Positions 1 to 64,000 of a stretch of 64,000 bases of DNA are shown here, in pieces (the first letter of the stretch is position 1; every line of letters begins with the position of its first letter). The notes under the pieces were generated by a model. That model saw nothing but the letters and a program-made list of their open reading frames with translations. It ran no database searches and was not told the DNA's origin. Both the position numbers and the translations under genes were made by a program. Origin of the DNA: Enterovibrio norvegicus DSM 15893 (GTDB lineage Bacteria; Pseudomonadota; Gammaproteobacteria; Enterobacterales; Vibrionaceae); NCBI RefSeq assembly GCF_900115495.1, contig NZ_FOWR01000002.1:62001-126000 (forward strand), given 5' to 3'.

Positions 1-13
1 TGCGGCCTTTTTT
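1..13 (+). terminator. Possible right arm of a terminator cut by the window edge
   Basis: The window opens with TGCGGCC followed by six T, which looks like the descending arm and U-tract of an intrinsic terminator. The left arm would lie outside the window, so this cannot be confirmed. It would end a plus-strand gene upstream, and in reverse it could help end the RTX gene that stops at 37. Confidence 0.3.
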
Positions 14-36
14 AACTGTATAATTTCATTCGGAAA

Positions 37-1404
37 TTAGACGAAATCAAACATGTCGCTAGATACTTTGTTGGCATTAAAGTCTTCAAGGGTAACGGTT
101 GTTTTGTTACCGAAGTCTAAAATAGTGTCGCTGCCAGATTGCGTCACGCCAACTTGTTTGAACGATGTCAGCAGTGAACTGTCAATCTGAAGCGTGTCAC
201 CTTGGCCTTTAGAGAAGTCCGCAATGGTGTTGTTGCCATCGCGATACTCAAAGAAGAAGGTATCCGCACCGAATCCACCAACCATGTAATCGTTGCCGTT
301 ACCGCCGACCAAGTAATCGTCGCCGTTTTCACCGTACAGGTGATCGTCATTACCGCCGCCATAGAGTTTGTCGTGTGCGGTGCCACCTTTGAGGGTATCG
401 TTGCCTAAGTGACCTTCTAGGATATCGTTGTGGAAACCACCATCAAGAAAATCATTACCTTTACCGCCGTTGAGGAAATCGTCGCCGGCATCGCCGTACA
501 GGGTGTCATCGCCCTCTGAACCACGCAGTTCGTCGTTATTGTTACCGCCATGCAGTTCATCGTTACCTGTGCCACCATGAAGGTAATCAAGGTTGTTACC
601 GCCATACATGGTGTCGTTGCCTTCACCACCTAGCATTCTGTCGTTGTTGCCTTCACCAAACATGGTGTCATGACCGTCACCGCCAACAAGGTAATCATTA
701 CCACCGCCGCCGTTTAACATGTCGTTGCCTTCATCACCGAACAGTTGGTCGCCGCCGTTACCACCAAACAGATTGTCATCACCTAGACCGCCGCCGAGTT
801 TATCTGCGCCGTCTTCACCTTGAAGGCTGTCGTTATCAGCACCGCCGTAGAGTTGGTCTGCTTCTGAGCCACCCCAAAGTGAATCTTCGCCTGCACCACC
901 GCGAATAAAGTCTTCACCTTCATTGCCCCACAGAACATCGTTACCTTCATCGCCGTTGATTTCATCGTTGCCAGTGTGGCCGAAAAGAACATCATTACCG
1001 CGACCGCCAGATAAGAAGTCGTTACCATCGTTGCCTTGTGCTTTATCGTCGCCATCACCGCCATAGATTTTGTCGTTCCCTTCGTTGCCAAAGAGACGAT
1101 CATGGCCAGTACCGCCAGAAACGTAATCATCGCCCAAACCACCTTCGACAAGGTCGTCTCCCGCATCGCCGTAAAGGTTATCATTGAGGAAGCCACCACG
1201 AACCCAATCGTTGCCTGCATCGCCGTGGACTTCATCAGTGCCGTCACCGCCGATTACCGTATCGTCACCATCGCCACCGTAGATAAAATCAGTGTCGCCG
1301 TCGCCCTGAATGTAATCGTTGCCGCCGTTCCCATAAATGAAATCAACACCTGGTGTGCCGATGATTTTGTCGTCGTTTTCCGTACCGTTAATGATGTTCG
1401 ACAT
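37..1404 (-). CDS. Small RTX protein built of calcium-binding nonapeptide repeats
   Basis: 455 residues. After about four N-terminal residues the protein is an almost unbroken run of roughly forty glycine/aspartate-rich nonapeptides of the GGxGxDxUx type (for example GGDGDDTVIGGDGTDEVHG). These form a parallel beta-roll that folds on binding Ca2+ outside the cell. The last ~75 residues (from about DTFFFEYRDGNNTIADF) leave the repeat and resemble the C-terminal uncleaved secretion signal of type I secretion substrates. There is no Sec signal peptide and no recognisable enzymatic or adhesin domain. Family knowledge says such proteins leave through an ABC/HlyD/TolC exporter, but none is encoded here. 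No neighbour reads in the same direction before 1891. It may be a surface-layer or matrix protein, or a repeat-only relative of a larger toxin. RTX assignment is firm; function unknown. Confidence 0.9.
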   Translation of the reverse strand: MSNIINGTENDDKIIGTPGVDFIYGNGGNDYIQGDGDTDFIYGGDGDDTVIGGDGTDEVHGDAGNDWVRGGFLNDNLYGDAGDDLVEGGLGDDYVSGGTGHDRLFGNEGNDKIYGGDGDDKAQGNDGNDFLSGGRGNDVLFGHTGNDEINGDEGNDVLWGNEGEDFIRGGAGEDSLWGGSEADQLYGGADNDSLQGEDGADKLGGGLGDDNLFGGNGGDQLFGDEGNDMLNGGGGNDYLVGGDGHDTMFGEGNNDRMLGGEGNDTMYGGNNLDYLHGGTGNDELHGGNNNDELRGSEGDDTLYGDAGDDFLNGGKGNDFLDGGFHNDILEGHLGNDTLKGGTAHDKLYGGGNDDHLYGENGDDYLVGGNGNDYMVGGFGADTFFFEYRDGNNTIADFSKGQGDTLQIDSSLLTSFKQVGVTQSGSDTILDFGNKTTVTLEDFNANKVSSDMFDFV

Positions 1405-1890
1405 GTTCTTTACCTTGTATATTTTTGAGGATGAGAAAATATTGTTATTTTTTTAAAGTGCCACGTCATTTTCGATAATATGAAAAGAATGCCAATCCAC
1501 CCTTTTCTCATTAGTGAGAATTAAGGTTTTAACTGAGTAAATAATCTAACTAAGAAGCATGCCTTTTATTTGAGCATTTCCTGAATTAAAGGTTTATCGA
1601 TTTATTTATAATTTAAAATCAGAAGGTTAGTATATTCTTTTCACTATGAGGAATAAGCATGAAAAGTTAACCCATCCTTTTTGATTGCTTTTGATTAGTG
1701 AGTATGAATTTTTTGCCAAATAGCATGTATTGTTGATTTTTCCCAACGGTTTTTTCATTTAAATATGAGGCGTACGTTGTTTGCTTTCTTTAATCAATAT
1801 TGAGAGTAAGCGTTGGATGGGATGGGGCAGGATTTGATGTTGGGTAGAAAAGGCCGCGAATGCGGCCTGTTTAGTAGCGTTACAGTGTGT
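1405..1890. other. Intergenic region upstream of the RTX gene
   Basis: An AT-rich stretch of 486 bp between the start of the RTX gene and the end of the thioesterase gene. It must hold the RTX promoter (minus strand). Apart from the hairpin at 1851-1868 I see no gene, strong repeat or recognisable operator in it. Confidence 0.5.
1845..1868 (-). terminator. Intrinsic terminator of the acyl-CoA thioesterase gene
   Basis: AGGCCGC and GCGGCCT (1851-1857 and 1862-1868) form a 7-bp GC stem with a 4-nt loop. Read on the minus strand the stem is followed by TTTTCT. It sits about 20 bp beyond the stop codon at 1891. Confidence 0.75.
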
Positions 1891-2376
1891 CTACTTAAAT
1901 AGCTTCACATGCGCTTCCATTTCTTCGCCGATTTGTTTACGCATGTTCATTAAGCGAATGGCAGACTGTTCCAATTCTTTATCTTCATCGGTTTCTGGCG
2001 TCCACTTGGGAATGGATGTGGGTTTCCCCACTTCATCAACCGCGACCATGATGACGATACAGTGCGTGGTGAGCCTGTTTTTGAGTTCCTTTGGATCGCT
2101 GGCTTGCACATCAATGGCAATGTGCATGGAGGAATTACCGGTATAAATCACCTTTGCGCTGACTTCGACAAGGTTGCCGACATGAATCGGTGCAACAAAA
2201 CGAATGCCGCCTGCATAGGCGGTAATACAGTACTTGCCACTCCATCCCGCGGCGCAGGCATAGGCTGCAAGGTCAATCCATTTCATGGCGGCACCACCGT
2301 GCACCTTTCCGCCAAAATTCACGTCACTGGGCTCTGCCAGAAAGCGTAATGTTATGTCCCTTTGTTGTGCACTCAT
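1891..2376 (-). CDS. Hotdog-fold acyl-CoA thioesterase
   Basis: 161 residues with the cytosolic acyl-CoA hydrolase (YciA/BACH-like) signature: an N-terminal strand ending in DVNFGGKVHGGAAMKWID, a central helix, then GGIRFVAPIHVGNLVEVSAKVIY and a C-terminal charged helix. Such enzymes hydrolyse acyl-CoA thioesters to free acid and CoA in the cytoplasm; the chain-length preference cannot be read from sequence. The open frame extends to 2460. I place the start at 2376 because AAGGA lies 8 nt upstream on the minus strand and because homology begins only after MSAQQRD. The extra 28 residues of the long frame look like untranslated leader. The gene is monocistronic with its own terminator. Confidence 0.85.
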   Translation of the reverse strand: MSAQQRDITLRFLAEPSDVNFGGKVHGGAAMKWIDLAAYACAAGWSGKYCITAYAGGIRFVAPIHVGNLVEVSAKVIYTGNSSMHIAIDVQASDPKELKNRLTTHCIVIMVAVDEVGKPTSIPKWTPETDEDKELEQSAIRLMNMRKQIGEEMEAHVKLFK

Positions 2377-2494
2377 TGTTGTAATCCTTACTGCATGAAT
2401 TACTTTAGTTATAACAAAGAATGAGGGAGACAAGTAGGGGATAGTCAGCGTTACTGTCACTTAAAAGGGATTCAAGAGATAGTTAAGGCTGTTT

Positions 2495-3295
2495 ATGAAT
2501 ATGCTGTATGATGACGACGTTTTCATTCTTCAATCCAGCTCGCCATGTTTTGGCGTGCTTGGACACATTCTAAGACGCACTATGTCCGCTACTGATTCGC
2601 AGAACCACACCATTGTTGATGATTTTGTTGCACCTGCTTGCGAGGGTTTCATCTCGCTGCTGTATCAAGATGATGACATCTTATTGATCGACAAACCCAG
2701 TGGGCTGTTTAGCCTTTCCGGTAAAAACCCGCTGAATTGGGATTCGGTGCATTATCGCTTGGTTCATGGGCAAGAAGGACGAACGCGCGCCTTTCCCGAT
2801 GCAAAACTTCCTCACCGCTTAGATTTCGGCACCTCTGGCATCATGGTTGTGGCATTGCATGCCGAGTCTGCAAAGCACCTGAATAAACAATTCCAAGACA
2901 GAGCCGTTCAGAAGCAATACATGGCGATGTTGGAAGGTTGGGTATCTGAGGATCACGGCCAGATAACGGCTGCCATTGCAAAAGACAAAACCCTGTTCCC
3001 GCGCGTGAAATTATGTGCCGACACAGGCAAGCGCTCGGTGAGCGATTATGCGGTTATTACGCGCTATCCCAACCCACAACGCACACTCGTCAAATACACG
3101 CCAGTGACAGGGCGAACGCATCAACTGCGCATACACAGTTTGTCGATGGGGCATCCTATTTTAGGGTGTGATTTGTACAGCAGCGATACCAGTGAGCGCT
3201 TGGCCTCCCGATTACAGTTACATGCAAGTGATTTGTTCTTTGTGCATCCCATGACGGGAGAAAAAGTGCACGGTCAGAGTGAGTGCCCATTTTAA
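2495..3295 (+). CDS. RluA-family pseudouridine synthase
   Basis: 266 residues. The catalytic motif HRLDFGTSG carries the Asp that isomerises uridine. It is preceded by LLIDKPSGLFSLSG and followed by the binding motif TGRTHQLRIHSLSMGHPILG. There is no S4 RNA-binding domain. That pattern fits RluA (23S rRNA U746/tRNA U32) or a close paralogue such as TruC, so I leave the symbol empty. Start is uncertain. ATG 2495 has TAAGG six bases upstream, but the first 29 residues do not look like the family. ATG 2582 (MSATDSQ) would give a product of usual length (237 aa), and a TATGAT hexamer at 2507-2512 could be a -10 box serving that later start. It stands alone, divergent from the thioesterase and convergent with the Spo0M-like gene. 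Confidence 0.88.
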   Translation: MNMLYDDDVFILQSSSPCFGVLGHILRRTMSATDSQNHTIVDDFVAPACEGFISLLYQDDDILLIDKPSGLFSLSGKNPLNWDSVHYRLVHGQEGRTRAFPDAKLPHRLDFGTSGIMVVALHAESAKHLNKQFQDRAVQKQYMAMLEGWVSEDHGQITAAIAKDKTLFPRVKLCADTGKRSVSDYAVITRYPNPQRTLVKYTPVTGRTHQLRIHSLSMGHPILGCDLYSSDTSERLASRLQLHASDLFFVHPMTGEKVHGQSECPF

Positions 3296-3309
3296 AAATA
3301 AAGTTTTAG

Positions 3310-3337
3310 GAAAAAGAAAAGCCTGCTAAGCAGGCTT
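3310..3337 (-). terminator. Intrinsic terminator of the Spo0M-like gene
   Basis: A perfect 9-bp stem, AAGCCTGCT and AGCAGGCTT around a single A (3319-3337), is followed on the minus strand by TTTTCTTTTT. It may also end the convergent pseudouridine synthase gene. Confidence 0.85.
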
Positions 3338-3359
3338 GGCGATGATGATGTTTAAGGTG

Positions 3360-4100
3360 TTATGCACCCAGCGTCGATGATAGTGCTTGCTGCACTTCCG
3401 CATCTGATGCATTGCGAGAAATGGTGAAAGAACGGTACATATCACCGCGTCCCATTGCGCGATCGATTTCTGCGAGGCAATGAATGCGGTCGCCGTCCAG
3501 AATGAAGGAAAGCTCGATTTCCTTTTTACTGAAGAATCCGCTGTTTTGAAACTCTAACTCTTGGTAACAGCCAGAACGTGAGGAAAAACCGTTGCCGTTC
3601 AATTGACCTTGCTCAACGTCTGCTTTCACCATGCGGTAGCCTTCGCTTTCAAGCAGGCTGATCACTTGTTGTACTGCAGGCAGAGGGCGAATTTCTAGGT
3701 AATCTCTGTCCGTTGGGTCGATAGCGAAATCAATGTCCAGCGACGTTTCTACCCACACTTTTGATTGGTTGTAGTTAGCTGATACTGCGGTGATAGGCGT
3801 TTCGTCATGTAATGGCATGTCGAAAGAAATCGATCTTTCTTCACCCGGCTGGATCACGAAAGGGTCAACGGCTTGCATCGAACCCAAAATGAAATTCTGA
3901 TAACTCACGCTGTCGTCAGATTCCACTTTTACTTCGGTGCACAGTTTGAGTGAAATGGCATCGACTTGTTGCTCAATGTCGCCACCCTTAATGTGAATGG
4001 TGCCGGTTAGCATTGCGCCTTGGTAGACAGATTCGTTGTCTAAAACGGTGTCGACTTTAGCTGCACCAATACCTAATGATGCTTTCAATTTTTTAAACAT
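3360..4100 (-). CDS. Spo0M-like sporulation-control (SpoOM, arrestin-fold) family protein
   Basis: 246 residues. It opens with MFKKLKASLGIGAAKVDTVL and continues with alternating beta strands (GAMLTGTIHIKGGDIEQQVD, then PGEERSISFDMPLHDETP), the pattern of the SpoOM family, which has an arrestin-like beta-sandwich. Bacillus Spo0M negatively influences sporulation initiation, but this organism does not sporulate, so the role here is unknown. There is no signal peptide or membrane segment, so it is probably cytoplasmic. I start at 4100, where AGGG lies a few bases upstream; the open frame reaches 4139 but the first 13 residues lack support. Monocistronic. Confidence 0.82.
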   Translation of the reverse strand: MFKKLKASLGIGAAKVDTVLDNESVYQGAMLTGTIHIKGGDIEQQVDAISLKLCTEVKVESDDSVSYQNFILGSMQAVDPFVIQPGEERSISFDMPLHDETPITAVSANYNQSKVWVETSLDIDFAIDPTDRDYLEIRPLPAVQQVISLLESEGYRMVKADVEQGQLNGNGFSSRSGCYQELEFQNSGFFSKKEIELSFILDGDRIHCLAEIDRAMGRGDMYRSFTISRNASDAEVQQALSSTLGA

Positions 4101-4311
4101 GCTTGTCCCTTTTTCTTTGTGGCAATTCTCTTTGCTCATCTCTTATTTACATAAACCTGCCAATGTAGACAAGCGACAATAATGTTAATTCCCTGCATTC
4201 CCAATTCGTTGATAAGCAATAACTCACGAAGGAAATGAGCGTCACTTTATGTTGACTTAGATGCAGTGTTGGATAGCGAGATTGAACATTGAAGGCGATG
4301 TTGTGCTGTCA

Positions 4312-4338
4312 ACGACCCATAAACTTGCTGAGGGTCGT
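4312..4338. other. Hairpin downstream of miaE
   Basis: ACGACCC and GGGTCGT form a 7-bp stem with a 13-nt loop just after the miaE stop codon. No T-run follows on either strand, so it may be a weak or factor-assisted terminator. Confidence 0.35.
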
Positions 4339-4345
4339 GAACAAT

Positions 4346-5131
4346 TTACGCGGCTTGCAGCGGTGACCCGCTGTGGAAACGGAACATGTCATCCGGTGTT
4401 TGGATCAGCATTGCTTCTTTTTCGCCGATCAGTTTGATGCGATCTTGAATGTCTCCGCCCGCGATAGCGGCGGCTAAGGTCAAGTAGTCCTGATAGTGGC
4501 GTGCCTCTGAACGTAGCAGTGAGATATAGAACTTCTGCAGCTCCGCATCAAGATAGGGGGCTATTTTTGCAAAGCGCTCGCAAGAACGCGCTTCAATGTA
4601 AGCACCGACAATCAGTTTATCGATCAATGTGGCAGGTTCATGCGTTCGCACGGCTGACATCATTCCTTTCGCATAGCGGCCTGCATGCAGAGGCGAGTAG
4701 GGCATGTCACGCTTTTCCATGATCTCGATAACTTGCTCAAAATGATGGAACTCTTCTTTAATCAAGCGAACCATTTTATCGATAAGATCTTGGCTGTGCT
4801 CAAACCCGGCTTTGGGCGTTAATGGTGCGCTCAAACCATTTTTCTTCGCGTGAAAAACACCATCTCGTTGACGTTGGTACACGAAATCTTCGTAAGGTTT
4901 TGCCCACTCTAAAAGCAATGAACCACTGTTTTTGTCGATGCCGTATTTGCGAATTAACCACATTGCGGTTTGCGCAGCTTTCAGCTCGCAGTTCGCGTGA
5001 TCACGCAGCAGGATGGTTTCATTCTCTGGTTTAATGGCTTCATCTATCCATGCCTGTGGCGTTTCGCAGTGGAGAAATCCACGAACAGGCTCTAAGAGTT
5101 GTTCTAATTCTTGGCTAAGTTGCATCGACAT
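4346..5131 (-). CDS. miaE: tRNA 2-methylthio-N6-isopentenyladenosine hydroxylase MiaE
   Basis: 261 residues. MiaE is a non-haem di-iron monooxygenase that hydroxylates the isopentenyl group of ms2i6A at position 37 of tRNAs reading UNN codons. Ferritin-like metal ligands are visible: the HANCELKAAQ helix, EEFHHFEQVIEIM, the GAYIEARSCERF helix and SEARHYQDYL. Length is typical for the family. A TATAAT hexamer on the minus strand at 5164-5169 is a candidate -10 box; the promoter therefore lies in the same 130 bp as the putative operator of the divergent WYL-regulator operon. No miaA or miaB lies nearby, which is usual. Confidence 0.92.
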   Translation of the reverse strand: MSMQLSQELEQLLEPVRGFLHCETPQAWIDEAIKPENETILLRDHANCELKAAQTAMWLIRKYGIDKNSGSLLLEWAKPYEDFVYQRQRDGVFHAKKNGLSAPLTPKAGFEHSQDLIDKMVRLIKEEFHHFEQVIEIMEKRDMPYSPLHAGRYAKGMMSAVRTHEPATLIDKLIVGAYIEARSCERFAKIAPYLDAELQKFYISLLRSEARHYQDYLTLAAAIAGGDIQDRIKLIGEKEAMLIQTPDDMFRFHSGSPLQAA

Positions 5132-5197
5132 TTCTGTTCTTTTTTATGGTGTTGAGGGCATCTATTATACAAGCAGCGAGAGTTGAGAGAAACTCTC

Positions 5198-5214
5198 CTG
5201 ACATGTTCTGTCAG
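5198..5214. promoter_or_regulatory. Putative operator for the downstream YafY/WYL regulator
   Basis: CTGACA-TGTTC-TGTCAG is a perfect 6-5-6 inverted repeat 49 bp before the start at 5263. A second repeat, GAGAGTT-N6-AACTCTC, adjoins it at 5178-5197. Position suggests autoregulation of the 5263-6291 operon and possibly an effect on divergent miaE. The assignment to this regulator is inference. Confidence 0.45.
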
Positions 5215-5262
5215 TAGCTGGCAGTAAGCTTCTTTCAACCCCACATGAAAGGAGAAAACACC

Positions 5263-5589
5263 ATGGATAACATCGTTGAAACGGTGCGCTTTAAATTGAA
5301 AGAAGGCACGGACGTTCAAACATTCCTTGCTGCGGCAGAGGGTACATTGCCTTACATCAGTAGTTGCGAAGGGTTTGTTTACCGTTCATTGAGTTTGAAT
5401 GAAGAAACACAAGAATGGACAGACATTGTGTATTGGACCAACCTCGCCAATGCGCAGGCGGCATCAAACAGCTTCATGCAAGATGCTGGTGCGCAAAAAA
5501 TGGTGTCACATATTGATGGCGCTACACTTGTTATGGCGCATGAGTCCGTCAAAATGAGTGCCATGGGTGAGTGTGTAGAGTCAGCTTAG
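5263..5589 (+). CDS. Small ABM-like (dimeric alpha+beta barrel) protein
   Basis: 108 residues beginning MDNIVETVRFKLKEGTD. The pattern of one betaalpha-beta unit, then SCEGFVYRSLSLNEETQEWTD and a C-terminal HIDGATLVMAHE strand resembles antibiotic-biosynthesis-monooxygenase/EthD-like ferredoxin-fold proteins. Some of these act as small cofactor-free oxygenases or detoxification proteins, but no catalytic residue can be assigned. The start at 5263 has a strong AAAGGAGA ribosome binding site; the longer frame from 5245 would begin inside that site. It is the first gene of a two-gene operon, 12 bp ahead of the WYL regulator that probably controls it. Confidence 0.75.
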   Translation: MDNIVETVRFKLKEGTDVQTFLAAAEGTLPYISSCEGFVYRSLSLNEETQEWTDIVYWTNLANAQAASNSFMQDAGAQKMVSHIDGATLVMAHESVKMSAMGECVESA

Positions 5590-5601
5590 CAAGGAAGTTA
5601 A

Positions 5602-6291
5602 ATGAGTAAATCGGAGCGTTTGTTTGAGCTGTTAACCCTGTTGCGTTCTAAGCGTTACGCGGTGACAGCCATGACGATGGCAGAAGAGCTAGGCGTCAGC
5701 GAACGCACGATTTACCGTGATGTCCAATCTCTGCAGCTTTCAGGTGTGCCCATTGAAGGCGAGGCAGGGGTTGGGTATCGATTAGGCAAAGGTTCTCATC
5801 TGCCCCCACTCATGTTCACCGAAGAAGAAATGCTCGCCATGGAGCTCGGTATGCGCATGGTGAGAGCATGGTCCGACAGGCAACTGGCTGCGGCTTCTCA
5901 TTCTGCATCAAGAAAAATCCATTCCATCTTACCGGATCATCTTCGTGCCCAAATAGGGGCGTTCCCCATTGAAGTGCCAACATTTCATGTCGGCAGTGAA
6001 AATGCTGATCGCAATGAATTATTGCGGGAGGCAACGGCGCAGTTTAATAAAATCCAAATTCATTACGAAACGGGTGAAGGCATTGTGTCTGATAGGGTGG
6101 TACAACCGCTTGGGCAAGTCTATTGGGGAAAGGTTTGGACCTTAGTGGCGTGGTGTGAACTGAGGAATGACTACCGAAGTTTTCGCATCGATCGCATCCT
6201 GCGAGTTGATTCGTTAGCGGATACGTTTACTACACACAACGAGAAATCTTTTCAGCATTATTTAGCCGCAAGCTACGGCTGTGAGAAATAA
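5602..6291 (+). CDS. YafY-type HTH/WYL transcriptional regulator
   Basis: 229 residues. Residues about 5-58 form a winged helix (SKRYAVTAMTMAEELGVSERTIYRDVQ). Residues about 130-215 form a WYL domain, with the trio seen only loosely as WGKVWTLVAWCELRNDYRSF. These regulators bind DNA through the HTH and sense an unknown ligand (a nucleotide or a single-stranded nucleic acid in studied cases) through WYL. It commonly sits beside the small enzyme gene it controls, as here. A GGAAG ribosome binding site precedes the ATG. Confidence 0.88.
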   Translation: MSKSERLFELLTLLRSKRYAVTAMTMAEELGVSERTIYRDVQSLQLSGVPIEGEAGVGYRLGKGSHLPPLMFTEEEMLAMELGMRMVRAWSDRQLAAASHSASRKIHSILPDHLRAQIGAFPIEVPTFHVGSENADRNELLREATAQFNKIQIHYETGEGIVSDRVVQPLGQVYWGKVWTLVAWCELRNDYRSFRIDRILRVDSLADTFTTHNEKSFQHYLAASYGCEK

Positions 6292-6403
6292 CTTTATTGC
6301 GTAAGGTAAACCATTTCAAAAATCACTCCGTAATGACTGTTCGCTGATCAGCTAAATCGAGCAAACGCTCTCAACCTTTAATATATGGAATAGGAGAAAT
6401 CAT

Positions 6404-6928
6404 ATGATTTCTACGAAGGTCGTATCGTCTCTAAAATCAGCACTACTTTCTGTGTTCGTTGTATTTGCAGTTTCTGCTTGCAGCGCACAAGCTAAACATC
6501 ACGAGTCAATGCACGAAAAACCAAAACAAAATATCGTCGAAATAGCAGCAGGAAACCCAGATTTCAGTACGCTAGTCGCTGCAGTGAAAGCGGCTGGCCT
6601 TGTTGAAACGCTTCAAGGGAAGGGGCCTTTTACGGTTTTTGCACCCACCAATGAAGCATTTGCAAAGCTACCAGCAGGCACAGTTGAAAGCCTATTGCAG
6701 CCAGAAAACAAAGACCAGCTTGTTGCTATTCTCACGTATCACGTTGTGCCAGGGAAAGTGATGGCAAAAGACGTGGTAGGTCTGACAGAGGCTACGACAG
6801 CGCAAGGCAGTGTTATTTCAATCGACACCACGAACGGCGTGAAAGTCGATAACGCCAATGTGGTCGCGACAGATATCGAAGCATCAAACGGCGTTATTCA
6901 CGTGATTGATAGCGTGATTATTCCTTAG
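6404..6928 (+). CDS. Fasciclin (FAS1) domain lipoprotein
   Basis: 174 residues. An N-terminal hydrophobic stretch ends in VSAC with Cys26, a lipoprotein signal for signal peptidase II. A linker of about 15 residues with several His and Met follows, then one FAS1 domain (about 45-174) with its two hallmark motifs: GPFTVFAPTNEAFAKLP and the H-box region LTYHVVPGKV. It ends in GVIHVIDSVIIP. FAS1 proteins mediate adhesion or surface/matrix contacts; the bacterial role is poorly known. AGGAG lies upstream of the ATG, and the gene has its own terminator. Confidence 0.9.
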   Translation: MISTKVVSSLKSALLSVFVVFAVSACSAQAKHHESMHEKPKQNIVEIAAGNPDFSTLVAAVKAAGLVETLQGKGPFTVFAPTNEAFAKLPAGTVESLLQPENKDQLVAILTYHVVPGKVMAKDVVGLTEATTAQGSVISIDTTNGVKVDNANVVATDIEASNGVIHVIDSVIIP

Positions 6929-6965
6929 ACAAGTTTGCTACGATTATTCCCACCCATCTCGATTC

Positions 6966-6992
6966 AAGCGGACCTTTGAGTTCGCTTTTTTT
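6966..6992 (+). terminator. Intrinsic terminator after the fasciclin gene
   Basis: AAGCGGAC pairs with GTTCGCTT (one G-T pair) around a short loop and is followed by a run of T, 37 bp after the stop codon. Confidence 0.75.
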
Positions 6993-7191
6993 CGTGAAAC
7001 CATACAGGTAATTTGCAACTGATGCTCTTCGTTTCATCGATTTGCCAATATATCTCAATTGTCCATATATTCGTCATCAATAACTTATTGTTTGTGCATT
7101 CATGAGTTTGCTAAGTTGAGTGTTTTAGCGAAAATCAATGTTAATACATTTATCTATTCGTTTAATTTTTATGACAAAAAAGAGATGACTT

Positions 7192-7815
7192 ATGTTTGGG
7201 AAATGGTTGGTTGTTATTGCTGTACTGGGGGCGGTGTCGCTATCTGGCTGTGTGCGAGTTTTGTCTCCCGAAGAGACTGCTCCTGATATTAGTTATGTTT
7301 CAGCAGAGGCATTTAACATTGCAGTACGTGACGCTCGTCCATATGTTTTGGATGGAGATAAAGCGAGTAGTTTTGAAGGGTTGACTCGATCTGCGCTGGG
7401 TATTCCCTATAGCCAAAATACAGCGACAAAAGAGCCAATGGCCGATTATATAGCTAAGCGCCTAGAAGCAGGCTTCAAAAATAAAGGCATCGAAGTCAAT
7501 GTAATCTCTACTGATATGAATACATCAAATAAAGAAATTTATGCAAAGAGTATTGAGTCTGGAAACAAGGGGATTTTGATTGTGTTGAAAGAATGGAAAT
7601 ATGATTACCATTCTTTCAGTGATAACTCGTGGTATGACATGGACGTTGTTATCGTCGATGAGTTGGGTAATAAGAAACTTGCAAAACGATTTGTAGGTGA
7701 AGATGACATCCCTGATTTTGATGACGCCATCGTAAACGAAATGCAACTGATCTACAAAGCGCGATTTGAGAAAGTATTTCAAGATGAGAGTGTTCGTCAG
7801 GCGTTACTTAACTAG
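7192..7815 (+). CDS. Uncharacterised lipoprotein (YajG-like)
   Basis: 207 residues. A signal peptide ends in LSGC (Cys20), so this is a predicted lipoprotein. The mature part has an alpha/beta pattern: FNIAVRDARPYVLDG, YIAKRLEAGFKNKGIEVNV, ILIVLKEWKYDYHSFSDNSW, then a late KARFEKVFQDESVRQALL helix. It resembles YajG-like proteins, in which a helix is followed by a strand and a conserved KEWKxD-type segment. I cannot name a function. The upstream 260 bp are AT-rich and it is monocistronic with a strong terminator. It is probably in the outer membrane, since Asp is absent at position +2 (VRV follows the Cys). Confidence 0.75.
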   Translation: MFGKWLVVIAVLGAVSLSGCVRVLSPEETAPDISYVSAEAFNIAVRDARPYVLDGDKASSFEGLTRSALGIPYSQNTATKEPMADYIAKRLEAGFKNKGIEVNVISTDMNTSNKEIYAKSIESGNKGILIVLKEWKYDYHSFSDNSWYDMDVVIVDELGNKKLAKRFVGEDDIPDFDDAIVNEMQLIYKARFEKVFQDESVRQALLN

Positions 7816-7825
7816 TTGAAACTTT

Positions 7826-7865
7826 GATAATAAAAAGCGAGCTAGTAGCTCGCTTTTTTATTATC
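7826..7865 (+). terminator. Long bidirectional terminator
   Basis: A near-perfect inverted repeat whose core is AGCGAGCTA and TAGCTCGCT, flanked by A-runs on the left and T-runs on the right, lies between two convergent genes. It can end both the lipoprotein gene and the SulP gene. Confidence 0.88.
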
Positions 7866-7891
7866 AAACTGTGAGTGACGCTGACTAAGCG

Positions 7892-9448
7892 TTAGCCTAA
7901 CAGGTCGTCTGCCACTTTGTAGTTTGGATCTTCAATGTGGTTGATTTCAACCAAGCTACCTGCTTTTGTCAGTAGCGCCTGACAGTCTGGCGACAAATGG
8001 CGAAGATGCAGAGTCTTACCGGATTTGTTGTATCGGTCTGCCAAGGTATCAATCGCTTCAATCGCGGAATGGTCAGCAACACGTGACTTACCAAAATCTA
8101 CGATAACGTCGCTTGGGTCATTCTGTGCGTCGAATAGTTCAAGGAAGTTAGCCACTGAACCGAAGAAAAGTGGGCCATTCACTTCATAGATTTTTGAGCC
8201 TTCTTCATTGATGTGGCTTGTCGCGTAAATGTGTTTTGCGTGTTCCCATGCAAACATCAACGCAGAAACAATCACACCAACAATCACGGCAATTGCAAGG
8301 TCAGTCATTACGGTAACAACGGTGACTAACACGATGACAAAGAAATCTTTCTTAGGTACACGGCGTGCCAGCTTGAAGGTTGCCCATTCAAAGGTACCGA
8401 TAACAACCATGAACATCACACCAACAAGCGCTGCCAGTGGGATCATTTCAATCAGTGAAGAGGTGAACAAGATGAAGCAAAGCAGTGCAAGTGCGGCAAC
8501 GATGCCCGATAGGCGGCCACGACCACCTGAATTTACGTTGATCATTGATTGACCAATCATCGCACAACCGCCCATTGCACCGAACACTGAACATGTTACG
8601 TTCGCAACGCCTTGACCCACACACTCACGGTTACCGTGACCACGGGTGCCTGTCATCTCATCAATGACGGTGAGCGTAAGTAGCGACTCAATCAAACCAA
8701 CTGCAGCGAGAATAAGCGCGTAAGGCAAAATGATGTAAATCGTTTCTAGGCTAAACGGCACCATTGGCACGGCGAAGGTTGGCAGTGAGCCTGCAAGCGT
8801 TGCGTTCTCGTCGCCACTCATTGAGCGTAGGAAGTCCACCACTGTGCGTGTATCGAGATCAAGCAGCACGACGGCAGCCGTAACAGACACGATAGCAACC
8901 AGTGAAGAAGGTACTGATGTGGTTAGTTTTGGCAGGAAGTGAATGATTGCCATGGTGATAGCCACAAGGCCAAGCATCAATATCATTTGGCTGCCTTGAA
9001 GCCAATCTAGATTTCCTGCTGCATCTGGCGCTTTGAATTGGCCTAACTGTGCAAGGAAAATGACGATAGCCAAGCCATTAACGAAACCAATCATCACAGG
9101 GTGAGGCACCATGCGGATGAATTTTCCGAGCTTGAAAATACCGGCAGATACTTGGAAGAGGCCCGCGAGCATCACGGCAGCAAAAAGGTATTCGATGCCA
9201 TGCTGAGCAACCAAGCTGACCATAACAACGGCCATTGCACCTGTTGCGCCTGAAATCATGCCTGGGCGACCGCCAAGAATAGAGGTCAATAGGCCCATGA
9301 TGAACGCAGCGTAGAGACCAACCATAGGGTCTACACCTGCAACAAAGGCGAATGCAACGGCTTCAGGCACAAGTGCGAGCGCTACTGTCAACCCTGACAG
9401 TACGTCGTTTTTCACTGAGTGCTGGGGAAATTTAGGAAATTCAAACAT
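7892..9448 (-). CDS. SulP (SLC26) family anion transporter with STAS domain
   Basis: 518 residues. About 12-14 membrane segments fill residues 20-390, including the family signature region [22 protein letters not shown] (positions about 44-66) and the [23 protein letters not shown] stretch. A cytoplasmic STAS domain follows (about 400-510, [18 protein letters not shown]). SulP proteins carry sulphate, bicarbonate, chloride or dicarboxylates; the bicarbonate type (BicA-like) is plausible in a marine organism but substrate cannot be deduced. The start at 9448 lacks a strong ribosome binding site. No carbonic anhydrase lies beside it, and the gene stands alone. Confidence 0.9.
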
Positions 9449-9752
9449 TATGTAAATTACTTGTCTTTAGATGGGTTAAGGGGAATCACACAACATCGCT
9501 AGCGGTAGCAAAACGATCGTCCTTGTAATCACATAGCTAGCAATTAAACGTTCTTTCTATAAACAGCTGTCTCAACTGTTAAATGCTTGCGGATACTACC
9601 TAATAGTGTGATTTTGTTCAATGTTCGTAACGTAATTGTGAATCTTAATGATAAAGATATCAGTGTTTGACATGTTGAAGCGACAGCGTGAAATACGTGT
9701 ATAGCATTAGGGTAGTCGTGTTCGGGGACAACGTAACGATTACATTAAATGC
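9449..9752. other. Intergenic region upstream of the SulP gene
   Basis: 304 bp with no gene. It holds the SulP promoter on the minus strand. I see no convincing operator in it. Confidence 0.45.
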
Positions 9753-9807
9753 TTATACCCAAACAACCTCAAGTTACTTGTTCACCCAGAGTTTGTTTGG
9801 GTATAAA
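9753..9807. repeat. Intergenic palindromic repeat with TATACCCAAACAA arms
   Basis: TTATACCCAAACAAC (9753-9767) is mirrored by GTTTGTTTGGGTATAAA (9791-9807) around a 23-nt centre containing CTCAAGTTACTTG. From memory, elements with TATACCCAA arms recur between genes in Vibrionaceae genomes. Only one copy is in this window, so repetition must be checked genome-wide. Confidence 0.55.
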
Positions 9808-9808
9808 T

Positions 9809-9842
9809 AAAAAAAGAGCCATGACATGCATGGCTCTTTTTT
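9809..9842 (-). terminator. Intrinsic terminator of rne
   Basis: GAGCCATG and CATGGCTC form a stem around ACATG, flanked by A7 and T6, so it can work in both directions. On the minus strand it lies 15 bp after the rne stop. Confidence 0.88.
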
Positions 9843-9856
9843 ACCCTAGCCTTAAC

Positions 9857-12800
9857 TTAGAAGTTAGGCTTGGTCGCGGGTGCTGCGGCGCGGCTAGTTG
9901 CCGTGTCACTACCTGCTTGTTTGGTTTGAAGACGCTCGGCACGGAACTCTGCAATTGCGACTTGGATTGGCGCAGAAGACACTTCTTGAGCTGGAGCGGG
10001 TGCTTTCGTCATTGGAGACGTTGCAACACGACAACGAATCACTGGCGCTTCTGCAGGTTTTTCTGCTTCAACCGCTGAGATTTCACTCGCTTCAATCACT
10101 TCTTTGATGTCTGCTTTTTCTTCGTTCTGAACTGGCGCTGATTCAACCACTGCTTCTTGAGCCACAGTCTCTTGAACCTCGGCTTTTGCAACAACGGTTT
10201 CTGGCGCTTGTTGAGCGGCAGGTTCTTCCGATACGGCATTCACTGTTAGTGGAAGTTCTTCGCTCAGTGCGTCTGCACCTTCAAATTTGGCTTTTTCTTC
10301 CAAAATCGTAGGCGTTGCAGGACGAGGGAATACTTTACCCATTGCCATTTCAGGGAAAGCAACACCGCTTAGGGCTGGTTTTGCTTCAACTGTTTTTTCA
10401 GCAACGGGGGTTTCTTGTGCCACATCAGCGATGACTTCTTCTACAACAACAGGTGCTTTCTGTGCGGCTTTCGACGGCCATACTTTACCCATTGCCATTT
10501 CTGGAGAAGCCACACCAGACTTCAGAACAACCTTGCTGCGCTTCTCTACAAAAGAAACTGCAGTTTCCATCATGTCTAGCTGGTCAAGACCTTGTTCTGT
10601 CGATTCAGTGTCGTTGTCTTCGCGGTAGTTGCGACGACGACGTTGACCACTGGCACGTAGGTGACGAGGTGAGCGACGGTTACGACGTTTCTCATCACGT
10701 TGCTCAGTTTGCTCGCCATCTTGCGCAGCCACAGTTTCGTTCACATCAACTTGTTTTGCTTCGGCAGCAACTGCTTTGCCCATCTCTTGAAGAGGGTTTT
10801 CAGCCACATTCTCTTGCTCAACAGACGTGTCGCCTACGCGAATTTTCTTGTCTAGTTTACGGCGTTGACGGCGTTGCTTGATTTTTTCCGTCTTCTCCGC
10901 TTTTTCCTGCTTCTCAACTGCAACTACTGGCGCTTCTTCTTTTACAGGTTTAGCGACTTTCTGCTGTTGGCGCTGTTCCGTTTTCTCTGCTTTATCAACA
11001 GGCTTACGGTTTTGCTTCTTCGCAGGTTTTTCTTGACGTTCTGCGTTGCCGTTGCGCTCGTTACGTTCATTACGCTGTTCTTTACGATCCGCCGTTTCTG
11101 GACGGTCTTTACGACGTTGTGGACGTTTCTCGTTGCGCTCTTGCTTGCCGTTTTCATCGCGTTGATTGTTGCGTGAACCACGACGATTGCGGTCTTGCGA
11201 ACGTTTCTGATCACGACGATTACGGTTTTCTTGTTTCGGTTCTTCTTTCTGCTCTTGCTCAGGCTCTGATGCAAACAGACCAGAAATGAAGCTAACCAAA
11301 CGCGAGAACAAGCCCGGTTGTGTTTCAGCTTCTTTGGTTGGTGCAGGCTTCGCAGATGGTGCTGGTGAAGCTGGCGCAGAGAAACCTTGAAGTGCAGGCT
11401 CTTCACGTTTCTTCTCGACACGTTCAGCAGGGGCGTCATCTTTTGCTTCTGCTTCGCGTATTGCTTCTAGTTGCTTAGGCAAGTGGTAAGAAAGCGTACT
11501 GTTTTCATCACCGCCACGTACACGCAACACTTCAAAGTGTGGTGTTTCCATGTCTGCGTTTGGCACGATAACAACGCGAACGTTGTGGTATTTCTCTACA
11601 TGCTGAACAGAGCGGCGTTTTTCGTTAAGCAGGTAAGAGGCCACAGGCACTGGCACGATAGCCATGACTTGCGATGTGTTCTCTTTCAATGCTTCTTCTT
11701 CGATCAATCGAAGAATAGACAGCGACAGGGATTCGTTATCACGAATCACACCTGTACCCGTACAACGAGGACAAATATGGTGGCTCGCTTCTGCCAAAGA
11801 CGGGCTTAGGCGTTGGCGAGACATTTCTAGCAGACCGAAACGTGAAATACGGCCGATTTGAACGCGGGCGCGGTCCATACGAACTGCTTCACGAAGGCGG
11901 TTTTCAACTTCGCGTTGGTGGCGAACAGGGGTCATATCGATAAAATCGATAACAACCAAGCCACCCAGGTCGCGAAGACGTAATTGACGTGCAATTTCGT
12001 CAGCCGCTTCTAGGTTCGTTTGAAGTGCGGTTTCTTCGATATCAGAGCCTTTTGTTGCGCGGGCTGAGTTGATATCAATAGAGGTCAATGCTTCTGTAGG
12101 GTCGATAACAATTGAACCACCAGATGGCAGACGGACTTCACGCTGGAATGCAGATTCAATCTGGCTTTCGATTTGGTAATGGCTGAATAGAGGCACTTCA
12201 CCTTCGTAGCGCTTAACGCGCTGCAGGAAGTCAGGGCGGGTCGCCTGAATACGCTCACGAGCCTGATTGAATACTGTTTCGCTATCAATCAATACTTCAC
12301 CGATGTCACGGCGCAGGTAGTCACGGAATGCACGGGCAATAACGTCACTTTCTTGGTAGATAAGGAAAGGAGCATTTTGAGAATCTGCAGCACCTAGGAT
12401 ACGTTCCCAGTTGTTCAACAGATAGTTCAAATCCCATTCAAGTTCTTCAGCTGATTTGCCGACGCCTGCGGTGCGAACAATAAGACCCATGCCTTGTGGC
12501 AGTTTAAGGCCTGACATTGCTTCTTTAAGTTGGCTACGCTCTTCACCTTCGATGCGACGAGAAATACCGCCAGCACGTGGGTTGTTAGGCATAAGAACAA
12601 GGTAACTACCCGCAAGGGAGATGAAAGTGGTTAGGGCTGCGCCTTTGTTACCACGTTCTTCTTTATCTACCTGAACAATCACCTCTTGGCCTTCTTTCAA
12701 CACCTCTTTGATGTTTGGACGGCCTTGGTAGCTGTAATTATCTGGGAAGTATTCGCGGGCAATTTCTTTAAGAGGAAGGAAACCGTGACGTTCTGAACCG

Positions 12801-12979
12801 TAGTCAACGAAAGCTGCTTCTAGACTTGGTTCAATACGGGTGATTTTGCCTTTATAAATATTTGCTTTCTTCGATTCATGGCCTGGGCTTTCGATATCTA
12901 GATCGTACAAGCGCTGACCGTCAACCAATGCGACGCGCAACTCTTCTTTTTGAGTTGCGTTGATCAACATTCTTTTCAT
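9857..12979 (-). CDS. rne: Ribonuclease E
   Basis: 1040 residues. RNase E is the essential endonuclease that starts mRNA decay, processes rRNA and tRNA, and scaffolds the degradosome at the inner membrane. The first ~510 residues are the conserved catalytic half: S1 domain (about 39-119), RNase H-like and 5'-sensor region, the Mg-binding aspartates in [11 protein letters not shown] and VIDFIDMTP (near 303 and 346), and the zinc-link CPRCTGTG near 404-407. The second half is a low-complexity, Arg/Lys/Glu-rich scaffold with RNRRDQKR-type arginine clusters that bind RNA, ending in AAPATKPNF. The start is set at [10 protein letters not shown], the invariant family N-terminus; the longer frame to 13042 is leader. 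It is preceded by an unusually long leader, as in other enterics and vibrios. Confidence 0.96.
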
Positions 12980-13490
12980 ATCAAATTTTTCTCGATTATT
13001 TGTCGTTGTTATTAGTTGTCGGATACGAGACAAAAAACGCAATGCTGCCAGGTCCCAAGTCTGACATTAATGCAACCTCACGGCTGGGGAATCAGGGACG
13101 CTCTAGGGCACTACTTATTTACCCACTGACACGGAAATAAAGAAGTCTCTCCGGTTTACTCAGTCGGTTTTCCACCACAAATGGCGACAGTCTCTTTGAC
13201 ACTGGTTATTTTTCCCGTCGTGCCAACAAACTAACGGGTGCCTTAATCCTCATGTCTTACGCCAAATGCTGCATGATTAAAACGCGTTGAACTCTCATCG
13301 GAATCGAAACTACTAAGAAATAGTGCCGTGAATGGTCAATGTGTCTTGGTTAAAGCGGATTATGTTTACTCTGTTTGACGGCAATTTCGCCGTAGTGTGT
13401 AAAAAAGCTACAAACTTTTCTACAGTACGGCGCAACTATAGCAGGGACACTTTTTTGCGGCAAATTACTTTGATGCAATGTAGAATCTAT
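12980..13490 (-). promoter_or_regulatory. Long rne leader / divergent rne-rluC control region
   Basis: About 515 bp separate the divergent rne and rluC starts. In E. coli, rne has a ~360-nt leader whose hairpins let RNase E cleave and down-regulate its own mRNA (Rfam rne5). This region is long enough for the same arrangement, and several short inverted repeats lie in it, for example ACGGC-N6-GCCGT at 13379-13394 and CCCGT-N15-ACGGG near 13214-13238. No other gene is seen. The presence of the rne5 fold is inferred. Confidence 0.55.
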
Positions 13491-13495
13491 GCCCT

Positions 13496-14440
13496 ATGAA
13501 TACAGAAAAACCTAAAGTGCAATTCATCGACATCTCCGATGACATTGCAGGCCAGCGGATCGATAATTTTCTCCGAAATAGGCTTAAAAACGTCCCTAAA
13601 AGTATGATTTATCGCGTTCTTCGCAAAGGAGAGGTGCGAGTTAACAAAAAACGTATAAAACCGGAATACAAGCTTCAAGAGGGGGATGTTATTCGTCTTC
13701 CCCCTATCAAGATCCCAGAGACGGCGCAGGTTGAAGCGCCTAACACCAAGCTTGATAGGGTCGCAGAGTTAGAAAATTGTGTGATTTATGAAGACGATCA
13801 CATGCTTATTCTCAATAAACCGTCTGGAACCGCCGTTCATGGCGGCAGTGGGTTGCATTTTGGCGCGATTGAGGCCATGCGCGCATTACGCCCAGATGCA
13901 CGTTTTCTTGAATTGGTTCATCGAATCGACCGAGATACTTCTGGCATTTTGTTGATTGCCAAAAAACGCTCGGCACTTCGTCATCTCCAAGCGCAATTTC
14001 GCGAGAAGACGGTACAGAAGTATTACTTTGCTTTGGTCATGGGGAACTGGAAACCAAGCATGCGTAAAGTGACCGCACCTTTACTTAAGAACGAAGTGAA
14101 CAGCATTGTGCGGGTTAATCCGAACGGTAAAGCGTCAGAAACACGCTTTAGAGTGTTGGAGCAATTTAAAGAAGCGACCTTGGTTCAAGCGAGTCCAATC
14201 ACTGGGCGCACACACCAGATTCGTGTCCATGCTCAATATTCAGGTCATCCTATCGCTTGGGATGATAGGTATGGTGATCGACGATTTGATGCTTATACGA
14301 AGAAATTTGGCTTGGGTCGATTGTTCCTTCATGCCGCAAACATTAAGTTCACGCACCCGAGCACAGAAGCGCTAATGGATATCTCCGCGCCGATGGAAAA
14401 GAAACTCGAGCGAACGTTAGAAGGACTACGCACCTGTTAA
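13496..14440 (+). CDS. rluC: 23S rRNA pseudouridine(955/2504/2580) synthase RluC
   Basis: 314 residues. An S4 RNA-binding domain (about 14-75; RIDNFLRNRLKNVPKSMIYR, RKGEVRVNKKRIK) is followed by the RluA-type catalytic domain with HRIDRDTSGILLIAKK carrying the catalytic Asp and TGRTHQIRVHAQYSGHPI. RluC makes three pseudouridines in 23S rRNA. Placement divergent from rne and before the HAD and yceF genes is the conserved order. Its stop codon overlaps the apparent CTG start of the next gene. Confidence 0.95.
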   Translation: MNTEKPKVQFIDISDDIAGQRIDNFLRNRLKNVPKSMIYRVLRKGEVRVNKKRIKPEYKLQEGDVIRLPPIKIPETAQVEAPNTKLDRVAELENCVIYEDDHMLILNKPSGTAVHGGSGLHFGAIEAMRALRPDARFLELVHRIDRDTSGILLIAKKRSALRHLQAQFREKTVQKYYFALVMGNWKPSMRKVTAPLLKNEVNSIVRVNPNGKASETRFRVLEQFKEATLVQASPITGRTHQIRVHAQYSGHPIAWDDRYGDRRFDAYTKKFGLGRLFLHAANIKFTHPSTEALMDISAPMEKKLERTLEGLRTC

Positions 14441-15087
14441 AGCAATATAAGCTAGTCATCTTTGATTGGGATGGCACTGTGATGGATTCGGTGGCACGCA
14501 TTGTGTCGTGTTTAGAGGAAGCTGCCCGTTTAACGGGTGGTTTGCCAACGCTGTCGCCAGAGCAATTAAAGCAAATGATAGGTTTGAGCTTAGAAAAGGG
14601 GTTTGTATTTCTTTACCCAGATGTACCTTTCTCTCTGTTTGAGACGTGGAAGGCGCATTATGGTCAGCAGTTTCGGGATGATAACCCAACACCACATGCG
14701 TTTTATCCTGGGGTTACCGATACACTTGACACGTTGAAAAATGCGTCTGGCAAAGTTTTAGGGGTGGCGACAGGGAAATCGCGTATTGGCCTTGATAGGG
14801 CAATGGGTGAAACCGACAGTCAGCATTTCTTTGCCGCGACACGAACGGCTGATGAGACGTTATCAAAGCCCGATCCTCTAATGATTCATGCGTTGCTTGA
14901 AGAGCTCGGTATCAATCAAGAAGAGGCTGTCATGATAGGGGATACCTCTCATGACATGTTGTTAGCAAACAACGCGGGCATTGATGCGATTGGTATTACA
15001 TGGGGTGTGCATGATGCTGCTACGCTATCTGAATACCATCCTGTGGCGATTATCAATACACTGCCAGAATTACTCAAACTGCCATAG
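14434..15087 (+). CDS. HAD-superfamily hydrolase with an apparent CTG start
   Basis: 217 residues if translation starts at CTG 14434. The catalytic HAD motif FDWDGT (nucleophile and acid/base Asp) is encoded at 14458-14478. It lies upstream of the first ATG/GTG in this frame (GTG 14479), and there is no ATG, GTG or TTG between an in-frame stop at 14344 and that GTG. AAGGA at 14421-14425 sits 8 nt before CTG 14434. Starting there gives LLKQYKLVIFDWDGT, the expected N-terminus. Later motifs are present: VATGKS (motif II), KPDPLM (motif III Lys) and MIGDTSHDML (motif IV). Known role of relatives: phosphatase of small phosphorylated metabolites (phosphoglycolate-like). It is coupled to rluC by a 7-bp overlap. 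Confidence 0.85.
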   Translation: MLKQYKLVIFDWDGTVMDSVARIVSCLEEAARLTGGLPTLSPEQLKQMIGLSLEKGFVFLYPDVPFSLFETWKAHYGQQFRDDNPTPHAFYPGVTDTLDTLKNASGKVLGVATGKSRIGLDRAMGETDSQHFFAATRTADETLSKPDPLMIHALLEELGINQEEAVMIGDTSHDMLLANNAGIDAIGITWGVHDAATLSEYHPVAIINTLPELLKLP

Positions 15088-15114
15088 ACATAAGCGTTAG
15101 CAAGACGTAAAAAT

Positions 15115-15143
15115 GAAAAAAGAGCGAAGATTCGCTCTTTTTT
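15115..15143 (+). terminator. Bidirectional terminator between HAD gene and yceF
   Basis: GAGCGAA-GA-TTCGCTC with A6 before and T6 after, located between convergent genes. Confidence 0.85.
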
Positions 15144-15165
15144 CGTGCCTGATAGAAGGGGTTAG

Positions 15166-15753
15166 TTAACCTAGAACGTTGATACCTTCTTGCTCTAACA
15201 TTTCACGCAGTCGAATCAATGGAAGACCAATCAAAGTGTTTGGGTCTCTACCATCGAGCTTCTCAAACAATGCGATGCCTAATCCTTCACATTTGAAGCT
15301 ACCCGCGCAATCGAGCGGTAGCTCGCGCTTCACGTAGTTTCTAATTTCTACCTCAGAGAGAGATCTAAAGTGAACGTGAAACGGTTCAACGTCGGTTTGA
15401 GCTTTTCCGGTTGCACTGTTATAGAGGCTTAAACCTGTATAAAAAGTGACGTGTTTGCCTGAAGCCGCACTGAGTTGGTCGAAAGCACGCTCTTCAGTAT
15501 GAGGTTTGCCGAGGATCTTTCCGTCGATCACGCAGACTTGATCGGATCCTATGATCAAGGCGTTCGGATGATCGATACTGCACGCTTTTGCCTTATTTTC
15601 AGACAAACGCTTCACCAAATCGCTCGGATCTTCTTGTTCGTAAGGGGTTTCATCAATATCAGGCGAATGCGTTAGAAAGGAAATTCCCAGCTTTTCTAAC
15701 ACCATTTGGCGATATTTAGAGCCGGATCCTAGCACGACTGTTTGTTTATTCAT
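15166..15753 (-). CDS. yceF: Maf/YceF-type nucleotide pyrophosphatase
   Basis: 195 residues. It carries the Maf family motifs: [21 protein letters not shown] at the N-terminus, the [10 protein letters not shown] substrate loop, [18 protein letters not shown] and [16 protein letters not shown]. YceF-type Maf enzymes hydrolyse modified nucleotides such as 7-methyl-GTP to the monophosphate. The position between rluC and yceD, on the opposite strand, is the conserved location of yceF. AAGGA lies about 9 nt before the ATG. The 15754-15999 gap to yceD holds the divergent promoters. Confidence 0.92.
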
Positions 15754-15961
15754 CTAACGATGATCCTTTCTCGGAATATTCGTATACGAAGGTCAGTGTA
15801 ATGTTTTACACTTGCGGAGGCGAGTGGGCATAGGATGTCCGTTGGCAATTCGTGCCCATTCTGTTTCAAATTCGCTAAGTGCCTGTAGTACAGAAAATAA
15901 CCTTTTCTTCTCTGGGAGAGTGTGTATGCGCTACCTGTTAGAAGTAAAAGGCTAAATTTCT

Positions 15962-15990
15962 TTGACTCGGGATACTTTGGAGGCTAGAAT
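15962..15990 (+). promoter_or_regulatory. Strong sigma-70-like promoter of the yceD-rpmF-fab operon
   Basis: TTGACT (15962-15967), exactly 17 bp, then TAGAAT (15985-15990). The start codon of yceD is at 16000, so transcription from here would leave at most a few leader bases. Confidence 0.65.
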
Positions 15991-15999
15991 TCGCGCCCT

Positions 16000-16521
16000 A
16001 TGCAAAAGGTAAAAGTACCACTAACGGTTGACCCGTTTAAAAGTGCGCAAAAGCGACTTGATTATGATGGCATCATCGCAGTTAAGCAGCTTGAACGTCT
16101 TGCAGAGGTAACTGGAGGTGTGATCAGTGATGCTGATGTTAAACTTTCTTTTGATATTGATGCACAAGGACTGAAGATCGTAAGCGGTAACGTGAAGGTC
16201 GACGTCAATCTTGAGTGTCAACGTTGTTGGAAAGTCTACCCACATCATTGTGATATCGAATTTATTTACAGCCCGGTTTTCAATGAAGATCAGGTTGACA
16301 ATTTACCAGATGCTTATGAGCCGGCATTAGTCGACGAAAATGGTGAGATTAACCTACTTCAACTTATCGAAGATGAGTTGATTGTGGCTTTGCCACAGGT
16401 TGCCATGCACGAAGAAGCTGATTGCGAAATCGATTCTGATGGTATGGTTTTCGGGGAAATCCCGCTTGCTGATGAGCGTCCGAATCCATTTGCCGTTTTG
16501 AAAAACTTAAAGCAAAAGTAA
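16000..16521 (+). CDS. yceD: YceD (DUF177) 23S rRNA accumulation protein
   Basis: 173 residues. It begins MQKVKVPLTVDPFKSAQKRL, carries the conserved pair in LECQRCWK and later the Cys in EADCEIDSD, and ends in PNPFAVLKNLKQK; all are hallmarks of YceD. The protein is needed for normal 23S rRNA levels and is linked functionally to L32, whose gene follows 15 bp later. GGAGG lies 16 nt upstream of the ATG, too far to be a normal ribosome binding site. Confidence 0.93.
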   Translation: MQKVKVPLTVDPFKSAQKRLDYDGIIAVKQLERLAEVTGGVISDADVKLSFDIDAQGLKIVSGNVKVDVNLECQRCWKVYPHHCDIEFIYSPVFNEDQVDNLPDAYEPALVDENGEINLLQLIEDELIVALPQVAMHEEADCEIDSDGMVFGEIPLADERPNPFAVLKNLKQK

Positions 16522-16536
16522 CGAGGAGTAGGGTCC

Positions 16537-16707
16537 ATGGCCGTACAAAAGAGCAAAAAATCACGTTCAATGCGTGGTATGCGTCGTTCACACGATGCGC
16601 TAACTACTAGTGCATTGTCTGTAGATGCAACTTCTGGTGAAACTCACCTGCGTCACAACGTGACTGCTGACGGTTTCTACCGTGGCCGCAAGGTAATCAA
16701 CAAGTAA
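16537..16707 (+). CDS. rpmF: 50S ribosomal protein L32
   Basis: 56 residues ([20 protein letters not shown] at the start, [11 protein letters not shown] at the end), the standard length and sequence of bacterial L32. The Cys-type zinc ribbon is absent, as in other gammaproteobacteria. ACGAGGAG precedes the ATG. It is translated between yceD and plsX, the universal arrangement that ties ribosome synthesis to lipid synthesis. Confidence 0.97.
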
Positions 16708-16716
16708 GGTTGAGCC

Positions 16717-17742
16717 TTGACTGGTCTAACCATTGCACTTGATGCGATGGGTGGGGACTTCGGTCCCCAGGTAACAGTGCCTGCCTCCGTGCAGGCATTG
16801 TTGCATTTCCCTTCGTTAAAAGTCGTACTCGTCGGTGATCACGCTGAGATCACCCGCCAGCTCGTATCGCTGGGTCAAGAACATGCCTCCCGCATTTCAA
16901 TTGTTCATGCGGAATCTTCTATCGCCAACGACACGCGTCCTTCTCAAGCACTTCGCTCGAGTAAAGGCACATCCATGCGTATTGCATTGGAACTTGTCGC
17001 CGATGGCAAAGCTGATGCCTGTGTCAGTGCCGGTAACACGGGCGCACTGATGGCACTCTCTCGCTCCTTATTAAAACTTCTCCCCGGCATAGACAGGCCT
17101 GCGCTTGTTTCAGCCCTCCCAACCTTAGGTTCTCAACAAAGCTGGTTACTCGATCTTGGTGCAAATGTTTCGGTGGATGCTGATACCTTGTTCCAGTTTG
17201 CGGTAATGGGCTCTGTGCTTGCTGAAGAACAATTAGGTCATCAACCTACGGTGGGCCTGCTGAATATCGGTGAAGAAGAAATCAAAGGAAATGATTTAGT
17301 AAAGCGTTGCTCGGAAATGCTTCAGCAATGCTCTGCAGTCAATTACATTGGTTACGTAGAGGGCAATCAGCTCTATACAGGGAAGGCCGATGTGGTTGTC
17401 TGTGATGGATTTGTCGGCAACGTCAGCCTGAAAACCAGTGAAGGGGTCGCAAAGCTGTTTTTAGATAGCTTGAAGCAGCATATTTTGACGAGCCCATTTA
17501 AAAAACTGGTGGCTAAATGGTTATTTGGCGAACTTTTTACTGCGCTCAATCACCTGAACCCCGACCAGTACAATGGCGCAAGTCTGTTAGGATTGCGCGG
17601 CATTGTAGTGAAAAGCCACGGACGTGCTGATATATCCGCTTTCCAACACGCTATCGGGGAAGCGGTCCACGAAGTCGAACGGCAACTACCTAAAAAAATA
17701 TGTGACCGTTTGGAAGCCGTACTACTCGAGAGGCATTATTAG
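16717..17742 (+). CDS. plsX: Phosphate acyltransferase PlsX
   Basis: 341 residues with a TTG start at 16717. PlsX makes acyl-phosphate from acyl-ACP and inorganic phosphate, the acyl donor for PlsY in phospholipid synthesis. The N-terminal [32 protein letters not shown] and [17 protein letters not shown] motifs are typical. It follows rpmF by 9 bp, and TAAGG overlapping the rpmF stop serves as ribosome binding site. It is 5 bp ahead of fabH. Confidence 0.95.
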
Positions 17743-17747
17743 TCTTC

Positions 17748-18710
17748 ATGTTCAGTAAGATTCTAGGTACAGGCAGCTTTCTGCCTGCCCAAATCCGCAC
17801 TAACGCGGATCTCGAAAAAATGGTTGATACCAGTGATGAGTGGATAACTGCCCGAACTGGTATTAAAGAGCGTCGTATTGCATCGGAAAACGAGTCTGTT
17901 GCAGTAATGGCTTACAACGCTGCTGTCCAAGCAATTGATATGGCAGCGATTGATAAGCACGACATTGACCTCATTATTGTTGCTACCACAAGCGGTGAAA
18001 GTGCATTCCCTGCTGCCGCATGTGAAGTCCAGGCCATGCTTGGTATTAGTGGTTGCCCTGCCTTTGATATTGCTGCTGCATGTTCTGGTTTTGTTTACGC
18101 ACTGAGCGTTGCTGATCAGTATGTGAAGTCAGGCATGGCGCGTAACGCCTTGGTTGTTGGTTCTGATCGTCTTTCTCACATGTGTGATCCGACCGATCGT
18201 TCAACTGTCATCTTGTTTGGTGATGGTGCGGGTGCCGTTGTTGTCGGTGCAAGCGAAGAGCCAGGTGTGATCTCTACTCACTTACGTGCTGATGGTAAAT
18301 TTGGCGAGTTGCTGAACTTGAAACACCCTGGGCGAGGTTCGCGTTCTCAAGTTGAAGAAGATGCTTGGCTAGAAATGGCAGGCAACGATGTCTTTAAAGT
18401 TGCTGTTACGCAACTGGCTAACATCGTCTCTGAAACGCTTGATGCCAACCAAATGGAAAAGTCTGAAATCGATTGGCTTGTTCCACACCAAGCAAACTAT
18501 CGAATCATTAAAGCGACGGCAAAAAAACTGGCCATGTCCATGGATCAGGTTGTCCTAACGCTAGATAAACATGGCAATACGTCTGCCGCTTCTGTTCCGA
18601 CTGCACTTGATGAAGCAGTACGTGATGGACGCATTCAACGCGGTCAAACGATATTGCTTGAAGCTTTTGGCGGTGGTTTCGCCTGGGGCTCTGCGCTGAT
18701 TAAGTTTTAA
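17748..18710 (+). CDS. fabH: 3-oxoacyl-ACP synthase III (KAS III)
   Basis: 320 residues. FabH starts fatty-acid synthesis by condensing acetyl-CoA with malonyl-ACP. The catalytic triad is visible: Cys in [14 protein letters not shown], His in VPHQANYRI and Asn in [10 protein letters not shown]. Length and the C-terminal [18 protein letters not shown] are standard. Confidence 0.96.
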
Positions 18711-18724
18711 TAAGGAAAATTTCT

Positions 18725-19648
18725 ATGTCTAACTTTGCTGTGGTTTTTCCAGGCCAAGGTTCACAAACTGTGGGCATGTTGGCTGAACTGGCTGAACAAT
18801 TTGATGTAGTAAAACAAACATTTGCTGAAGCATCTGACGTTTTGGGTTATGACCTTTGGGCACTGGTTCAAAACGGCCCTGACACTGGCCTAAACCAAAC
18901 TCACCGCACTCAACCTGCATTGCTGGCAGCTTCTGTTGCGATTTGGCGTGTATGGCAACAAGAGGGTGGAGCACAACCAACCGTATTGGCTGGTCATAGC
19001 TTGGGTGAGTATTCTGCGCTGGTTTGTGCAGGTGTTATCGACTTCAAAGAAGCCGTTAAATTGGTTGAACTGCGTGGTCAGCTGATGCAAGAAGCGGTAC
19101 CTGCAGGCGTGGGTGCTATGTCTGCCATCATTGGTCTTGAAAATGACGCCATTGCTAAAGCGTGTGAAGAAGCTGCACAGGGACAAGTGGTTTCCCCTGT
19201 AAACTTCAATTCACCAGGTCAAGTTGTCATTGCAGGTAATAAAGAAGCGGTAGAGCGTGCAAACGTTCTGTGTAAAGAAGCGGGCGCGAAACGCGCATTG
19301 CCTTTACCTGTATCTGTGCCGTCTCACTGTGCACTGATGAAACCAGCGGCAGATAAATTAGCTGTTGCGCTTGATAGCATTGAATTCTCTGAACCGTCAA
19401 TCCCAGTTGTTAACAACGCTGACGTTGCTGCTGAAACTGATCCTTCTGCGATTAAATCTGCTCTTGTTCGTCAACTTTACGGTCCCGTTCGTTGGACTGA
19501 AAGCGTTGAGAAAATGGCTGGTGAAGGCGTTGAGCTGCTGCTAGAAATGGGCCCTGGTAAAGTATTGACGGGTCTTGCTAAGCGTATCGATCGTAAATTG
19601 AACGCTGCTGCGGTTAATGATCCTGCTTCTTTGGAAGCGGCGAAGTAA
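18725..19648 (+). CDS. fabD: Malonyl-CoA:ACP transacylase
   Basis: 307 residues. FabD transfers malonyl from CoA to ACP. It has the N-terminal FPGQGSQTVGML, the catalytic Ser in LAGHSLGEYSAL and the catalytic His in PVSVPSHCALM. TAAGGA lies upstream of the ATG, 14 bp after fabH. Confidence 0.96.
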   Translation: MSNFAVVFPGQGSQTVGMLAELAEQFDVVKQTFAEASDVLGYDLWALVQNGPDTGLNQTHRTQPALLAASVAIWRVWQQEGGAQPTVLAGHSLGEYSALVCAGVIDFKEAVKLVELRGQLMQEAVPAGVGAMSAIIGLENDAIAKACEEAAQGQVVSPVNFNSPGQVVIAGNKEAVERANVLCKEAGAKRALPLPVSVPSHCALMKPAADKLAVALDSIEFSEPSIPVVNNADVAAETDPSAIKSALVRQLYGPVRWTESVEKMAGEGVELLLEMGPGKVLTGLAKRIDRKLNAAAVNDPASLEAAK

Positions 19649-19660
19649 TTTCTGGAAACT

Positions 19661-19682
19661 GCAGCCAGTAACAGCTGGCTGC
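19661..19682 (+). other. Hairpin in the fabD-fabG spacer
   Basis: GCAGCCAG and CTGGCTGC form an 8-bp stem around TAACAG. No T-run follows, so it is more likely an mRNA stabiliser or processing site than a terminator. Confidence 0.5.
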
Positions 19683-19704
19683 TGCAATTAAGGAACGAAT
19701 AAGA

Positions 19705-20439
19705 ATGGACCTGAACGGTAAAATTGCGCTTGTTACGGGTGCGAGTCGTGGTATTGGACGAGCAATCGCTGAAATTCTTGTAGAGCGCGGTGCAACAGTT
19801 GTTGGTACAGCTACCTCTGAAAGCGGTGCTGCGTCAATCAGCGATTACTTGGGCGAGAACGGTAAGGGCTATGCACTTAACGTAACATCTTCTGAGTCGA
19901 TTGAAGGCGTACTGAAAGCGATTAAAGAAGAGTTCGGTGATATCGATATTCTTGTTAACAATGCAGGCATTACTCGTGATAACCTTCTGATGCGTATGAA
20001 GGAAGATGAGTGGCAAGACATCATGGACACCAACTTGACGTCTATTTTCCGCATGTCTAAAGCGGTATTGCGCGCGATGATGAAAAAACGTAACGGACGT
20101 ATTATTAATGTCGGTTCGGTTGTTGGTACAATGGGCAACGCCGGTCAGGCGAATTATGCGGCAGCGAAAGCTGGAGTTGTGGGCTTCACCAAATCTATGG
20201 CACGTGAAGTTGCATCGCGCGGCATTACCGTAAATACTGTCGCTCCAGGTTTCATTGAAACCGACATGACAAAAGCGCTGAACGATGATCAGCGTGCAGC
20301 AACCTTGGCTCAAGTACCTGCTGGACGTTTAGGCGATCCACGTGAAATTGCGGCGACTGTAGCGTTTTTAGCGTCAACAGATGCAGCCTATATCACGGGT
20401 GAGACACTGCACGTCAATGGCGGCATGTACATGATTTGA
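19705..20439 (+). CDS. fabG: 3-oxoacyl-ACP reductase
   Basis: 244 residues, a short-chain dehydrogenase that reduces 3-ketoacyl-ACP with NADPH. Features: TGASRGIGRAIAEIL cofactor loop, NNAGITRDNLL, and the catalytic Ser/Tyr/Lys in NVGSVVGTMGNAGQANYAAAKAG. It ends GETLHVNGGMYMI. AAGGA lies 14 nt before the ATG. It is followed by a structured spacer before acpP. Confidence 0.96.
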   Translation: MDLNGKIALVTGASRGIGRAIAEILVERGATVVGTATSESGAASISDYLGENGKGYALNVTSSESIEGVLKAIKEEFGDIDILVNNAGITRDNLLMRMKEDEWQDIMDTNLTSIFRMSKAVLRAMMKKRNGRIINVGSVVGTMGNAGQANYAAAKAGVVGFTKSMAREVASRGITVNTVAPGFIETDMTKALNDDQRAATLAQVPAGRLGDPREIAATVAFLASTDAAYITGETLHVNGGMYMI

Positions 20440-20445
20440 GCACAA

Positions 20446-20532
20446 AAGTTGCAACACTAAATGATACAGGTCAAACTCCGACTGTTTATCGAGCAAATCG
20501 TGGTTTGACCAGCATTAAGGGTGTTGCAACTT
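20446..20532 (+). other. Nested inverted-repeat element between fabG and acpP
   Basis: Two perfect nested stems: AAGTTGCAACAC (20446-20457) with GTGTTGCAACTT (20521-20532), and inside it GGTCAAAC (20469-20476) with GTTTGACC (20503-20510). The internal loops are almost equal (11 and 10 nt) and the apical loop is 26 nt. No T-run follows. It could be a cis-acting RNA structure, an RNase III site that frees the acpP message, or a small palindromic insertion. Confidence 0.6.
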
Positions 20533-20596
20533 CCACGTTATTGAATAAACTACTGCACATATCGCATCTGCGAATCTTGTAAGGAATAGTATTAAT

Positions 20597-20833
20597 ATGA
20601 GCAACATCGAAGAACGCGTTAAAAAAATCATCGTTGAGCAACTAGGCGTAGACGAAGCTGAAGTTAAAAACGAAGCATCTTTCGTTGACGATCTGGGTGC
20701 AGATTCTCTAGACACAGTTGAGCTTGTTATGGCTCTGGAAGAAGAATTCGATACCGAGATTCCAGACGAAGAAGCTGAAAAGATTACTACTGTTCAAGCT
20801 GCTATCGACTACGTTGTTGGCGCGTCTGAGTAA
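20597..20833 (+). CDS. acpP: Acyl carrier protein
   Basis: 78 residues, acidic. The Ser that receives 4'-phosphopantetheine is in [13 protein letters not shown]. It begins [20 protein letters not shown], the typical gammaproteobacterial form. TAAGGA lies 11 nt upstream. A terminator follows, so acpP can be made in excess of its neighbours. Confidence 0.97.
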
Positions 20834-20851
20834 TCAGAAAAAAAATTCTTC

Positions 20852-20882
20852 CAGGCGGTCAATTTGGCCGCCTGAGTTTTTT
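20852..20882 (+). terminator. Intrinsic terminator after acpP
   Basis: CAGGCGG and CCGCCTG pair around a 9-nt loop and are followed by AG and T6. fabF transcription must come from read-through or from a promoter in the 50 bp that follow. Confidence 0.8.
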
Positions 20883-20931
20883 CTAGCACCTCACAATTTT
20901 AAAGAATCACCTTTCTCCGGAGAATATCATC

Positions 20932-22170
20932 GTGTCTAAGCGTCGTGTTGTTGTCACTGGCATGGGGATGTTATCGCCTGTAGGTAACACTGTTGAGTCA
21001 TCTTGGAAAGCATTGCTCGCTGGCCAAAGCGGTATTCAAACAATTGATCATTTCGATACAACAGGCTTTGCAACCAAATTTGCTGGTCTAGTAAATGATT
21101 TTAATTGTGAAGATTACATCTCTAAGAAAGATGCTCGTAAAATGGATTTATTCATCCAGTACGGGATCGCAGCAAGTGTGCAAGCACTTGAAGATTCTGG
21201 CTTGGAGATCACCGAAGAAAACGCTGAGCGTGTCGGTGTAGCCATTGGTTCGGGTATTGGTGGACTTGGCTTGATTGAAGCTAACCACCGCGCGTATGTC
21301 GAAAAAGGCCCACGCAAAATCAGTCCATTTTTTGTACCGTCGACCATTGTAAATATGATCGCCGGTCACGTATCCATTAATTACGGTCTTCGCGGTCCTA
21401 ACATCGCGATTTCAACGGCTTGTACCACAGGTCTGCACAACATCGGTCACGCGGCACGCATGATTGCATATGGTGATGCAGATGCGATGGTTGCAGGTGG
21501 CGCAGAAAAAGCATCTACCGAATTAGGTATTGGTGGCTTTGCTGCTGCAAAAGCCCTGTCTACCCGTAATGACGATCCACAAGCGGCCTCACGTCCTTGG
21601 GATAAAGACCGTGATGGTTTTGTTCTAGGTGATGGCGCAGGCGTCATCGTGCTTGAAGAATACGAACAAGCAAAAGCACGTGGTGCCAAGATTTACTGTG
21701 AGCTTGTTGGCTTCGGTATGAGTGGTGATGCCTATCACATGACGTCACCAAGCGCAGACGGCTCTGGTGGTGCACTTGCAATGAAAGCGGCTATCCGCGA
21801 TGCAGGCATCACGCCAGAAGATATTGGTTACGTAAACGCACACGGTACGTCTACACCTGCGGGTGATGTTGCTGAAACGAAGGGTATTCGTTTGGCTATG
21901 GGCGCTGCTGCAGACAACACCATGGTGTCTTCAACCAAATCAATGACAGGTCACCTTCTAGGTGCTGCAGGTTCTGCGGAATCTATCTTCACCATCATGT
22001 CTTTGGTTGAGCAGGCTGTACCGCCAACGATTAACTTGGACAACCTCGATGAAGGTTGTGACCTTGATTATGTTCCACATGAAGCTCGTCAAGTGAAGAC
22101 GGACTACGCTCTGTGTAACTCTTTCGGCTTCGGCGGCACAAATGGTTCGTTGATTTTCAAAAAAATCTAA
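20932..22170 (+). CDS. fabF: 3-oxoacyl-ACP synthase II (KAS II)
   Basis: 412 residues from a GTG start at 20932, with CGGAGA 7-12 nt upstream. FabF extends acyl chains and controls the temperature-dependent C16:1 to C18:1 step. The catalytic Cys is in [14 protein letters not shown]; the two His lie in [11 protein letters not shown] and [11 protein letters not shown]. It ends in [16 protein letters not shown]. Confidence 0.96.
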
Positions 22171-22190
22171 GAATTTTTTGATAAACTAAG

Positions 22191-22223
22191 GCGGCTCGAT
22201 ACAGTGTATCGAGCCGTTTTTTT
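22191..22223 (+). terminator. Intrinsic terminator after fabF
   Basis: CGGCTCGATACA pairs with TGTATCGAGCCG, sharing the central bases, and is followed by T7. It separates the fab operon from pabC-mltG-tmk-holB. Confidence 0.88.
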
Positions 22224-22246
22224 ATTTGTAATTCAGGAACCCCGGA

Positions 22247-23056
22247 ATGATTTTGCTCAATGGATTGGCTAGTGATGACATTTCAATCTCTGATCGCGGT
22301 TTACAGTACGGTGACGGCTGTTTTTCCACCCTTCTTCTTGAAAGGGGTGTAGTTGCAGCGTGGCCATTGCACGAAGCACGTTTGCGTGACAACGCATCCC
22401 GACTTGGGATCACCGATATTGATTGGCCTTCAGTTGCTTCTTGGGTACAAGATGCGGCTAAATCTACCGAAAGCACAGACAAAGCGGTTCTGAAAGTGAT
22501 CATTACGCGAGGTGCGGGCGGGCGAGGTTACAGCCCTGAAGGCTGCAATGCGCCCAATGTCATTGTCTCAACGCATGCCTATCCAGCACACTATGAGGCG
22601 TGGCGGGAGAAAGGCATTGCGATGGTACTGCTTGAACAACCACTCGGCATATCTCCGCTCGCAGGCATTAAGCATTTAAATCGTTTAGAGCAGGTTATGC
22701 TCAAGCGTGAAGTGGACAGCAGCGGCATGGACGATGGGGTTGCGTGCGACATGAGCGGGAACCTTGTCGAAACCTCTGCGTCGAATTTATTCTGGCGTAT
22801 CGGCAAGATGATTTATACCCCAGATCTTCAACGTGCAGGTGTGGCTGGTACGATGCGAACTCAGGTTATCGCAGCGGCGAAAGCACTCGGTTTTGATGTT
22901 CAGGAAGTTCTCTCTTCCCCTGACGCTTTATTTAGAGCCGAAGAAGTCTTTATAACAAATGCAGTAATGGGTGTGATGCCTGTTAGATGCGTAGAAACAA
23001 CAAACTACAGCGCATTTGATGCTTGTAGAGCAATAACATTGAGGTTAAATGCGTGA
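22247..23056 (+). CDS. pabC: Aminodeoxychorismate lyase
   Basis: 269 residues, a fold-type IV PLP enzyme that splits 4-amino-4-deoxychorismate to p-aminobenzoate and pyruvate for folate. The PLP Lys is in LAGIKHLNRLEQVM. SDRGLQYGDGCFSTLLLE at the N-terminus and GNLVETSASNLFW later are typical. It overlaps mltG by 4 bp (GTGA). Confidence 0.93.
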   Translation: MILLNGLASDDISISDRGLQYGDGCFSTLLLERGVVAAWPLHEARLRDNASRLGITDIDWPSVASWVQDAAKSTESTDKAVLKVIITRGAGGRGYSPEGCNAPNVIVSTHAYPAHYEAWREKGIAMVLLEQPLGISPLAGIKHLNRLEQVMLKREVDSSGMDDGVACDMSGNLVETSASNLFWRIGKMIYTPDLQRAGVAGTMRTQVIAAAKALGFDVQEVLSSPDALFRAEEVFITNAVMGVMPVRCVETTNYSAFDACRAITLRLNA

Positions 23057-24066
23057 TTAAAAAACTGGCCCTTGTATTTCTGTGCCTCGTATTGGCTGCT
23101 GCTGGCGGCGCGTACTGGGCATATGGGGAAATTGAATCGTACGTGAGTGCGCCAATAGACACTCAAGAAAAAGTCCTCGTGACGGTACCGGATGGCGCGA
23201 ATTATCATTCCGTTACCCGTACTTTGATTGACGACGGTGTGATTTCACCGTCTGAATGGTCACGATTTGCGGCAAAAACGCACCCAGAGCTCACTCGCTT
23301 GAAAGCGGGGACTTATGAAATTGACCCGTCAATGACACTTGCAGATGTGTTTGCCGTGTTTCGAACAGGTAAAGAACATCAGTTTGCGATCACCTTCGTT
23401 GAAGGAAGTACCTTCAAAGAATGGCGCGAAATCCTTAATCAAACTGACTACTTGAAACATGACACTGAAAATTTGAGTGAAGCGGCTATTGCCAAGAAGC
23501 TCGGTTTATCGTCAGAGAAAGTCGAAGGGTTGTTGTTGCCAGAAACCTATCATTTTGTAGCAGGGGAGAGCGATCTCTCTCTTCTTGTCCGTGCTTCCAA
23601 GCAACTTCAAAATGCGTTGGATTTGGCGTGGGCATCACGTGCTGAGAAGCTACCCGTAAAATCCGCGTATGACTTGTTAACGCTCGCCTCCATCATTGAA
23701 AAAGAAACCGCGGTGGATGAAGAGCGCGGTAAAGTGGCGTCAGTATTTGTAAATCGCTTGAACAAGCGTATGCGTTTGCAAACTGACCCAACGGTGATTT
23801 ATGGCATGGGTGATAAATACGATGGCAACATCCGTAAGAAAGACTTACGCACGCCAACGCCATATAACACGTATGTGATTTCAGGTTTACCGCCAACGCC
23901 AATTGCGATGCCAGGTAAAGCTTCGATCATTGCTGCCGCGAACCCTGACAGTACACCTTATTTCTATTTCGTTGCCAGCGGTTACGGTGGCCACAAATTT
24001 TCGAAAACGCTCGCGGAACATAACCGTGCAGTCCGACAGTATCTAAAAGTATTAAGAAGCCAATGA
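23053..24066 (+). CDS. mltG: Endolytic murein transglycosylase MltG
   Basis: 337 residues, GTG start overlapping the pabC stop. One N-terminal membrane segment (about 4-24) anchors a periplasmic YceG-like domain. The catalytic Glu lies in [20 protein letters not shown], followed by [20 protein letters not shown] and [20 protein letters not shown]. MltG cuts nascent glycan strands and so sets their length. It overlaps tmk by 4 bp (ATGA). Confidence 0.95.
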
Positions 24067-24695
24067 ACGGAAAATTTATCGTAGTTGAAGGCCTTGAAGG
24101 CGCGGGCAAAACCACTGCTATCAATAAGGTGTTAGAAACACTGAAAACGCATGGTATCAGCGACATTGAAACAACCCGCGAGCCTGGTGGTACACCGTTG
24201 GCGGAGCAAATGCGTGCATTGGTAAAAGAAGGCCATCCTGATGAGCCTTTGACGGACATGGCAGAGCTGCTTTTACTTTACGCAGCACGCATCCAGTTGG
24301 TTGATAACGTGATCAAGCCAGCGCTTAATCGTGGCGCGGTTGTGGTCGGTGATCGCCATGACATGTCTTCACAGGCATACCAAGGTGGTGGACGTGGTTT
24401 TGATAAGGCATTGATGCAAAGCTTGCGTAATACTGTGTTGGGTGATTTTCGTCCTGATTTCACGATCTACATGGATATTGACCCTGAGCTTGGCTTATCT
24501 CGTGCCCGTGCGCGTGGTGAGTTGGATCGTATTGAACAAATGAAACTCGAGTTTTTCCAACGCACGCGTGAACGCTATTTGGAATTGGCGGCAGCAGAAG
24601 AGCATGTTGCCATTATTGATGCATCACAATCGATTGAAGACGTTGCACGCGATATTCAATCAGCATTAGAACAATGGCTGAACCATGCAGGTTAA
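24063..24695 (+). CDS. tmk: Thymidylate kinase
   Basis: 210 residues. It phosphorylates dTMP to dTDP. The P-loop is [13 protein letters not shown]; the DR motif is in [19 protein letters not shown]; the lid region is [12 protein letters not shown]. It overlaps both mltG (4 bp) and holB (11 bp), indicating translational coupling. Confidence 0.96.
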
Positions 24696-25647
24696 CGTAT
24701 ACCCTTGGCAACACGACACGTGGCAACATTGGCAAAAGCTTCTCGGTCAAGATAGGCTTCACCACGCTGTCTTGTTGGCCTCCCCAAAAGGGAGCGGGCG
24801 TATTGCGCTAACTGCCATGCTGGCAAAAACCATTCTTTGCAAAAATGGCGTCGCTGAACCTTGTGGTGTTTGCCATAGTTGTAAGTTGTTTGATGCAGAC
24901 ACGCACCCAGATTTCCACCTACTCAAGCCTGAAGCTGAAGGTAAACAAATCGGTGTCGATGCAGTGCGTAAAGTGAATCAGTACGCTTGGGAAACATCAC
25001 AACTGGGTGGTCAACGGGTTATTCTGATTCAAGATGCAGATCGCATGGGCGAAGCGGCGGCGAATGCGGTGTTAAAAACGTTAGAAGAACCGCCTTCGAA
25101 CTGCCATTTTATTCTTCTTGCAGCGTCCATGGACACCATGTTGCCGACGGTGGTAAGCCGATGTAACAAGTGGAAGCCTAAACTGCCGCAGGAAAGCGTT
25201 GTAAAGCGGTGGGTTGAAGCCGAGCTGTTTGATTCGGTGCCACTTCAAGTGATCCGCATTAACCGTGGTGCGCCGCTTGCAGCGAAAGCATTTGTAGAGT
25301 CGGGTAGCTTAGGCGCGCATGAAGGGTTGCTTGATGCATTTTCTGGCTATGTAACAACGAAACAAGGCCTTTTCACGCTCACGGAGAAACTGATCAAATC
25401 TGGCAACGATGGCTTACAGTGGTTAAGTTTTCTATTGTTGGACGTGATGAAATTGCAACAGGGGACCCAAGAGGGGCTTGTTCACTGCGAATCTCTTCCG
25501 TTAGTTGAAAAAATTGGACGTGCCGTCTCCGCGTCTGTCGTTATGCGCCAACTAACAGCACTGAATAAGCTAAAGAGCGATTTGGTGAGAAGCACAGGCT
25601 TAAACAATGAACTAATGGTCAGTCGCTGGTTGAGTGACTTTCAGTAA
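24685..25647 (+). CDS. holB: DNA polymerase III delta' subunit
   Basis: 320 residues. Delta' is part of the clamp loader. The P-loop position reads ASPKGSGR, a degenerate Walker A, which fits delta' being unable to use ATP. The zinc site is formed by C-x8-C-x2-C-x2-C in [16 protein letters not shown]. The SRC motif (VVSRCNKW) supplies the arginine finger. It starts inside the end of tmk. Confidence 0.94.
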
Positions 25648-25691
25648 GCACCTACAATGCATCGCTTTACAAGAATACCGGAGTTAACAAC

Positions 25692-26468
25692 GTGCTAGTC
25701 GATTCACATTGCCACCTTGATAAATTAGATTACGACGATCTGCATACTGATGTTGCAGAGGTCATAGAGAAAGCGAAAGATCGTGGTGTGGATTACCTGC
25801 TCTCTGTTGGTGTAACCCTGCGCAGCTTTCCGACCATGATGGATTTGATTCGTCCATACCCGAATGTGTTTGCATCTTGTGGTGTTCACCCTCTCGACAT
25901 TGAAGAAGGTTTCGACTTCGATCAACTGCGCACTTTGGCCGCGGATGATCGTGTTGTCGCGATTGGCGAAACGGGGCTGGATTACCATTACCAACCCGAG
26001 CTTGCTGAAAAACAGCAAGACGTTTTCCGTCAGCACGTGCGTATTGCTGTTGAGCTAAATAAACCTCTCATCATCCACACGCGCATGGCGCGAGAAGACA
26101 CGCTCCGCATTCTGCGTGAAGAGAACGCTCAAAAGGTTGGGGGCGTGCTGCATTGCTTCACTGAAAGTTTTGAGATGGCAGAAGCCGCGATTGAGCTAGG
26201 GTTCTACATTTCTATTTCAGGCATTGTGACGTTTAACAAAGCGTCTGAGCTAAAAGATGTCGTCCGTCGATTGCCTTTGGAAAAACTGTTGGTAGAAACG
26301 GATTCACCGTATCTTGCACCTATCCCGTTTCGTGGTAAGCAAAATCAGCCTGCTTACGTTCGTGAAGTGGCGGAATATGTTGGCTTGCTGAAAGGCGTGT
26401 CTGCCGAAGAAGTAGCAGCAACGACAACGGAAAACTTTTTTAAGCTTTTCTCGACAGCGACTCGCTGA
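25692..26468 (+). CDS. ycfH: TatD-family metal-dependent hydrolase YcfH
   Basis: 258 residues from a GTG start. The metal ligands of the amidohydrolase barrel are seen in VDSHCHLD, AIGETGLDYHY, IIHTRMARED, LHCFTES and VETDSPYLAP. Relatives are 3'-5' DNA exonucleases or D-Tyr-tRNA hydrolases. Placement after holB is conserved (ycfH). A terminator follows 25 bp after the stop. Confidence 0.92.
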   Translation: MLVDSHCHLDKLDYDDLHTDVAEVIEKAKDRGVDYLLSVGVTLRSFPTMMDLIRPYPNVFASCGVHPLDIEEGFDFDQLRTLAADDRVVAIGETGLDYHYQPELAEKQQDVFRQHVRIAVELNKPLIIHTRMAREDTLRILREENAQKVGGVLHCFTESFEMAEAAIELGFYISISGIVTFNKASELKDVVRRLPLEKLLVETDSPYLAPIPFRGKQNQPAYVREVAEYVGLLKGVSAEEVAATTTENFFKLFSTATR

Positions 26469-26492
26469 ACCTCATCGTTCAAGACTTTTTAA

Positions 26493-26515
26493 GGGCTGCT
26501 TTTGCAGCCTTTTTC
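26493..26515 (+). terminator. Intrinsic terminator after ycfH
   Basis: GGCTGC-TTTT-GCAGCC followed by T5; ends the pabC-ycfH transcript. Confidence 0.85.
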
Positions 26516-27000
26516 GTCTTTTCCCCTCGCGATTTTCGTAACACTTGGCATGTCACAAAGATAAATCGAGTTTGTAACAGTAAAGACCTATTTGGTTTCA
26601 ATTTTTGTTGTTATCTCTTTTATCTATCTGAAAATTATAGTGAAAGTTAAAAATTCTTATCCTGTACTGCAATGATACTTAAACATGTTAAACACACTTA
26701 ATTCGTTACATGAAATAACGTTAAGGCTCTAGGCATTATGAGTGTGTGAAATTCGTGTAGAGAGCGGTGATTCTGATTTTAAGTTATAAAATACAGTCAC
26801 TTAGTGAGTATCAAAAGTGCTATTCGGTATCTTTCCTATGTGATCTATATTTAGTTTCTGAACAAACTCATCGTGTTACGTAGAGCCATCCGAGCTGCAG
26901 CCCTATATTACACATCGAAATACATTGATTAGCAGGTTGTCCTGAACTCACATGTTTCTGAGTTCAACGTACAACTAAAATTATTCTCAGGAGCATAGTT
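26516..27000 (+). promoter_or_regulatory. ptsG control region and leader hairpin
   Basis: 485 bp with no gene, AT-rich. Its 3' end holds a hairpin at 26936-26975: TGAACTCA and TGAGTTCA pair around CATGTTTC, extended outward by GTTGT and ACAAC. It stands 12 bp before the CAGGAG ribosome binding site, so it will be in the ptsG leader. Partial CRP-like half sites (TGTGA at several places) are present but none is a full match. Confidence 0.5.
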
Positions 27001-28431
27001 ATGTTTAAAAACCTGTTTGCTAACCTGCAAAAAGTCGGTAAGGCGCTTATGCTGCCAGTATCGGTATTGCCGGTAGCAGGTATCTTATTAGGCGTTGGTG
27101 CGGCAGACTTCAGTTGGCTTCCAAGCGTTGTTTCAGGCGTTATGGAAAATGCTGGTGGTTCAGTATTCGGTCAAATGCCGCTGCTGTTCGCAGTAGGTGT
27201 TGCGCTAGGCTTTACGAACAATGATGGTGTTGCAGGTCTTGCTGCAATCGTTGGTTACGGCATCATGGCTGCAACTTTGGGTGTGATGGCACAAGTCATG
27301 GGTGTTGATAAAATCGACACTGGTGTTCTTGGTGGCATCCTCGTTGGTGGTGTTGCGGCATGGGCGTTTAACCGCTTCTTCCGTATTCAACTTCCTGACT
27401 ACCTAGGCTTCTTTGCAGGTAAGCGCTTCGTTCCTATCATGACAGGTTTCTGTGCAATTGGTCTTGGCCTTGTACTTGCTGTTATTTGGCCACCAGTTGG
27501 CGGTGCGATTGCAACCTTCTCTCACTGGGCTGCAAACCAAAACCCAGTTGCGGCGTTTGGTATCTACGGCATCGTAGAGCGTTCACTTATCCCGTTTGGT
27601 CTGCACCACGTTTGGAACGTACCATTCTTCTTCGAAGCGGGTAGCTGTGTAAACGCTGCAGGCGAAGCACGTACCGGTGTTCTGACTTGTTACTTGGAAG
27701 CAGATGCAGCATCACGTGCTGCGGGTAACGGCTTCGGTCAGCTAGCTGGCGGTTACATGTTCAAAATGTTCGGTCTTCCTGCTGCTGCTATTGCAATGTG
27801 GCACACTGCGAAACCAGAAAACCGCGCGAAAGTGGGTGGTATCATGGTTTCGGCGGCATTGACGTCATTCCTAACCGGTATTACCGAACCAATTGAGTTC
27901 GCATTCCTATTCGTAGCACCAGTACTGTACGTTATTCACGCTGTTCTAGCGGGTACTGCATTCGTACTGACTAACATGCTAGGTATGGTTCACGGTACAT
28001 CGTTCTCCCACGGTCTGATTGACTTCGTGGTTCTGTCTGCTAACTCTCAGAAAATGTGGTTGTTCCCACTTCTGGGTATCATGTACGCAGTGTTCTACTA
28101 TGTAGTATTCCGTGTTGCTATCGTGAAACTAGACCTGAAAACACCTGGTCGTGAAGATGAAGACGAAGCAGTGGCTGTTACTGGTGGTGAGTCTGAAATG
28201 GCGAAAGAACTGGTTATGGCATTCGGCGGCAAAGACAACATCACTAACCTAGACGCATGTATCACTCGTTTACGTGTTTCAGTGAACAGTGTTGATAGCG
28301 TTGACCAAAATAGACTGAAGAAACTAGGCGCAGCAGGTGTTGTTGTTGCGGGCGGTGGTGTTCAAGCTATCTTTGGTACCAAGTCTGACAACTTGAAGTC
28401 AGACATGGATGAGTGGATTCGTAACAACTAA
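27001..28431 (+). CDS. ptsG: PTS glucose-specific transporter subunit IIBC
   Basis: 476 residues. The EIIC domain (about 1-370, some ten membrane segments) includes [16 protein letters not shown] and [15 protein letters not shown]. After a linker, the EIIB domain (about 395-476) has its phospho-cysteine in [13 protein letters not shown]. There is no EIIA domain, so phosphate must come from a separate EIIA-Glc (Crr). It imports glucose while making glucose-6-phosphate. Ribosome binding site CAGGAG. A terminator follows. Confidence 0.93.
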
Positions 28432-28480
28432 TATCCATACGAATGACATCAATAGTTACCCCCTAGCTATTGAGATCGAA

Positions 28481-28507
28481 AAAGGAGAGCCTAGGCTCTC
28501 CTTTTTT
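28481..28507 (+). terminator. Intrinsic terminator after ptsG
   Basis: GGAGAGCC-TA-GGCTCTCC with A-run before and T6 after; works in both directions between ptsG and convergent lysO. A weaker CAATAG/CTATTG hairpin lies just upstream at 28449-28472. Confidence 0.88.
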
Positions 28508-28543
28508 ATTGTCTGAATATGTATCAAATGACGTGGCGATGGC

Positions 28544-29443
28544 TCATAGCGCGACAAAGAACATCATTAGAATAGGGACGAGTAAGCTGAGGATAAAGCC
28601 ACTTACAATGGCAATCGGCACACACTTAACGCCACCTGTTGTTTGAATGATTGGGAGGGTGAAATCCATGGAGGTTGCACCACCATAACCGATAGCCGTG
28701 AGTGGGTAGCGGCTGATTAATAGCGGAATAAGAACAATGGCAACCAGTTCTCTTGCAAGCTCTAATAGAAAAGATGCACCGCCATAAACAGGCCCCAATG
28801 CATCACCCATCAATATACCCGCCAAAGAATACCAACCGAATCCTGACGCCATCGCGAGGCCATAATTGTAGGGGAGCGACAGCAACCACGCTGCGATGAG
28901 CCCACCCCCCAACGATGTCACAATAATGACAGCCGCTACACTCAATCCTTTCTTGTTCAGAATAATTTGTTTCAACGTCATGCCGCTGTTTCTTAACTGT
29001 ATACCAATCAAAAACAACAGAATAAGCAAAATTCCTTCACTGGCAGGGTCAACCCAATCCAAAGGGATTGGAAGCAATAGCCCCAATATCAATCCACCGC
29101 CTACGACAAATACCAGTTTCACAGATTCCATTAACATGGCTGAAAGAGGAACATCACGTTTGTGTTGTTCTGTTTTCGTGGATAGCAGCATGTCTAAAAA
29201 AGGAAGGGCAAGAAGGTTTGCTACACCAATACACAGAAAGAAGGTCGATGCGAGAAGCAGAATTTGATTGAGGTTGGTACTGAGATCGTCAAGGCCCGCC
29301 AAGCTTAATCCCATTAACCCTAAGATGACAAAGACAAGGCGCGAGGTTGAGCGATTGATGATATCGAGCAACTTATCGCTGTTAACTTTGATCAAGTAGC
29401 CTACGATAAGTGGCAAAAATATATACAGCATGCCAGGTAGCAT
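28544..29443 (-). CDS. lysO: Lysine exporter LysO (YbjE) family protein
   Basis: 299 residues, about eight to nine membrane segments. The central ASGFGWYSLAGILMGD and the C-terminal GATSMDFTLPIIQTTGG match the LysO family. In E. coli LysO exports L-lysine and its toxic analogue thialysine and is activated by ArgP. The 130-bp upstream gap is too short for a lysine riboswitch. Monocistronic. Start at 29443; a second Met at residue 5 is an alternative. Confidence 0.87.
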   Translation of the reverse strand: MLPGMLYIFLPLIVGYLIKVNSDKLLDIINRSTSRLVFVILGLMGLSLAGLDDLSTNLNQILLLASTFFLCIGVANLLALPFLDMLLSTKTEQHKRDVPLSAMLMESVKLVFVVGGGLILGLLLPIPLDWVDPASEGILLILLFLIGIQLRNSGMTLKQIILNKKGLSVAAVIIVTSLGGGLIAAWLLSLPYNYGLAMASGFGWYSLAGILMGDALGPVYGGASFLLELARELVAIVLIPLLISRYPLTAIGYGGATSMDFTLPIIQTTGGVKCVPIAIVSGFILSLLVPILMMFFVAL

Positions 29444-29574
29444 TCAGAAAGACCTTATTGATAAAAAAGAGAAATCACGCTGAGAGTATCAGTGGAGATC
29501 AAATAAGGTCAATCTGTGCGCCGACGCTTATACGAGAAAGTCATCGGCAAGAAAGGTGAGGCTAACGCCGAGGA

Positions 29575-30495
29575 TTAAAATCCACAGTTATTGATAATGC
29601 CATTGAGTTGAAGCCTGAAATCCGCATCATTCAGATTCGACAGTTCATACAGTGCTTCTGCGCCGGCTAGGGTGATTTCTACATCATGGTCATCAATGGC
29701 GTCGTCATTGGCCCTAAACAAGAGCAAATGGTTCGCCATGGTTGCAAGGTTAAGGTACGTCACGTCGTCGACTTCTCGTCGGATGCGGCGGTTTGTTGAT
29801 ACCTCGATAAAATCCAAGTCGAAACCCCAACTCTTTAGAATGAATCTGCTTGCTTCTTTACTGACGGAGTAAAAAACATGGCTCGCGATATCAAAATCTA
29901 AATAATTTCCTTCATCGGTGTAGTGTTGGAATGCGTTCACAGCACTGTAAATTCCAATGTCAGCGAGTAATCCAATCAGTAAGGCTTTCTCGACTTCAAG
30001 CTCACACTGCGTGTCATCGTATTTTTTCACTTTCTGGCAGAGCAGTGCCATTGTCGATGCAAACTCACGTGACGATGTCGCACTCTTTTTCAACAGTGCA
30101 TTGCACTCTTCGCTAAATGGGGAGGATGTTTTCAATGTTTGGATGGCGTGCGCAGTAGCAATGCCTAGCACACGTTGTATCCCTAATCGGGATACCGCCA
30201 TATTGATGTCATGGCAAGGACGGTTCGTTCTTGGACTAAAAATGGCAGAGTTTGCAGCACGGATCACCGCCGCCGTCAGCGTCGCATCATCCAGCAGAAG
30301 TGTCGAAACATCTTTCACTGTACTGGTTTGTACGTAGCAAACACGCTGCAATTTGAGGACGACGTCAGGGATCGGAGGTAACTCGAGTGTCCCATCTTTC
30401 AAAGAGCGGTAAACGCGCTGGAAAAAATCAGTCTCAATCGCTTTTAAGTGTTTGTCACGGCTAGGGTTAACCCAAAATAAAGAAAGGTGATCCAT
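29575..30495 (-). CDS. HDOD-domain signalling protein
   Basis: 306 residues. An HDOD domain spans about 35-240: LPPIPDVVLKLQRVCYV, then DVSTLLLDDATLTAAVIRAAN, and LLIGLLADIGIYSAVNAF where HD-GYP/HD enzymes carry the metal-binding HD pair. Here the position reads LLADIG, so it has no HD catalytic pair and is not expected to be a phosphodiesterase. HDOD proteins act in signalling, often with c-di-GMP or two-component networks. It stands alone, upstream of 450 bp without genes. Confidence 0.85.
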   Translation of the reverse strand: MDHLSLFWVNPSRDKHLKAIETDFFQRVYRSLKDGTLELPPIPDVVLKLQRVCYVQTSTVKDVSTLLLDDATLTAAVIRAANSAIFSPRTNRPCHDINMAVSRLGIQRVLGIATAHAIQTLKTSSPFSEECNALLKKSATSSREFASTMALLCQKVKKYDDTQCELEVEKALLIGLLADIGIYSAVNAFQHYTDEGNYLDFDIASHVFYSVSKEASRFILKSWGFDLDFIEVSTNRRIRREVDDVTYLNLATMANHLLLFRANDDAIDDHDVEITLAGAEALYELSNLNDADFRLQLNGIINNCGF

Positions 30496-30944
30496 CTTTT
30501 TAGACTCGAAAAAACATCCAATGAATAGTAATCCTGATGCGTTCTAAATGAAACATGTAGCGCATTTTATTTGAAGCAGTAACAATTTTTAATGCGTGCT
30601 GTCTAGTATCTTTGTCATGGCGAAAACTGATAATAATATTAATTAGATAAAAGCAAGTTAGCGATGAATTGGGGTGAGAAATCTGAACTAAATTAACGTT
30701 TATTACGCGTAATGTATGTAATACACGACAATAAGTTGCGAGTGCCTGTGGCCATTTAACATGTGGTAAACATAAATATTACACACCATAAACGTGACGG
30801 ATGTTGCGTTTTTGGTACAACGTGCGGTGTTGAGTGATCTAGTGCATGGTTTTCTATGCCTTAATGGGTCATCATTAATTTGCGTTGAGAATTTACTGGG
30901 TTTTTAGCCGGGGAATTGGCTTTTTGGGGAGAAAGGAGGCACCA
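30496..30944. other. Intergenic region between the HDOD gene and tfoX
   Basis: 449 bp, AT-rich, containing the divergent promoters. A small AGCC-N8-GGCT hairpin with a T-run (30907-30926) lies in the tfoX leader just before its ribosome binding site. The class I c-di-GMP riboswitch motif known before some tfoY genes is not seen. Confidence 0.5.
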
Positions 30945-31529
30945 ATGCTGGAAGTGAAAAGTGGCTTTGTCGAATACTTGTCTCAGTTTGGTGAGACAGA
31001 AAAACGCTCCATGTTTGGTGGTACTGGTTTCTTTGTGAGTGGAGCAATGTTTGCACTCGTGAAAGAAGATCGTATCTATCTACGAGGTGGGGCAGAGCTT
31101 ACAGATAAACTTATTGCGAAAGCGTGCAAAAAATTCGTCCATGTAAAGAAAAGTTCTACCGCCATTGTTAATTACTACGACATCACCGAGCTTTATGAGC
31201 AGGAGGATGACGGCTTAGATGCAATGGTAAAAAAGTCCGTCGAGAATTCAGTGGCGGAAAAAGAATACCGCGATTCAAAATTAAACAAGCGTCTTCGCGA
31301 TTTACCCAATTTGCGTTTGACTATTGAGCGAATGCTTAAAAAAGCTGGCGTAGAAAATGTCGATATTTTCTTTTCAATGAGCCCAGAAGAATTGTTCCGC
31401 AAGGTTCAAGAATCTCACGGCTATGATGTCGATATAAAATTGCTTTGGATGTTTGCTGGTGCGCAAACGGGTGTTCATTGGACCTTGCTCAGTGAAGAAA
31501 CCAAGCAGCAATTGCTTCGCGCAGTCTAA
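30945..31529 (+). CDS. TfoX/Sxy-family competence regulator (TfoX or TfoY)
   Basis: 194 residues. TfoX N-terminal domain (about 1-90): EYLSQFGETEKRSMFGGTGFF, MFALVKEDRIYLRGG. TfoX C-terminal domain (about 115-190): LRDLPNLRLTIERMLKKAGV, LLWMFAGAQTGVHWTLL. In vibrios TfoX turns on natural competence genes with CRP, and TfoY governs type VI secretion and motility. I cannot securely separate the two from sequence. The start at 30945 has AAAGGAGG 6-7 nt upstream; the open frame from 30885 covers leader. A terminator follows. Confidence 0.9.
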   Translation: MLEVKSGFVEYLSQFGETEKRSMFGGTGFFVSGAMFALVKEDRIYLRGGAELTDKLIAKACKKFVHVKKSSTAIVNYYDITELYEQEDDGLDAMVKKSVENSVAEKEYRDSKLNKRLRDLPNLRLTIERMLKKAGVENVDIFFSMSPEELFRKVQESHGYDVDIKLLWMFAGAQTGVHWTLLSEETKQQLLRAV

Positions 31530-31548
31530 ATACCGTTCCCAAGAAAAT

Positions 31549-31571
31549 AGCCGCCCAGTGCGGCTTTTTTT
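31549..31571 (+). terminator. Intrinsic terminator after tfoX-like gene
   Basis: AGCCGC-N5-GCGGCT followed by T7, 20 bp after the stop. Confidence 0.85.
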
Positions 31572-31704
31572 GTCGCTGCGTTTTACGTTGTAGCCTGTTG
31601 AAGAGATGATCACCTTCGGTGTATTGGGTATTTAGGCATGTACGGTTCGGGGGGATATTGGTACAGTCTTTGTAACGAAATGAAAAATAAAACAGTGACT
31701 TCGT

Positions 31705-32625
31705 ATGAAATTGCCTCAACTCTCTTCTTCCTTACTTGCAGGGTTACATTGCTTTTCCATTGTGGCTGAAACCATGAGTTTTACGCGTGCCGCTGAGCAA
31801 TTACACCTCACCCAAAGTGCTGTCAGTCACCGTATTAAGAAACTAGAACAAAGGTTAGATGTAGCCTTGTTTGTTCGCCGTCCTCGCCATTTGTCGCTCA
31901 CCAATGAAGGTGAGCAACTTAAATTGGTGGTGACAGAGCAATTTTCCGCCATTAGCTTGAAGTTGTTGGAGCTGAACCACGCAAAACCTGTTGGGGATTT
32001 CATCATCTCTGCGCCCCCGACTTTCGCTCAACGCTGGCTAGTTCCTCGCCTTCATCAGTTCGCAGAAGCGTTTCCTGATGTAACGCTACACCTCAGAACG
32101 CGTAATGATTTGGTGGATTTTAAAGCCGAAGCCTTTGATTGCGCCATTTACTTTGGTCATGGACGTTACACGGGTCTTTGCAGCCATCACCTATTAGACG
32201 ATGCCATTCTTCCCGTATGTAGTCCTTCATATGCAGAAAGGCACGATTTATATGGCAACCCTCACAAGCTCGCCGAATGTCAGCTGTTGCATGATGCTGC
32301 TCCTTGGGCGAGTGCCAGTTTGAGTGATGAATGGTTGTATTGGGCGAACGCAAACGGGGTTGAGCTTAATGGCACCAATCACAGTTTTGACCGAGCGGAT
32401 TTGGCGTTAGAGGCTGCATCGTCAGGGATGGGGGTTGCCATTGGGCGCATGGCATACATCCAAGAGCATCTCCATTTTGGGCGATTAGTCGCGCCAATCG
32501 ATTTATCGGTGAAGTCACCATATAGCTTCTACTTGGTTTATCGAGAAGAACAGCAAGGCAATGCAAAGATTATGGCGTTCAAACAATGGCTGTTTGAACA
32601 GATTCCAGCAAATGGAGAATTCTGA
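31705..32625 (+). CDS. LysR-family transcriptional regulator
   Basis: 306 residues. The winged HTH (about 12-70) reads HCFSIVAETMSFTRAAEQLHLTQ and continues with SAVSHRIKKLEQRLDVALFVRR. The effector domain (about 95-300) has ISAPPTFAQRWLVPRLHQF and RNDLVDFKAEAFDCAIYFGHG, the GcvA-like subgroup. No obvious divergent target gene is beside it, since the tfoX-like gene ends upstream on the same strand. Target unknown. Confidence 0.9.
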   Translation: MKLPQLSSSLLAGLHCFSIVAETMSFTRAAEQLHLTQSAVSHRIKKLEQRLDVALFVRRPRHLSLTNEGEQLKLVVTEQFSAISLKLLELNHAKPVGDFIISAPPTFAQRWLVPRLHQFAEAFPDVTLHLRTRNDLVDFKAEAFDCAIYFGHGRYTGLCSHHLLDDAILPVCSPSYAERHDLYGNPHKLAECQLLHDAAPWASASLSDEWLYWANANGVELNGTNHSFDRADLALEAASSGMGVAIGRMAYIQEHLHFGRLVAPIDLSVKSPYSFYLVYREEQQGNAKIMAFKQWLFEQIPANGEF

Positions 32626-32739
32626 CCTTGAGCGTCAAGTTACTGACCTAAATGATAACTACATCGAAAAATCCGCTGTATTCTTTTTGTCCAAGCTTAT
32701 AAGATACGAAGTATGCTAAATCGAAAATACGTTAACTAA

Positions 32740-33192
32740 ATGGCCAAGAATACGAAAGAAGGTGCGCTGCAAACCGAGGCATTGGTGCATCAAACCATCA
32801 TCGATATTTTCATGGAACATGGATGGGAGGCTGTGACCTACGGCAGTATTGCCAAGCTTACAGGGTTAAGCCGAAGTGGTATTCAACGCATCGTACCGAG
32901 TAAAGAAGCGATGGGTGAAGCATTTCAAGGACAAGTGTTTTCATATGTGTTCGATAAGCTAGATACTTCTTCGCCTGAGGCTGTTGTTACATCGTGGCTC
33001 AATGCGTTTGATGACCCTAAATTTTCCAATTGTATTCGTTACCTTGTCGGCGCTGTTCATGCAGAAGACATGGGTAAGCGAAAAGCCGCGAAAGGGTTGG
33101 AAAAAATGTCATCACTGCTTGGGCGAGAAACCACGATTACACTCATGGGATTGTCGGTTGTTAAATTACTGGACGTTGACCTCGTTGACTGA
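32740..33192 (+). CDS. Short TetR-like transcriptional regulator
   Basis: 150 residues. An N-terminal TetR-type HTH (about 15-62) reads VHQTIIDIFMEHGWEAVTYGSIAKLTGLSRSGIQR with its recognition helix, then a short C-terminal helical part (about 85-150). It is shorter than the usual ~190-210 residue TetR protein, so the ligand domain is reduced. No strong ribosome binding site is seen before the ATG. It is followed 47 bp later by a lipoprotein gene that may be its partner. Family assignment is moderate. Confidence 0.72.
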   Translation: MAKNTKEGALQTEALVHQTIIDIFMEHGWEAVTYGSIAKLTGLSRSGIQRIVPSKEAMGEAFQGQVFSYVFDKLDTSSPEAVVTSWLNAFDDPKFSNCIRYLVGAVHAEDMGKRKAAKGLEKMSSLLGRETTITLMGLSVVKLLDVDLVD

Positions 33193-33238
33193 TTGAGGTC
33201 GATTGGGTATTCATCTAACGAAACTAAAGGGATAGACA

Positions 33239-33610
33239 ATGATTCAGCCTCGCTTCGCATTACTGGCAGTAACGTCCATTTTTCTGCTTTCAGCGTGTGC
33301 CATTAAACCCGCTGAAACCGTGACGGTTTATAAGAGTAAAAATGCTGTGCAATGTGAAACCTCTGGAATGAGTGTGCACGACAGTGCCAATACCTTGTCT
33401 TCTTATGGCGTGACAGTGAAGTCTTCACAATGCGGTGTACTAACGGAAGTGATGTTTGCGAGCGTTTGTGGTGCGAAAACCGGCGACATTGTTATCCATG
33501 ATATTGGTGCGAGAGAAGAAGCGTTGGCTGGAGAATTGGGGTATACCAGCATTGATTCTCTGAAAACGGGCGAGGTTGCTAGTGGCTTCGCCGTGGTTGA
33601 TTGTAAATAG
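33239..33610 (+). CDS. Small lipoprotein of unknown function
   Basis: 123 residues. A signal peptide ends in LLSAC (Cys20, followed by AIK). The mature part holds four further cysteines (in AVQCETSGM, KSSQCGVLTE, ASVCGAKTGD and the C-terminal VVDCK), which probably form two disulphides in the periplasm. The ending GYTSIDSLKTGEVASGFAVVDC is not recognised. A GGGA ribosome binding site precedes the ATG. It may form a unit with the TetR-like gene. Confidence 0.75.
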   Translation: MIQPRFALLAVTSIFLLSACAIKPAETVTVYKSKNAVQCETSGMSVHDSANTLSSYGVTVKSSQCGVLTEVMFASVCGAKTGDIVIHDIGAREEALAGELGYTSIDSLKTGEVASGFAVVDCK

Positions 33611-33660
33611 GTAAGAACAATAAGCCGTTATCAATCAAAACATGCCCAATCAGAACATAT

Positions 33661-33693
33661 AAAAAAGGTCTCTACATGTAGAGACCTTTTTTT
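33661..33693 (+). terminator. Bidirectional terminator
   Basis: AAGGTCTCTACATGTAGAGACCTT is a perfect palindrome (printed here in two halves of 12) flanked by A-run and T7; it lies between convergent genes. Confidence 0.9.
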
Positions 33694-33701
33694 GTAAGAC
33701 A

Positions 33702-34259
33702 TTAGAACTTAAAGCGTGTGCTCAGGATAACCTGGTCGCCATATGCTTCATTGAATCGAAGTTGTGCACCGATTGCAAAAAGCTCAGTCGCGTGGAAACG
33801 GCCAAAAACAGAACCAAATACTTCATCTTCGTCGTCGATAGACAGGTGACCAAGTTCACCACCCACTTCAAGTTGCGGGCCTAACCACTGACGAACACCC
33901 AAGTTCACTTCGACGCCGAATTCAGTGTCACCCTTGAAACGGTCACGTGCTTTCATTGTGCGTAAGCCCAATTCGCCGTAAACATCTGCCCAGTTGTTGA
34001 TAGGTGCGTGGAAGCCAATTGCAGCTGTGGTGTCGAAATCGCTGTCAAATTCAGTATCAGCTTCAAAACGGATATGGGCATTTGGGTGAATCGAGGTGCT
34101 AAAACCAGCGCCGTAAGTCACAGGGCTAATCCCCACGCGAGCTTCGAAGTAGTCATAGCTGAAGTTACTCATGGTACCCTCGTTAGCCATACTTGCAGCA
34201 GAAAAGGCAGCAGAAGAGGCAGCGGCTAGCAAAATACCAGCAATCTTAGTTTTGCGCAT
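33702..34259 (-). CDS. Small outer-membrane beta-barrel protein
   Basis: 185 residues. A Sec signal peptide ends near AASMANEG (about residue 26). The rest alternates short amphipathic strands such as FEARVGISPVTYGAGFST, HIRFEADTEFD and AIGAQLRFNEAY, ending QVILSTRFKF with a terminal Phe, the usual recognition signal for BAM. About eight strands would fit, as in OmpW/OmpX-like barrels, but no named family is recognised. Probably monocistronic, with a 178-bp gap to the receiver gene upstream. Confidence 0.8.
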   Translation of the reverse strand: MRKTKIAGILLAAASSAAFSAASMANEGTMSNFSYDYFEARVGISPVTYGAGFSTSIHPNAHIRFEADTEFDSDFDTTAAIGFHAPINNWADVYGELGLRTMKARDRFKGDTEFGVEVNLGVRQWLGPQLEVGGELGHLSIDDEDEVFGSVFGRFHATELFAIGAQLRFNEAYGDQVILSTRFKF

Positions 34260-34330
34260 GGAAGGTCTCGTGATGATTTTAAATTTGTGACGCTATTTTA
34301 ATAGAAGTCGCTTTTGCGAAACAACAGCAT

Positions 34331-34350
34331 AGCGCCTTAAATAAGGCGCT
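34331..34350. other. Perfect hairpin upstream of the beta-barrel gene
   Basis: AGCGCCTTA-AA-TAAGGCGCT, a 9-bp perfect stem, between the beta-barrel gene and the receiver gene that ends at 34438. No T-run follows on the minus strand. It may be a processing or operator site. Confidence 0.45.
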
Positions 34351-34391
34351 GATTGGTAAATATTAGGCAAAACATAGTGAAAATGTGGACA

Positions 34392-34420
34392 AGAACGGGC
34401 GGATTTCGTGAGGCCGTTCT
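34392..34420 (-). terminator. Possible terminator hairpin after the receiver gene
   Basis: AGAACGG and CCGTTCT form a stem 18 bp beyond the receiver stop codon (minus strand). The T-run is poor, so confidence is low. Confidence 0.35.
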
Positions 34421-34437
34421 GAATTTCGCGTTTTCGA

Positions 34438-34938
34438 TTAACAATCCGAAAAGCTTAAACGGTTATCGCTGATGGCTTTCATCACACGTTCTGCGTCCAG
34501 AATGCTCACCCATTGCATCAAATTACTGTCATGTTTGATCATGTAGGTCGTCAGTTGTTCGACAACAATGTGCTTGAGGTTTTCGCCTTCCCATGGCTTT
34601 GCAATGAAGTAATCCAAGCTGTTGTGGTTCACGGCCTGAACAGTGTCTTCTAACCCTGCTTGGCCAGTCAGAAGGATTTTTCTTGCGTTGGCACAATCGC
34701 CTTTCCCATTTAGCTCAATGAGAAAATCGACCCCTAAATCTTCAGGCATGATGTGGTCACAAAGGATGAGCGCGAGTTTGTTGCCATTGGCATTTGCTTC
34801 AGCAAGCACTTCACGTGCTTCGGCAACAGATTCTGCAGCTTCTATAATAAAGTGCTCTTCCAGTGACGCTAAGTCATGGGTCACGCTATCGAGGACATCT
34901 CTTTCATCGTCCACGCACAGGATAAGATATTTACTCAT
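34438..34938 (-). CDS. Stand-alone receiver-domain response regulator
   Basis: 166 residues. The receiver domain covers about 1-125: acidic pair in LILCVDDERDVL, phospho-acceptor Asp in LILCDHIMP, Thr in ILLTGQAG and Lys in YFIAKPWEG. The last ~40 residues (from VEQLTTYMIKHD) form a short helical tail with no DNA-binding or enzyme domain. It overlaps the end of the kinase gene by 4 bp (ATGA), so it is translated with it and is very likely its phosphorylation partner. It is a paralogue of the receiver at 43676-44149. Confidence 0.9.
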   Translation of the reverse strand: MSKYLILCVDDERDVLDSVTHDLASLEEHFIIEAAESVAEAREVLAEANANGNKLALILCDHIMPEDLGVDFLIELNGKGDCANARKILLTGQAGLEDTVQAVNHNSLDYFIAKPWEGENLKHIVVEQLTTYMIKHDSNLMQWVSILDAERVMKAISDNRLSFSDC

Positions 34939-36890
34939 TTTTCCTCCTTAGAAGCCGCAAACAGTGGGGTATAGGGTAGGGTCACTGTCATCGCGGTGAA
35001 TTCGCCAGATGACGATGCCACTTCTATTTTCCCTCCGTGATGCTCAACAATCTGTCGGCAAACCGACAATCCGATGCCAAGCCCGAAGTGTCCTTCCCGT
35101 TTTGTGGTGTAGTTCAATTCAAAGATTTTATTTTTGATGGTTTCAGGAATGCCCGAGCCGTTGTCGCGAACGGTGACTTTCACCGCTTTTCGACTCTGGT
35201 AAACGGTTTCTCGCGTTGTCACATGAATTTCGCCATCAGAATCAACGGCATCAAGCGCATTGGAAACCAGGTTCGTCCAAACTTGCTGAAGGGCGATAGG
35301 CATACATCGAACGTCTCTCAGGTCGCCATAATCTCTCACCACTTTGAGTCTTTTAAGCTGATTTTCAAACATCACTAAGGTGTCTTCTATGCCCTCATGA
35401 AGATCGACATCTCGCATGGTTTCATCATCTTGTCGGGCATAGGTTTTTAAGCTTTTCACCATGTCTGCAATGCGTTGTGCGCAAACACTGGTGGAGCGCA
35501 ATAAGCTACCCGCTTGATAGAACATGTCCCACTGCATGAGTGTTTTTTCAAATCCTGTATCCAAGGTGTTCATCCACGTTCGAATGTCTGTCGGATTATC
35601 AAACCCCATGTTTACCGCTTTCCTTGCGAGTGTTCTATCGCCAATCATAGGCTCGATGGCTTTTGCTCTTTGGCGTGCATCGGCGGTCGACATGGGACGA
35701 GAAAGCAGTGCCTCAGCCATGATTTGGTTGGCTTGTTCTTTGGCTGTGTCATTAAGCTCGGTATTGATGAGTTCACCAATACTGTCTTTCAGCGTATCGC
35801 TGTTTCTTAGAATCGCAGAAACGGGGTTATTGAGTTCATGGGCAACACCCGCAACCAACTGCCCTAGCATGGCCATTTTTTCTCTTTCGATAAGCTGTTT
35901 ATGTGCCAGTTCGAGAGATTTTAGCGTTTGCTGCAGCTTCACTTCAGTGGTGATACTGCGCTTGAGGCGTCGGTTAAAGTGTCGTAACAAATAACTTGTA
36001 AACAATGGCAGCAAGTCGTTTCTTGCTTGCATCACCTTGCCAAACAAGGCGCGGTTTAGCTTGATGACGTTGGTGGGTTGAAGGGTTATCCCCGTAGAAA
36101 AAGAAACATCGCCCGTCACAAATGACATGCCACCAATCAGGCTACCTTTTCCGAGTCTCGCCACTTCATGAGAAGCGCCGGTTTCGTCTCGTTTCAATAA
36201 TGCCACTTCGCCGTCTACAACAAACCAGAGGAAGCTGTTTGGCTGGCCTTCATGGGTCAGTAAATGGTCTTCGCTGTAACTTCTGAAGGCGTGGTTTTCG
36301 TCGTTATGATCAAAGTAATCAGTCAGTTCATTGAAAAGCTGTTGAGCCAGTTCATCATCCGACGTTCGAATGGCAGACTCGATAAACCCGTGGCGATAGC
36401 TGGCGAGACGATTCTCGATATGTGCATCAAGTAATCGACGTTGGTCGAGGACATTGCAAAACTTAAGCAAATCGTCGGCATTGTGCTTTAGCACGTAGTG
36501 GGTTAACTCCTTACGGGCCGTCATGATCATCTGATCTGGCTCCCAAGGCTTGGTCATGCAGTAGTTAAGTCGCCCTTCATTGACGGCCTGCATGATCACT
36601 TCAATTTGCGCTTGGTCGTTGAGCAGGATTGTTCGCGCGCCAGCAGAGGCGGGTTGATTGTCGATATTGATCAGAAGGTCAACGCCGTTATCTTCGCCAA
36701 GGTCGTGGTCGCAAATGAATAGCGCGACTTGGCGGCCTTGTTGATGCAGTTCACTGAGTGTGACAGTCGCGGAAGAAACGTTATCAATACAGACGATGTC
36801 GAAGGAGGAGGAAAAAGCGGCGAGCTCTCGTTCTAGTTGCGCCAAAATCTCTGCGTCATCATCAAGACAAAGAATGACATATGGGTGCAT
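34935..36890 (-). CDS. Hybrid sensor kinase: receiver - cNMP-binding - histidine kinase
   Basis: 651 residues. Domains in order: a receiver (about 1-125; Asp in FICDHDLGED and Lys in MTKPWEP); a cyclic-nucleotide-binding-like domain (about 200-300; WFVVDGEVALLKRDETG, GKGSLIGGMSFVTGDVS); a short coiled coil (about 315-340); and DHp with His351 in GVAHELNNPVSAI. An unusual insertion of about 100 residues follows before the second DHp helix (KSLKTYARQDD). The ATPase closes the protein (N-box WTNLVSNALDAV, DNGSGIPETI, FGLGIGLSVCRQI). There is no membrane segment, so it is a soluble kinase. The receiver's conserved Thr is replaced by Asn (ILLNDQA). I start at 36890 because MHPYVILCLDD aligns with the start of the receiver paralogue; the frame opens at 36911. 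Confidence 0.9.
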   Translation of the reverse strand: MHPYVILCLDDDAEILAQLERELAAFSSSFDIVCIDNVSSATVTLSELHQQGRQVALFICDHDLGEDNGVDLLINIDNQPASAGARTILLNDQAQIEVIMQAVNEGRLNYCMTKPWEPDQMIMTARKELTHYVLKHNADDLLKFCNVLDQRRLLDAHIENRLASYRHGFIESAIRTSDDELAQQLFNELTDYFDHNDENHAFRSYSEDHLLTHEGQPNSFLWFVVDGEVALLKRDETGASHEVARLGKGSLIGGMSFVTGDVSFSTGITLQPTNVIKLNRALFGKVMQARNDLLPLFTSYLLRHFNRRLKRSITTEVKLQQTLKSLELAHKQLIEREKMAMLGQLVAGVAHELNNPVSAILRNSDTLKDSIGELINTELNDTAKEQANQIMAEALLSRPMSTADARQRAKAIEPMIGDRTLARKAVNMGFDNPTDIRTWMNTLDTGFEKTLMQWDMFYQAGSLLRSTSVCAQRIADMVKSLKTYARQDDETMRDVDLHEGIEDTLVMFENQLKRLKVVRDYGDLRDVRCMPIALQQVWTNLVSNALDAVDSDGEIHVTTRETVYQSRKAVKVTVRDNGSGIPETIKNKIFELNYTTKREGHFGLGIGLSVCRQIVEHHGGKIEVASSSGEFTAMTVTLPYTPLFAASKEEK

Positions 36891-37080
36891 GTGCTTACCA
36901 AATACCTGCATTTTTTATAAGTGTATAGGTTTGTTCGTCTATAAGCTGAGAACAAGACTGCAAACTGACACATACTGTGAGAAAACATTAACGCTTCAGA
37001 TTAAAACCTTATTAAGCCATGGGGTTAAGTCCTTTGTTGGTTTACACTTGAGGCCGTTAATTTTTTCTGTTGGAGCAATC

Positions 37081-38397
37081 ATGATTTTTGGGAAGTACGC
37101 AGCCATTGGTGGTGCCGTGGCTTTAGTTGTCCTTTGGCCTCTCGCATCTGGACATGTGGGCCAGTCAATTTACGACCGCGAAGTTGAACAATCACAATCG
37201 CCATATGCTGTTATTACTAGTGAATCTTATGATCGTGGATATTTGTCTTCAGACGTTGTCACCAAGGTATCTTTGGTAGGCTCTGCCAAAGAGCAACTTG
37301 AGTTAGATGGCATTCCAACCAGCTATGTGCTGAACAGCAAAGTGTCTCATGGCTTCCTTAGCATCAGTACGGATTCAGTACTTGAAATGACACCTGAACT
37401 GAAAGTGCTGACAGACAAGCTTTGGCCGAACGGTGAGTCGCCATTTACCTTCCATTCGGAAACGGGCATCTCTGGTAAAACGGATTACACCCTGTCGATG
37501 GCTGCAATCGATGCGAATGAAGAGGGCTTGAAAATCACGAGCACGCCGTTTGTTGTTGATGGGTCAATGGACAAGGCGGGTGTGATTTCTTTCACCATGA
37601 ACATGGATTCATTCGGCTTTGAATCTGAATATGGAGAAAATGCGAAAGTCACCAATATGACGGGTTCAGGCCAAGGTGAGTTAATCGACGATATTTGGGT
37701 GGGTAGCCAGAAAGTTAACTTTGGTCGTTTTGACATTGATAACCAAGATGGCCTGCCAGCGACATTGACTAACTTGAGTATCGAAGTGAAAAACCTCCTG
37801 TCTTCTGCATCAGGTGGCGACGTGAAAAGTGCTGACGCTGAGGATCTGCGTTTCAACAATGAAAACCTGATCTCACTGGAGAAGTTTGAAGTAAAAGACG
37901 AGCTTACTTTGAACAACCTGAAATTGGGCATGAACTTCGATGCGCTTGATTATACTGCCATGACGACGTTAGCAACGGTTGCTGATGCAATGGGTGAAGA
38001 GCCTTCTCCAGAAGAGATGGAAGAAATGATCAAAGCATTGGATGCCTTGGTCGAGAAAGGGCTGAGTGCGAAACTGAACCCACTAGAGGTTGATACACCA
38101 GAAGGCCAGATTGATGCGAACTTGGATCTGCAAGTGGCTTCAGGTCTTACTAGCGTGTCGCAGAACTTCCAAGCACTTCCAAGCAAAATCAGTGGTGAAT
38201 TGAATCTAAGCGCACCGGCTGCGTATGTTAATGGCCTGCCAGAGTTAACAAACATGGCAGAAAACCTAGCGCAATATGGATTCGTTTCTCAGAGTGAAAA
38301 CATGGTGAAACTGAATGCAAAAATTGAAGGCGACCAATTGGTGTCTCCTACAGGTCAAAAAATCCCAGTGGGTTTGCTGATGATGCTAATGATGTAA
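37081..38397 (+). CDS. DUF945 (YdgA-like) periplasmic/inner-membrane protein
   Basis: 438 residues. A single N-terminal hydrophobic segment (AAIGGAVALVVLWPLASG) anchors a large exported domain. The segment VGQSIYDREVEQSQSPYAVI and long beta-rich stretches with repeated S/T/D content (for example SFTMNMDSFGFESEYGE) match the YdgA/DUF945 family, whose role is unknown. A C-terminal GQKIPVGLLMMLMM is typical. GGAG precedes ATG 37081. The reading frame is open back to 36760, over the divergent kinase gene, but that part is a shadow. Confidence 0.83.
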   Translation: MIFGKYAAIGGAVALVVLWPLASGHVGQSIYDREVEQSQSPYAVITSESYDRGYLSSDVVTKVSLVGSAKEQLELDGIPTSYVLNSKVSHGFLSISTDSVLEMTPELKVLTDKLWPNGESPFTFHSETGISGKTDYTLSMAAIDANEEGLKITSTPFVVDGSMDKAGVISFTMNMDSFGFESEYGENAKVTNMTGSGQGELIDDIWVGSQKVNFGRFDIDNQDGLPATLTNLSIEVKNLLSSASGGDVKSADAEDLRFNNENLISLEKFEVKDELTLNNLKLGMNFDALDYTAMTTLATVADAMGEEPSPEEMEEMIKALDALVEKGLSAKLNPLEVDTPEGQIDANLDLQVASGLTSVSQNFQALPSKISGELNLSAPAAYVNGLPELTNMAENLAQYGFVSQSENMVKLNAKIEGDQLVSPTGQKIPVGLLMMLMM

Positions 38398-38417
38398 TGC
38401 AACTGAGTGATTACTAG

Positions 38418-38456
38418 AAAAAGCCCGCGCGAAACGCTTTCGTGCGGGCTTTTTTG
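38418..38456 (+). terminator. Intrinsic terminator after the DUF945 gene
   Basis: GCCCGCGCGAAA and TTTCGTGCGGGC form a long stem with one wobble pair, flanked by A5 and T6. Confidence 0.9.
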
Positions 38457-38626
38457 TGGGAAAAACGCCCGAGTTAAACAAATGTTGAAAATTCACTCTA
38501 GTCTTTGTGACAAAACGTAAAAATAAGCTCAATAGGGCTAGTAATTTCGCCAACTTAGTCGACACTGAATAGTAAGACAGAGATTTAATCCCTGTTTCTA
38601 CATTCAGTCCAACACTAGGGGGATGC

Positions 38627-39043
38627 ATGGAATCGATAAAAGTAAAAGATTACATGAACAAAAGGCCTGTCACATTTAAGGCCTCCATGACTCTGTCGAT
38701 TGCATTAGAAAAAATGCTCAAGGCTGATCAAACAGGTGGCCCAGTTGTCGATGATAACCATCATGTTGTCGGTTTTTTGTCTGAGCAAGATATGATCCAC
38801 AAACTACTCAAAGTTGGGTACTACTGCCAAGATACAAACACGGTTGATGATTGTATGCACAAGGCCGTTGAAACAGTGACGCCTGACGACAGCATTATTC
38901 GATTGGCAGAGCAAATGCTGCCAGGAAAACCCAAAGTGTATCCTGTTGTTGAACATGGTCGCCTCGTCGGCATCATGTCTCGTCGCGATATTCTTAAAGC
39001 CATCGCAACACAAATCGACGATTGTTTTCACCACCCAGTGTAA
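38627..39043 (+). CDS. Two-CBS-domain protein
   Basis: 138 residues made only of a CBS pair: first domain about 5-65 (VKDYMNKRPVTFKASMTL, GGPVVDDNHHVVGFLSEQDM), second about 75-130 (VDDCMHKAVETVTPDDSI, YPVVEHGRLVGIMSRRDIL). CBS pairs bind adenosine nucleotides and act as energy sensors for partner proteins. No partner is encoded beside it. GGGGG lies upstream of the ATG. Confidence 0.9.
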   Translation: MESIKVKDYMNKRPVTFKASMTLSIALEKMLKADQTGGPVVDDNHHVVGFLSEQDMIHKLLKVGYYCQDTNTVDDCMHKAVETVTPDDSIIRLAEQMLPGKPKVYPVVEHGRLVGIMSRRDILKAIATQIDDCFHHPV

Positions 39044-39071
39044 CGTCCTTCGTGTTTATAACGGCAAAATG

Positions 39072-39100
39072 AAAAAGGGTGCATTACGCACCTTTTTCTT
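39072..39100 (+). terminator. Intrinsic terminator after the CBS gene
   Basis: GGTGC-ATTAC-GCACC with A5 before and T5 after, about 30 bp beyond the stop. Confidence 0.8.
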
Positions 39101-39268
39101 ATCCTGATTATATCTACTGAAAACACTGCATTCGGTGGAATCACGAAAAACTCATACTATTCCTTTCTTCGTTGTTTTCTCATTAATTTGATAGACTGCG
39201 GCTCAAAAATTTTGTGCCGCTAAAAGCAAATACGGCACAGTAATGTGTTAATTCGACCGGAAGTCATC

Positions 39269-40735
39269 ATGTCTAACCAGCAACAAGCAAAGTTTGTCAA
39301 TGGATCAATTATGCGCCACATCACCGTGATGTCTACTTCAGGTGCTGTGGGGTTGATGGCGTTGTTTCTGGTTGACCTCGTCGACATGTTCTTCATCAGC
39401 TTGTTGGGTCAAGTAGAGCTTGCTGCTGCGATTGGCTTTGCAGGTACTATCGTCTTTTTCTCTACATCCGTTTCAATCGGTACGTCAATTGCCACTGGCG
39501 CGCTGGTAAGCAGAGCGCTGGGTGCAGGAAAAATGGACGACGCGAGAAAGATTGTGGCGAGCGTGATGATATTTGCTGCGCTTGTTAGTGTGGTGACAGT
39601 TGGCTTGGTCCTTTTCTTTCTCGACGATATTTTAGGGTTGATTGGTGCAACGGGGGAAACCGCTGTTAAGGCCAAAGAATACCTCGTTATTATCTTGCCG
39701 AGTGCCCCGCTAATGGCAATGGGTATGTGCGGCGGTGCTGCCTTGCGTGGTGTGGGTGATGCTAAACGCTCGATGTCAGCCACGTTAGCGGGGGGCGCGG
39801 CCAATGCCGTTCTCGATCCTATCTTTATCTTTGGTTTATCGATGGGGATTGAGGGTGCGGCGATTGCGTCTGTTATGTCACGCGTTGTTCTGTTTGGTGT
39901 ATCTTATCATGCGGTGCATCACAAGCATGATTTGATCGCGAGGCCGTCACTCACGGATTTATCCGAGCACTTTCGTGCCATTACCCAGATTGCGGTGCCT
40001 GCCATCGTGACAAACACTGCAACGCCATTCGGCAATGCTATCGTGACCGCACAAATCGCGAAGTTTGGTGCAGATTACGTGGCTGGTTATGCCGTGATTG
40101 GACGTTTGCTCCCGGTGTCATTCGCACTCATCTTTTCTCTTTCAGGGGCTGTTGGGCCGATTCTCGGACAGAATTTTGGGGCAGGGCGCTTTGATCGTGT
40201 TCGCTTAACCTTGTCCGATTCAGTAAAATTTGTCTCTGCCTATTGCGTGCTGATTGCCGTGATCCTTTTCTTCTCTCAAAGCTTCATTACTACTGCATTT
40301 AGCTTGTCAGGAAATGCAGCGTCTATGGTGAATCTGTTCTGTACCTTTATCGCCATTAGCTTCATTTTCAATGGTATCTTGTTTGTTTCCAATGCTGCAT
40401 TTAATAACCTCAATCGTCCAACGTGGTCGACGTTACTGAATGTCGGAAAAGCGACACTAGGTACTATTCCCTTCGTTTATGTTGGAGGCGAGTTGGCGGG
40501 TGCAGAAGGTGTGTTGATCGGTCAGGCGCTCGGCTCTGTCTTCTTTGGCGTGGCAGGTTATGTGTTGGTAAACCGTTTGATTAAACAGCTTTCAGACGAG
40601 AATGAAACAATTGAAGACACTGTGGCGATTGAGCCAGTTGTACCTGTGGCCGCATTCAGCAGTTGCCGTGAAGTGATGGCGGAAGACGGTGAAGAGCTAC
40701 AAGACAAAGATGGAAAGTGTAAACCGTCAGCCTAA
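39269..40735 (+). CDS. MATE-family efflux transporter
   Basis: 488 residues, twelve predicted membrane segments in two homologous halves: residues about 15-235 (VDLVDMFFISLLGQVELAAA, SVSIGTSIATGALVSRALGAG) and 240-450 (AVIGRLLPVSFALIFSLSGA, GPILGQNFGAGRFDRVR). MATE pumps expel cationic drugs or metabolites in exchange for Na+ or H+. The C-terminal ~45 residues are hydrophilic and acidic. I start at 39269 (GGAAG upstream); the frame opens at 39245. It may be unrelated to the next operon. Confidence 0.88.
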   Translation: MSNQQQAKFVNGSIMRHITVMSTSGAVGLMALFLVDLVDMFFISLLGQVELAAAIGFAGTIVFFSTSVSIGTSIATGALVSRALGAGKMDDARKIVASVMIFAALVSVVTVGLVLFFLDDILGLIGATGETAVKAKEYLVIILPSAPLMAMGMCGGAALRGVGDAKRSMSATLAGGAANAVLDPIFIFGLSMGIEGAAIASVMSRVVLFGVSYHAVHHKHDLIARPSLTDLSEHFRAITQIAVPAIVTNTATPFGNAIVTAQIAKFGADYVAGYAVIGRLLPVSFALIFSLSGAVGPILGQNFGAGRFDRVRLTLSDSVKFVSAYCVLIAVILFFSQSFITTAFSLSGNAASMVNLFCTFIAISFIFNGILFVSNAAFNNLNRPTWSTLLNVGKATLGTIPFVYVGGELAGAEGVLIGQALGSVFFGVAGYVLVNRLIKQLSDENETIEDTVAIEPVVPVAAFSSCREVMAEDGEELQDKDGKCKPSA

Positions 40736-40744
40736 TGCTGACGG
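40724..40744 (+). other. Hairpin spanning the MATE stop codon
   Basis: CCGTCAGC-CTAAT-GCTGACGG, an 8-bp perfect stem whose loop holds the TAA stop. No T-run follows, so it may be an mRNA 3'-end stabiliser. Confidence 0.45.
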
Positions 40745-40904
40745 ATCCCTACCATGGAAAAAGCAGAAACCCCGCGTTTGAAAAGTGAACGTATCCACCC
40801 AATTTATTGATCTAATTCAGTAAAGCCTGAGCGTATTCCGCGCAAAATGTCCCCGTTGCCCACTCACTGTGGGTGTTTTAGCTTTTAAGGGACTACAAGC
40901 GATT

Positions 40905-42320
40905 ATGCGCATTCAGGCGAAATATCTACTTCCACTTCTTATTCCGTTGTTGGTGTTAGTTCTGCCAGCTTCGGCTTTTCCTTTTGAATCCATGACAGTG
41001 ATGCAGCAGCGTGCCATCGCGTTGTTTTTGTTGGCTGCGTTGTGCTGGGTGTTAGAGCCCATTCCTATCTATGCAACCTCCGTCGTGGTCATTGTTTTAG
41101 AACTGCTTTTCTTATCCGACAAAGGGCTGATTTGGTTCAGACGTGATGCAGGCTCGCCAGAGTTCGGCGGTTTATTGAGTTACAGCGATATCATGGCAAC
41201 TTTTGCCAGCCCGATCATTATGCTGTTTCTTGGTGGCTTTTTCCTTGCAATGGCAGCAACCAAATACCGTTTAGATATCAACCTTGCACGCGTGTTGCTC
41301 AAACCCTTTGGCGCAAAGCCTCAGTGGGTCATGGCGGGCTTAATGCTTATCACTGCCATTTTCTCTATGTTCATGTCGAACACGGCAACCACTGCCATGA
41401 TGCTCGCGATTCTTACGCCCATTTTGGTGCTGTTTAAGCCGAATGACCCAGGCAAGATCGCGTTTGCACTGTCTATACCTGTTGCCGCAAACATTGGTGG
41501 TATTGGCACCCCAATCGGTACACCACCCAATGCGATTGCGTTGAAATACCTGAGTGGCGAAAACATGATCACCTTTGGTGAGTGGATGGCATTTGGTGTG
41601 CCGTTTGTGGCCATAATGCTGGTGCTTGCATGGGCGTTACTGTGTGCGTTGTTCCCTTCAACAGAAACCAACATGTCTCTGGACATTAAAGGAAAATTCT
41701 TAAAAACACCGAAGGCCATCACTGTGTATGTCACGTTCGCGGTGACTGTGGGGCTTTGGCTCATGGGTTCAAGCCATGGCATGAATTCTTACACCGTGGC
41801 CTTGATTCCCGTCGCTGTTTTCTCGATGACGGGCATCATCAACAAAGAAGATCTTAAAAAGATTTCATGGGACGTGCTTTGGTTGGTGTCAGGTGGTTTT
41901 GCATTGGGCTTGGCCTTGGACAGAACCGGACTTGCGAAATTATTGGTTAACAGCATTCCGTTTGAAAACTTTGCGCCAGAAATCGTGCTAGTTGGTGCAG
42001 CAGCGCTGTGTTTGCTCATGGCAAACTTTATGTCTCATACCGCTACCGCTAACTTGCTGATGCCAATTATGGCAGCGCTCGGTGTGTCAATGACCTCGTT
42101 GACGCCGTTGGGCGGCGAGATGACGCTGATCCTGGTGGTGACGTTTGCAGCATCGTTGGGCATGTCTTTACCAATCAGCACACCGCCGAACGCCTTGGCT
42201 CACGCAACGGGCCATGTGAACAGTAATCAGATGGCGAAAGTGGGTGTCATTCTTGGCGTGGGTGGTGTGGCACTTAGCTTTGTGATGATTTGGATCTTGA
42301 GGTTGGTGAACTTCCTATGA
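40905..42320 (+). CDS. SLC13/DASS-family sodium:anion symporter
   Basis: 471 residues, about eleven to twelve membrane segments. The two inverted halves each carry the SNT-type motif: MSNTATTAMM with GGIGTPIGTPPNAIAL, and MSHTATANLLM with SLPISTPPNALAHATG. SLC13 proteins import di- or tricarboxylates or sulphate with Na+; the substrate cannot be read. Start 40905 is chosen by similarity (AAGGGA 12 nt upstream); an upstream GTG at 40869 is less likely. It is the first gene of an operon with a cNMP-binding protein, a kinase and a receiver, overlapping the next gene by 4 bp (ATGA). Confidence 0.9.
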   Translation: MRIQAKYLLPLLIPLLVLVLPASAFPFESMTVMQQRAIALFLLAALCWVLEPIPIYATSVVVIVLELLFLSDKGLIWFRRDAGSPEFGGLLSYSDIMATFASPIIMLFLGGFFLAMAATKYRLDINLARVLLKPFGAKPQWVMAGLMLITAIFSMFMSNTATTAMMLAILTPILVLFKPNDPGKIAFALSIPVAANIGGIGTPIGTPPNAIALKYLSGENMITFGEWMAFGVPFVAIMLVLAWALLCALFPSTETNMSLDIKGKFLKTPKAITVYVTFAVTVGLWLMGSSHGMNSYTVALIPVAVFSMTGIINKEDLKKISWDVLWLVSGGFALGLALDRTGLAKLLVNSIPFENFAPEIVLVGAAALCLLMANFMSHTATANLLMPIMAALGVSMTSLTPLGGEMTLILVVTFAASLGMSLPISTPPNALAHATGHVNSNQMAKVGVILGVGGVALSFVMIWILRLVNFL

Positions 42321-42805
42321 GTTCAACGACAGCACAATGCCCAATCTCTGAGCATGAACCCGTGCTGGCTCGGATCATTCGAGACTACTTTTGCTCGCCT
42401 AACCGACAATGTCAGGTCTTGGCGGGCATTGCTGTGCTTGAACAATCGGGGCACAACGACCGCTTGTATTACCTGAAAAGTGGCAGCATGGCGGCCTACT
42501 ATCAAGAAACAGATAGCAGCCATCCCGTGCTGGTATTTCAAGTTGAAGCGGGCATGTTCTTTGGGGTGCACAGCTTTTTCTCTGGCACCTTCAAAGCCTC
42601 GACAACCGTGATTGCGCAGACGGATTGTGAACTGGCGTGGATTGATATTTCAACGAAAGCCGTCAATGAAGACACTTATGGTTCATTGAGTGCGCAGTTC
42701 ATGCCTGTGATGGTGAGTGAACTTTCAAAACGCCAACAGCGTGCGAGCCTAAAAGCAGTCGCGAATGCGCAGTCACAACAAAACTCTTTCGTGCTGAGCA
42801 GATGA
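42317..42805 (+). CDS. Single-domain cyclic-nucleotide-binding-like protein
   Basis: 162 residues. About 15-120 form a cNMP-binding beta-barrel fold (GHNDRLYYLKSGSMAAYYQE, EAGMFFGVHSFFSGTFKAST). The canonical phosphate-binding cassette (GELALL...RxAT type) is not clearly present; FFGVHSFFSGTFKAST stands in its place, so nucleotide binding is unproven. No HTH follows, so it is not a CRP-type regulator. The C-terminal helix (ELSKRQQRASLKAVANAQ) corresponds to the linker before DHp in the fused paralogue at 34935-36890. It overlaps the transporter and the kinase by 4 bp each. Confidence 0.8.
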   Translation: MSSTTAQCPISEHEPVLARIIRDYFCSPNRQCQVLAGIAVLEQSGHNDRLYYLKSGSMAAYYQETDSSHPVLVFQVEAGMFFGVHSFFSGTFKASTTVIAQTDCELAWIDISTKAVNEDTYGSLSAQFMPVMVSELSKRQQRASLKAVANAQSQQNSFVLSR

Positions 42806-43674
42806 CGACCTTGGGTCAATTGGCCGCAGGCATTGCGCATGAGCTTAACAATGCGGTCGGCGTGATTGATAGCAAAGCGCAACGCTTGCAGGACACGCTG
42901 TCTTCATGGCTTGCCACGTATCAGCCGGACGCACAGCCTTTTTTCGATGTGGGTTTGTCTCAAGGGCAGGGTGTGTCTTCCAGTGAAGCACGTTCACGGG
43001 GAAGAACGTTCGAGAAGCAGCATGGCTTATCGAGCAATAAAGCGCGTCTGCTTGCCCGCGCATTGCCGCAAGATGCGGACATAAACGTGTGGTTGGCTGA
43101 CCTTGATAATGCCTTGCATTTTTGGGAGCAAGGCAGAGAACTGCACGATCTGCAAATTGCTGCCCAACACGCCGTTTCTATTGTGCGTTCTGTTAAGCAA
43201 TTGGGCGGCGCAGACCATGAGCGAAACGAGCATGTTGATATCAATGACACGCTGCAAAAATCGCTCTCCTTGCTTCAAGGTGCCATTCGCGGCGTGACCG
43301 TGACGCAAACCTTTGGTGACCTTCCTTTGCTGGTGGGCAGCAGCACGGAGTTCGCACAGATTTGGGTCAACCTCATCAAAAATGCCACTGAAGCATTGGC
43401 CGACACGCCATCACCAAACATTGATATTTACACCTTCACGTCTAAGGGCTGGCTGATTGTCACCATTGCCAATAATGGCCCTGTTATTGAAGAGAGTGTA
43501 CGCCGCAAAATCTTTCAACCTAATTTCACCACCCGTAAAGGTGGGTTGTCTTTTGGCCTGGGTCTTGGATTGTCAATCGTCCAACGACTGGTTAATGAAT
43601 ATAACGGCTCTATCGCCGTCAAAAGTGACGCGGACATAACGACGTTTCGAGTCCGATTACCGCTAGGGGAATAA
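42802..43674 (+). CDS. Histidine kinase lacking its own sensor domain
   Basis: 290 residues. It starts directly at the DHp helix: MTTLGQLAAGIAHELNNAVG with the phospho-accepting His13. An insertion of about 100 residues (about 30-125; VSSSEARSRGRTFEKQHGLSS, WLADLDNALHFWEQG) separates the two DHp helices and matches that in the 34935-36890 kinase. The ATPase domain has IWVNLIKNATEAL, ANNGPVIEES and SFGLGLGLSIVQRL. The usual Asp of the G1 box (DNG) is replaced by Asn in IANNG, which could weaken ATP binding. No membrane segment. It overlaps the cNMP gene by ATGA and is followed one base later by the receiver gene. Confidence 0.88.
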   Translation: MTTLGQLAAGIAHELNNAVGVIDSKAQRLQDTLSSWLATYQPDAQPFFDVGLSQGQGVSSSEARSRGRTFEKQHGLSSNKARLLARALPQDADINVWLADLDNALHFWEQGRELHDLQIAAQHAVSIVRSVKQLGGADHERNEHVDINDTLQKSLSLLQGAIRGVTVTQTFGDLPLLVGSSTEFAQIWVNLIKNATEALADTPSPNIDIYTFTSKGWLIVTIANNGPVIEESVRRKIFQPNFTTRKGGLSFGLGLGLSIVQRLVNEYNGSIAVKSDADITTFRVRLPLGE

Positions 43675-43675
43675 C

Positions 43676-44149
43676 ATGGAAAAAATCAACATTATCTGCG
43701 TTGACGATCAGCGTGAAGTGCTTAGCGCTGTGCTTAAGGATTTAGCGCCTCTTGCCGACATTTTTCATATTGAAGATTGTGAATCTGCAGATGAAGCCCT
43801 TGAACTTATCGACGAGTTAGATGCGGAAGGCGAGCACGTTGCCCTCATCATTTCCGACCATGTCATGCCGGGAAAAACGGGGGTGGAATTGCTTACTGAA
43901 GTGTCGGCAGATACACGTTTTAGTCACACGCGTAAAATGCTTCTGACAGGGCAGGCAACCCATGCCGATACCATTGAAGCCATCAACAGTGCCTGCATTG
44001 ACCGTTATTTCGAAAAGCCTTGGAAGGCTGAATTACTGTGTGATGCTGCGAAAGCGTTAGTGACACAGTACATTTTTGACTTGGGCATTGATTATCGTGA
44101 TTACCAAGATGCGCTGGATACCACTGTGGTGTTTGCACGTTTGAAGTAA
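43676..44149 (+). CDS. Stand-alone receiver-domain response regulator
   Basis: 157 residues. Receiver about 1-122: INIICVDDQREVL, phospho-Asp in LIISDHVMPGKTG, Thr in MLLTGQATH, Lys in YFEKPWKAE. A short helical tail follows, with no output domain. Start ATG lies one base after the kinase stop. It is the likely phosphorylation target of the kinase at 42802 and a paralogue of the receiver at 34438. Whether it acts by protein contact (for instance on the transporter) is unknown. Confidence 0.9.
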   Translation: MEKINIICVDDQREVLSAVLKDLAPLADIFHIEDCESADEALELIDELDAEGEHVALIISDHVMPGKTGVELLTEVSADTRFSHTRKMLLTGQATHADTIEAINSACIDRYFEKPWKAELLCDAAKALVTQYIFDLGIDYRDYQDALDTTVVFARLK

Positions 44150-44159
44150 CGCATTGTTG

Positions 44160-44200
44160 AAAAGAGAAAAGAGAAAAGAGAAAAGAGAAAAGAGAAAAGG
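44160..44200. repeat. Heptanucleotide tandem repeat (AAAAGAG)
   Basis: Five full copies of AAAAGAG and a partial sixth run without interruption, starting 10 bp after the receiver stop and about 65 bp before the zntA-type promoter. Such simple repeats can change length by slippage. Confidence 0.9.
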
Positions 44201-44264
44201 TCGTACTTTCAGTCGCAATGAGATGTGACCTTGAATCGAAAACCGGATTTTTCTCACGTGGCAC

Positions 44265-44296
44265 TTGACCTTGGAGTTATCTCCAAGGTTTACACT
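44265..44296 (+). promoter_or_regulatory. MerR-family-type promoter/operator of the P-type ATPase gene
   Basis: TTGACC (-35, 44265-44270) and TACACT (-10, 44291-44296) are separated by 20 bp, longer than normal, as in promoters that MerR-type activators untwist. The spacer carries a perfect 9-4-9 palindrome, ACCTTGGAG-TTAT-CTCCAAGGT (44268-44289). The pattern fits ZntR/CueR/CadR-like metal regulators. No merR-type gene is in the window. Confidence 0.8.
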
Positions 44297-44327
44297 GAAC
44301 GTATCAACCCATAAAGGAGATAAGGTC

Positions 44328-46730
44328 ATGTGCCATTCTTGTTCATCATCGCGTTGCAAAAACACCGCGCATGCGCATTCATCAACACACCTTCAGAGCA
44401 CGACAGTCTCAAGCGAAACCTGCTGCAACACGTCAAGTACCGTTGCGTCATCATCGTGTTCTGTTTCTGATGGCATACAGGAGGACAGCGACGATCCTGC
44501 GCGAGCCAGTGGTTGTCGCCAAGAAAAAGGCGTTAATATCGTTCACGAACATGAACACAATCACAAATCATCCTGTTGTGCGACATCCAAACCTGAGCCA
44601 GAAGCCGTTATCAGTGGCAACAATGTGGTTGAATGGCGCGTGTCTAACATGGATTGCCCAAGCTGTGCAGGCAAGCTAGAAACGGCATTGCGTGGCATTG
44701 ACGGCCTTGTCGATGCAAAGGTACGTTTCGCGACAGAAAAACTTGTTGTCAGCTTCTCTGCGTCGCCTTCAGAAGCATCGCTCTCTGCCATAAAAAACCG
44801 TGCTGAAAAAACAGGTTTCCCCCTTACTTCTGTCTCTGAACCCAAAAAAGCCCAAGCGCCGCTGTCACTTATTGAGCGCATTCAAAAAGAAGGCGTGTTG
44901 ATTGCGCTCATCTCTGTCATGGCGTTAGCGGGTGTGTTGTCTTTCTGGAACACAGAGCTTTCGAGCACGTTGTTCACGTTAGCGACCGTGATGGGTTTGT
45001 TACCTATTTTGAAAAAAGCCGGAACCCTAGCCAAAAGTGGTTCGCCATTTTCCATCGAAATGCTAATGAGCATTGCGGCATTGGGGGCCTTATACCTGGG
45101 CGAAACCGTCGAAGCAGCCATGGTGTTGGTGCTGTTTTTGATAGGTGAGCGCCTTGAAGGGTATGCGTCTTCCAGGGCGAGGGATGGCATTCAAGCGTTA
45201 ATGGCACTGGTGCCGGACGACGTTATTCGCATTGACGATGACGGCAAACGTAAAAGCGTCGCTGTGTCGAGTTTGCAGCCTTCACACTGCATAGAAATTG
45301 CACCAGGCGGCAGATTGCCTGCGGATGCAGAACTGATGGGTCACACTGCCAGTTTTGATTTGAGCGCGTTGACGGGCGAATCGATCCCCGTAGAAAAACT
45401 GGTGGGCGAGAACGTCCCCGCAGGCGCGTTGGTCGTTGACCAAGTGGTGCAACTGCGTGTTGTGTCAGAACAAGGCAAGAGTGCGATTGACCGTATTCTT
45501 ACGCTGATAGAAGAAGCGGAATCACGCCGCGCGCCCGTGGAGCGTTTTATCGACCGCTTTAGTCGCTGGTATACGCCATTGATGATTCTGGTTGCCGCAC
45601 TCGTCGTGATTGTGCCGCCGTTGCTGTTTGGCGAAAGTTGGGATACGTGGGTATATCGTGGTCTCGCGCTGTTGCTCATTGCCTGCCCGTGTGCCTTGGT
45701 GATTTCAACGCCAGCGGCGATGACTTCAGGCCTTGCCGCTGCAGCAAGGCAGGGCGCATTGATTAAAGGGGGTGCAGCACTAGAAGCTCTCAGCAAGGTG
45801 GATTACATCGCCTTCGACAAAACAGGCACCCTGACGGAAGGCAAGCCAGTAGTGACTGATATTCTGACATGGTCAGGCGACGAGCAAACATTGATCGCGC
45901 AGTCTGCAGCGATTGAAACAGGTTCGCATCATCCCCTTGCTAAAGCATTGGTTGCCGAAGCAAAGCATCGACAAGTCCCTGAGTTAGTTGCTCAACAGAT
46001 GAAAGCGACCGTAGGGCGAGGCGTATCTGGTTTGGTTGAAGGGAAAATGATTGCGCTGGTGGCGCTCGACAAACTTGATGCCACACAGGACATCAGCGAT
46101 GCGCAGCAAGACGCTGCACAAGCGATGGCGATGTCAGGAAAAACTGTCGCTATTGTTTTCGTCGACAAAGAAGCAAAAGGTGCCATCGCGTGGCGTGATG
46201 AGCTGCGTAGTGAAGCAAAAGAGACCGTGTCTGCACTCAACCTTGAAGGCGTCCGCTCCGTCATGTTGACAGGAGATAACCCCAAAGCGGCGGCAGGTCT
46301 TGCTGCACAGTTAAACATGGAATACCGCGCTGGTCTTATGCCTGAAGGTAAAGTTGATGCCATCAATGAACTTGCGAAAATAGCTCGTGTTGCCATGGTG
46401 GGGGATGGCATCAATGATGCGCCAGCAATGAAGGCGGCAACCATTGGCATTGCAATGGGCGGGGGGACTGACGTTGCACTTGAAACTGCAGACATTGCTC
46501 TGAGTCACAATCGCATTGAAAGCTTGCCTGATATTGTCAATCTAGCGCGCGCAACCATGTCTAATGTCCATCAAAATGTCGCCCTGGCCGTCGGCCTAAA
46601 AGCCATTTTCCTCGTGACCACTGTGCTTGGTTTTACAGGGCTATGGGTTGCAGTGCTCGCAGACAGTGGAGCAACAGCGATCGTGACCATGAATGCACTA
46701 AGATTGTTGAAATGGGGCAAAAAGAAATAA
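44328..46730 (+). CDS. zntA: Zn2+/Cd2+/Pb2+-type heavy-metal P-type ATPase
   Basis: 800 residues. An N-terminal Cys/His-rich tail (1-90; MCHSCSSSRC, TCCNT, HEHEHNHKSSCC) is followed by one heavy-metal-associated domain with MDCPSCAGK (about 109-115) and about eight membrane segments. Other elements: the actuator SALTGES, the transport motif IACPCALVIS (CPC 453-455), the phosphorylated Asp497 in FDKTGTLTEGKP, and the hinge MVGDGINDAPAM. The CPC motif with a C-terminal end lacking extra metal sites fits the Zn/Cd/Pb group rather than copper pumps. AAAGGAG lies just before ATG 44328; the frame opens at 44265 but the promoter covers that part. Symbol by similarity. Confidence 0.9.
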   Translation: MCHSCSSSRCKNTAHAHSSTHLQSTTVSSETCCNTSSTVASSSCSVSDGIQEDSDDPARASGCRQEKGVNIVHEHEHNHKSSCCATSKPEPEAVISGNNVVEWRVSNMDCPSCAGKLETALRGIDGLVDAKVRFATEKLVVSFSASPSEASLSAIKNRAEKTGFPLTSVSEPKKAQAPLSLIERIQKEGVLIALISVMALAGVLSFWNTELSSTLFTLATVMGLLPILKKAGTLAKSGSPFSIEMLMSIAALGALYLGETVEAAMVLVLFLIGERLEGYASSRARDGIQALMALVPDDVIRIDDDGKRKSVAVSSLQPSHCIEIAPGGRLPADAELMGHTASFDLSALTGESIPVEKLVGENVPAGALVVDQVVQLRVVSEQGKSAIDRILTLIEEAESRRAPVERFIDRFSRWYTPLMILVAALVVIVPPLLFGESWDTWVYRGLALLLIACPCALVISTPAAMTSGLAAAARQGALIKGGAALEALSKVDYIAFDKTGTLTEGKPVVTDILTWSGDEQTLIAQSAAIETGSHHPLAKALVAEAKHRQVPELVAQQMKATVGRGVSGLVEGKMIALVALDKLDATQDISDAQQDAAQAMAMSGKTVAIVFVDKEAKGAIAWRDELRSEAKETVSALNLEGVRSVMLTGDNPKAAAGLAAQLNMEYRAGLMPEGKVDAINELAKIARVAMVGDGINDAPAMKAATIGIAMGGGTDVALETADIALSHNRIESLPDIVNLARATMSNVHQNVALAVGLKAIFLVTTVLGFTGLWVAVLADSGATAIVTMNALRLLKWGKKK

Positions 46731-46842
46731 TTTACGTATTGCTAATATAAGTGGGCATGGTGACGGTAAATCTAACGATATTGTTTGTTCATAGTGATGA
46801 GTATCTACAATTTGTGAAATCATGTGAAAGCAGGATGGTTCA

Positions 46843-46862
46843 AAAGTGATATTAATCACTTT
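46843..46862. promoter_or_regulatory. Strong CRP-binding-site-like palindrome upstream of udp
   Basis: AAAGTGATATTAATCACTTT is a perfect palindrome containing GTGAT-N4-ATCAC, the core of the CRP consensus. It lies about 117 bp before the udp start. E. coli udp is known to be controlled by CRP and CytR, which makes the assignment likely. Confidence 0.7.
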
Positions 46863-46978
46863 AAAATTTTCACTGGACGCTATTGTGAACATATTGAATG
46901 CCACAGCCCATTTTCTAGTGGCAATGTAGATAAGAGTAATGACTTATCTTGTTGAACCCAAGCATTAAGGAAAGCGTT

Positions 46979-47752
46979 ATGACTGAGCAAACTGTATTTC
47001 ATCTAGGTGTTTCTAAAGCGGATCTTGAAGGTGCCAAAATGGCGATCATTCCGGGAGATCCTGCTCGAGTTGAAAAAATCGCAGCATTGATGGAAACGTC
47101 GAAATTCCTTGCTAGTCACCGTGAGTACACCTTGTACTTAGGGCGTATTGATGACAAGCCAGTCGTGGTATGTTCTACCGGCATTGGTGGCCCATCAACA
47201 TCCATTGCTGTTGAAGAATTGGCGCAGTTGGGCATTGAAACCTTCCTTCGTGTGGGTACAACCGGTGCGATTCAGCCGAACATCAATGTTGGCGATATGA
47301 TCGTGACGACGGCATCTGTGCGTTTGGATGGTGCAAGCTGCCACTTTGCGCCATTAGAGTTTCCTGCGGTTGCAGACTTTGACGTTGCGACAGCGATGAA
47401 AGTGGCTGCGGATGCGTCAGGTGCAAAAGTGCACACAGGCGTTACTGCATCGAGTGATACTTTCTACCCAGGTCAAGAGCGCTATGACACCTTCAGTGGT
47501 CGTGTTGTGCGTCGCTTCCAAGGCTCAATGAAAGAGTGGCAAGACATGGGAGTGTTGAACTTCGAAATGGAATCGGCAACTTTGCTAACCATGTGTGCAA
47601 GTTCAGGGCTGCGTGCAGGATGTATCGCCGGCGTTATCATCAACCGCACACAAAAAGAAATTCCAGATCAAGCAACCATGGCCGAAACCGAAGCGCGCTC
47701 TATTCGTGCAGTGGTTGAGTCGGCGCGTAATCTGATGAAGATGGATGGATAA
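46979..47752 (+). CDS. udp: Uridine phosphorylase
   Basis: 257 residues. It cleaves uridine with phosphate to uracil and ribose-1-phosphate. Near-identity to enteric Udp is visible throughout: [87 protein letters not shown]. Start 46979 has AAGGAAA upstream; the frame opens at 46949. It has its own CRP-like site and terminator. Confidence 0.95.
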
Positions 47753-47793
47753 TCGCGTCATTTCTAGCGATTAGTTCTTCGAGTTAAGATAAG

Positions 47794-47821
47794 AAAGCCA
47801 GCAGAGATGCTGGCTTTTTTT
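47794..47821 (+). terminator. Intrinsic terminator after udp
   Basis: AGCCAGCA-GAGA-TGCTGGCT followed by T7; also able to end the convergent CARF gene. Confidence 0.88.
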
Positions 47822-47840
47822 GTTTCCGTTGCGTCTCTAC

Positions 47841-49010
47841 TTATGCAAAGGACGTCTTTTCATAACCACCGGCTTTCAGGAACCATTGGTGTAAGTGGGT
47901 TTTCAAGTCGCCCAATTGATCAGGGCCAATGAGAGCCAAACCAAGGTCCGTTGCGCGAGTTATGTCATGATGACGAAGCGGGCGGAAGCTGACCAACATA
48001 GCGCGCGCTTGGAGGCCGCCTAATAGGTCGCGAATAGATTCCAACTTGTACAAGGTATCATCACCGTCGCTCGACATTCCTTTGGTTTTGCACTCGATGA
48101 TGTGAAGTTTGTTATTCACCACCGTGGCAACATCCAATTCATTACGCACTTCTTTTTCGCCAATCTGGCGATAAACTTGCACACCCAATGAGTAGTCTTG
48201 AATGGTCAGCAACTCACGCTGAATTTGTTCAACGATGTGGTGCACATACCATTCGAGCCATTCGCCATTCGCAAAACGGCGCGCTGCTTCGTTGGCGAAG
48301 GTCAAGGTGCCACCTTGGTAGGATGACAGCCCTGCATCGTTTAGATCATCAATCAGCATACCCAATTCGCGGTAGCCTTGTTGTTTCTCACTCAGCTCTA
48401 CATCAAGACGCTGTTCTTTACGACAAGTGGTCGCCAAGTAATTTAACGTGGCAAGGCCAGGGCCAAGTTCATAGGCATTGCTTGCCCATTTGTGGCCGAC
48501 GGTTTCAATGGTGGTTTCAAGTGGGCTTCGAATATTGTCTTCAAGCAACTCACAACGTGCACCGAAAATAGTGAGATAGTCGCTAATGTTGATGTGATCT
48601 TCCACCTGTTGCTGTTGTCGACCTTCAGGGAAAAGCCAGCACAGCTCGTCGCTGAAAGGTTCAATGACATAAATCGGCCACTGGTAGGTGCGGAACACTT
48701 CATAGGCAGAAAGTAGACGGTGGCGCAGTCCGCAGCTTGCATTGAAGTAAACTTTAGCGCTTTCTTGCTTCAGTTTCTCAGCTAACTCAACAAGCTTGGA
48801 CTTGATGAGTGGGATATTGATGTCTGTAGGGATCACGTAAAATTCAGTCTGAATGCCTTTCGGTAGCAAGACCTTACTCAGCTGATCAAATTGGTTCTGC
48901 TGTTCCTCAACGCCAATAAAGATGACTCTCTCGGCCTGTGATTGGCGGTGCAGCAAAGCGGTGACCAGCCTCACGGGGTCTTGGTCGATAATACCAACAT
49001 GAATGGCCAT
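47841..49010 (-). CDS. Orphan CARF - PD-(D/E)xK nuclease protein (DUF1887, Card1/Can2-like)
   Basis: 389 residues. The N-terminal ~140 residues form a Rossmann-like CARF domain (MAIHVGIIDQDPVRLVTALL; ligand loop KVYFNASCGLRHRLLSAYEVF at about 86-106). A small winged-helix-like middle follows (about 200-245). The C-terminal restriction-endonuclease fold has the pattern E250/E253, then D293 in NELDVATV and E306-C-K308 in HIIECKTKG, so the metal-nuclease site looks complete. Family knowledge: Card1/Can2 proteins are DNA/RNA nucleases switched on by cyclic oligoadenylates from type III CRISPR systems; solitary V. cholerae homologues are known. No CRISPR array or cas10 is here. The usual NxTGG(T/N)K ligand loop reads NASCGLRH. 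Start 49010 has GGAG upstream. Confidence 0.87.
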   Translation of the reverse strand: MAIHVGIIDQDPVRLVTALLHRQSQAERVIFIGVEEQQNQFDQLSKVLLPKGIQTEFYVIPTDINIPLIKSKLVELAEKLKQESAKVYFNASCGLRHRLLSAYEVFRTYQWPIYVIEPFSDELCWLFPEGRQQQQVEDHINISDYLTIFGARCELLEDNIRSPLETTIETVGHKWASNAYELGPGLATLNYLATTCRKEQRLDVELSEKQQGYRELGMLIDDLNDAGLSSYQGGTLTFANEAARRFANGEWLEWYVHHIVEQIQRELLTIQDYSLGVQVYRQIGEKEVRNELDVATVVNNKLHIIECKTKGMSSDGDDTLYKLESIRDLLGGLQARAMLVSFRPLRHHDITRATDLGLALIGPDQLGDLKTHLHQWFLKAGGYEKTSFA

Positions 49011-49313
49011 AGTTACTCCATGGTTAGTCAGCACTACGAACATTTCGCATGCCGACTTATTGTTATAGTTCTTCTAATATCTGGTCGCGGCGCGAGATAT
49101 TCAAGTACTTAGTAATTTTTCTCTCTGTTTAAGATAGGAGTGATTCACTTCTATTCGTGTTTTGCACAAAAAGTGCCACCAATATTGGCCTGTTTTCCTA
49201 ATCTTAATAGTGTCACTTGTTTCATTGTTGATGATTTCCAAAAAATTCATCGATAAACCCCGTCTCACTATTTCTCAATGTTGAGCCTTCAATGAAACTA
49301 GGGGAGTGAGCTT
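49011..49313. other. Intergenic region before the adhesin leader ORF
   Basis: 303 bp of AT-rich sequence between the divergent CARF gene and the leader ORF. It must carry the promoters of both. I see no full-consensus operator or terminator in it. Confidence 0.5.
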
Positions 49314-49406
49314 ATGACACGCATCTCCTTGATGGTTAGACTACGTGCACATCATCAAGGACATACGACTGCAATTCGACATGCGAAGCACTGGGGAGAG
49401 TTATGA
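49314..49406 (+). CDS. 30-residue leader ORF overlapping the adhesin start
   Basis: ATG 49314 follows a strong GGGGAG Shine-Dalgarno (about 9 nt). The frame runs 30 codons to TGA 49404-49406, which overlaps the adhesin ATG 49403 as ATGA. The product is basic and His-rich: it starts MTRISLMVRLRAHHQGH and ends RHAKHWGEL, with five His, four Arg and one Lys. No family is recognised and there is no signal peptide. The arrangement suggests translational coupling, so the ORF could set how much of the very large protein is made. It is also possible that it is a short chance ORF, but the good ribosome binding site and exact overlap argue against that. Confidence 0.6.
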   Translation: MTRISLMVRLRAHHQGHTTAIRHAKHWGEL

Positions 49407-52400
49407 TTGGTCACGAGTTTGATTCCAAATTAGACGTTATCGAGGTTAGAGGACAGGCGTTTCTAGTCACGAATGATGCGAGAATCATTGGCCTCGAAAA
49501 AGGCATGCACATCGCGCCGAATCAAGTACTTTTGACAAACAACGACAGTGATGTCGTGGTTGCCCTAGATGGCAACGTCTTTCAAATCGATAGCCAATGC
49601 GCTTCCTGTTTGGTTCCTGCAACCGCGGGTCAAGATGCTTCTATTGCGACAACGCCAATTCAAGCCTATTTCAATGGTGAGGTATTGGATTCAGATTTGC
49701 CTTTGAATCTTGACGTTGCCCAGCTCCAAGAATTGATTTTACAAGGTGTCGACCCCACCGAAATCTTTGAAGAAGCAGCAGCTGGTGAAGCCGCTGAAGG
49801 TTCTTCGAATGCAGGTTTCGTCGTTATTGAGTACCTTAATGCCTCCACACTTGCTGAAGCCGGGTTCGATACCACAGGACCGGCAGGTGATAGCAATATC
49901 ATTCCAGACTTCTTTGGCGACGATGACAATCGCAACGATGGCGGTGATACCACACCGCCTGTTCCGCCTCCTCATGTTGATGGTGCTGGTGGCCAGCGCA
50001 TTTCGCTTTCCGTCGATGAAGGTGATCTCGATAACTCACCTTACGGCGCACCGACCACGGCGGCGTTTACGATTGAAGCTGGCACTGAAGCGTTAAATCC
50101 CAGAACGCTACAAATTGCGCCGAGTGCTTTAACACAATTTGAGACGGAATTGAGCACGATCACTTCAGGTGGTGAACCTGTCGTGTTCACACGTTCAAGC
50201 ACGGCGTCTGGTGATACGGGTACGTTTACGCTGGTGGGGACGGTTGATGGCGAAGTGGTCATCACTTTGACGGTGACGGCAACACAAGATGGCGACGATT
50301 TGTCTGTCAGTGCCACGCTCGATCAATCTGCACCGCTGGACCATTTGAGTGGTTCAGGCACATACATTGAAATCAACGGTGATGCGATCACCATTGATTT
50401 GCCGTTACAAGTGGCTGATAGCTCTGGCGACTTACTTCAACAACCTGCGCAAATTCAGTTAATCAGCAACGATGGTGCCGCCCCTATTGTGGGTACCGCT
50501 AGCGTTGAGATAGAAGAGCCGCAAAACAACCCCGTCAGCGAGAAGCGCGAATCCACGACTGAAGGCATTGATCTTGGCAGCGACAATATCACCAAAATTG
50601 AGTTTGACAATACACAAGCCAAGCTCGCTTTTGATGGTGTCACCAGCCATAACCAAGAAACCTGGGTGGACACTTCTGTTGATGGTGTGGTGACCCTACG
50701 CGTCGTTGGCTCGGACGAGGCCGTACTTGAGATTTCGCTAAAAGTACCGTCTGCGTCGGGTGAAACCGCCGCGTATGAAGTGACACAATTTTTGCCTATC
50801 GACCAAGATGAAGATGTTGTCGGTGATGGCAACTTTGAACAGTCTACATTTACACTGCCGTTCAAGGTTTACGATAACGACGGCGATGTGAGTAATGATT
50901 CCGAGGTGACGTTCACCATTAAAGATGGTGTACCGACAGCGGGAGGCGAGCGCCTGAATGCTGCCGGTGATCCACAAGACTTCTTGGCTATCGATGAATC
51001 GGGTACTAGCCAAGATACCTCTGAACGAAATTCAGCGACAGGTTCATTTGATATTGAAGCGGCGTCGGACAAGTTGATGCCAGACACGTTGAGCATTGAA
51101 GATTTTGCATCGCTTCAAACAGAGTTGATGGAGCTTCAGAACAATGCGGGTGAAAATGTTGATGACGTAAGCTTGGTGGAGAGTACTGATGCAAGTGGTA
51201 ATCGTGTTCTGACGATCACCGCATCCATCGGTGGCGAACCGGCGTTGGAGTTTGTGTTCACTGCTACACAAGCTGCGGGCGCTATCGATGTCACGGTAGA
51301 AACGGCATTCCATCAATATACACCGCTTATTCATCCGCAAGACCCAGATGCAGCGCAGCAAAGTGGCAATGTCACCGCGGATGACAAGACCATTACCATC
51401 AAAATTCCGGTACAAATCCAAGACTCTGATGGCAATAGCCTCATAAATCCTGACTCGACCTTTGACCCAAGCGCACCTGATCATCAAGGCCGTGTGGTGA
51501 CATTCGAAGTGACGGACAATGCGACCGAGACGATTGATGAGACCACGGTTGATGCAATAACGGTTGATGAAAGTGGCATTGATGGCAGTGCGACCAGTCA
51601 CCAAGGCTCGCAAACCAGCGGCACTTTGAACATTGATGATACCAACAACAGTGGTAGCCCAAACAACTTGAATGTGCATGATGGCTCGGGAGACACGTTA
51701 GCGGATTTCAATTTTGAAACCGACTACGTGACGTACCCTGATGGCCAGCCTGTCGAGTCGGGCGGCTTTCCTGTTCGTATGGAACAACGCCCTGAAGGCG
51801 ATACCTTCCCGAAAACCTATTACGGCGTTGCAGATGATAATTCTGGTGACCTACGTGATGTATATAAAGTGGTCCTCGCGTCAGATGGCACTTTCTCCTT
51901 TGAATTATTAGCAGGGCTTGATCACGCAGAAGGTGATGGTATTAACACCTTAACCTTTAATCTGACCGCTTTCGCTACCGATGCTGATGGTGACGTCGCA
52001 TCAAAAATCACTGTGCCGATCACTGTTACCGATGACATTCCGCGTACAGAAGGCAATTTGTCTATCGACATTGATGATCTCGATACCGGCGCTATCTCGG
52101 TCAATGTCTTTGAAATCACCGACCCATCACAAAACCCTGGCATTGAAGACCTACAAGGGGCAGATAGCAACACCCTCATTACCCGTATCTTTAATGGTGA
52201 AGAGTGGGTGGATGTGTCAACGCGTCGTGAATCTGAAATTGATATCTTCTCAGAAGCGGATCCAAGCATCCAAATCGGTACCGTCGTGATTGACCCAAGG
52301 ACCGATCCTGTTGGCCAAATCACGTTTAACTTAACCGATGAAGAGTTCACTGGGTCGATTGATCAGTCCCTTCGCTATGAAGTCACGGATGGCGATGGTG

Positions 52401-55400
52401 ACAAAGTAGAAGGCAGTATCTCGCTGGTCATTGATGTCGATGCGGCGGGTGGACAAAAAGTGTCACTTACCGTCAACGAAGGTGATTTGGATGACGCGAC
52501 CTACAGTGAAGCATCAAGTTCAACCTTCGCGATTGAAGCGGGTACAGAACGTTTGGTGCCAGGGTCTCTGCAAATCGCACCAAGTGCACTTGCCTTGTTT
52601 GAGTCAGAACTGGCGACGATTACTGCAGGTGGCGAGCCCGTTGTCTTTTCGCACAGCGTGGAAGGTGACGACGTCGGCACCTTTACCTTGGTCGGTAAAG
52701 TGGGTGATGAGGTCGTTGTGACGCTCACCGTCGTTGCCGAGCAAGACGGCAATAGTTTATCCGTCACGGCTACATTAGATCAGACGGCACCGCTGGACCA
52801 TAGCTCGGGCACAGGCACTTACGTCAACATTGATGGTGACCAGCTAACCATCAACTTGCCGTTGCAAGTTGAGGATACGACGGGCGAATTGATGTTGGCG
52901 CCGGCCGAAATCACCATGGTCAGTAACGATGGCGCGGCACCAATCATTGAAGATGTGGCGGTTGAACTGCAAGAACCACAGAATAACGCAACGGATCCTG
53001 TTGTTTCTTCTACGTCCGACGGTGTTGATTTGGGCAGTGATGAAATCAGCAAAATAGAGTTTGATGCAACGGCGGCTGAAAGCGCGTTTGACGGCATCAC
53101 AAGCAATGGTGAAGAAACCTATGTCGATACGTCTGTCGAGGGCGTTATCACACTGCGTGTGACGGGCACTGATGAAGCGGTACTCGAAATCGCAATGAAA
53201 GCGCCAGAATCAAGCGGCGATGATGTTTCTTATGAAGTGAAACAGTTCCTTCCCTTCGACCAGAATGAAGACGTTAGCGGCGATGGCAATTTCGAGCAAT
53301 CGACCTTTAACCTGCCGTTTACTGTCTTCGACGCGGATGGCGACGAGAGCAACAGCGCGGAAGTGAGCATTACCATCAAAGATGGTGTGCCAACAACCGG
53401 TGGTGAGCAACTGGATGGCAGCGGAAATCCTGTCGACATACTTGAGCTCAGTGAGAATGTCACAACCCAAGATGCATCAGAATCTAATTCTGCAACAGGC
53501 TCGTTCGATTTAATTGCTACATCTGACAAATTGGTGCCTGATACATTAAGTATTGAAGATTTTGCGTCATTGCAGACCGAGTTGATGGAGCTGCAAAATA
53601 ACGAGGGCGAGAACGTCGATAGCGTGACGCTGGTTGAAAGTGTCGACGGCGACGGTAATCGCGTGTTGACCGTTGCCGCATCTGTTGGCGGGGAGACAGT
53701 GCTTGAGTTTGTCTTTACTGCAACGCAAGCCGCAGATTCTCTGGATGTCACGGTAGAGACCGCGTTCCATCAATACGCGCCATTGAATCATCCACAAGAT
53801 CCAAGCACTGCGCAGCAAGAAGGTGGTGTGACGGCAAATGGTGACGTTATTTCGATCAAAATTCCTGTCCAAATCCTCGATTCTGATGGCAACAGTCTGA
53901 TCAACCCTGACAGCACCTACGACCCAAGTGCGCCAGATACACAAGGACGCATCGTCACATTTGAAATTAAAGATGATCAAGTCGATACGGCAGAAGAAAG
54001 CACCGCCGATACCCTCACTGTGAATGAAAACAGCATTGATGGCAGTGCGACGAGCCACCAAGGCTCTCAAGCCAGCGGTAACTTGAACATTGATGACACC
54101 AACGACAGTGGCAATCCTAACAACCTCGATACCAACGATGGTGTGGGCGACAACTTGAAGGATTTCAATTTTGAAACCGACTACATCACATACCCTGACG
54201 GTCAGCCGCTGTTGTCAGGAGGTTTTCCTGTCCGGATGGAACTGCGCCCTGAAGGCGATACGTTCCCGAAAACCTATTATGGCGTTGCCAGTGATGAGAA
54301 CGGTGATGATCGTGATGTTTATTCATTAGTATTGGAGTCTGATGGCTCATTTTCTTTTGAGTTGCTGGCAGGGCTCGATCACGCAGAAGGCGATGGGATC
54401 AATACCCTGAGCTTCAACCTGACGGCATTCGCGACTGACGCTGATGGGGACGTTGTTTCTCAAGTCACCGTTCCAATCACAGTGACCGATGATGTGCCGC
54501 GCACAGAAGGTAACCTCGCCATTGCGATTGATGATCTCGACGGCACACCAGTGACCGTTTCACTGGATGTGTTTGAGATCACTGACCCATCACAAAACTC
54601 TGGCATTGAAGACCTACAAGGGGCGGATAGCGTAACGTTAATCACGCGTTTGTTTAACGGTATTGAATGGGTGGATGTGTCTACGCGCAGTGACTCTGAG
54701 ATAGACATTTACTCAGAAACGGATAACGCTATCAAGATTGGTACGGTGGACATTGACCCTCGTACAAGCCCTATAGGGCAAATCACCTTCACGTCAACGG
54801 ACGCCAATGTGATTGGTTCCGTTGATCAAAACATCCTTTTTGAAGTGACCGATGCAGATGGTGACGTGGTTGAAGGCAGTATTGCGCTGACCATCGAAGA
54901 CCAAATACCCACCATTGTTGTGAACCCATCGACATCGGGAGAGCAGCAAGAAATCAGCGGCGTGGAAGACCAAGGTCAAGACAACACCGATACCGAAGCC
55001 GATGGCGTGACGCCTGCGAATGGCGTTGCGATCAACATGCAATTGAGTGTGGGTGATAACGATCTGGGTGAAGCGCTCGAAGAGAACGGCAGTTTAGTAC
55101 TCAACGGTGAAGTGACCCTCGCAACACGTGATGCTGCTGGTGACATTGGCGGGACGTTCTACTTTAACGGCACGGCGATTACACCTGATGGTGATGGAAA
55201 CATTGTGTTTGATAGCACCATGTTTGAAGCCGTTGATGGTTCAGACCCTATTACGTTTAACCTCGTGGGCATTACCTTTATTCCTGACCCTGATTACTCG
55301 TCATATGACGACACTGATCTGATTGAGTTTGATGTCGAGCTTGAGGTCAATGGCCACGACCCTGTCTTTACGTCATCACCGATGCAAATCAATATTGACG

Positions 55401-58400
55401 GCATCGCGGATACGCCAAGTATCACCTTGATTGGTGACGCCGCCGATGGTGTGTTTGAGATTCAAGAAGATCACGACCCGTTTGACCCGTTCAACCCGGA
55501 ACCTTTCCGTTTAGGGGATTTAGTCAGCACCGAACTGCAAGACACAGACGGTTCAGAAACGTTAGGTCTTGAGATTACGCTTTCACCTGATGTGGGTGAG
55601 TTACGCGGTGGACGCATCGTTCTTGAAGACGGTGTGTGGAAGTTGGCCGATCCGTCATTGTTGAGCGGCGTGAGCTTTACACCGGATGAAAACTTCAGTG
55701 GTGATATTACGGTCACCGTGAAAGCCATTTCGACAGAAAGTGACCCAGCATCAGTCAATACTGCTGAGACGGACACTTCGTTCATCATTCGCGTTGAACC
55801 TGTTGCGGACGATGCTCGGCTCACGACGCGACGTGTCTTTGGTACGGAAGATGCGGGTAATGCTGACCCAGACATTGCTGAGGGCAACACTGCCATTGCC
55901 CTTGGTAGTGCGATCACGTTGCAGTCGCTGGAAGATACCGACGGTTCAGAGGAGCTCTTCGTCCGCATTTTTGACATTCCAGATGGGGCAGTGCTGCAAC
56001 TGAATGATGGCACGACAATCACGCCACTTACTGATACTGACCGCGTGTCGATTGACGATTTGGACAAACTTGAAATTGTGCCTCCTGTGCACAGCAATGA
56101 AAACTTCACCTTGCAGGTTGAAGGTATCGTTGTAGATACAGCCACAGGCTCTGCTGACAGTGAACGTATCATTTCAGCTGAACCGATAGATGTCGTTATC
56201 GCGGGTGTCGCTGATGTTCCCGTGTTTGACGTTAACAACCCGGGCACTGATGCCGGAGAATGGGCATTTGATACTGACACTGGCATTGTGTCGACAACCG
56301 TGCCGGAAGATGGCGTCGCGGGTGACGGATTGGTTGCAGTCGATTTCAACCTGGTGTCTGGAGAAAATGCGCTATCGCCGTCAGACACATCAGAATCTCT
56401 GTCTCTGATCATTTCAAATCTCCCTGAAGGTTTGAGTTTTGTTCAAATCGACGGCAGCGGCGCAGAAACCGAAGTAGAAATTACCTTTGCGGGCTGGGTG
56501 ACGAACGATGCGGGTGAATCCGTACAAAGCTATGTGATTGACCACAGCACGTTTGCAGATGGCAATGTTTATATCAAGTTGCCACCAAACCTCACTGAAG
56601 ATATCAAAATCGATGCGCGTGTAGTTGCCACGGAAAATGACGGTGATGAAGCCGTTCTAGATACCTCTATAGAAATCAAGATCGACACCCCTCAGATTGA
56701 TGCCGAGGATTATGTGGAATCCACGTCTATCGGCAAAGAAGATGAGTGGGTCAACATCAATTGGAAGCCTGATCTGTCAATCGCTGGTATCGATGAATCC
56801 AACGCTCAAGGTGCGGAAGAGATCGTTGTCGGTGCTGTAATTTCGGGTTTTGAAGCCACTGACAGTGTTCAACTGGTGAAAGGCACAGACGTAATTACGC
56901 TGACGCCAGCCGGTGGCACCATTGTGATCTCAGAAGCACAGATCACTGATGGCTACCAATTGCAGGTGAAACGCGCAGAAGACAGCGATATAGACCTGAC
57001 GCTGAATACCGTTGTAACGGTAAGGCAGTCTGATTTCGAAGACCCTTCAATCACCACAGAGAAGGACATTGAAGGTGTGGTGAACATTAACATCGAAGCT
57101 AAAGTCGAAGAAGACAGCGTGTTGACCTTCGTTGATAGTACTGGGGCTTCAACGTCAACCCTGTCCACAGAGACTAACGGCGTGCTCGAGTTGAAGAATG
57201 CGATTCGATACGACGAACTCGATTTATCGAGTGAAGAAGTGCCAATCAAGGTGGTTATCACTGATCTTGCCGATGGGTTCTATGTCACGAATGCTCTTTA
57301 TGACGGGGACGGTGGTTGGATTCTGAATGACCCTAACGACTTTAACATCGTAGCGCCGGAAAGTTCGAGCGGCACGACCACGTTTACTTTGTCGGCATTG
57401 ATCGTTGATGGAGGTGACAATAATGAGGGCGATGAAAGCCTACCTGTGAAGGTGAGCAGCAATACCATTACGTTGACTTACCAGAACAATACTGACGTGG
57501 ACAATGTTGCACAGGCTATCACTGTGCCTACAGCCCCTGTCGTGGCAACGGGCGATGAAGATAATCCAATCTCTTTACAAAGTTTGGGCGAAGCATTAAA
57601 TCTAACGTGGCCGACAACCGGTGACACGGAGTTTGACCAGGTTTCCTTTGTCATCAAAGGCGAAGATTTACCGCAAGGTGCAGTGGTTGGCGGGGCGAAC
57701 TATCACATAGATACTGATACCTATGTATTTGATCCACCGGGTATGCAATCCTCAGGTAACGCGTATCCAGACGGTTTTGATCTGACTGAACTTACGATCA
57801 CAGCCCCCACCGACTTTGCTGGCGAACTACAAATACCGATTTCAATCGTTAACGTGGATTCGTCGAGCGGTAACACGTCAACCGTCGATGTGACCGTGGA
57901 ACTGCACGTTAACCCGTTAGCGGACGTGTTACCGCCAACAGGTACAGAGCAGCCGAGCGATAATTCCTCCGATTACAGTTTATCGTTGACGGTGAAAGAA
58001 ACCCAAGGGCTTGATGAAAATCAACAGCCTGTGACGGGAACGGCAACTGAAGAAGTGGTGTTTGATGAGGCGCTAGAAGATGGCCTTGTGATCCTTAGCA
58101 TGTCAGTCTTATTGGCTGATGTAGATGCAGTGAATGGCGAAGAAACGATTTCAAATGTCGTACTGACCGTTGATGAAAGCATGGGTAAGTTTTTGCTGCC
58201 AGACGGGACAGAAAGTACGACGATTTCGCTAGATGGCATGGATATTACCAATATCAAATTTAAACCAGCGCCAGATTTTAGTGGTGAAGTCAGCATTGAC
58301 GGGAGCTTAACCATCACAGATACGGCGACCATTGATGGATCGGAAGTGTCAGATTCTCGCGATGTCACCACGTCCTTCACGTTTGACGTGACGCCAGTGA

Positions 58401-61012
58401 ATGACACCGTCACCATCACGCAAGATGGCGTGGGACTCACTGATGGTGAAGAGATCGAAGTTGAAGGCACTGAAGACGTATCTGGTGGTATTTCACTGGC
58501 GTCTATCGGTGCATCTTTCAGTGATGTCGATGGGTCTGAAACCCTCTCATCGGTGATTGTTAGCAACGTGCCAGAAGGCTTTACACTCAATGCACCTGCA
58601 TCTAATGCCGGTGGAGGGCAGTGGGTCATTGCTGCTGAAGATTTGTCTAATCTGACAAGTCTGTCTGAAATAGCCCTAGTGCCGCCGAAAGACTTTAGCG
58701 GGACAGTAGATGTCGTGTTGACGATTTACACCAAAGAAGCGGGATTGAACTTTGTTGTTGGTGAAAGCCAAGATCTCACGCTGACGGTTACGCCTGAAGG
58801 CGATGGTGCAACTGCAAGTGTCGTTGCAACGGCGTCTACAACAGAAGACACGGCAGTCACGCTTGAGATGGAAATTAATGCCATTGACGCAAACCCTAGC
58901 TTGAACACTGCGGGTCAACCTGCTGGCGTGAGCTTTACAGAAAATGGCCCAGAGACCCTACTGATCACGGTTTCAGGCATTCCTGCCGGCGGTAAGATCA
59001 TCCTCCCTGATGGTGTAACAGGTACCGTAACACCTGAAACGTCTGACGGAGGTGAGGTTGTTGTCGCCGTTGATAATACCAGCTTGAACGATTTGACCTT
59101 CTTACCACCGCCGGATGCAAATGGCGAGTTCGTCTTAGATTTGGCGATTCAAACATCCGACAATGGCCAAGTCTCGGCTGATGTGGTGAACAAACAAGTC
59201 ACTGTGTCAGTGTCTGCTGTGAATGATGCCCCAGTCAACATCATTGCTGACAGCTATGCTGCAGAGGAAGACGCCATTTTGACCATCACCGACCTTCAAG
59301 TCAGTGATGTTGATGTGGCGGAAGGAACCTCGATTGTTGCTGTTGAACTTGTGGTGGGCGCAGGCAACGTGCTTGACCTAGTCGGTGATACAACAGGTAT
59401 TGATGTCACGGGTCAAGGCACCAATACCCTCATATTAGAAGGTGATATTGATGCGATTAACACCTTACTTGCTGAGGGTGTAACGTACGAGTTTGCGGGT
59501 GAGAACACCTCAGGCTCGGATGAGATTCAAATGACCACCCGTGACCGAGGTAACTTCGGAACGGGCGGTCAGAAATTTGACCGAGATACGGTGGATATCA
59601 TCGTTGCACCGAAAGCGGACTTACCCGAACTGACATCCGCAGCGCAATTGGCATCCATGCGTGCAGCAACGGGTGCATTAATGCCATTACTTGGCCTAAT
59701 GGCCAGTGTGGTTGACCCCATTGCTGATGAGTTCTCCGTGACATTCAGTGGACTAGGTACTGTTGGCCAGGTGGTTGATAGCACTGGCAGGCCAGTGGGC
59801 ACCGATAACGGTGACGGAACGTGGACGTTTGACCAAGGCACACTCGCGATGACCGACCTGTCGACGCTTAACCTCACGTTTAGTGGCCAGCCAGCGGGTG
59901 ACGTGACAATTACAGCACTGTCTGATGTGGGTGACGGTGAACCGCTGTCATCAACCATTACAGTCAATGTCGATGTCGTGGATACGGCGACTGATGCCGT
60001 GTTGAACGACGCCGACAACAGCAATGCTGACCTTGTGATTGATGGCACAGCCAATACCACGGTATATGGCGGTGCAGCTGACGACATCCTTGTCGGTGGC
60101 TTAGGCGAGGACATCCTTGTCGGTGGGGCCGGTGATGATGAGCTGTGGGGCGGAGAGCGTAACGGTACCGGTGATGGTGAGAAAGACACCTTCGCGTGGG
60201 AGTCGGGCGACTTTGGTACCGCAGCGGCACCAGCAACTGACACCATCAAAGACTTTGAAACAGGCGTTGATGTTATCGACATTTCTGCCGCATTCGCAGC
60301 AGATGGGATCTTCACCTTTACGGAATTGGCGAATCGTCTCGACATTCAAACCGTTGATGGCAATACACGCATTCAAGTGTTGGATGAATCAAGCAGCCCG
60401 ATTCAAAACATCATTGTTGAAGGCAAAACGCTCGATAACTTGCTAGGTATGGATGCGACGACCTTGACGCAAGATGAAGTGCTTGAATCCATGTTAATGG
60501 CAGGTCAACTAGTCGTGTTCGATTCATCGGCCACGCAGTTTGGTACTGAAGCAGATGATGCCTTGGTGGCAAACCCAGCAGGTGAACGTGTTTTTGCGGG
60601 TGATGGCAATGACACCATAGAAGCAGGGCTTGGTGATGACATTCTTGTCGGCGAAGAAGGTGATGATGTGTATACCTGGACTGCATCTAGCGTTAGCACA
60701 ACGTCAAACACTGATACCATCGCTGACTTTGAATTGGGTGACAGTGTCACGGGTGACAAGCTTGATGTTTCAGCACTTCTGCCGGATACGGTGGATAGCT
60801 CATCCAGTATTGCAGAGCTTCTCGATTACATTCGTCCTGAAATGACAGACGATGGATTGACCTTGCACGTTTCGCAAACAGCGGGCGGCACAGAGGTACA
60901 AGACATCGTGCTGCACAATGTTGGCTTCACCGAGCTGGGTCTCGACTCCGGGGCCACAGGCACGCAAATCCTTGATGAACTGCTTCAGCAGCAAGCGTTG
61001 AAACTCGATTAA
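49403..61012 (+). CDS. Giant LapA-like RTX adhesin with retention module
   Basis: 3869 residues. Residues 1-~125 are a LapA-type retention module (VIEVRGQAFLVTNDARIIGL, QIDSQCASCLVPA) that plugs in the outer-membrane pore. AAAG at 125-128 is a candidate LapG protease site. Residues ~195-1834 are two tandem copies of an 820-residue block rich in T1SS-143-like beta domains (NLTAFATDADGDV, TVPITVTDDIPRTEG). A series of cadherin/Ig-like beta domains with NDTVTI, NDAPVN-type junctions follows to ~3520. The C-terminus has RTX nonapeptides (GGLGEDILVGGAGDDELWGG) and two blocks of the DTIKDFETGVDVIDIS type, the VC_A0849-subclass type I secretion signal. Very acidic, nearly Cys-free. It mediates cell-surface attachment and biofilm formation. 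No lapBCE, lapD or lapG lies in the window. Ribosome binding site GGGGAG; overlaps the leader ORF by 4 bp. Confidence 0.93.
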   Translation: MIGHEFDSKLDVIEVRGQAFLVTNDARIIGLEKGMHIAPNQVLLTNNDSDVVVALDGNVFQIDSQCASCLVPATAGQDASIATTPIQAYFNGEVLDSDLPLNLDVAQLQELILQGVDPTEIFEEAAAGEAAEGSSNAGFVVIEYLNASTLAEAGFDTTGPAGDSNIIPDFFGDDDNRNDGGDTTPPVPPPHVDGAGGQRISLSVDEGDLDNSPYGAPTTAAFTIEAGTEALNPRTLQIAPSALTQFETELSTITSGGEPVVFTRSSTASGDTGTFTLVGTVDGEVVITLTVTATQDGDDLSVSATLDQSAPLDHLSGSGTYIEINGDAITIDLPLQVADSSGDLLQQPAQIQLISNDGAAPIVGTASVEIEEPQNNPVSEKRESTTEGIDLGSDNITKIEFDNTQAKLAFDGVTSHNQETWVDTSVDGVVTLRVVGSDEAVLEISLKVPSASGETAAYEVTQFLPIDQDEDVVGDGNFEQSTFTLPFKVYDNDGDVSNDSEVTFTIKDGVPTAGGERLNAAGDPQDFLAIDESGTSQDTSERNSATGSFDIEAASDKLMPDTLSIEDFASLQTELMELQNNAGENVDDVSLVESTDASGNRVLTITASIGGEPALEFVFTATQAAGAIDVTVETAFHQYTPLIHPQDPDAAQQSGNVTADDKTITIKIPVQIQDSDGNSLINPDSTFDPSAPDHQGRVVTFEVTDNATETIDETTVDAITVDESGIDGSATSHQGSQTSGTLNIDDTNNSGSPNNLNVHDGSGDTLADFNFETDYVTYPDGQPVESGGFPVRMEQRPEGDTFPKTYYGVADDNSGDLRDVYKVVLASDGTFSFELLAGLDHAEGDGINTLTFNLTAFATDADGDVASKITVPITVTDDIPRTEGNLSIDIDDLDTGAISVNVFEITDPSQNPGIEDLQGADSNTLITRIFNGEEWVDVSTRRESEIDIFSEADPSIQIGTVVIDPRTDPVGQITFNLTDEEFTGSIDQSLRYEVTDGDGDKVEGSISLVIDVDAAGGQKVSLTVNEGDLDDATYSEASSSTFAIEAGTERLVPGSLQIAPSALALFESELATITAGGEPVVFSHSVEGDDVGTFTLVGKVGDEVVVTLTVVAEQDGNSLSVTATLDQTAPLDHSSGTGTYVNIDGDQLTINLPLQVEDTTGELMLAPAEITMVSNDGAAPIIEDVAVELQEPQNNATDPVVSSTSDGVDLGSDEISKIEFDATAAESAFDGITSNGEETYVDTSVEGVITLRVTGTDEAVLEIAMKAPESSGDDVSYEVKQFLPFDQNEDVSGDGNFEQSTFNLPFTVFDADGDESNSAEVSITIKDGVPTTGGEQLDGSGNPVDILELSENVTTQDASESNSATGSFDLIATSDKLVPDTLSIEDFASLQTELMELQNNEGENVDSVTLVESVDGDGNRVLTVAASVGGETVLEFVFTATQAADSLDVTVETAFHQYAPLNHPQDPSTAQQEGGVTANGDVISIKIPVQILDSDGNSLINPDSTYDPSAPDTQGRIVTFEIKDDQVDTAEESTADTLTVNENSIDGSATSHQGSQASGNLNIDDTNDSGNPNNLDTNDGVGDNLKDFNFETDYITYPDGQPLLSGGFPVRMELRPEGDTFPKTYYGVASDENGDDRDVYSLVLESDGSFSFELLAGLDHAEGDGINTLSFNLTAFATDADGDVVSQVTVPITVTDDVPRTEGNLAIAIDDLDGTPVTVSLDVFEITDPSQNSGIEDLQGADSVTLITRLFNGIEWVDVSTRSDSEIDIYSETDNAIKIGTVDIDPRTSPIGQITFTSTDANVIGSVDQNILFEVTDADGDVVEGSIALTIEDQIPTIVVNPSTSGEQQEISGVEDQGQDNTDTEADGVTPANGVAINMQLSVGDNDLGEALEENGSLVLNGEVTLATRDAAGDIGGTFYFNGTAITPDGDGNIVFDSTMFEAVDGSDPITFNLVGITFIPDPDYSSYDDTDLIEFDVELEVNGHDPVFTSSPMQINIDGIADTPSITLIGDAADGVFEIQEDHDPFDPFNPEPFRLGDLVSTELQDTDGSETLGLEITLSPDVGELRGGRIVLEDGVWKLADPSLLSGVSFTPDENFSGDITVTVKAISTESDPASVNTAETDTSFIIRVEPVADDARLTTRRVFGTEDAGNADPDIAEGNTAIALGSAITLQSLEDTDGSEELFVRIFDIPDGAVLQLNDGTTITPLTDTDRVSIDDLDKLEIVPPVHSNENFTLQVEGIVVDTATGSADSERIISAEPIDVVIAGVADVPVFDVNNPGTDAGEWAFDTDTGIVSTTVPEDGVAGDGLVAVDFNLVSGENALSPSDTSESLSLIISNLPEGLSFVQIDGSGAETEVEITFAGWVTNDAGESVQSYVIDHSTFADGNVYIKLPPNLTEDIKIDARVVATENDGDEAVLDTSIEIKIDTPQIDAEDYVESTSIGKEDEWVNINWKPDLSIAGIDESNAQGAEEIVVGAVISGFEATDSVQLVKGTDVITLTPAGGTIVISEAQITDGYQLQVKRAEDSDIDLTLNTVVTVRQSDFEDPSITTEKDIEGVVNINIEAKVEEDSVLTFVDSTGASTSTLSTETNGVLELKNAIRYDELDLSSEEVPIKVVITDLADGFYVTNALYDGDGGWILNDPNDFNIVAPESSSGTTTFTLSALIVDGGDNNEGDESLPVKVSSNTITLTYQNNTDVDNVAQAITVPTAPVVATGDEDNPISLQSLGEALNLTWPTTGDTEFDQVSFVIKGEDLPQGAVVGGANYHIDTDTYVFDPPGMQSSGNAYPDGFDLTELTITAPTDFAGELQIPISIVNVDSSSGNTSTVDVTVELHVNPLADVLPPTGTEQPSDNSSDYSLSLTVKETQGLDENQQPVTGTATEEVVFDEALEDGLVILSMSVLLADVDAVNGEETISNVVLTVDESMGKFLLPDGTESTTISLDGMDITNIKFKPAPDFSGEVSIDGSLTITDTATIDGSEVSDSRDVTTSFTFDVTPVNDTVTITQDGVGLTDGEEIEVEGTEDVSGGISLASIGASFSDVDGSETLSSVIVSNVPEGFTLNAPASNAGGGQWVIAAEDLSNLTSLSEIALVPPKDFSGTVDVVLTIYTKEAGLNFVVGESQDLTLTVTPEGDGATASVVATASTTEDTAVTLEMEINAIDANPSLNTAGQPAGVSFTENGPETLLITVSGIPAGGKIILPDGVTGTVTPETSDGGEVVVAVDNTSLNDLTFLPPPDANGEFVLDLAIQTSDNGQVSADVVNKQVTVSVSAVNDAPVNIIADSYAAEEDAILTITDLQVSDVDVAEGTSIVAVELVVGAGNVLDLVGDTTGIDVTGQGTNTLILEGDIDAINTLLAEGVTYEFAGENTSGSDEIQMTTRDRGNFGTGGQKFDRDTVDIIVAPKADLPELTSAAQLASMRAATGALMPLLGLMASVVDPIADEFSVTFSGLGTVGQVVDSTGRPVGTDNGDGTWTFDQGTLAMTDLSTLNLTFSGQPAGDVTITALSDVGDGEPLSSTITVNVDVVDTATDAVLNDADNSNADLVIDGTANTTVYGGAADDILVGGLGEDILVGGAGDDELWGGERNGTGDGEKDTFAWESGDFGTAAAPATDTIKDFETGVDVIDISAAFAADGIFTFTELANRLDIQTVDGNTRIQVLDESSSPIQNIIVEGKTLDNLLGMDATTLTQDEVLESMLMAGQLVVFDSSATQFGTEADDALVANPAGERVFAGDGNDTIEAGLGDDILVGEEGDDVYTWTASSVSTTSNTDTIADFELGDSVTGDKLDVSALLPDTVDSSSSIAELLDYIRPEMTDDGLTLHVSQTAGGTEVQDIVLHNVGFTELGLDSGATGTQILDELLQQQALKLD
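49985..54904 (+). repeat. Two tandem copies of a 2460-bp unit inside the adhesin gene
   Basis: The protein segment starting AGGQRISLSVDEGDLDNS (copy 1, from 49985) is repeated as AGGQKVSLTVNEGDLDDA (copy 2, from 52445). The offset is 2460 bp, exactly 820 codons, and similarity extends over the whole unit up to about 54904. The proteins are highly similar, more so in the second half, while the DNA differs at many third positions. Confidence 0.85.
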
Positions 61013-61045
61013 TGTTCGTAGTGACAAATTAAATGTCATGATATG

Positions 61046-61077
61046 AAAAGCACTGCACTCTTGCGGTGCTTTTTCTT
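61046..61077 (+). terminator. Intrinsic terminator after the adhesin
   Basis: AAAAGCACTGCA pairs with TGCGGTGCTTTT (one wobble pair) around CTCT and is followed by more T. Confidence 0.82.
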
Positions 61078-61141
61078 ACCGCTGCTGTTCGTTTACTGTC
61101 GGCGGCGCTATATTGAAGAAAATCAATAAGACAGTTGAACC

Positions 61142-61897
61142 ATGAAAACCTTATTTGCTCACCGAGGTATGTCCTCTCTCGCACCAGAAAACACGTTAGC
61201 CGCATTCTCTCTTGCCCCTCAATATGGACTTGATTGGATTGAGTGTGATGTCGATATTCTTGCAGACGGTACCATTGTCGTCAGCCATGATGATACCTTG
61301 GATCGCTGCACTGATCGCCCTGGCAGTCTTTATGATTTAACACGAGAAGACCTGCAAGATATCGATGCGGGCAGTTGGTTTGCTGATGAATTTATAGGGG
61401 AACCACTTCCGACATTCGCTGACTTGATCGCCCTAGTGAATACCCTCGAGATCAACGTTAACGTCGAAATCAAATCGTGTACCGCAGGGTGGGAGATGTC
61501 AGAAAAGCTGATTGATGGCGTGCTGTCTGAATTGAAGAACCTGAACAAAACCAGCGACCTTCTCGTGTCGTGTTTCAACCCGCTTGTACTGGCGGAATTC
61601 AAACGTCGCAGCCCACACACTAACGTGGCGTGTTTGTTCTCTCGAGAGATGTTGTTAGAAGGTGATTGGCTCTCTGTTTTGCAAGCGTGTAAAGCAGATG
61701 CCATCAACGTTGATAACGAAGGGCTGACGAAAGAACAGGTGATTGAAATGAAAAGCCATGGCTATGCCGTTAACGTGTATACCGTGAACCATTTAGGGCG
61801 CGCCAATCAGCTCTTTAACTGGGGCGTTGATGGAGTGTTCACGGATGTTGGGCAAAATTTCCCTTCTCGATACCGACATCTTAATCAAGAAAAATAG
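61142..61897 (+). CDS. Glycerophosphodiester phosphodiesterase (UgpQ-like)
   Basis: 251 residues, the single-domain cytoplasmic GDPD type with no signal peptide. Active-site motifs: FAHRGMSSLAPENTLAAF (His), WIECDVDIL (Glu/Asp metal ligands), VSHDDTLDRCTD (second His), VNVEIKSC (Glu and Lys), and VNVYTVNH near the end. It releases glycerol-3-phosphate and an alcohol from deacylated phospholipids. Standing alone rather than with a ugp transporter. Confidence 0.92.
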   Translation: MKTLFAHRGMSSLAPENTLAAFSLAPQYGLDWIECDVDILADGTIVVSHDDTLDRCTDRPGSLYDLTREDLQDIDAGSWFADEFIGEPLPTFADLIALVNTLEINVNVEIKSCTAGWEMSEKLIDGVLSELKNLNKTSDLLVSCFNPLVLAEFKRRSPHTNVACLFSREMLLEGDWLSVLQACKADAINVDNEGLTKEQVIEMKSHGYAVNVYTVNHLGRANQLFNWGVDGVFTDVGQNFPSRYRHLNQEK

Positions 61898-61921
61898 TAT
61901 AAGTTCCTCTTATTGATAGGT

Positions 61922-61949
61922 GGTGCTTATTGAATTGATAATAAGCACC
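61922..61949. other. 10-bp inverted repeat between the GDPD gene and dps
   Basis: GGTGCTTATT and AATAAGCACC flank an 8-nt spacer. There is no T-run. It could be the 3' end of the GDPD message or an operator for dps, about 90 bp downstream. Confidence 0.5.
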
Positions 61950-62036
61950 CATTATCCCTCCCGCCTTCGTTGCCGTAATCTAACCCCATAAGCAAAGAGG
62001 ACATTGAGCCTCAGACAAATATCAAGGGGAAAGACC

Positions 62037-62510
62037 ATGACAACCATTAACATTGGCATCAACGAGCAAGACAGATTGGCAATCGCGCAAGGTTTAAAGC
62101 ATCTACTGGCAGACTCTTATACCTTGTATTTGCAAACTCACAACTTCCATTGGAACGTCACGGGTAAACAATTCCGTGAACTTCATATGATGTTCGAAGA
62201 GCAATACAATGCTTTGGCGTTGGCGGTGGATGACATTGCAGAGCGGATTCGTACATTGGGTGTTGCGGCACCGGGCACGTATAAAGCGTTTGCGGAATTG
62301 AGTGCGATTGACGAAGTCGACGGTGTACCGAGCGCGGATGACATGGTTGATATTCTGACGCATGGTCATGAGCAAGTGGTGCGTACAGCTCGCCATGTTC
62401 TCAAACTTGCACAACAAGCGGATGATGAATCCTCAGCATCTTTGGTTTCAGATCGTATGCGAGAGCATGAGAAAACAGCGTGGATGTTAAGAGCGCTACG
62501 CGAGGTATAG
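62037..62510 (+). CDS. dps: Dps-family DNA-binding ferritin-like protein
   Basis: 157 residues. Dodecameric ferritin-like protein that stores iron with hydrogen peroxide as oxidant and protects DNA. The inter-subunit ferroxidase ligands are in [21 protein letters not shown] and [13 protein letters not shown]. The Lys-rich DNA-binding tail of E. coli Dps is missing at the N-terminus, so DNA binding is uncertain. Start 62037 has AAGGGG upstream; the frame opens at 62004. No OxyR or RpoS site could be proven. Confidence 0.9.
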
Positions 62511-62545
62511 TTCCCTCAATGTGTGTTGCTTTTCACTATAGCGAA

Positions 62546-62592
62546 TTAAAAAACCGACAGGAGGTCATGTCGGGCATGACGCCCGACATGAC
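62546..62592 (-). terminator. Compound hairpin and terminator after the cupredoxin gene
   Basis: GTCATGTCGGGC (62564-62575) pairs with GCCCGACATGAC (62581-62592) in a strong 12-bp stem. Part of its left arm, TGTCGG (62568-62573), can instead pair with CCGACA (62554-62559), which on the minus strand is followed by T6. The smaller stem is a normal terminator for the minus-strand gene; the two stems exclude each other. Confidence 0.6.
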
Positions 62593-62605
62593 ATGGATGA
62601 CCATT

Positions 62606-63154
62606 TTATAGCGCCAAGCTTTTTACCATTCCTGCCTCCGCATGCCCGGGAATATTGCAGGCAAACTCCACGTTCTTATCGCCATGAAAATGCCACAACA
62701 ATTGTTTGGCTTTACCGGGTTTTACCGTGACCGTGCTTCCTGAATCATGGTCGTGGTGACTTGTCGTGGTTTTCATCATTTCTCGGTGCTTCAATTGTTC
62801 ATCCAGTGAGCCGATTGAAAATTCATGATCAATGTTGCCAATGTTCATTACCACAAATTGCACCACGTCATTCGGTTCGATGGTCACGTCTTTTTTGAAA
62901 TTAATGCGCATGTCATCCGATAAAATAACGTGAACGACCTTGTCTGGCTTTGCGCCATTCGCGGGCATACCGACCGCAGACATGCCCTCCATATCCATCA
63001 TGTCGGAGTGATCCATCTTGGTGTTATCCATTTTTCCATGATCCATTTCAGCATGGTTCATTTGGCTATGATCCATGTTTGAATGCTCCATGGCGTTAGA
63101 AAAAACGCTTGTCGAAATGAATGCGAGTGATAGTGCAAGGAGTGTTTTTTTCAT
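62606..63154 (-). CDS. Periplasmic cupredoxin with Met/His-rich copper-binding tail (CopI-like)
   Basis: 182 residues. A Sec signal peptide (about 1-19, ending SVFSNA) is followed by a stretch with nine or so M-D/N-H-type units (MDHSQMNHAEMDHGKMD style, about 20-57) that can bind copper ions. A cupredoxin domain (about 70-182) follows: His in NIDHEFSIG, and the C-x-H-x-M loop in FACNIPGHAEAGM, the type 1 copper site. Relatives such as CopI protect against periplasmic copper. It sits 69 bp downstream of the CusA-type pump gene on the same strand, so they form a copper-resistance unit. Start 63154, AAAGG upstream; the frame opens at 63178. Confidence 0.88.
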   Translation of the reverse strand: MKKTLLALSLAFISTSVFSNAMEHSNMDHSQMNHAEMDHGKMDNTKMDHSDMMDMEGMSAVGMPANGAKPDKVVHVILSDDMRINFKKDVTIEPNDVVQFVVMNIGNIDHEFSIGSLDEQLKHREMMKTTTSHHDHDSGSTVTVKPGKAKQLLWHFHGDKNVEFACNIPGHAEAGMVKSLAL

Positions 63155-63223
63155 AATGTATGCCTTTTTGTCAGTCAATTTTAACCGCCGTATCTGCTCA
63201 ACGGACAGATGCGGCGATAGGTA

Positions 63224-64000
63224 TTAATGAAGTTCTTTGTGTTTCCACAGTTTGAAAATTGCAGGGATCACCAACAACGTGAGAAGCAGGGCAGACGCCA
63301 TGCCCCCAATCATGGGTGCGGCGATGCGCTGCATAACTTCAGAGCCAGTGCCTTCGCCATACATGATGGGAATAAGGCCAATGATGACGGTAAGCACTGT
63401 CATCATGACGGGGCGAACACGCAACCCTGCACCTACGCGGATAGCATGGGTCAGATCGTCTGCGTTTAATTGACGGGATTGCTCGATGGCATCTTGTTTC
63501 ATGCCATGCCACGATTGGTTCAAGTACACCATCATGATGACGCCAATTTCGACTGCAACGCCGGCCAGCGCAATGAAGCCAACACCAACCGCAATGGAGA
63601 AATTGAAGTTCAGGAAATACATCAACCAAAGCCCGCCCACCATTGCCAGTGGGAGTGTCGCCATGATGATGAGCATTTCACCCACGCGGCGGAAACTCAT
63701 GTAGAGCAACAGCATGATGATGGACAAGGTGATGGGTACAACCACGCTCAAGCGTTCTTTTGCACGCTCCATGTATTCGTATTGCCCTGACCATGCCAGC
63801 GAGTAGCCCGCAGGCAGTGCCAACTGCTCGGCAACAATCTGCTGTGCTTCCGTGACGTAAGAACCCAAATCGCGTTGATCGATATCGACGAACACCCAGC
63901 CATTTGGACGTGCGTTCTCGGTTTTGATCATGGGCGGGCCATCTTCATAACGAATGTCAGCAACGTCAGCCAACGCAATGCGCGCGCCATTCGGCGTTAC
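63224..64000 (-). CDS. cusA: CusA-type heavy-metal RND efflux pump (3' part, runs off the window)
   Basis: The last 258 residues are visible; the frame is open to the window edge (it reads VTPNGARIALADVADI just inside), so the 5' end lies beyond 64000. The content is the C-terminal half of a ~1040-residue inner-membrane proton-driven pump: the porter-domain end (AWSGQYEYMERAKERL), then five membrane segments with SIAVGVGFIALAGVAVEIGV and RVGAGLRVRPVMMTVLTVI, ending AIFKLWKHKELH. This pattern fits CusA/HME-RND exporters of Cu+/Ag+ rather than drug pumps. The stop at 63224 lies close to the cupredoxin gene. Confidence 0.9.
   Translation of the reverse strand, partial: VTPNGARIALADVADIRYEDGPPMIKTENARPNGWVFVDIDQRDLGSYVTEAQQIVAEQLALPAGYSLAWSGQYEYMERAKERLSVVVPITLSIIMLLLYMSFRRVGEMLIIMATLPLAMVGGLWLMYFLNFNFSIAVGVGFIALAGVAVEIGVIMMVYLNQSWHGMKQDAIEQSRQLNADDLTHAIRVGAGLRVRPVMMTVLTVIIGLIPIMYGEGTGSEVMQRIAAPMIGGMASALLLTLLVIPAIFKLWKHKELH

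Follow-up and report, generated by a model that had tools for sequence, protein, structure and literature searches.

Two histidine kinases of Enterovibrio norvegicus DSM 15893, kinase 1 (K1) and kinase 2 (K2), belong with reasonable probability among cytoplasmic histidine kinases of a widely distributed type for which no name was found. In this group a folded module of four helices is inserted into the DHp hairpin at its tip, and the phosphate probably goes to a receiver of one particular clade (KPW clade). K1 and K2 are encoded in the window, the stretch of 64,000 nucleotides of contig NZ_FOWR01000002.1 that was analyzed here. Sequences or structural models show the insertion, the fold modelled for it, how widely it occurs, the clade of the receivers and the gene order. 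No part of a sensor kinase is more constrained than the DHp hairpin, which joins the dimer, bears the phospho-acceptor histidine and picks the receiver. A folded domain at its tip raises the questions of how much rebuilding this core tolerates, and whether cis or trans phosphorylation or the choice of receiver is set by the tip.

Genes, Domains and Gene Neighborhood

An earlier sequence-only reading had given positions for the two kinases and for two lone receivers, REC1 and REC2, and all four were found there (Table 1). The locus proposed for K1 (34935-36890) was right; the frame is open from 36911, and 36890 is a second ATG, seven codons in.

Table 1. Features of the two kinase loci and their surroundings (window coordinates).
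Feature	Position	Strand	Remarks
Lone receiver REC1	34438..34938	-	166 aa; overlaps the end of K1
Kinase 1 (K1)	34935..36911	-	658 aa; REC, cNMP fold, DHp with insertion, HATPase
HATPase (CA) domain of K1	34968..35300	-	residues 538-648
DHp helix 2 of K1	35433..35552	-	about residues 454-493, from model
Insertion of K1	35553..35765	-	about residues 383-453; separates DHp helix 1 from helix 2, modelled as four short helices; limits approximate
Linker and DHp helix 1 of K1	35766..35942	-	about residues 324-382; phospho-acceptor His358; limits from AlphaFold2 model
cNMP-fold domain of K1	36024..36284	-	residues 210-296, Pfam
N-terminal receiver of K1	36522..36875	-	residues 13-130, Pfam; absent from the earlier description
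CBS-pair protein	38627..39043	+	between both systems; synteny kept in several genera
DASS-family sodium:anion transporter	40869..42320	+	directly before K2; TIGR00785 above cut-off
Front half of K2 (cNMP fold)	42290..42805	+	frame differs from the kinase half in the present genome
K2, kinase half	42802..43674	+	DHp with insertion, HATPase; His13
Insertion of K2	42913..43089	+	about residues 38-96 of the kinase half; limits via alignment with K1
Lone receiver REC2	43676..44149	+	157 aa; directly after K2

K1 and K2 both contain the phospho-His helix and the N, G1, F and G2 boxes of sensor kinases. The tested N, G1 and F residues of the HATPase domain are kept in all 31 rows of the K1 alignment, and in the G1 box of K2 an Asn replaces the Asp, as it does in 19 of the 21 K2 rows. 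The N-terminal receiver of K1 has its phospho-Asp, which is retained in 22 of the 31 K1 rows; its switch position is occupied by Asn in 19 rows, Ser in six and Thr in one.

Among 80 searched genomes, the present one included, K1 was detected at 45% identity or more in 38 and K2 in 22. Both occur in 14 genomes, where they lie no more than 12 kb apart in eight and not in the other six. The two kinases had been called paralogous, which holds only in a broad sense, since a tree computed without the insertion does not group them as sisters.

The gene neighborhood is stable: REC1 adjoins K1 in 14/14 fetched K1 loci, REC2 comes after K2 in 13/13 fetched K2 loci, and the order DASS-K2-REC2 is the same in those 13. 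By coordinates, a DASS gene of at least 67% identity precedes K2 in all 22 K2 genomes. The transporter, whose best PDB relative is VcINDY, is also present in 15 genomes without K2 (two of these matches are partial), and strict co-dependence of the two was rejected for this reason. The genes neighboring the receivers in the window encode DASS, CBS and MATE proteins.

The Insertion in the DHp Domain

That the insertion exists is confirmed. From the phospho-acceptor His to the N box, K1 has 185 residues and K2 has 173; three ordinary kinases encoded by this genome have 104, 105 and 108. About 77-81 residues are therefore added in K1 and 65-69 in K2. A long stretch between the two DHp helices had thus been recognized correctly, while the proposed length of about 100 residues was too high. 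The claimed likeness of the two insertions was borne out as well: their local alignment score of 50 was equaled by none of 2000 shuffles (mean 23.8, s.d. 4.1, maximum 47). The Ser and Arg of the motif STADAR/SSSEAR are kept in 31/31 K1 and 21/21 K2 rows with letters there, and the Trp of the tryptophan-containing segment in 26/31 K1 and 18/21 K2 rows.

AlphaFold2 models, all of them monomers, predicted four short helices at the hairpin tip and no ordinary two-helix DHp, so that by both spacing and model neither K1 nor K2 has the usual short loop. Over blocks of ten residues, the pLDDT of the insertion was 74-93 in K1 and 93-98 in a relative from Calothrix. The domain arrangement in the K1 model is not trusted, because its pTM was 0.56. 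Alignments and spacing place the insertions of K1 and K2 homologously at the tip.

Spread of the Insertion Kinases

A profile scan yielded 547 confirmed stretches; the relatives named here are the best 80 of these and lean towards Actinomycetota. They are spread over at least eight phyla, and an insertion kinase is also encoded on a Deinococcus plasmid. The spacing from His to N box is 199-209 residues in 76 of the 77 that could be measured among these best 80, and 180 in the remaining one. Pfam HisKA matches (E 0.001) only 7 of the best 80, and 5/5 annotated plasmid copies are labelled just "ATP-binding protein"; surveys based on HisKA may for these reasons miss such systems. In the phylum of the window, the long-insertion profile was matched in 11 of 398 genomes, with few candidates scored per genome, and all 11 belong to its own order.

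Constant presence of a cNMP domain and a lone receiver in the homologues had been named as support for a new subfamily, and this constancy was not found. A cNMP-fold domain is present in 73 of the best 80 of the 547 relatives, but in none of nine gammaproteobacterial insertion kinases scanned (0/9), whose front ends are HAMP, PAS, REC or phosphonate-binding domains or contain nothing recognized. For locus L081, a front end identified by eye as a sodium:solute symporter was dropped, as Pfam finds no domain there. Nor is a lone receiver the constant partner: in 70 of the best 80 loci of the 547, a receiver fused to a thioredoxin-reductase-like enzyme (receiver-TrxR) lies near the kinase.

Searches of Pfam, NCBIfam and the PDB revealed no family or chain that covers the insertion, and no account of it was found in the literature searched. 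PDB chain 7z8n matched a 13-row profile stretch spanning the insertion region and was taken, with the alignment unseen, as an alignment through a different domain; neither a profile restricted to the insertions of 33 relatives (nothing better than E 0.33) nor the insertion of the Calothrix relative (L108) by itself (best E 0.3) retrieved it. The suggestion of an undescribed subfamily can accordingly be kept in so far as the insertion, modelled as a helical module, marks a large group of kinases, but not in its fixed association with a cNMP domain and a lone receiver.

The Receivers and the KPW Clade

Each kinase is followed by a lone receiver without output domain, as had been stated: REC1 and REC2 each have a single Pfam domain above cut-off and thus no TrxR fusion. 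Both belong to the KPW clade. In REC1 the Asp pair, phospho-Asp, Thr and Lys-Pro-Trp are kept in 14/14 rows, and in REC2 the catalytic residues and Lys-x-Trp in 13/13. The KPW motif occurs in 14/14 REC1, 69/71 TrxR-fused and 10/10 NosR receivers and in 0/37 control receivers. These controls are 37 domains from 30 loci and lean towards canonical receivers, because the 30 best of 88 Pfam receiver matches in the present genome were taken. With a profile of 25 lone receivers, 70 of 71 TrxR-fused receivers scored above the best of the 37 controls (medians 79.1 and 18.9 bits, respectively) and one fell below zero; the reverse comparison agreed. On a midpoint-rooted tree, the lone receivers and K1's own formed a clade (0.986), to which 25 sampled TrxR receivers were joined (0.891).

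A KPW-type receiver adjoins the kinase in 7 of 10 gammaproteobacterial insertion-kinase loci. An exclusive pairing of these receivers with insertion kinases was rejected: the receiver class is not restricted to them, because the receiver profile, in which NosR receivers are included, matches 126 of 229 gammaproteobacterial genomes.

Alternative Explanations

The present genome presents K2 as two reading frames, and the kinase could truly consist of two proteins, as the half ORFs overlap in an ATGA at 42802-42805. We regard this as extremely unlikely, for the cNMP part and the kinase form one ORF of 443-512 aa in 20 of the 22 K2 genomes, the exceptions being the present genome and a second one (G029) whose copy has several stops; DNA alignment with a relative whose K2 is 98% identical revealed that the linker just 5' of the K2 ATG differs in length so as to break the frame; and the kinase half alone would be without the coiled linker. 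A sequencing error may lie behind the break, and the apparent separate cNMP gene ahead of K2 is, as judged by these sequence comparisons, the front half of K2 itself. Sensing of cAMP or cGMP through this domain is suggested by Pfam cNMP_binding matches above cut-off for K1 as well as the front half of K2, yet it is very improbable. At the alignment positions which we take to correspond to the Glu and Arg holding the cyclic phosphate in CRP, K1 has Met (31/31 rows) and Ser (30/31), and K2 has Val and Ser (20/21 each), so both lack the CRP-type phosphate-binding cassette; a crude pocket pattern occurs in only 6 of the best 80 of the 547 wider relatives. The cNMP label is thus a fold assignment only: the link to a cNMP-like domain stands for the fold in both kinases, and the term "cNMP-linked" is misleading, given the loss of the residues that contact the nucleotide.

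As to the insertion itself, it could be a loop under low constraint, without function of its own, in an otherwise ordinary kinase. Its length varies from about 30-40 residues in NosR-linked kinases through 65-81 in K2 and K1 to about 91-105 in the wider group, and the insertion-only alignment has zero invariant columns. We nevertheless consider such a loop improbable, since the motif positions are conserved across the relatives of K1 and K2, a Glu, a Trp, a Leu and a Gly reach at least 90% conservation among 33 wider relatives, length is almost constant within the wider group, the helical model of the Calothrix relative is confident, and the insertions align from Vibrio-type kinases to those of Actinomycetota, Cyanobacteriota and Deinococcota. 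A function as a docking clamp, selecting the KPW receiver and shutting out the other receivers of the cell (86 further matches at E 1e-8 in the present genome), is a less remote alternative, though still rather unlikely. Kinase and receiver are neighbors in 7/10, 14/14, 13/13 and 70/80 (best 80 of 547) of the respective loci, and the insertion sits at the hairpin tip, near which receivers bind DHp in known complexes; HK853-RR468 was among the Foldseek matches. Against the clamp, the insertion was under-represented among the strongest kinase-receiver couplings, at 0.63-0.76 of expectation, in what is a weak test (115 pairs, effective number 42), and NosR-linked kinases with a much shorter insertion adjoin such receivers as well. 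The same covariation, with too few pairs to decide, had DHp helix 2 enriched 1.5-1.9.

Proposed Mechanism

Most likely, the insertion lengthens the DHp dimer at its lower end and locks it there, and in this way governs the access of the catalytic domain and the receiver to the His. A signal would be received by the cNMP-fold domain, devoid of a nucleotide-phosphate pocket, and in K1 also by the partly degenerate receiver; the coiled linker would then turn DHp helix 1, the His would become phosphorylated, and the phosphate would pass to REC1 or REC2. From the gene order we infer this transfer from each kinase to its neighboring receiver, and with it their pairing. The KPW-clade receiver, which is fused to a TrxR-like flavoenzyme in many phyla and stands alone in the window, would probably be the phosphate acceptor. 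REC1 and REC2 presumably act through protein contact, because they have no output domain, and the target of REC2 is probably the DASS transporter encoded in its operon.

A wider picture can be drawn tentatively, at somewhat below even confidence: a kinase class spanning phyla, which the HisKA model largely overlooks and which is annotated as "ATP-binding protein", may hold a regulatory helical domain inside its DHp hairpin, and its dedicated receiver clade may act directly on enzymes and transporters (redox flavoenzymes in many phyla, DASS here) and not on DNA. The link between receiver and TrxR suggests direct control of a redox enzyme by phosphorylation, of which no study was found in the literature searched.

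Comparison With Known Systems

For DHp helix 2 and the CA domain, kinases of the ZraS, AtoS and ThkA type rank with the best relatives in NCBIfam and the PDB, and they share the catalytic domain and the DHp helices with K1 and K2; the matches of the kinase profile (A7), however, cover only the parts flanking the insertion. The top Foldseek match was PDB 8vc9, LvrB. This Rec-controlled histidine kinase is described as REC-DHp-CA, without a cNMP domain; like K1, it has an N-terminal REC that a helix connects to DHp-CA (PMC13269768). Its DHp, in contrast, aligns only on both flanks of the insertion, and the REC of K1 differs in having Asn at the switch Thr, with some K1 relatives lacking the phospho-Asp.

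The NosR family of REC-EAL response regulators (NF053512) has the same receiver class as REC1 and REC2, and the PAS kinases neighboring NosR have a lengthened DHp loop. REC1 and REC2 reach only 78.8 and 81.5 bits against the cut-off of 400, through the REC part only, and have no EAL domain; the NosR-linked kinases have only about 30-40 added residues, so insertion length varies.

The receiver-TrxR modules differ from REC1 and REC2, which stand alone in the window without a flavoenzyme. Their receiver is nonetheless the nearest relative of REC1 and REC2 among those compared, and in most of the 80 loci (best 80 of 547) the kinase beside them combines a cNMP fold with the DHp insertion.

Kinase/Receiver Sets in the Window

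The two kinase/receiver sets recognized in the sequence-only reading, i.e., the kinases K1 and K2 with their lone receivers REC1 and REC2, were recovered with the Pfam domains of kinases, cNMP-binding proteins and receivers. In K2, HisKA remained under the cut-off (19.8 vs. 26.9 bits), and the cNMP match falls in the ORF upstream.

Kinases and lone receivers of the two sets, with their Pfam domains
Feature	Position	Strand	Pfam domains
K1	34935-36911	minus	REC, cNMP, HisKA, HATPase
REC1, lone receiver of K1 set	34438-34938	minus	single REC over cut-off
K2	42802-43674	plus	HATPase; cNMP ORF precedes
REC2, lone receiver after K2	43676-44149		single REC over cut-off

All tested catalytic residues are retained in REC1 and REC2. 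The N-terminal receiver of K1 appears to be eroding: its phospho-Asp is kept in 22/31 rows, and the switch position is Thr in 1/31 and Ser in 6/31. The G1-box Asp is replaced by Asn in 19 of 21 K2 rows; kinases with Asn at this position can still be active. The Glu and Arg of the phosphate pocket, at positions that we take from CRP, are absent from the cNMP folds of both K1 and K2.

Insertion Within the DHp Domain

Counted in the same way throughout, the phospho-His-to-N-box spacing is 185 residues in K1 and 173 in K2, compared with 104, 105, and 108 for three ordinary kinases from the window's genome. Local alignment of the K1 and K2 insertions, the extra residues between the phospho-His helix and DHp helix 2, scored 50, a value that none of 2000 shuffles attained. 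Spacing and shuffle test thus agree with the initial proposal that a stretch is inserted inside the DHp domain of both kinases and is alike in the two.

Monomers were modelled with AlphaFold2 for K1 (residues 195-658 plus 61 other rows; mean pLDDT 82.9, pTM 0.56) and for the Calothrix relative L108 (plus 49 other rows; mean pLDDT 89.8, pTM 0.78). In the K1 model, one long helix formed by the linker and DHp helix 1 is followed by four short helices (about residues 388-450) and DHp helix 2; the L108 insertion was modelled as four helices at residues 197-264, with block pLDDT values of 93-98. An ordinary DHp, an alternative named in the sequence-only reading, was not seen, because both models place four inserted helices between the DHp helices. 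The other alternative, a known Pfam family, was not found on the inserted stretch of K1 or K2, and insertion-only scans of 33 relatives returned 19 Pfam families with one member each (best E 0.0025). PDB chains matched a 33-row profile only at positions 1-33 and 146-233 of 234, and the best E in the PDB was 0.33 for the insertion-only profile, 0.71 for the insertion of K1 alone and 0.3 for that of L108 alone. Chain 7z8n spans the insertion region of a broader profile yet was missed by the insertion-only searches, and probably aligns through a different domain.

Distribution of the Insertion Kinases

With the K1 DHp region as query, 192 plasmid records were matched in a protein search, 29 of them over at least 80% of the query. 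Seven of the 29 were fetched (Paraburkholderia, Kovacikia, Nocardia, Deinococcus, Streptomyces, Nostoc, and Caballeronia), and the K1 profile found the kinase in every one. The alignment with K1 and K2 took in five of the seven, leaving out Streptomyces and Caballeronia, and the insertion is at the matching place in all five. Named genomes were scanned with the 13-sequence profile of this alignment, and the best 80 of 547 confirmed stretches were taken as loci. By record title, eight phyla are found among these best 80 (titles of Actinomycetota, Chloroflexota, Cyanobacteriota, Acidobacteriota, Gemmatimonadota, Bacteroidota, Desulfuromonas, and alpha and beta Pseudomonadota), with one further record titled only Deltaproteobacteria. 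Their His-N-box spacing is 199-209 residues in 76 of 77 measurable cases and 180 in one. Domain counts at E 0.001 on the 80 ORFs, of which some are truncated at contig ends, gave HATPase_c in 80, cNMP_binding in 73, HisKA in 7, REC in 2, and PAS in 1.

Of 274 gammaproteobacterial genomes, 17 gave a K1-profile match with E no higher than 1e-15, and near-full-length matches came from seven genomes, one of them the window's. With a wider profile, 398 genomes from the phylum of the window were searched, and the 11 that matched all belong to the window's order. The front ends of nine gammaproteobacterial insertion kinases are HAMP (2), REC plus PAS (2), REC (1), PAS (1), phosphonate-binding (1), or none recognized (2). 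The expectation that homologues are always cNMP-linked therefore holds for 73 of the best 80 of 547 stretches and fails in these nine, none of which has a cNMP domain. At L077 (G255:C201), the kinase with the phosphonate-binding-type periplasmic front end, which is followed by a lone KPW (Lys-Pro-Trp) receiver of 155 aa, is another sensor plugged into the same kinase core.

PAS kinases beside NosR REC-EAL regulators (L240-L264) have a DHp loop longer by about 30-40 residues (His-N-box 138-144 residues; nine measured, four aligned). Given these and the longer spacings, DHp loop length forms a series, the long end of which is the form predicted as four helices. A tree of helix 2 and CA, sampling 20 of the 80 named kinases (best 80 of 547 stretches), grouped K1, K2, the cNMP group, HEINTP kinases, and NosR-linked kinases to the exclusion of three ordinary kinases (support 0.724); K1 and K2 form separate clades that are not sisters, and mid-tree support is low. 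The insertion marks out a genuine, widespread histidine-kinase group for which no name was found, in line with the suggestion of an undescribed signalling group.

Receivers and Thioredoxin-Reductase-like Partners

A thioredoxin-reductase-like (TrxR) ORF lies within the fetched flanks at 73 of the 80 loci (best 80 of 547 stretches), and 70 of the 73 include a receiver in the same ORF; none was detected at L107, L110, and L170. Three of these enzymes were scanned, each showing REC plus Pyr_redox_2, and two compared with NCBIfam matched thioredoxin reductase below the cut-off. Judged by sequence, they are probably not ordinary thioredoxin reductases, because CxxC(D/N/E)G is absent from all 69 long REC-TrxR ORFs (loci L072, L074, L104-L183) and any CxxC is rare (6/69). 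By eye, a glutaredoxin-like stretch seems to lie between REC and flavoenzyme. A UBP-type zinc finger is encoded near the kinase/REC-TrxR pair at 34 of the best 80 of 547 loci (e.g., L114, L118, L128, L157, and L158).

The TrxR-fused receivers are close relatives of REC1 and REC2. A profile built from 25 lone receivers gave 71 TrxR receivers a median score of 79.1 bits, compared with 18.9 (maximum 40.2) for 37 control receivers from the window's genome; 70 of the 71 outscored every control, and the remaining one fell below zero. In the reverse comparison, the median was 80.7 among lone receivers and 19.5 among controls. NosR receivers were only slightly lower, with a median of 72.1 (10/10 above controls). 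On a midpoint-rooted tree sampling 25 of the 71 TrxR receivers, a clade (support 0.986) unites the lone receivers with the N-terminal receiver of K1 and joins the TrxR receivers (0.891), with NosR receivers outside this grouping. The KPW motif is present in REC1 (14/14), TrxR (69/71), and NosR receivers (10/10) and in none of the 37 controls; REC2 keeps its Lys and Trp (13/13). A KPW-class receiver adjoins the kinase at seven of ten gammaproteobacterial insertion-kinase loci, two of the seven from near-identical genomes, and none was found in the fetched stretch at the other three; at four of the ten it is a lone ORF of 132-155 aa. The class is widespread, with matches in 126 of 229 gammaproteobacterial genomes.

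Gene Neighborhood and the K2 Reading Frame

In 20 stretches picked from relatives, REC1 lies beside K1 in 14/14 K1 stretches, and the order DASS (sodium:anion) transporter, K2, REC2 is kept in 13/13 K2 stretches. By coordinates, the transporter, whose nearest solved relative is VcINDY, is upstream of K2 on the same strand in 22/22 K2 genomes. At 67% identity or more it occurs in these 22 but also in 15 genomes without K2; thus K2 goes with the transporter, not vice versa. In one of the K2 stretches, G029:C69 (L190), DASS, K2, and REC2 are all fragmentary, with K1 and REC1 intact, a pattern in which the cassette decays as a unit. Fourteen genomes have both kinases, within 12 kb and divergent in eight (including the window's) and apart in six; DUF945 and CBS genes lie between the close pairs in 8/8 and a MATE gene in 5/8. 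A perfect 7-base tandem repeat (GAAAAGA, 5.9 copies, 44159-44199), which could vary in length, separates REC2 from a metal-transporting ATPase gene. The 3869-aa product of an ORF at 49403-61012 (plus strand) resembles a giant secreted RTX protein and may be an adhesin; at E 1e-4, Pfam recognizes in it only RTX calcium-binding repeats, close to the C-terminus.

K2 was present in 22 of 80 genomes, including the window's (40% identity or more). In 20 of the 22, the cNMP part and kinase form one ORF of 443-512 aa, and the cNMP region is alignable in all 20; the non-fused copies are those of the window's genome and of G029, the latter with stops. DNA alignment with a relative whose K2 is 98% identical located, in the linker immediately before the kinase ATG, a length difference that breaks the frame. 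The K2 frame is broken in the window, through either a real lesion or a sequencing error.

Proposed Mechanism and Known Systems

The evidence best fits a soluble kinase that would receive its input, a signal other than a cyclic nucleotide, through a cNMP-fold domain and would signal onward through a receiver working by contact. The insertion might serve as a receiver-docking element; however, among the strongest couplings in a covariation test of 115 kinase-receiver pairs (effective number 42), it reached 0.63-0.76 of expectation and DHp helix 2 1.5-1.9, which argues weakly against docking. Therefore, dimer locking or catalytic-domain gating is left as the first choice, which we infer only.

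Neither the insertion nor the kinase/REC-TrxR pair was found described in the literature, weak evidence in a search whose coverage excludes most subscription papers; the available portions of PMC13022988, PMC4618731, and PMC1592074 contain no mention of an insertion of this kind. The REC-thioredoxin reductase architecture is mentioned in the accessible text of PMC5847659. The best 50 Foldseek matches of the K1 model are kinases with no such insertion in their descriptions, and the top one is LvrB, the REC-controlled histidine kinase described in the available part of PMC13269768.
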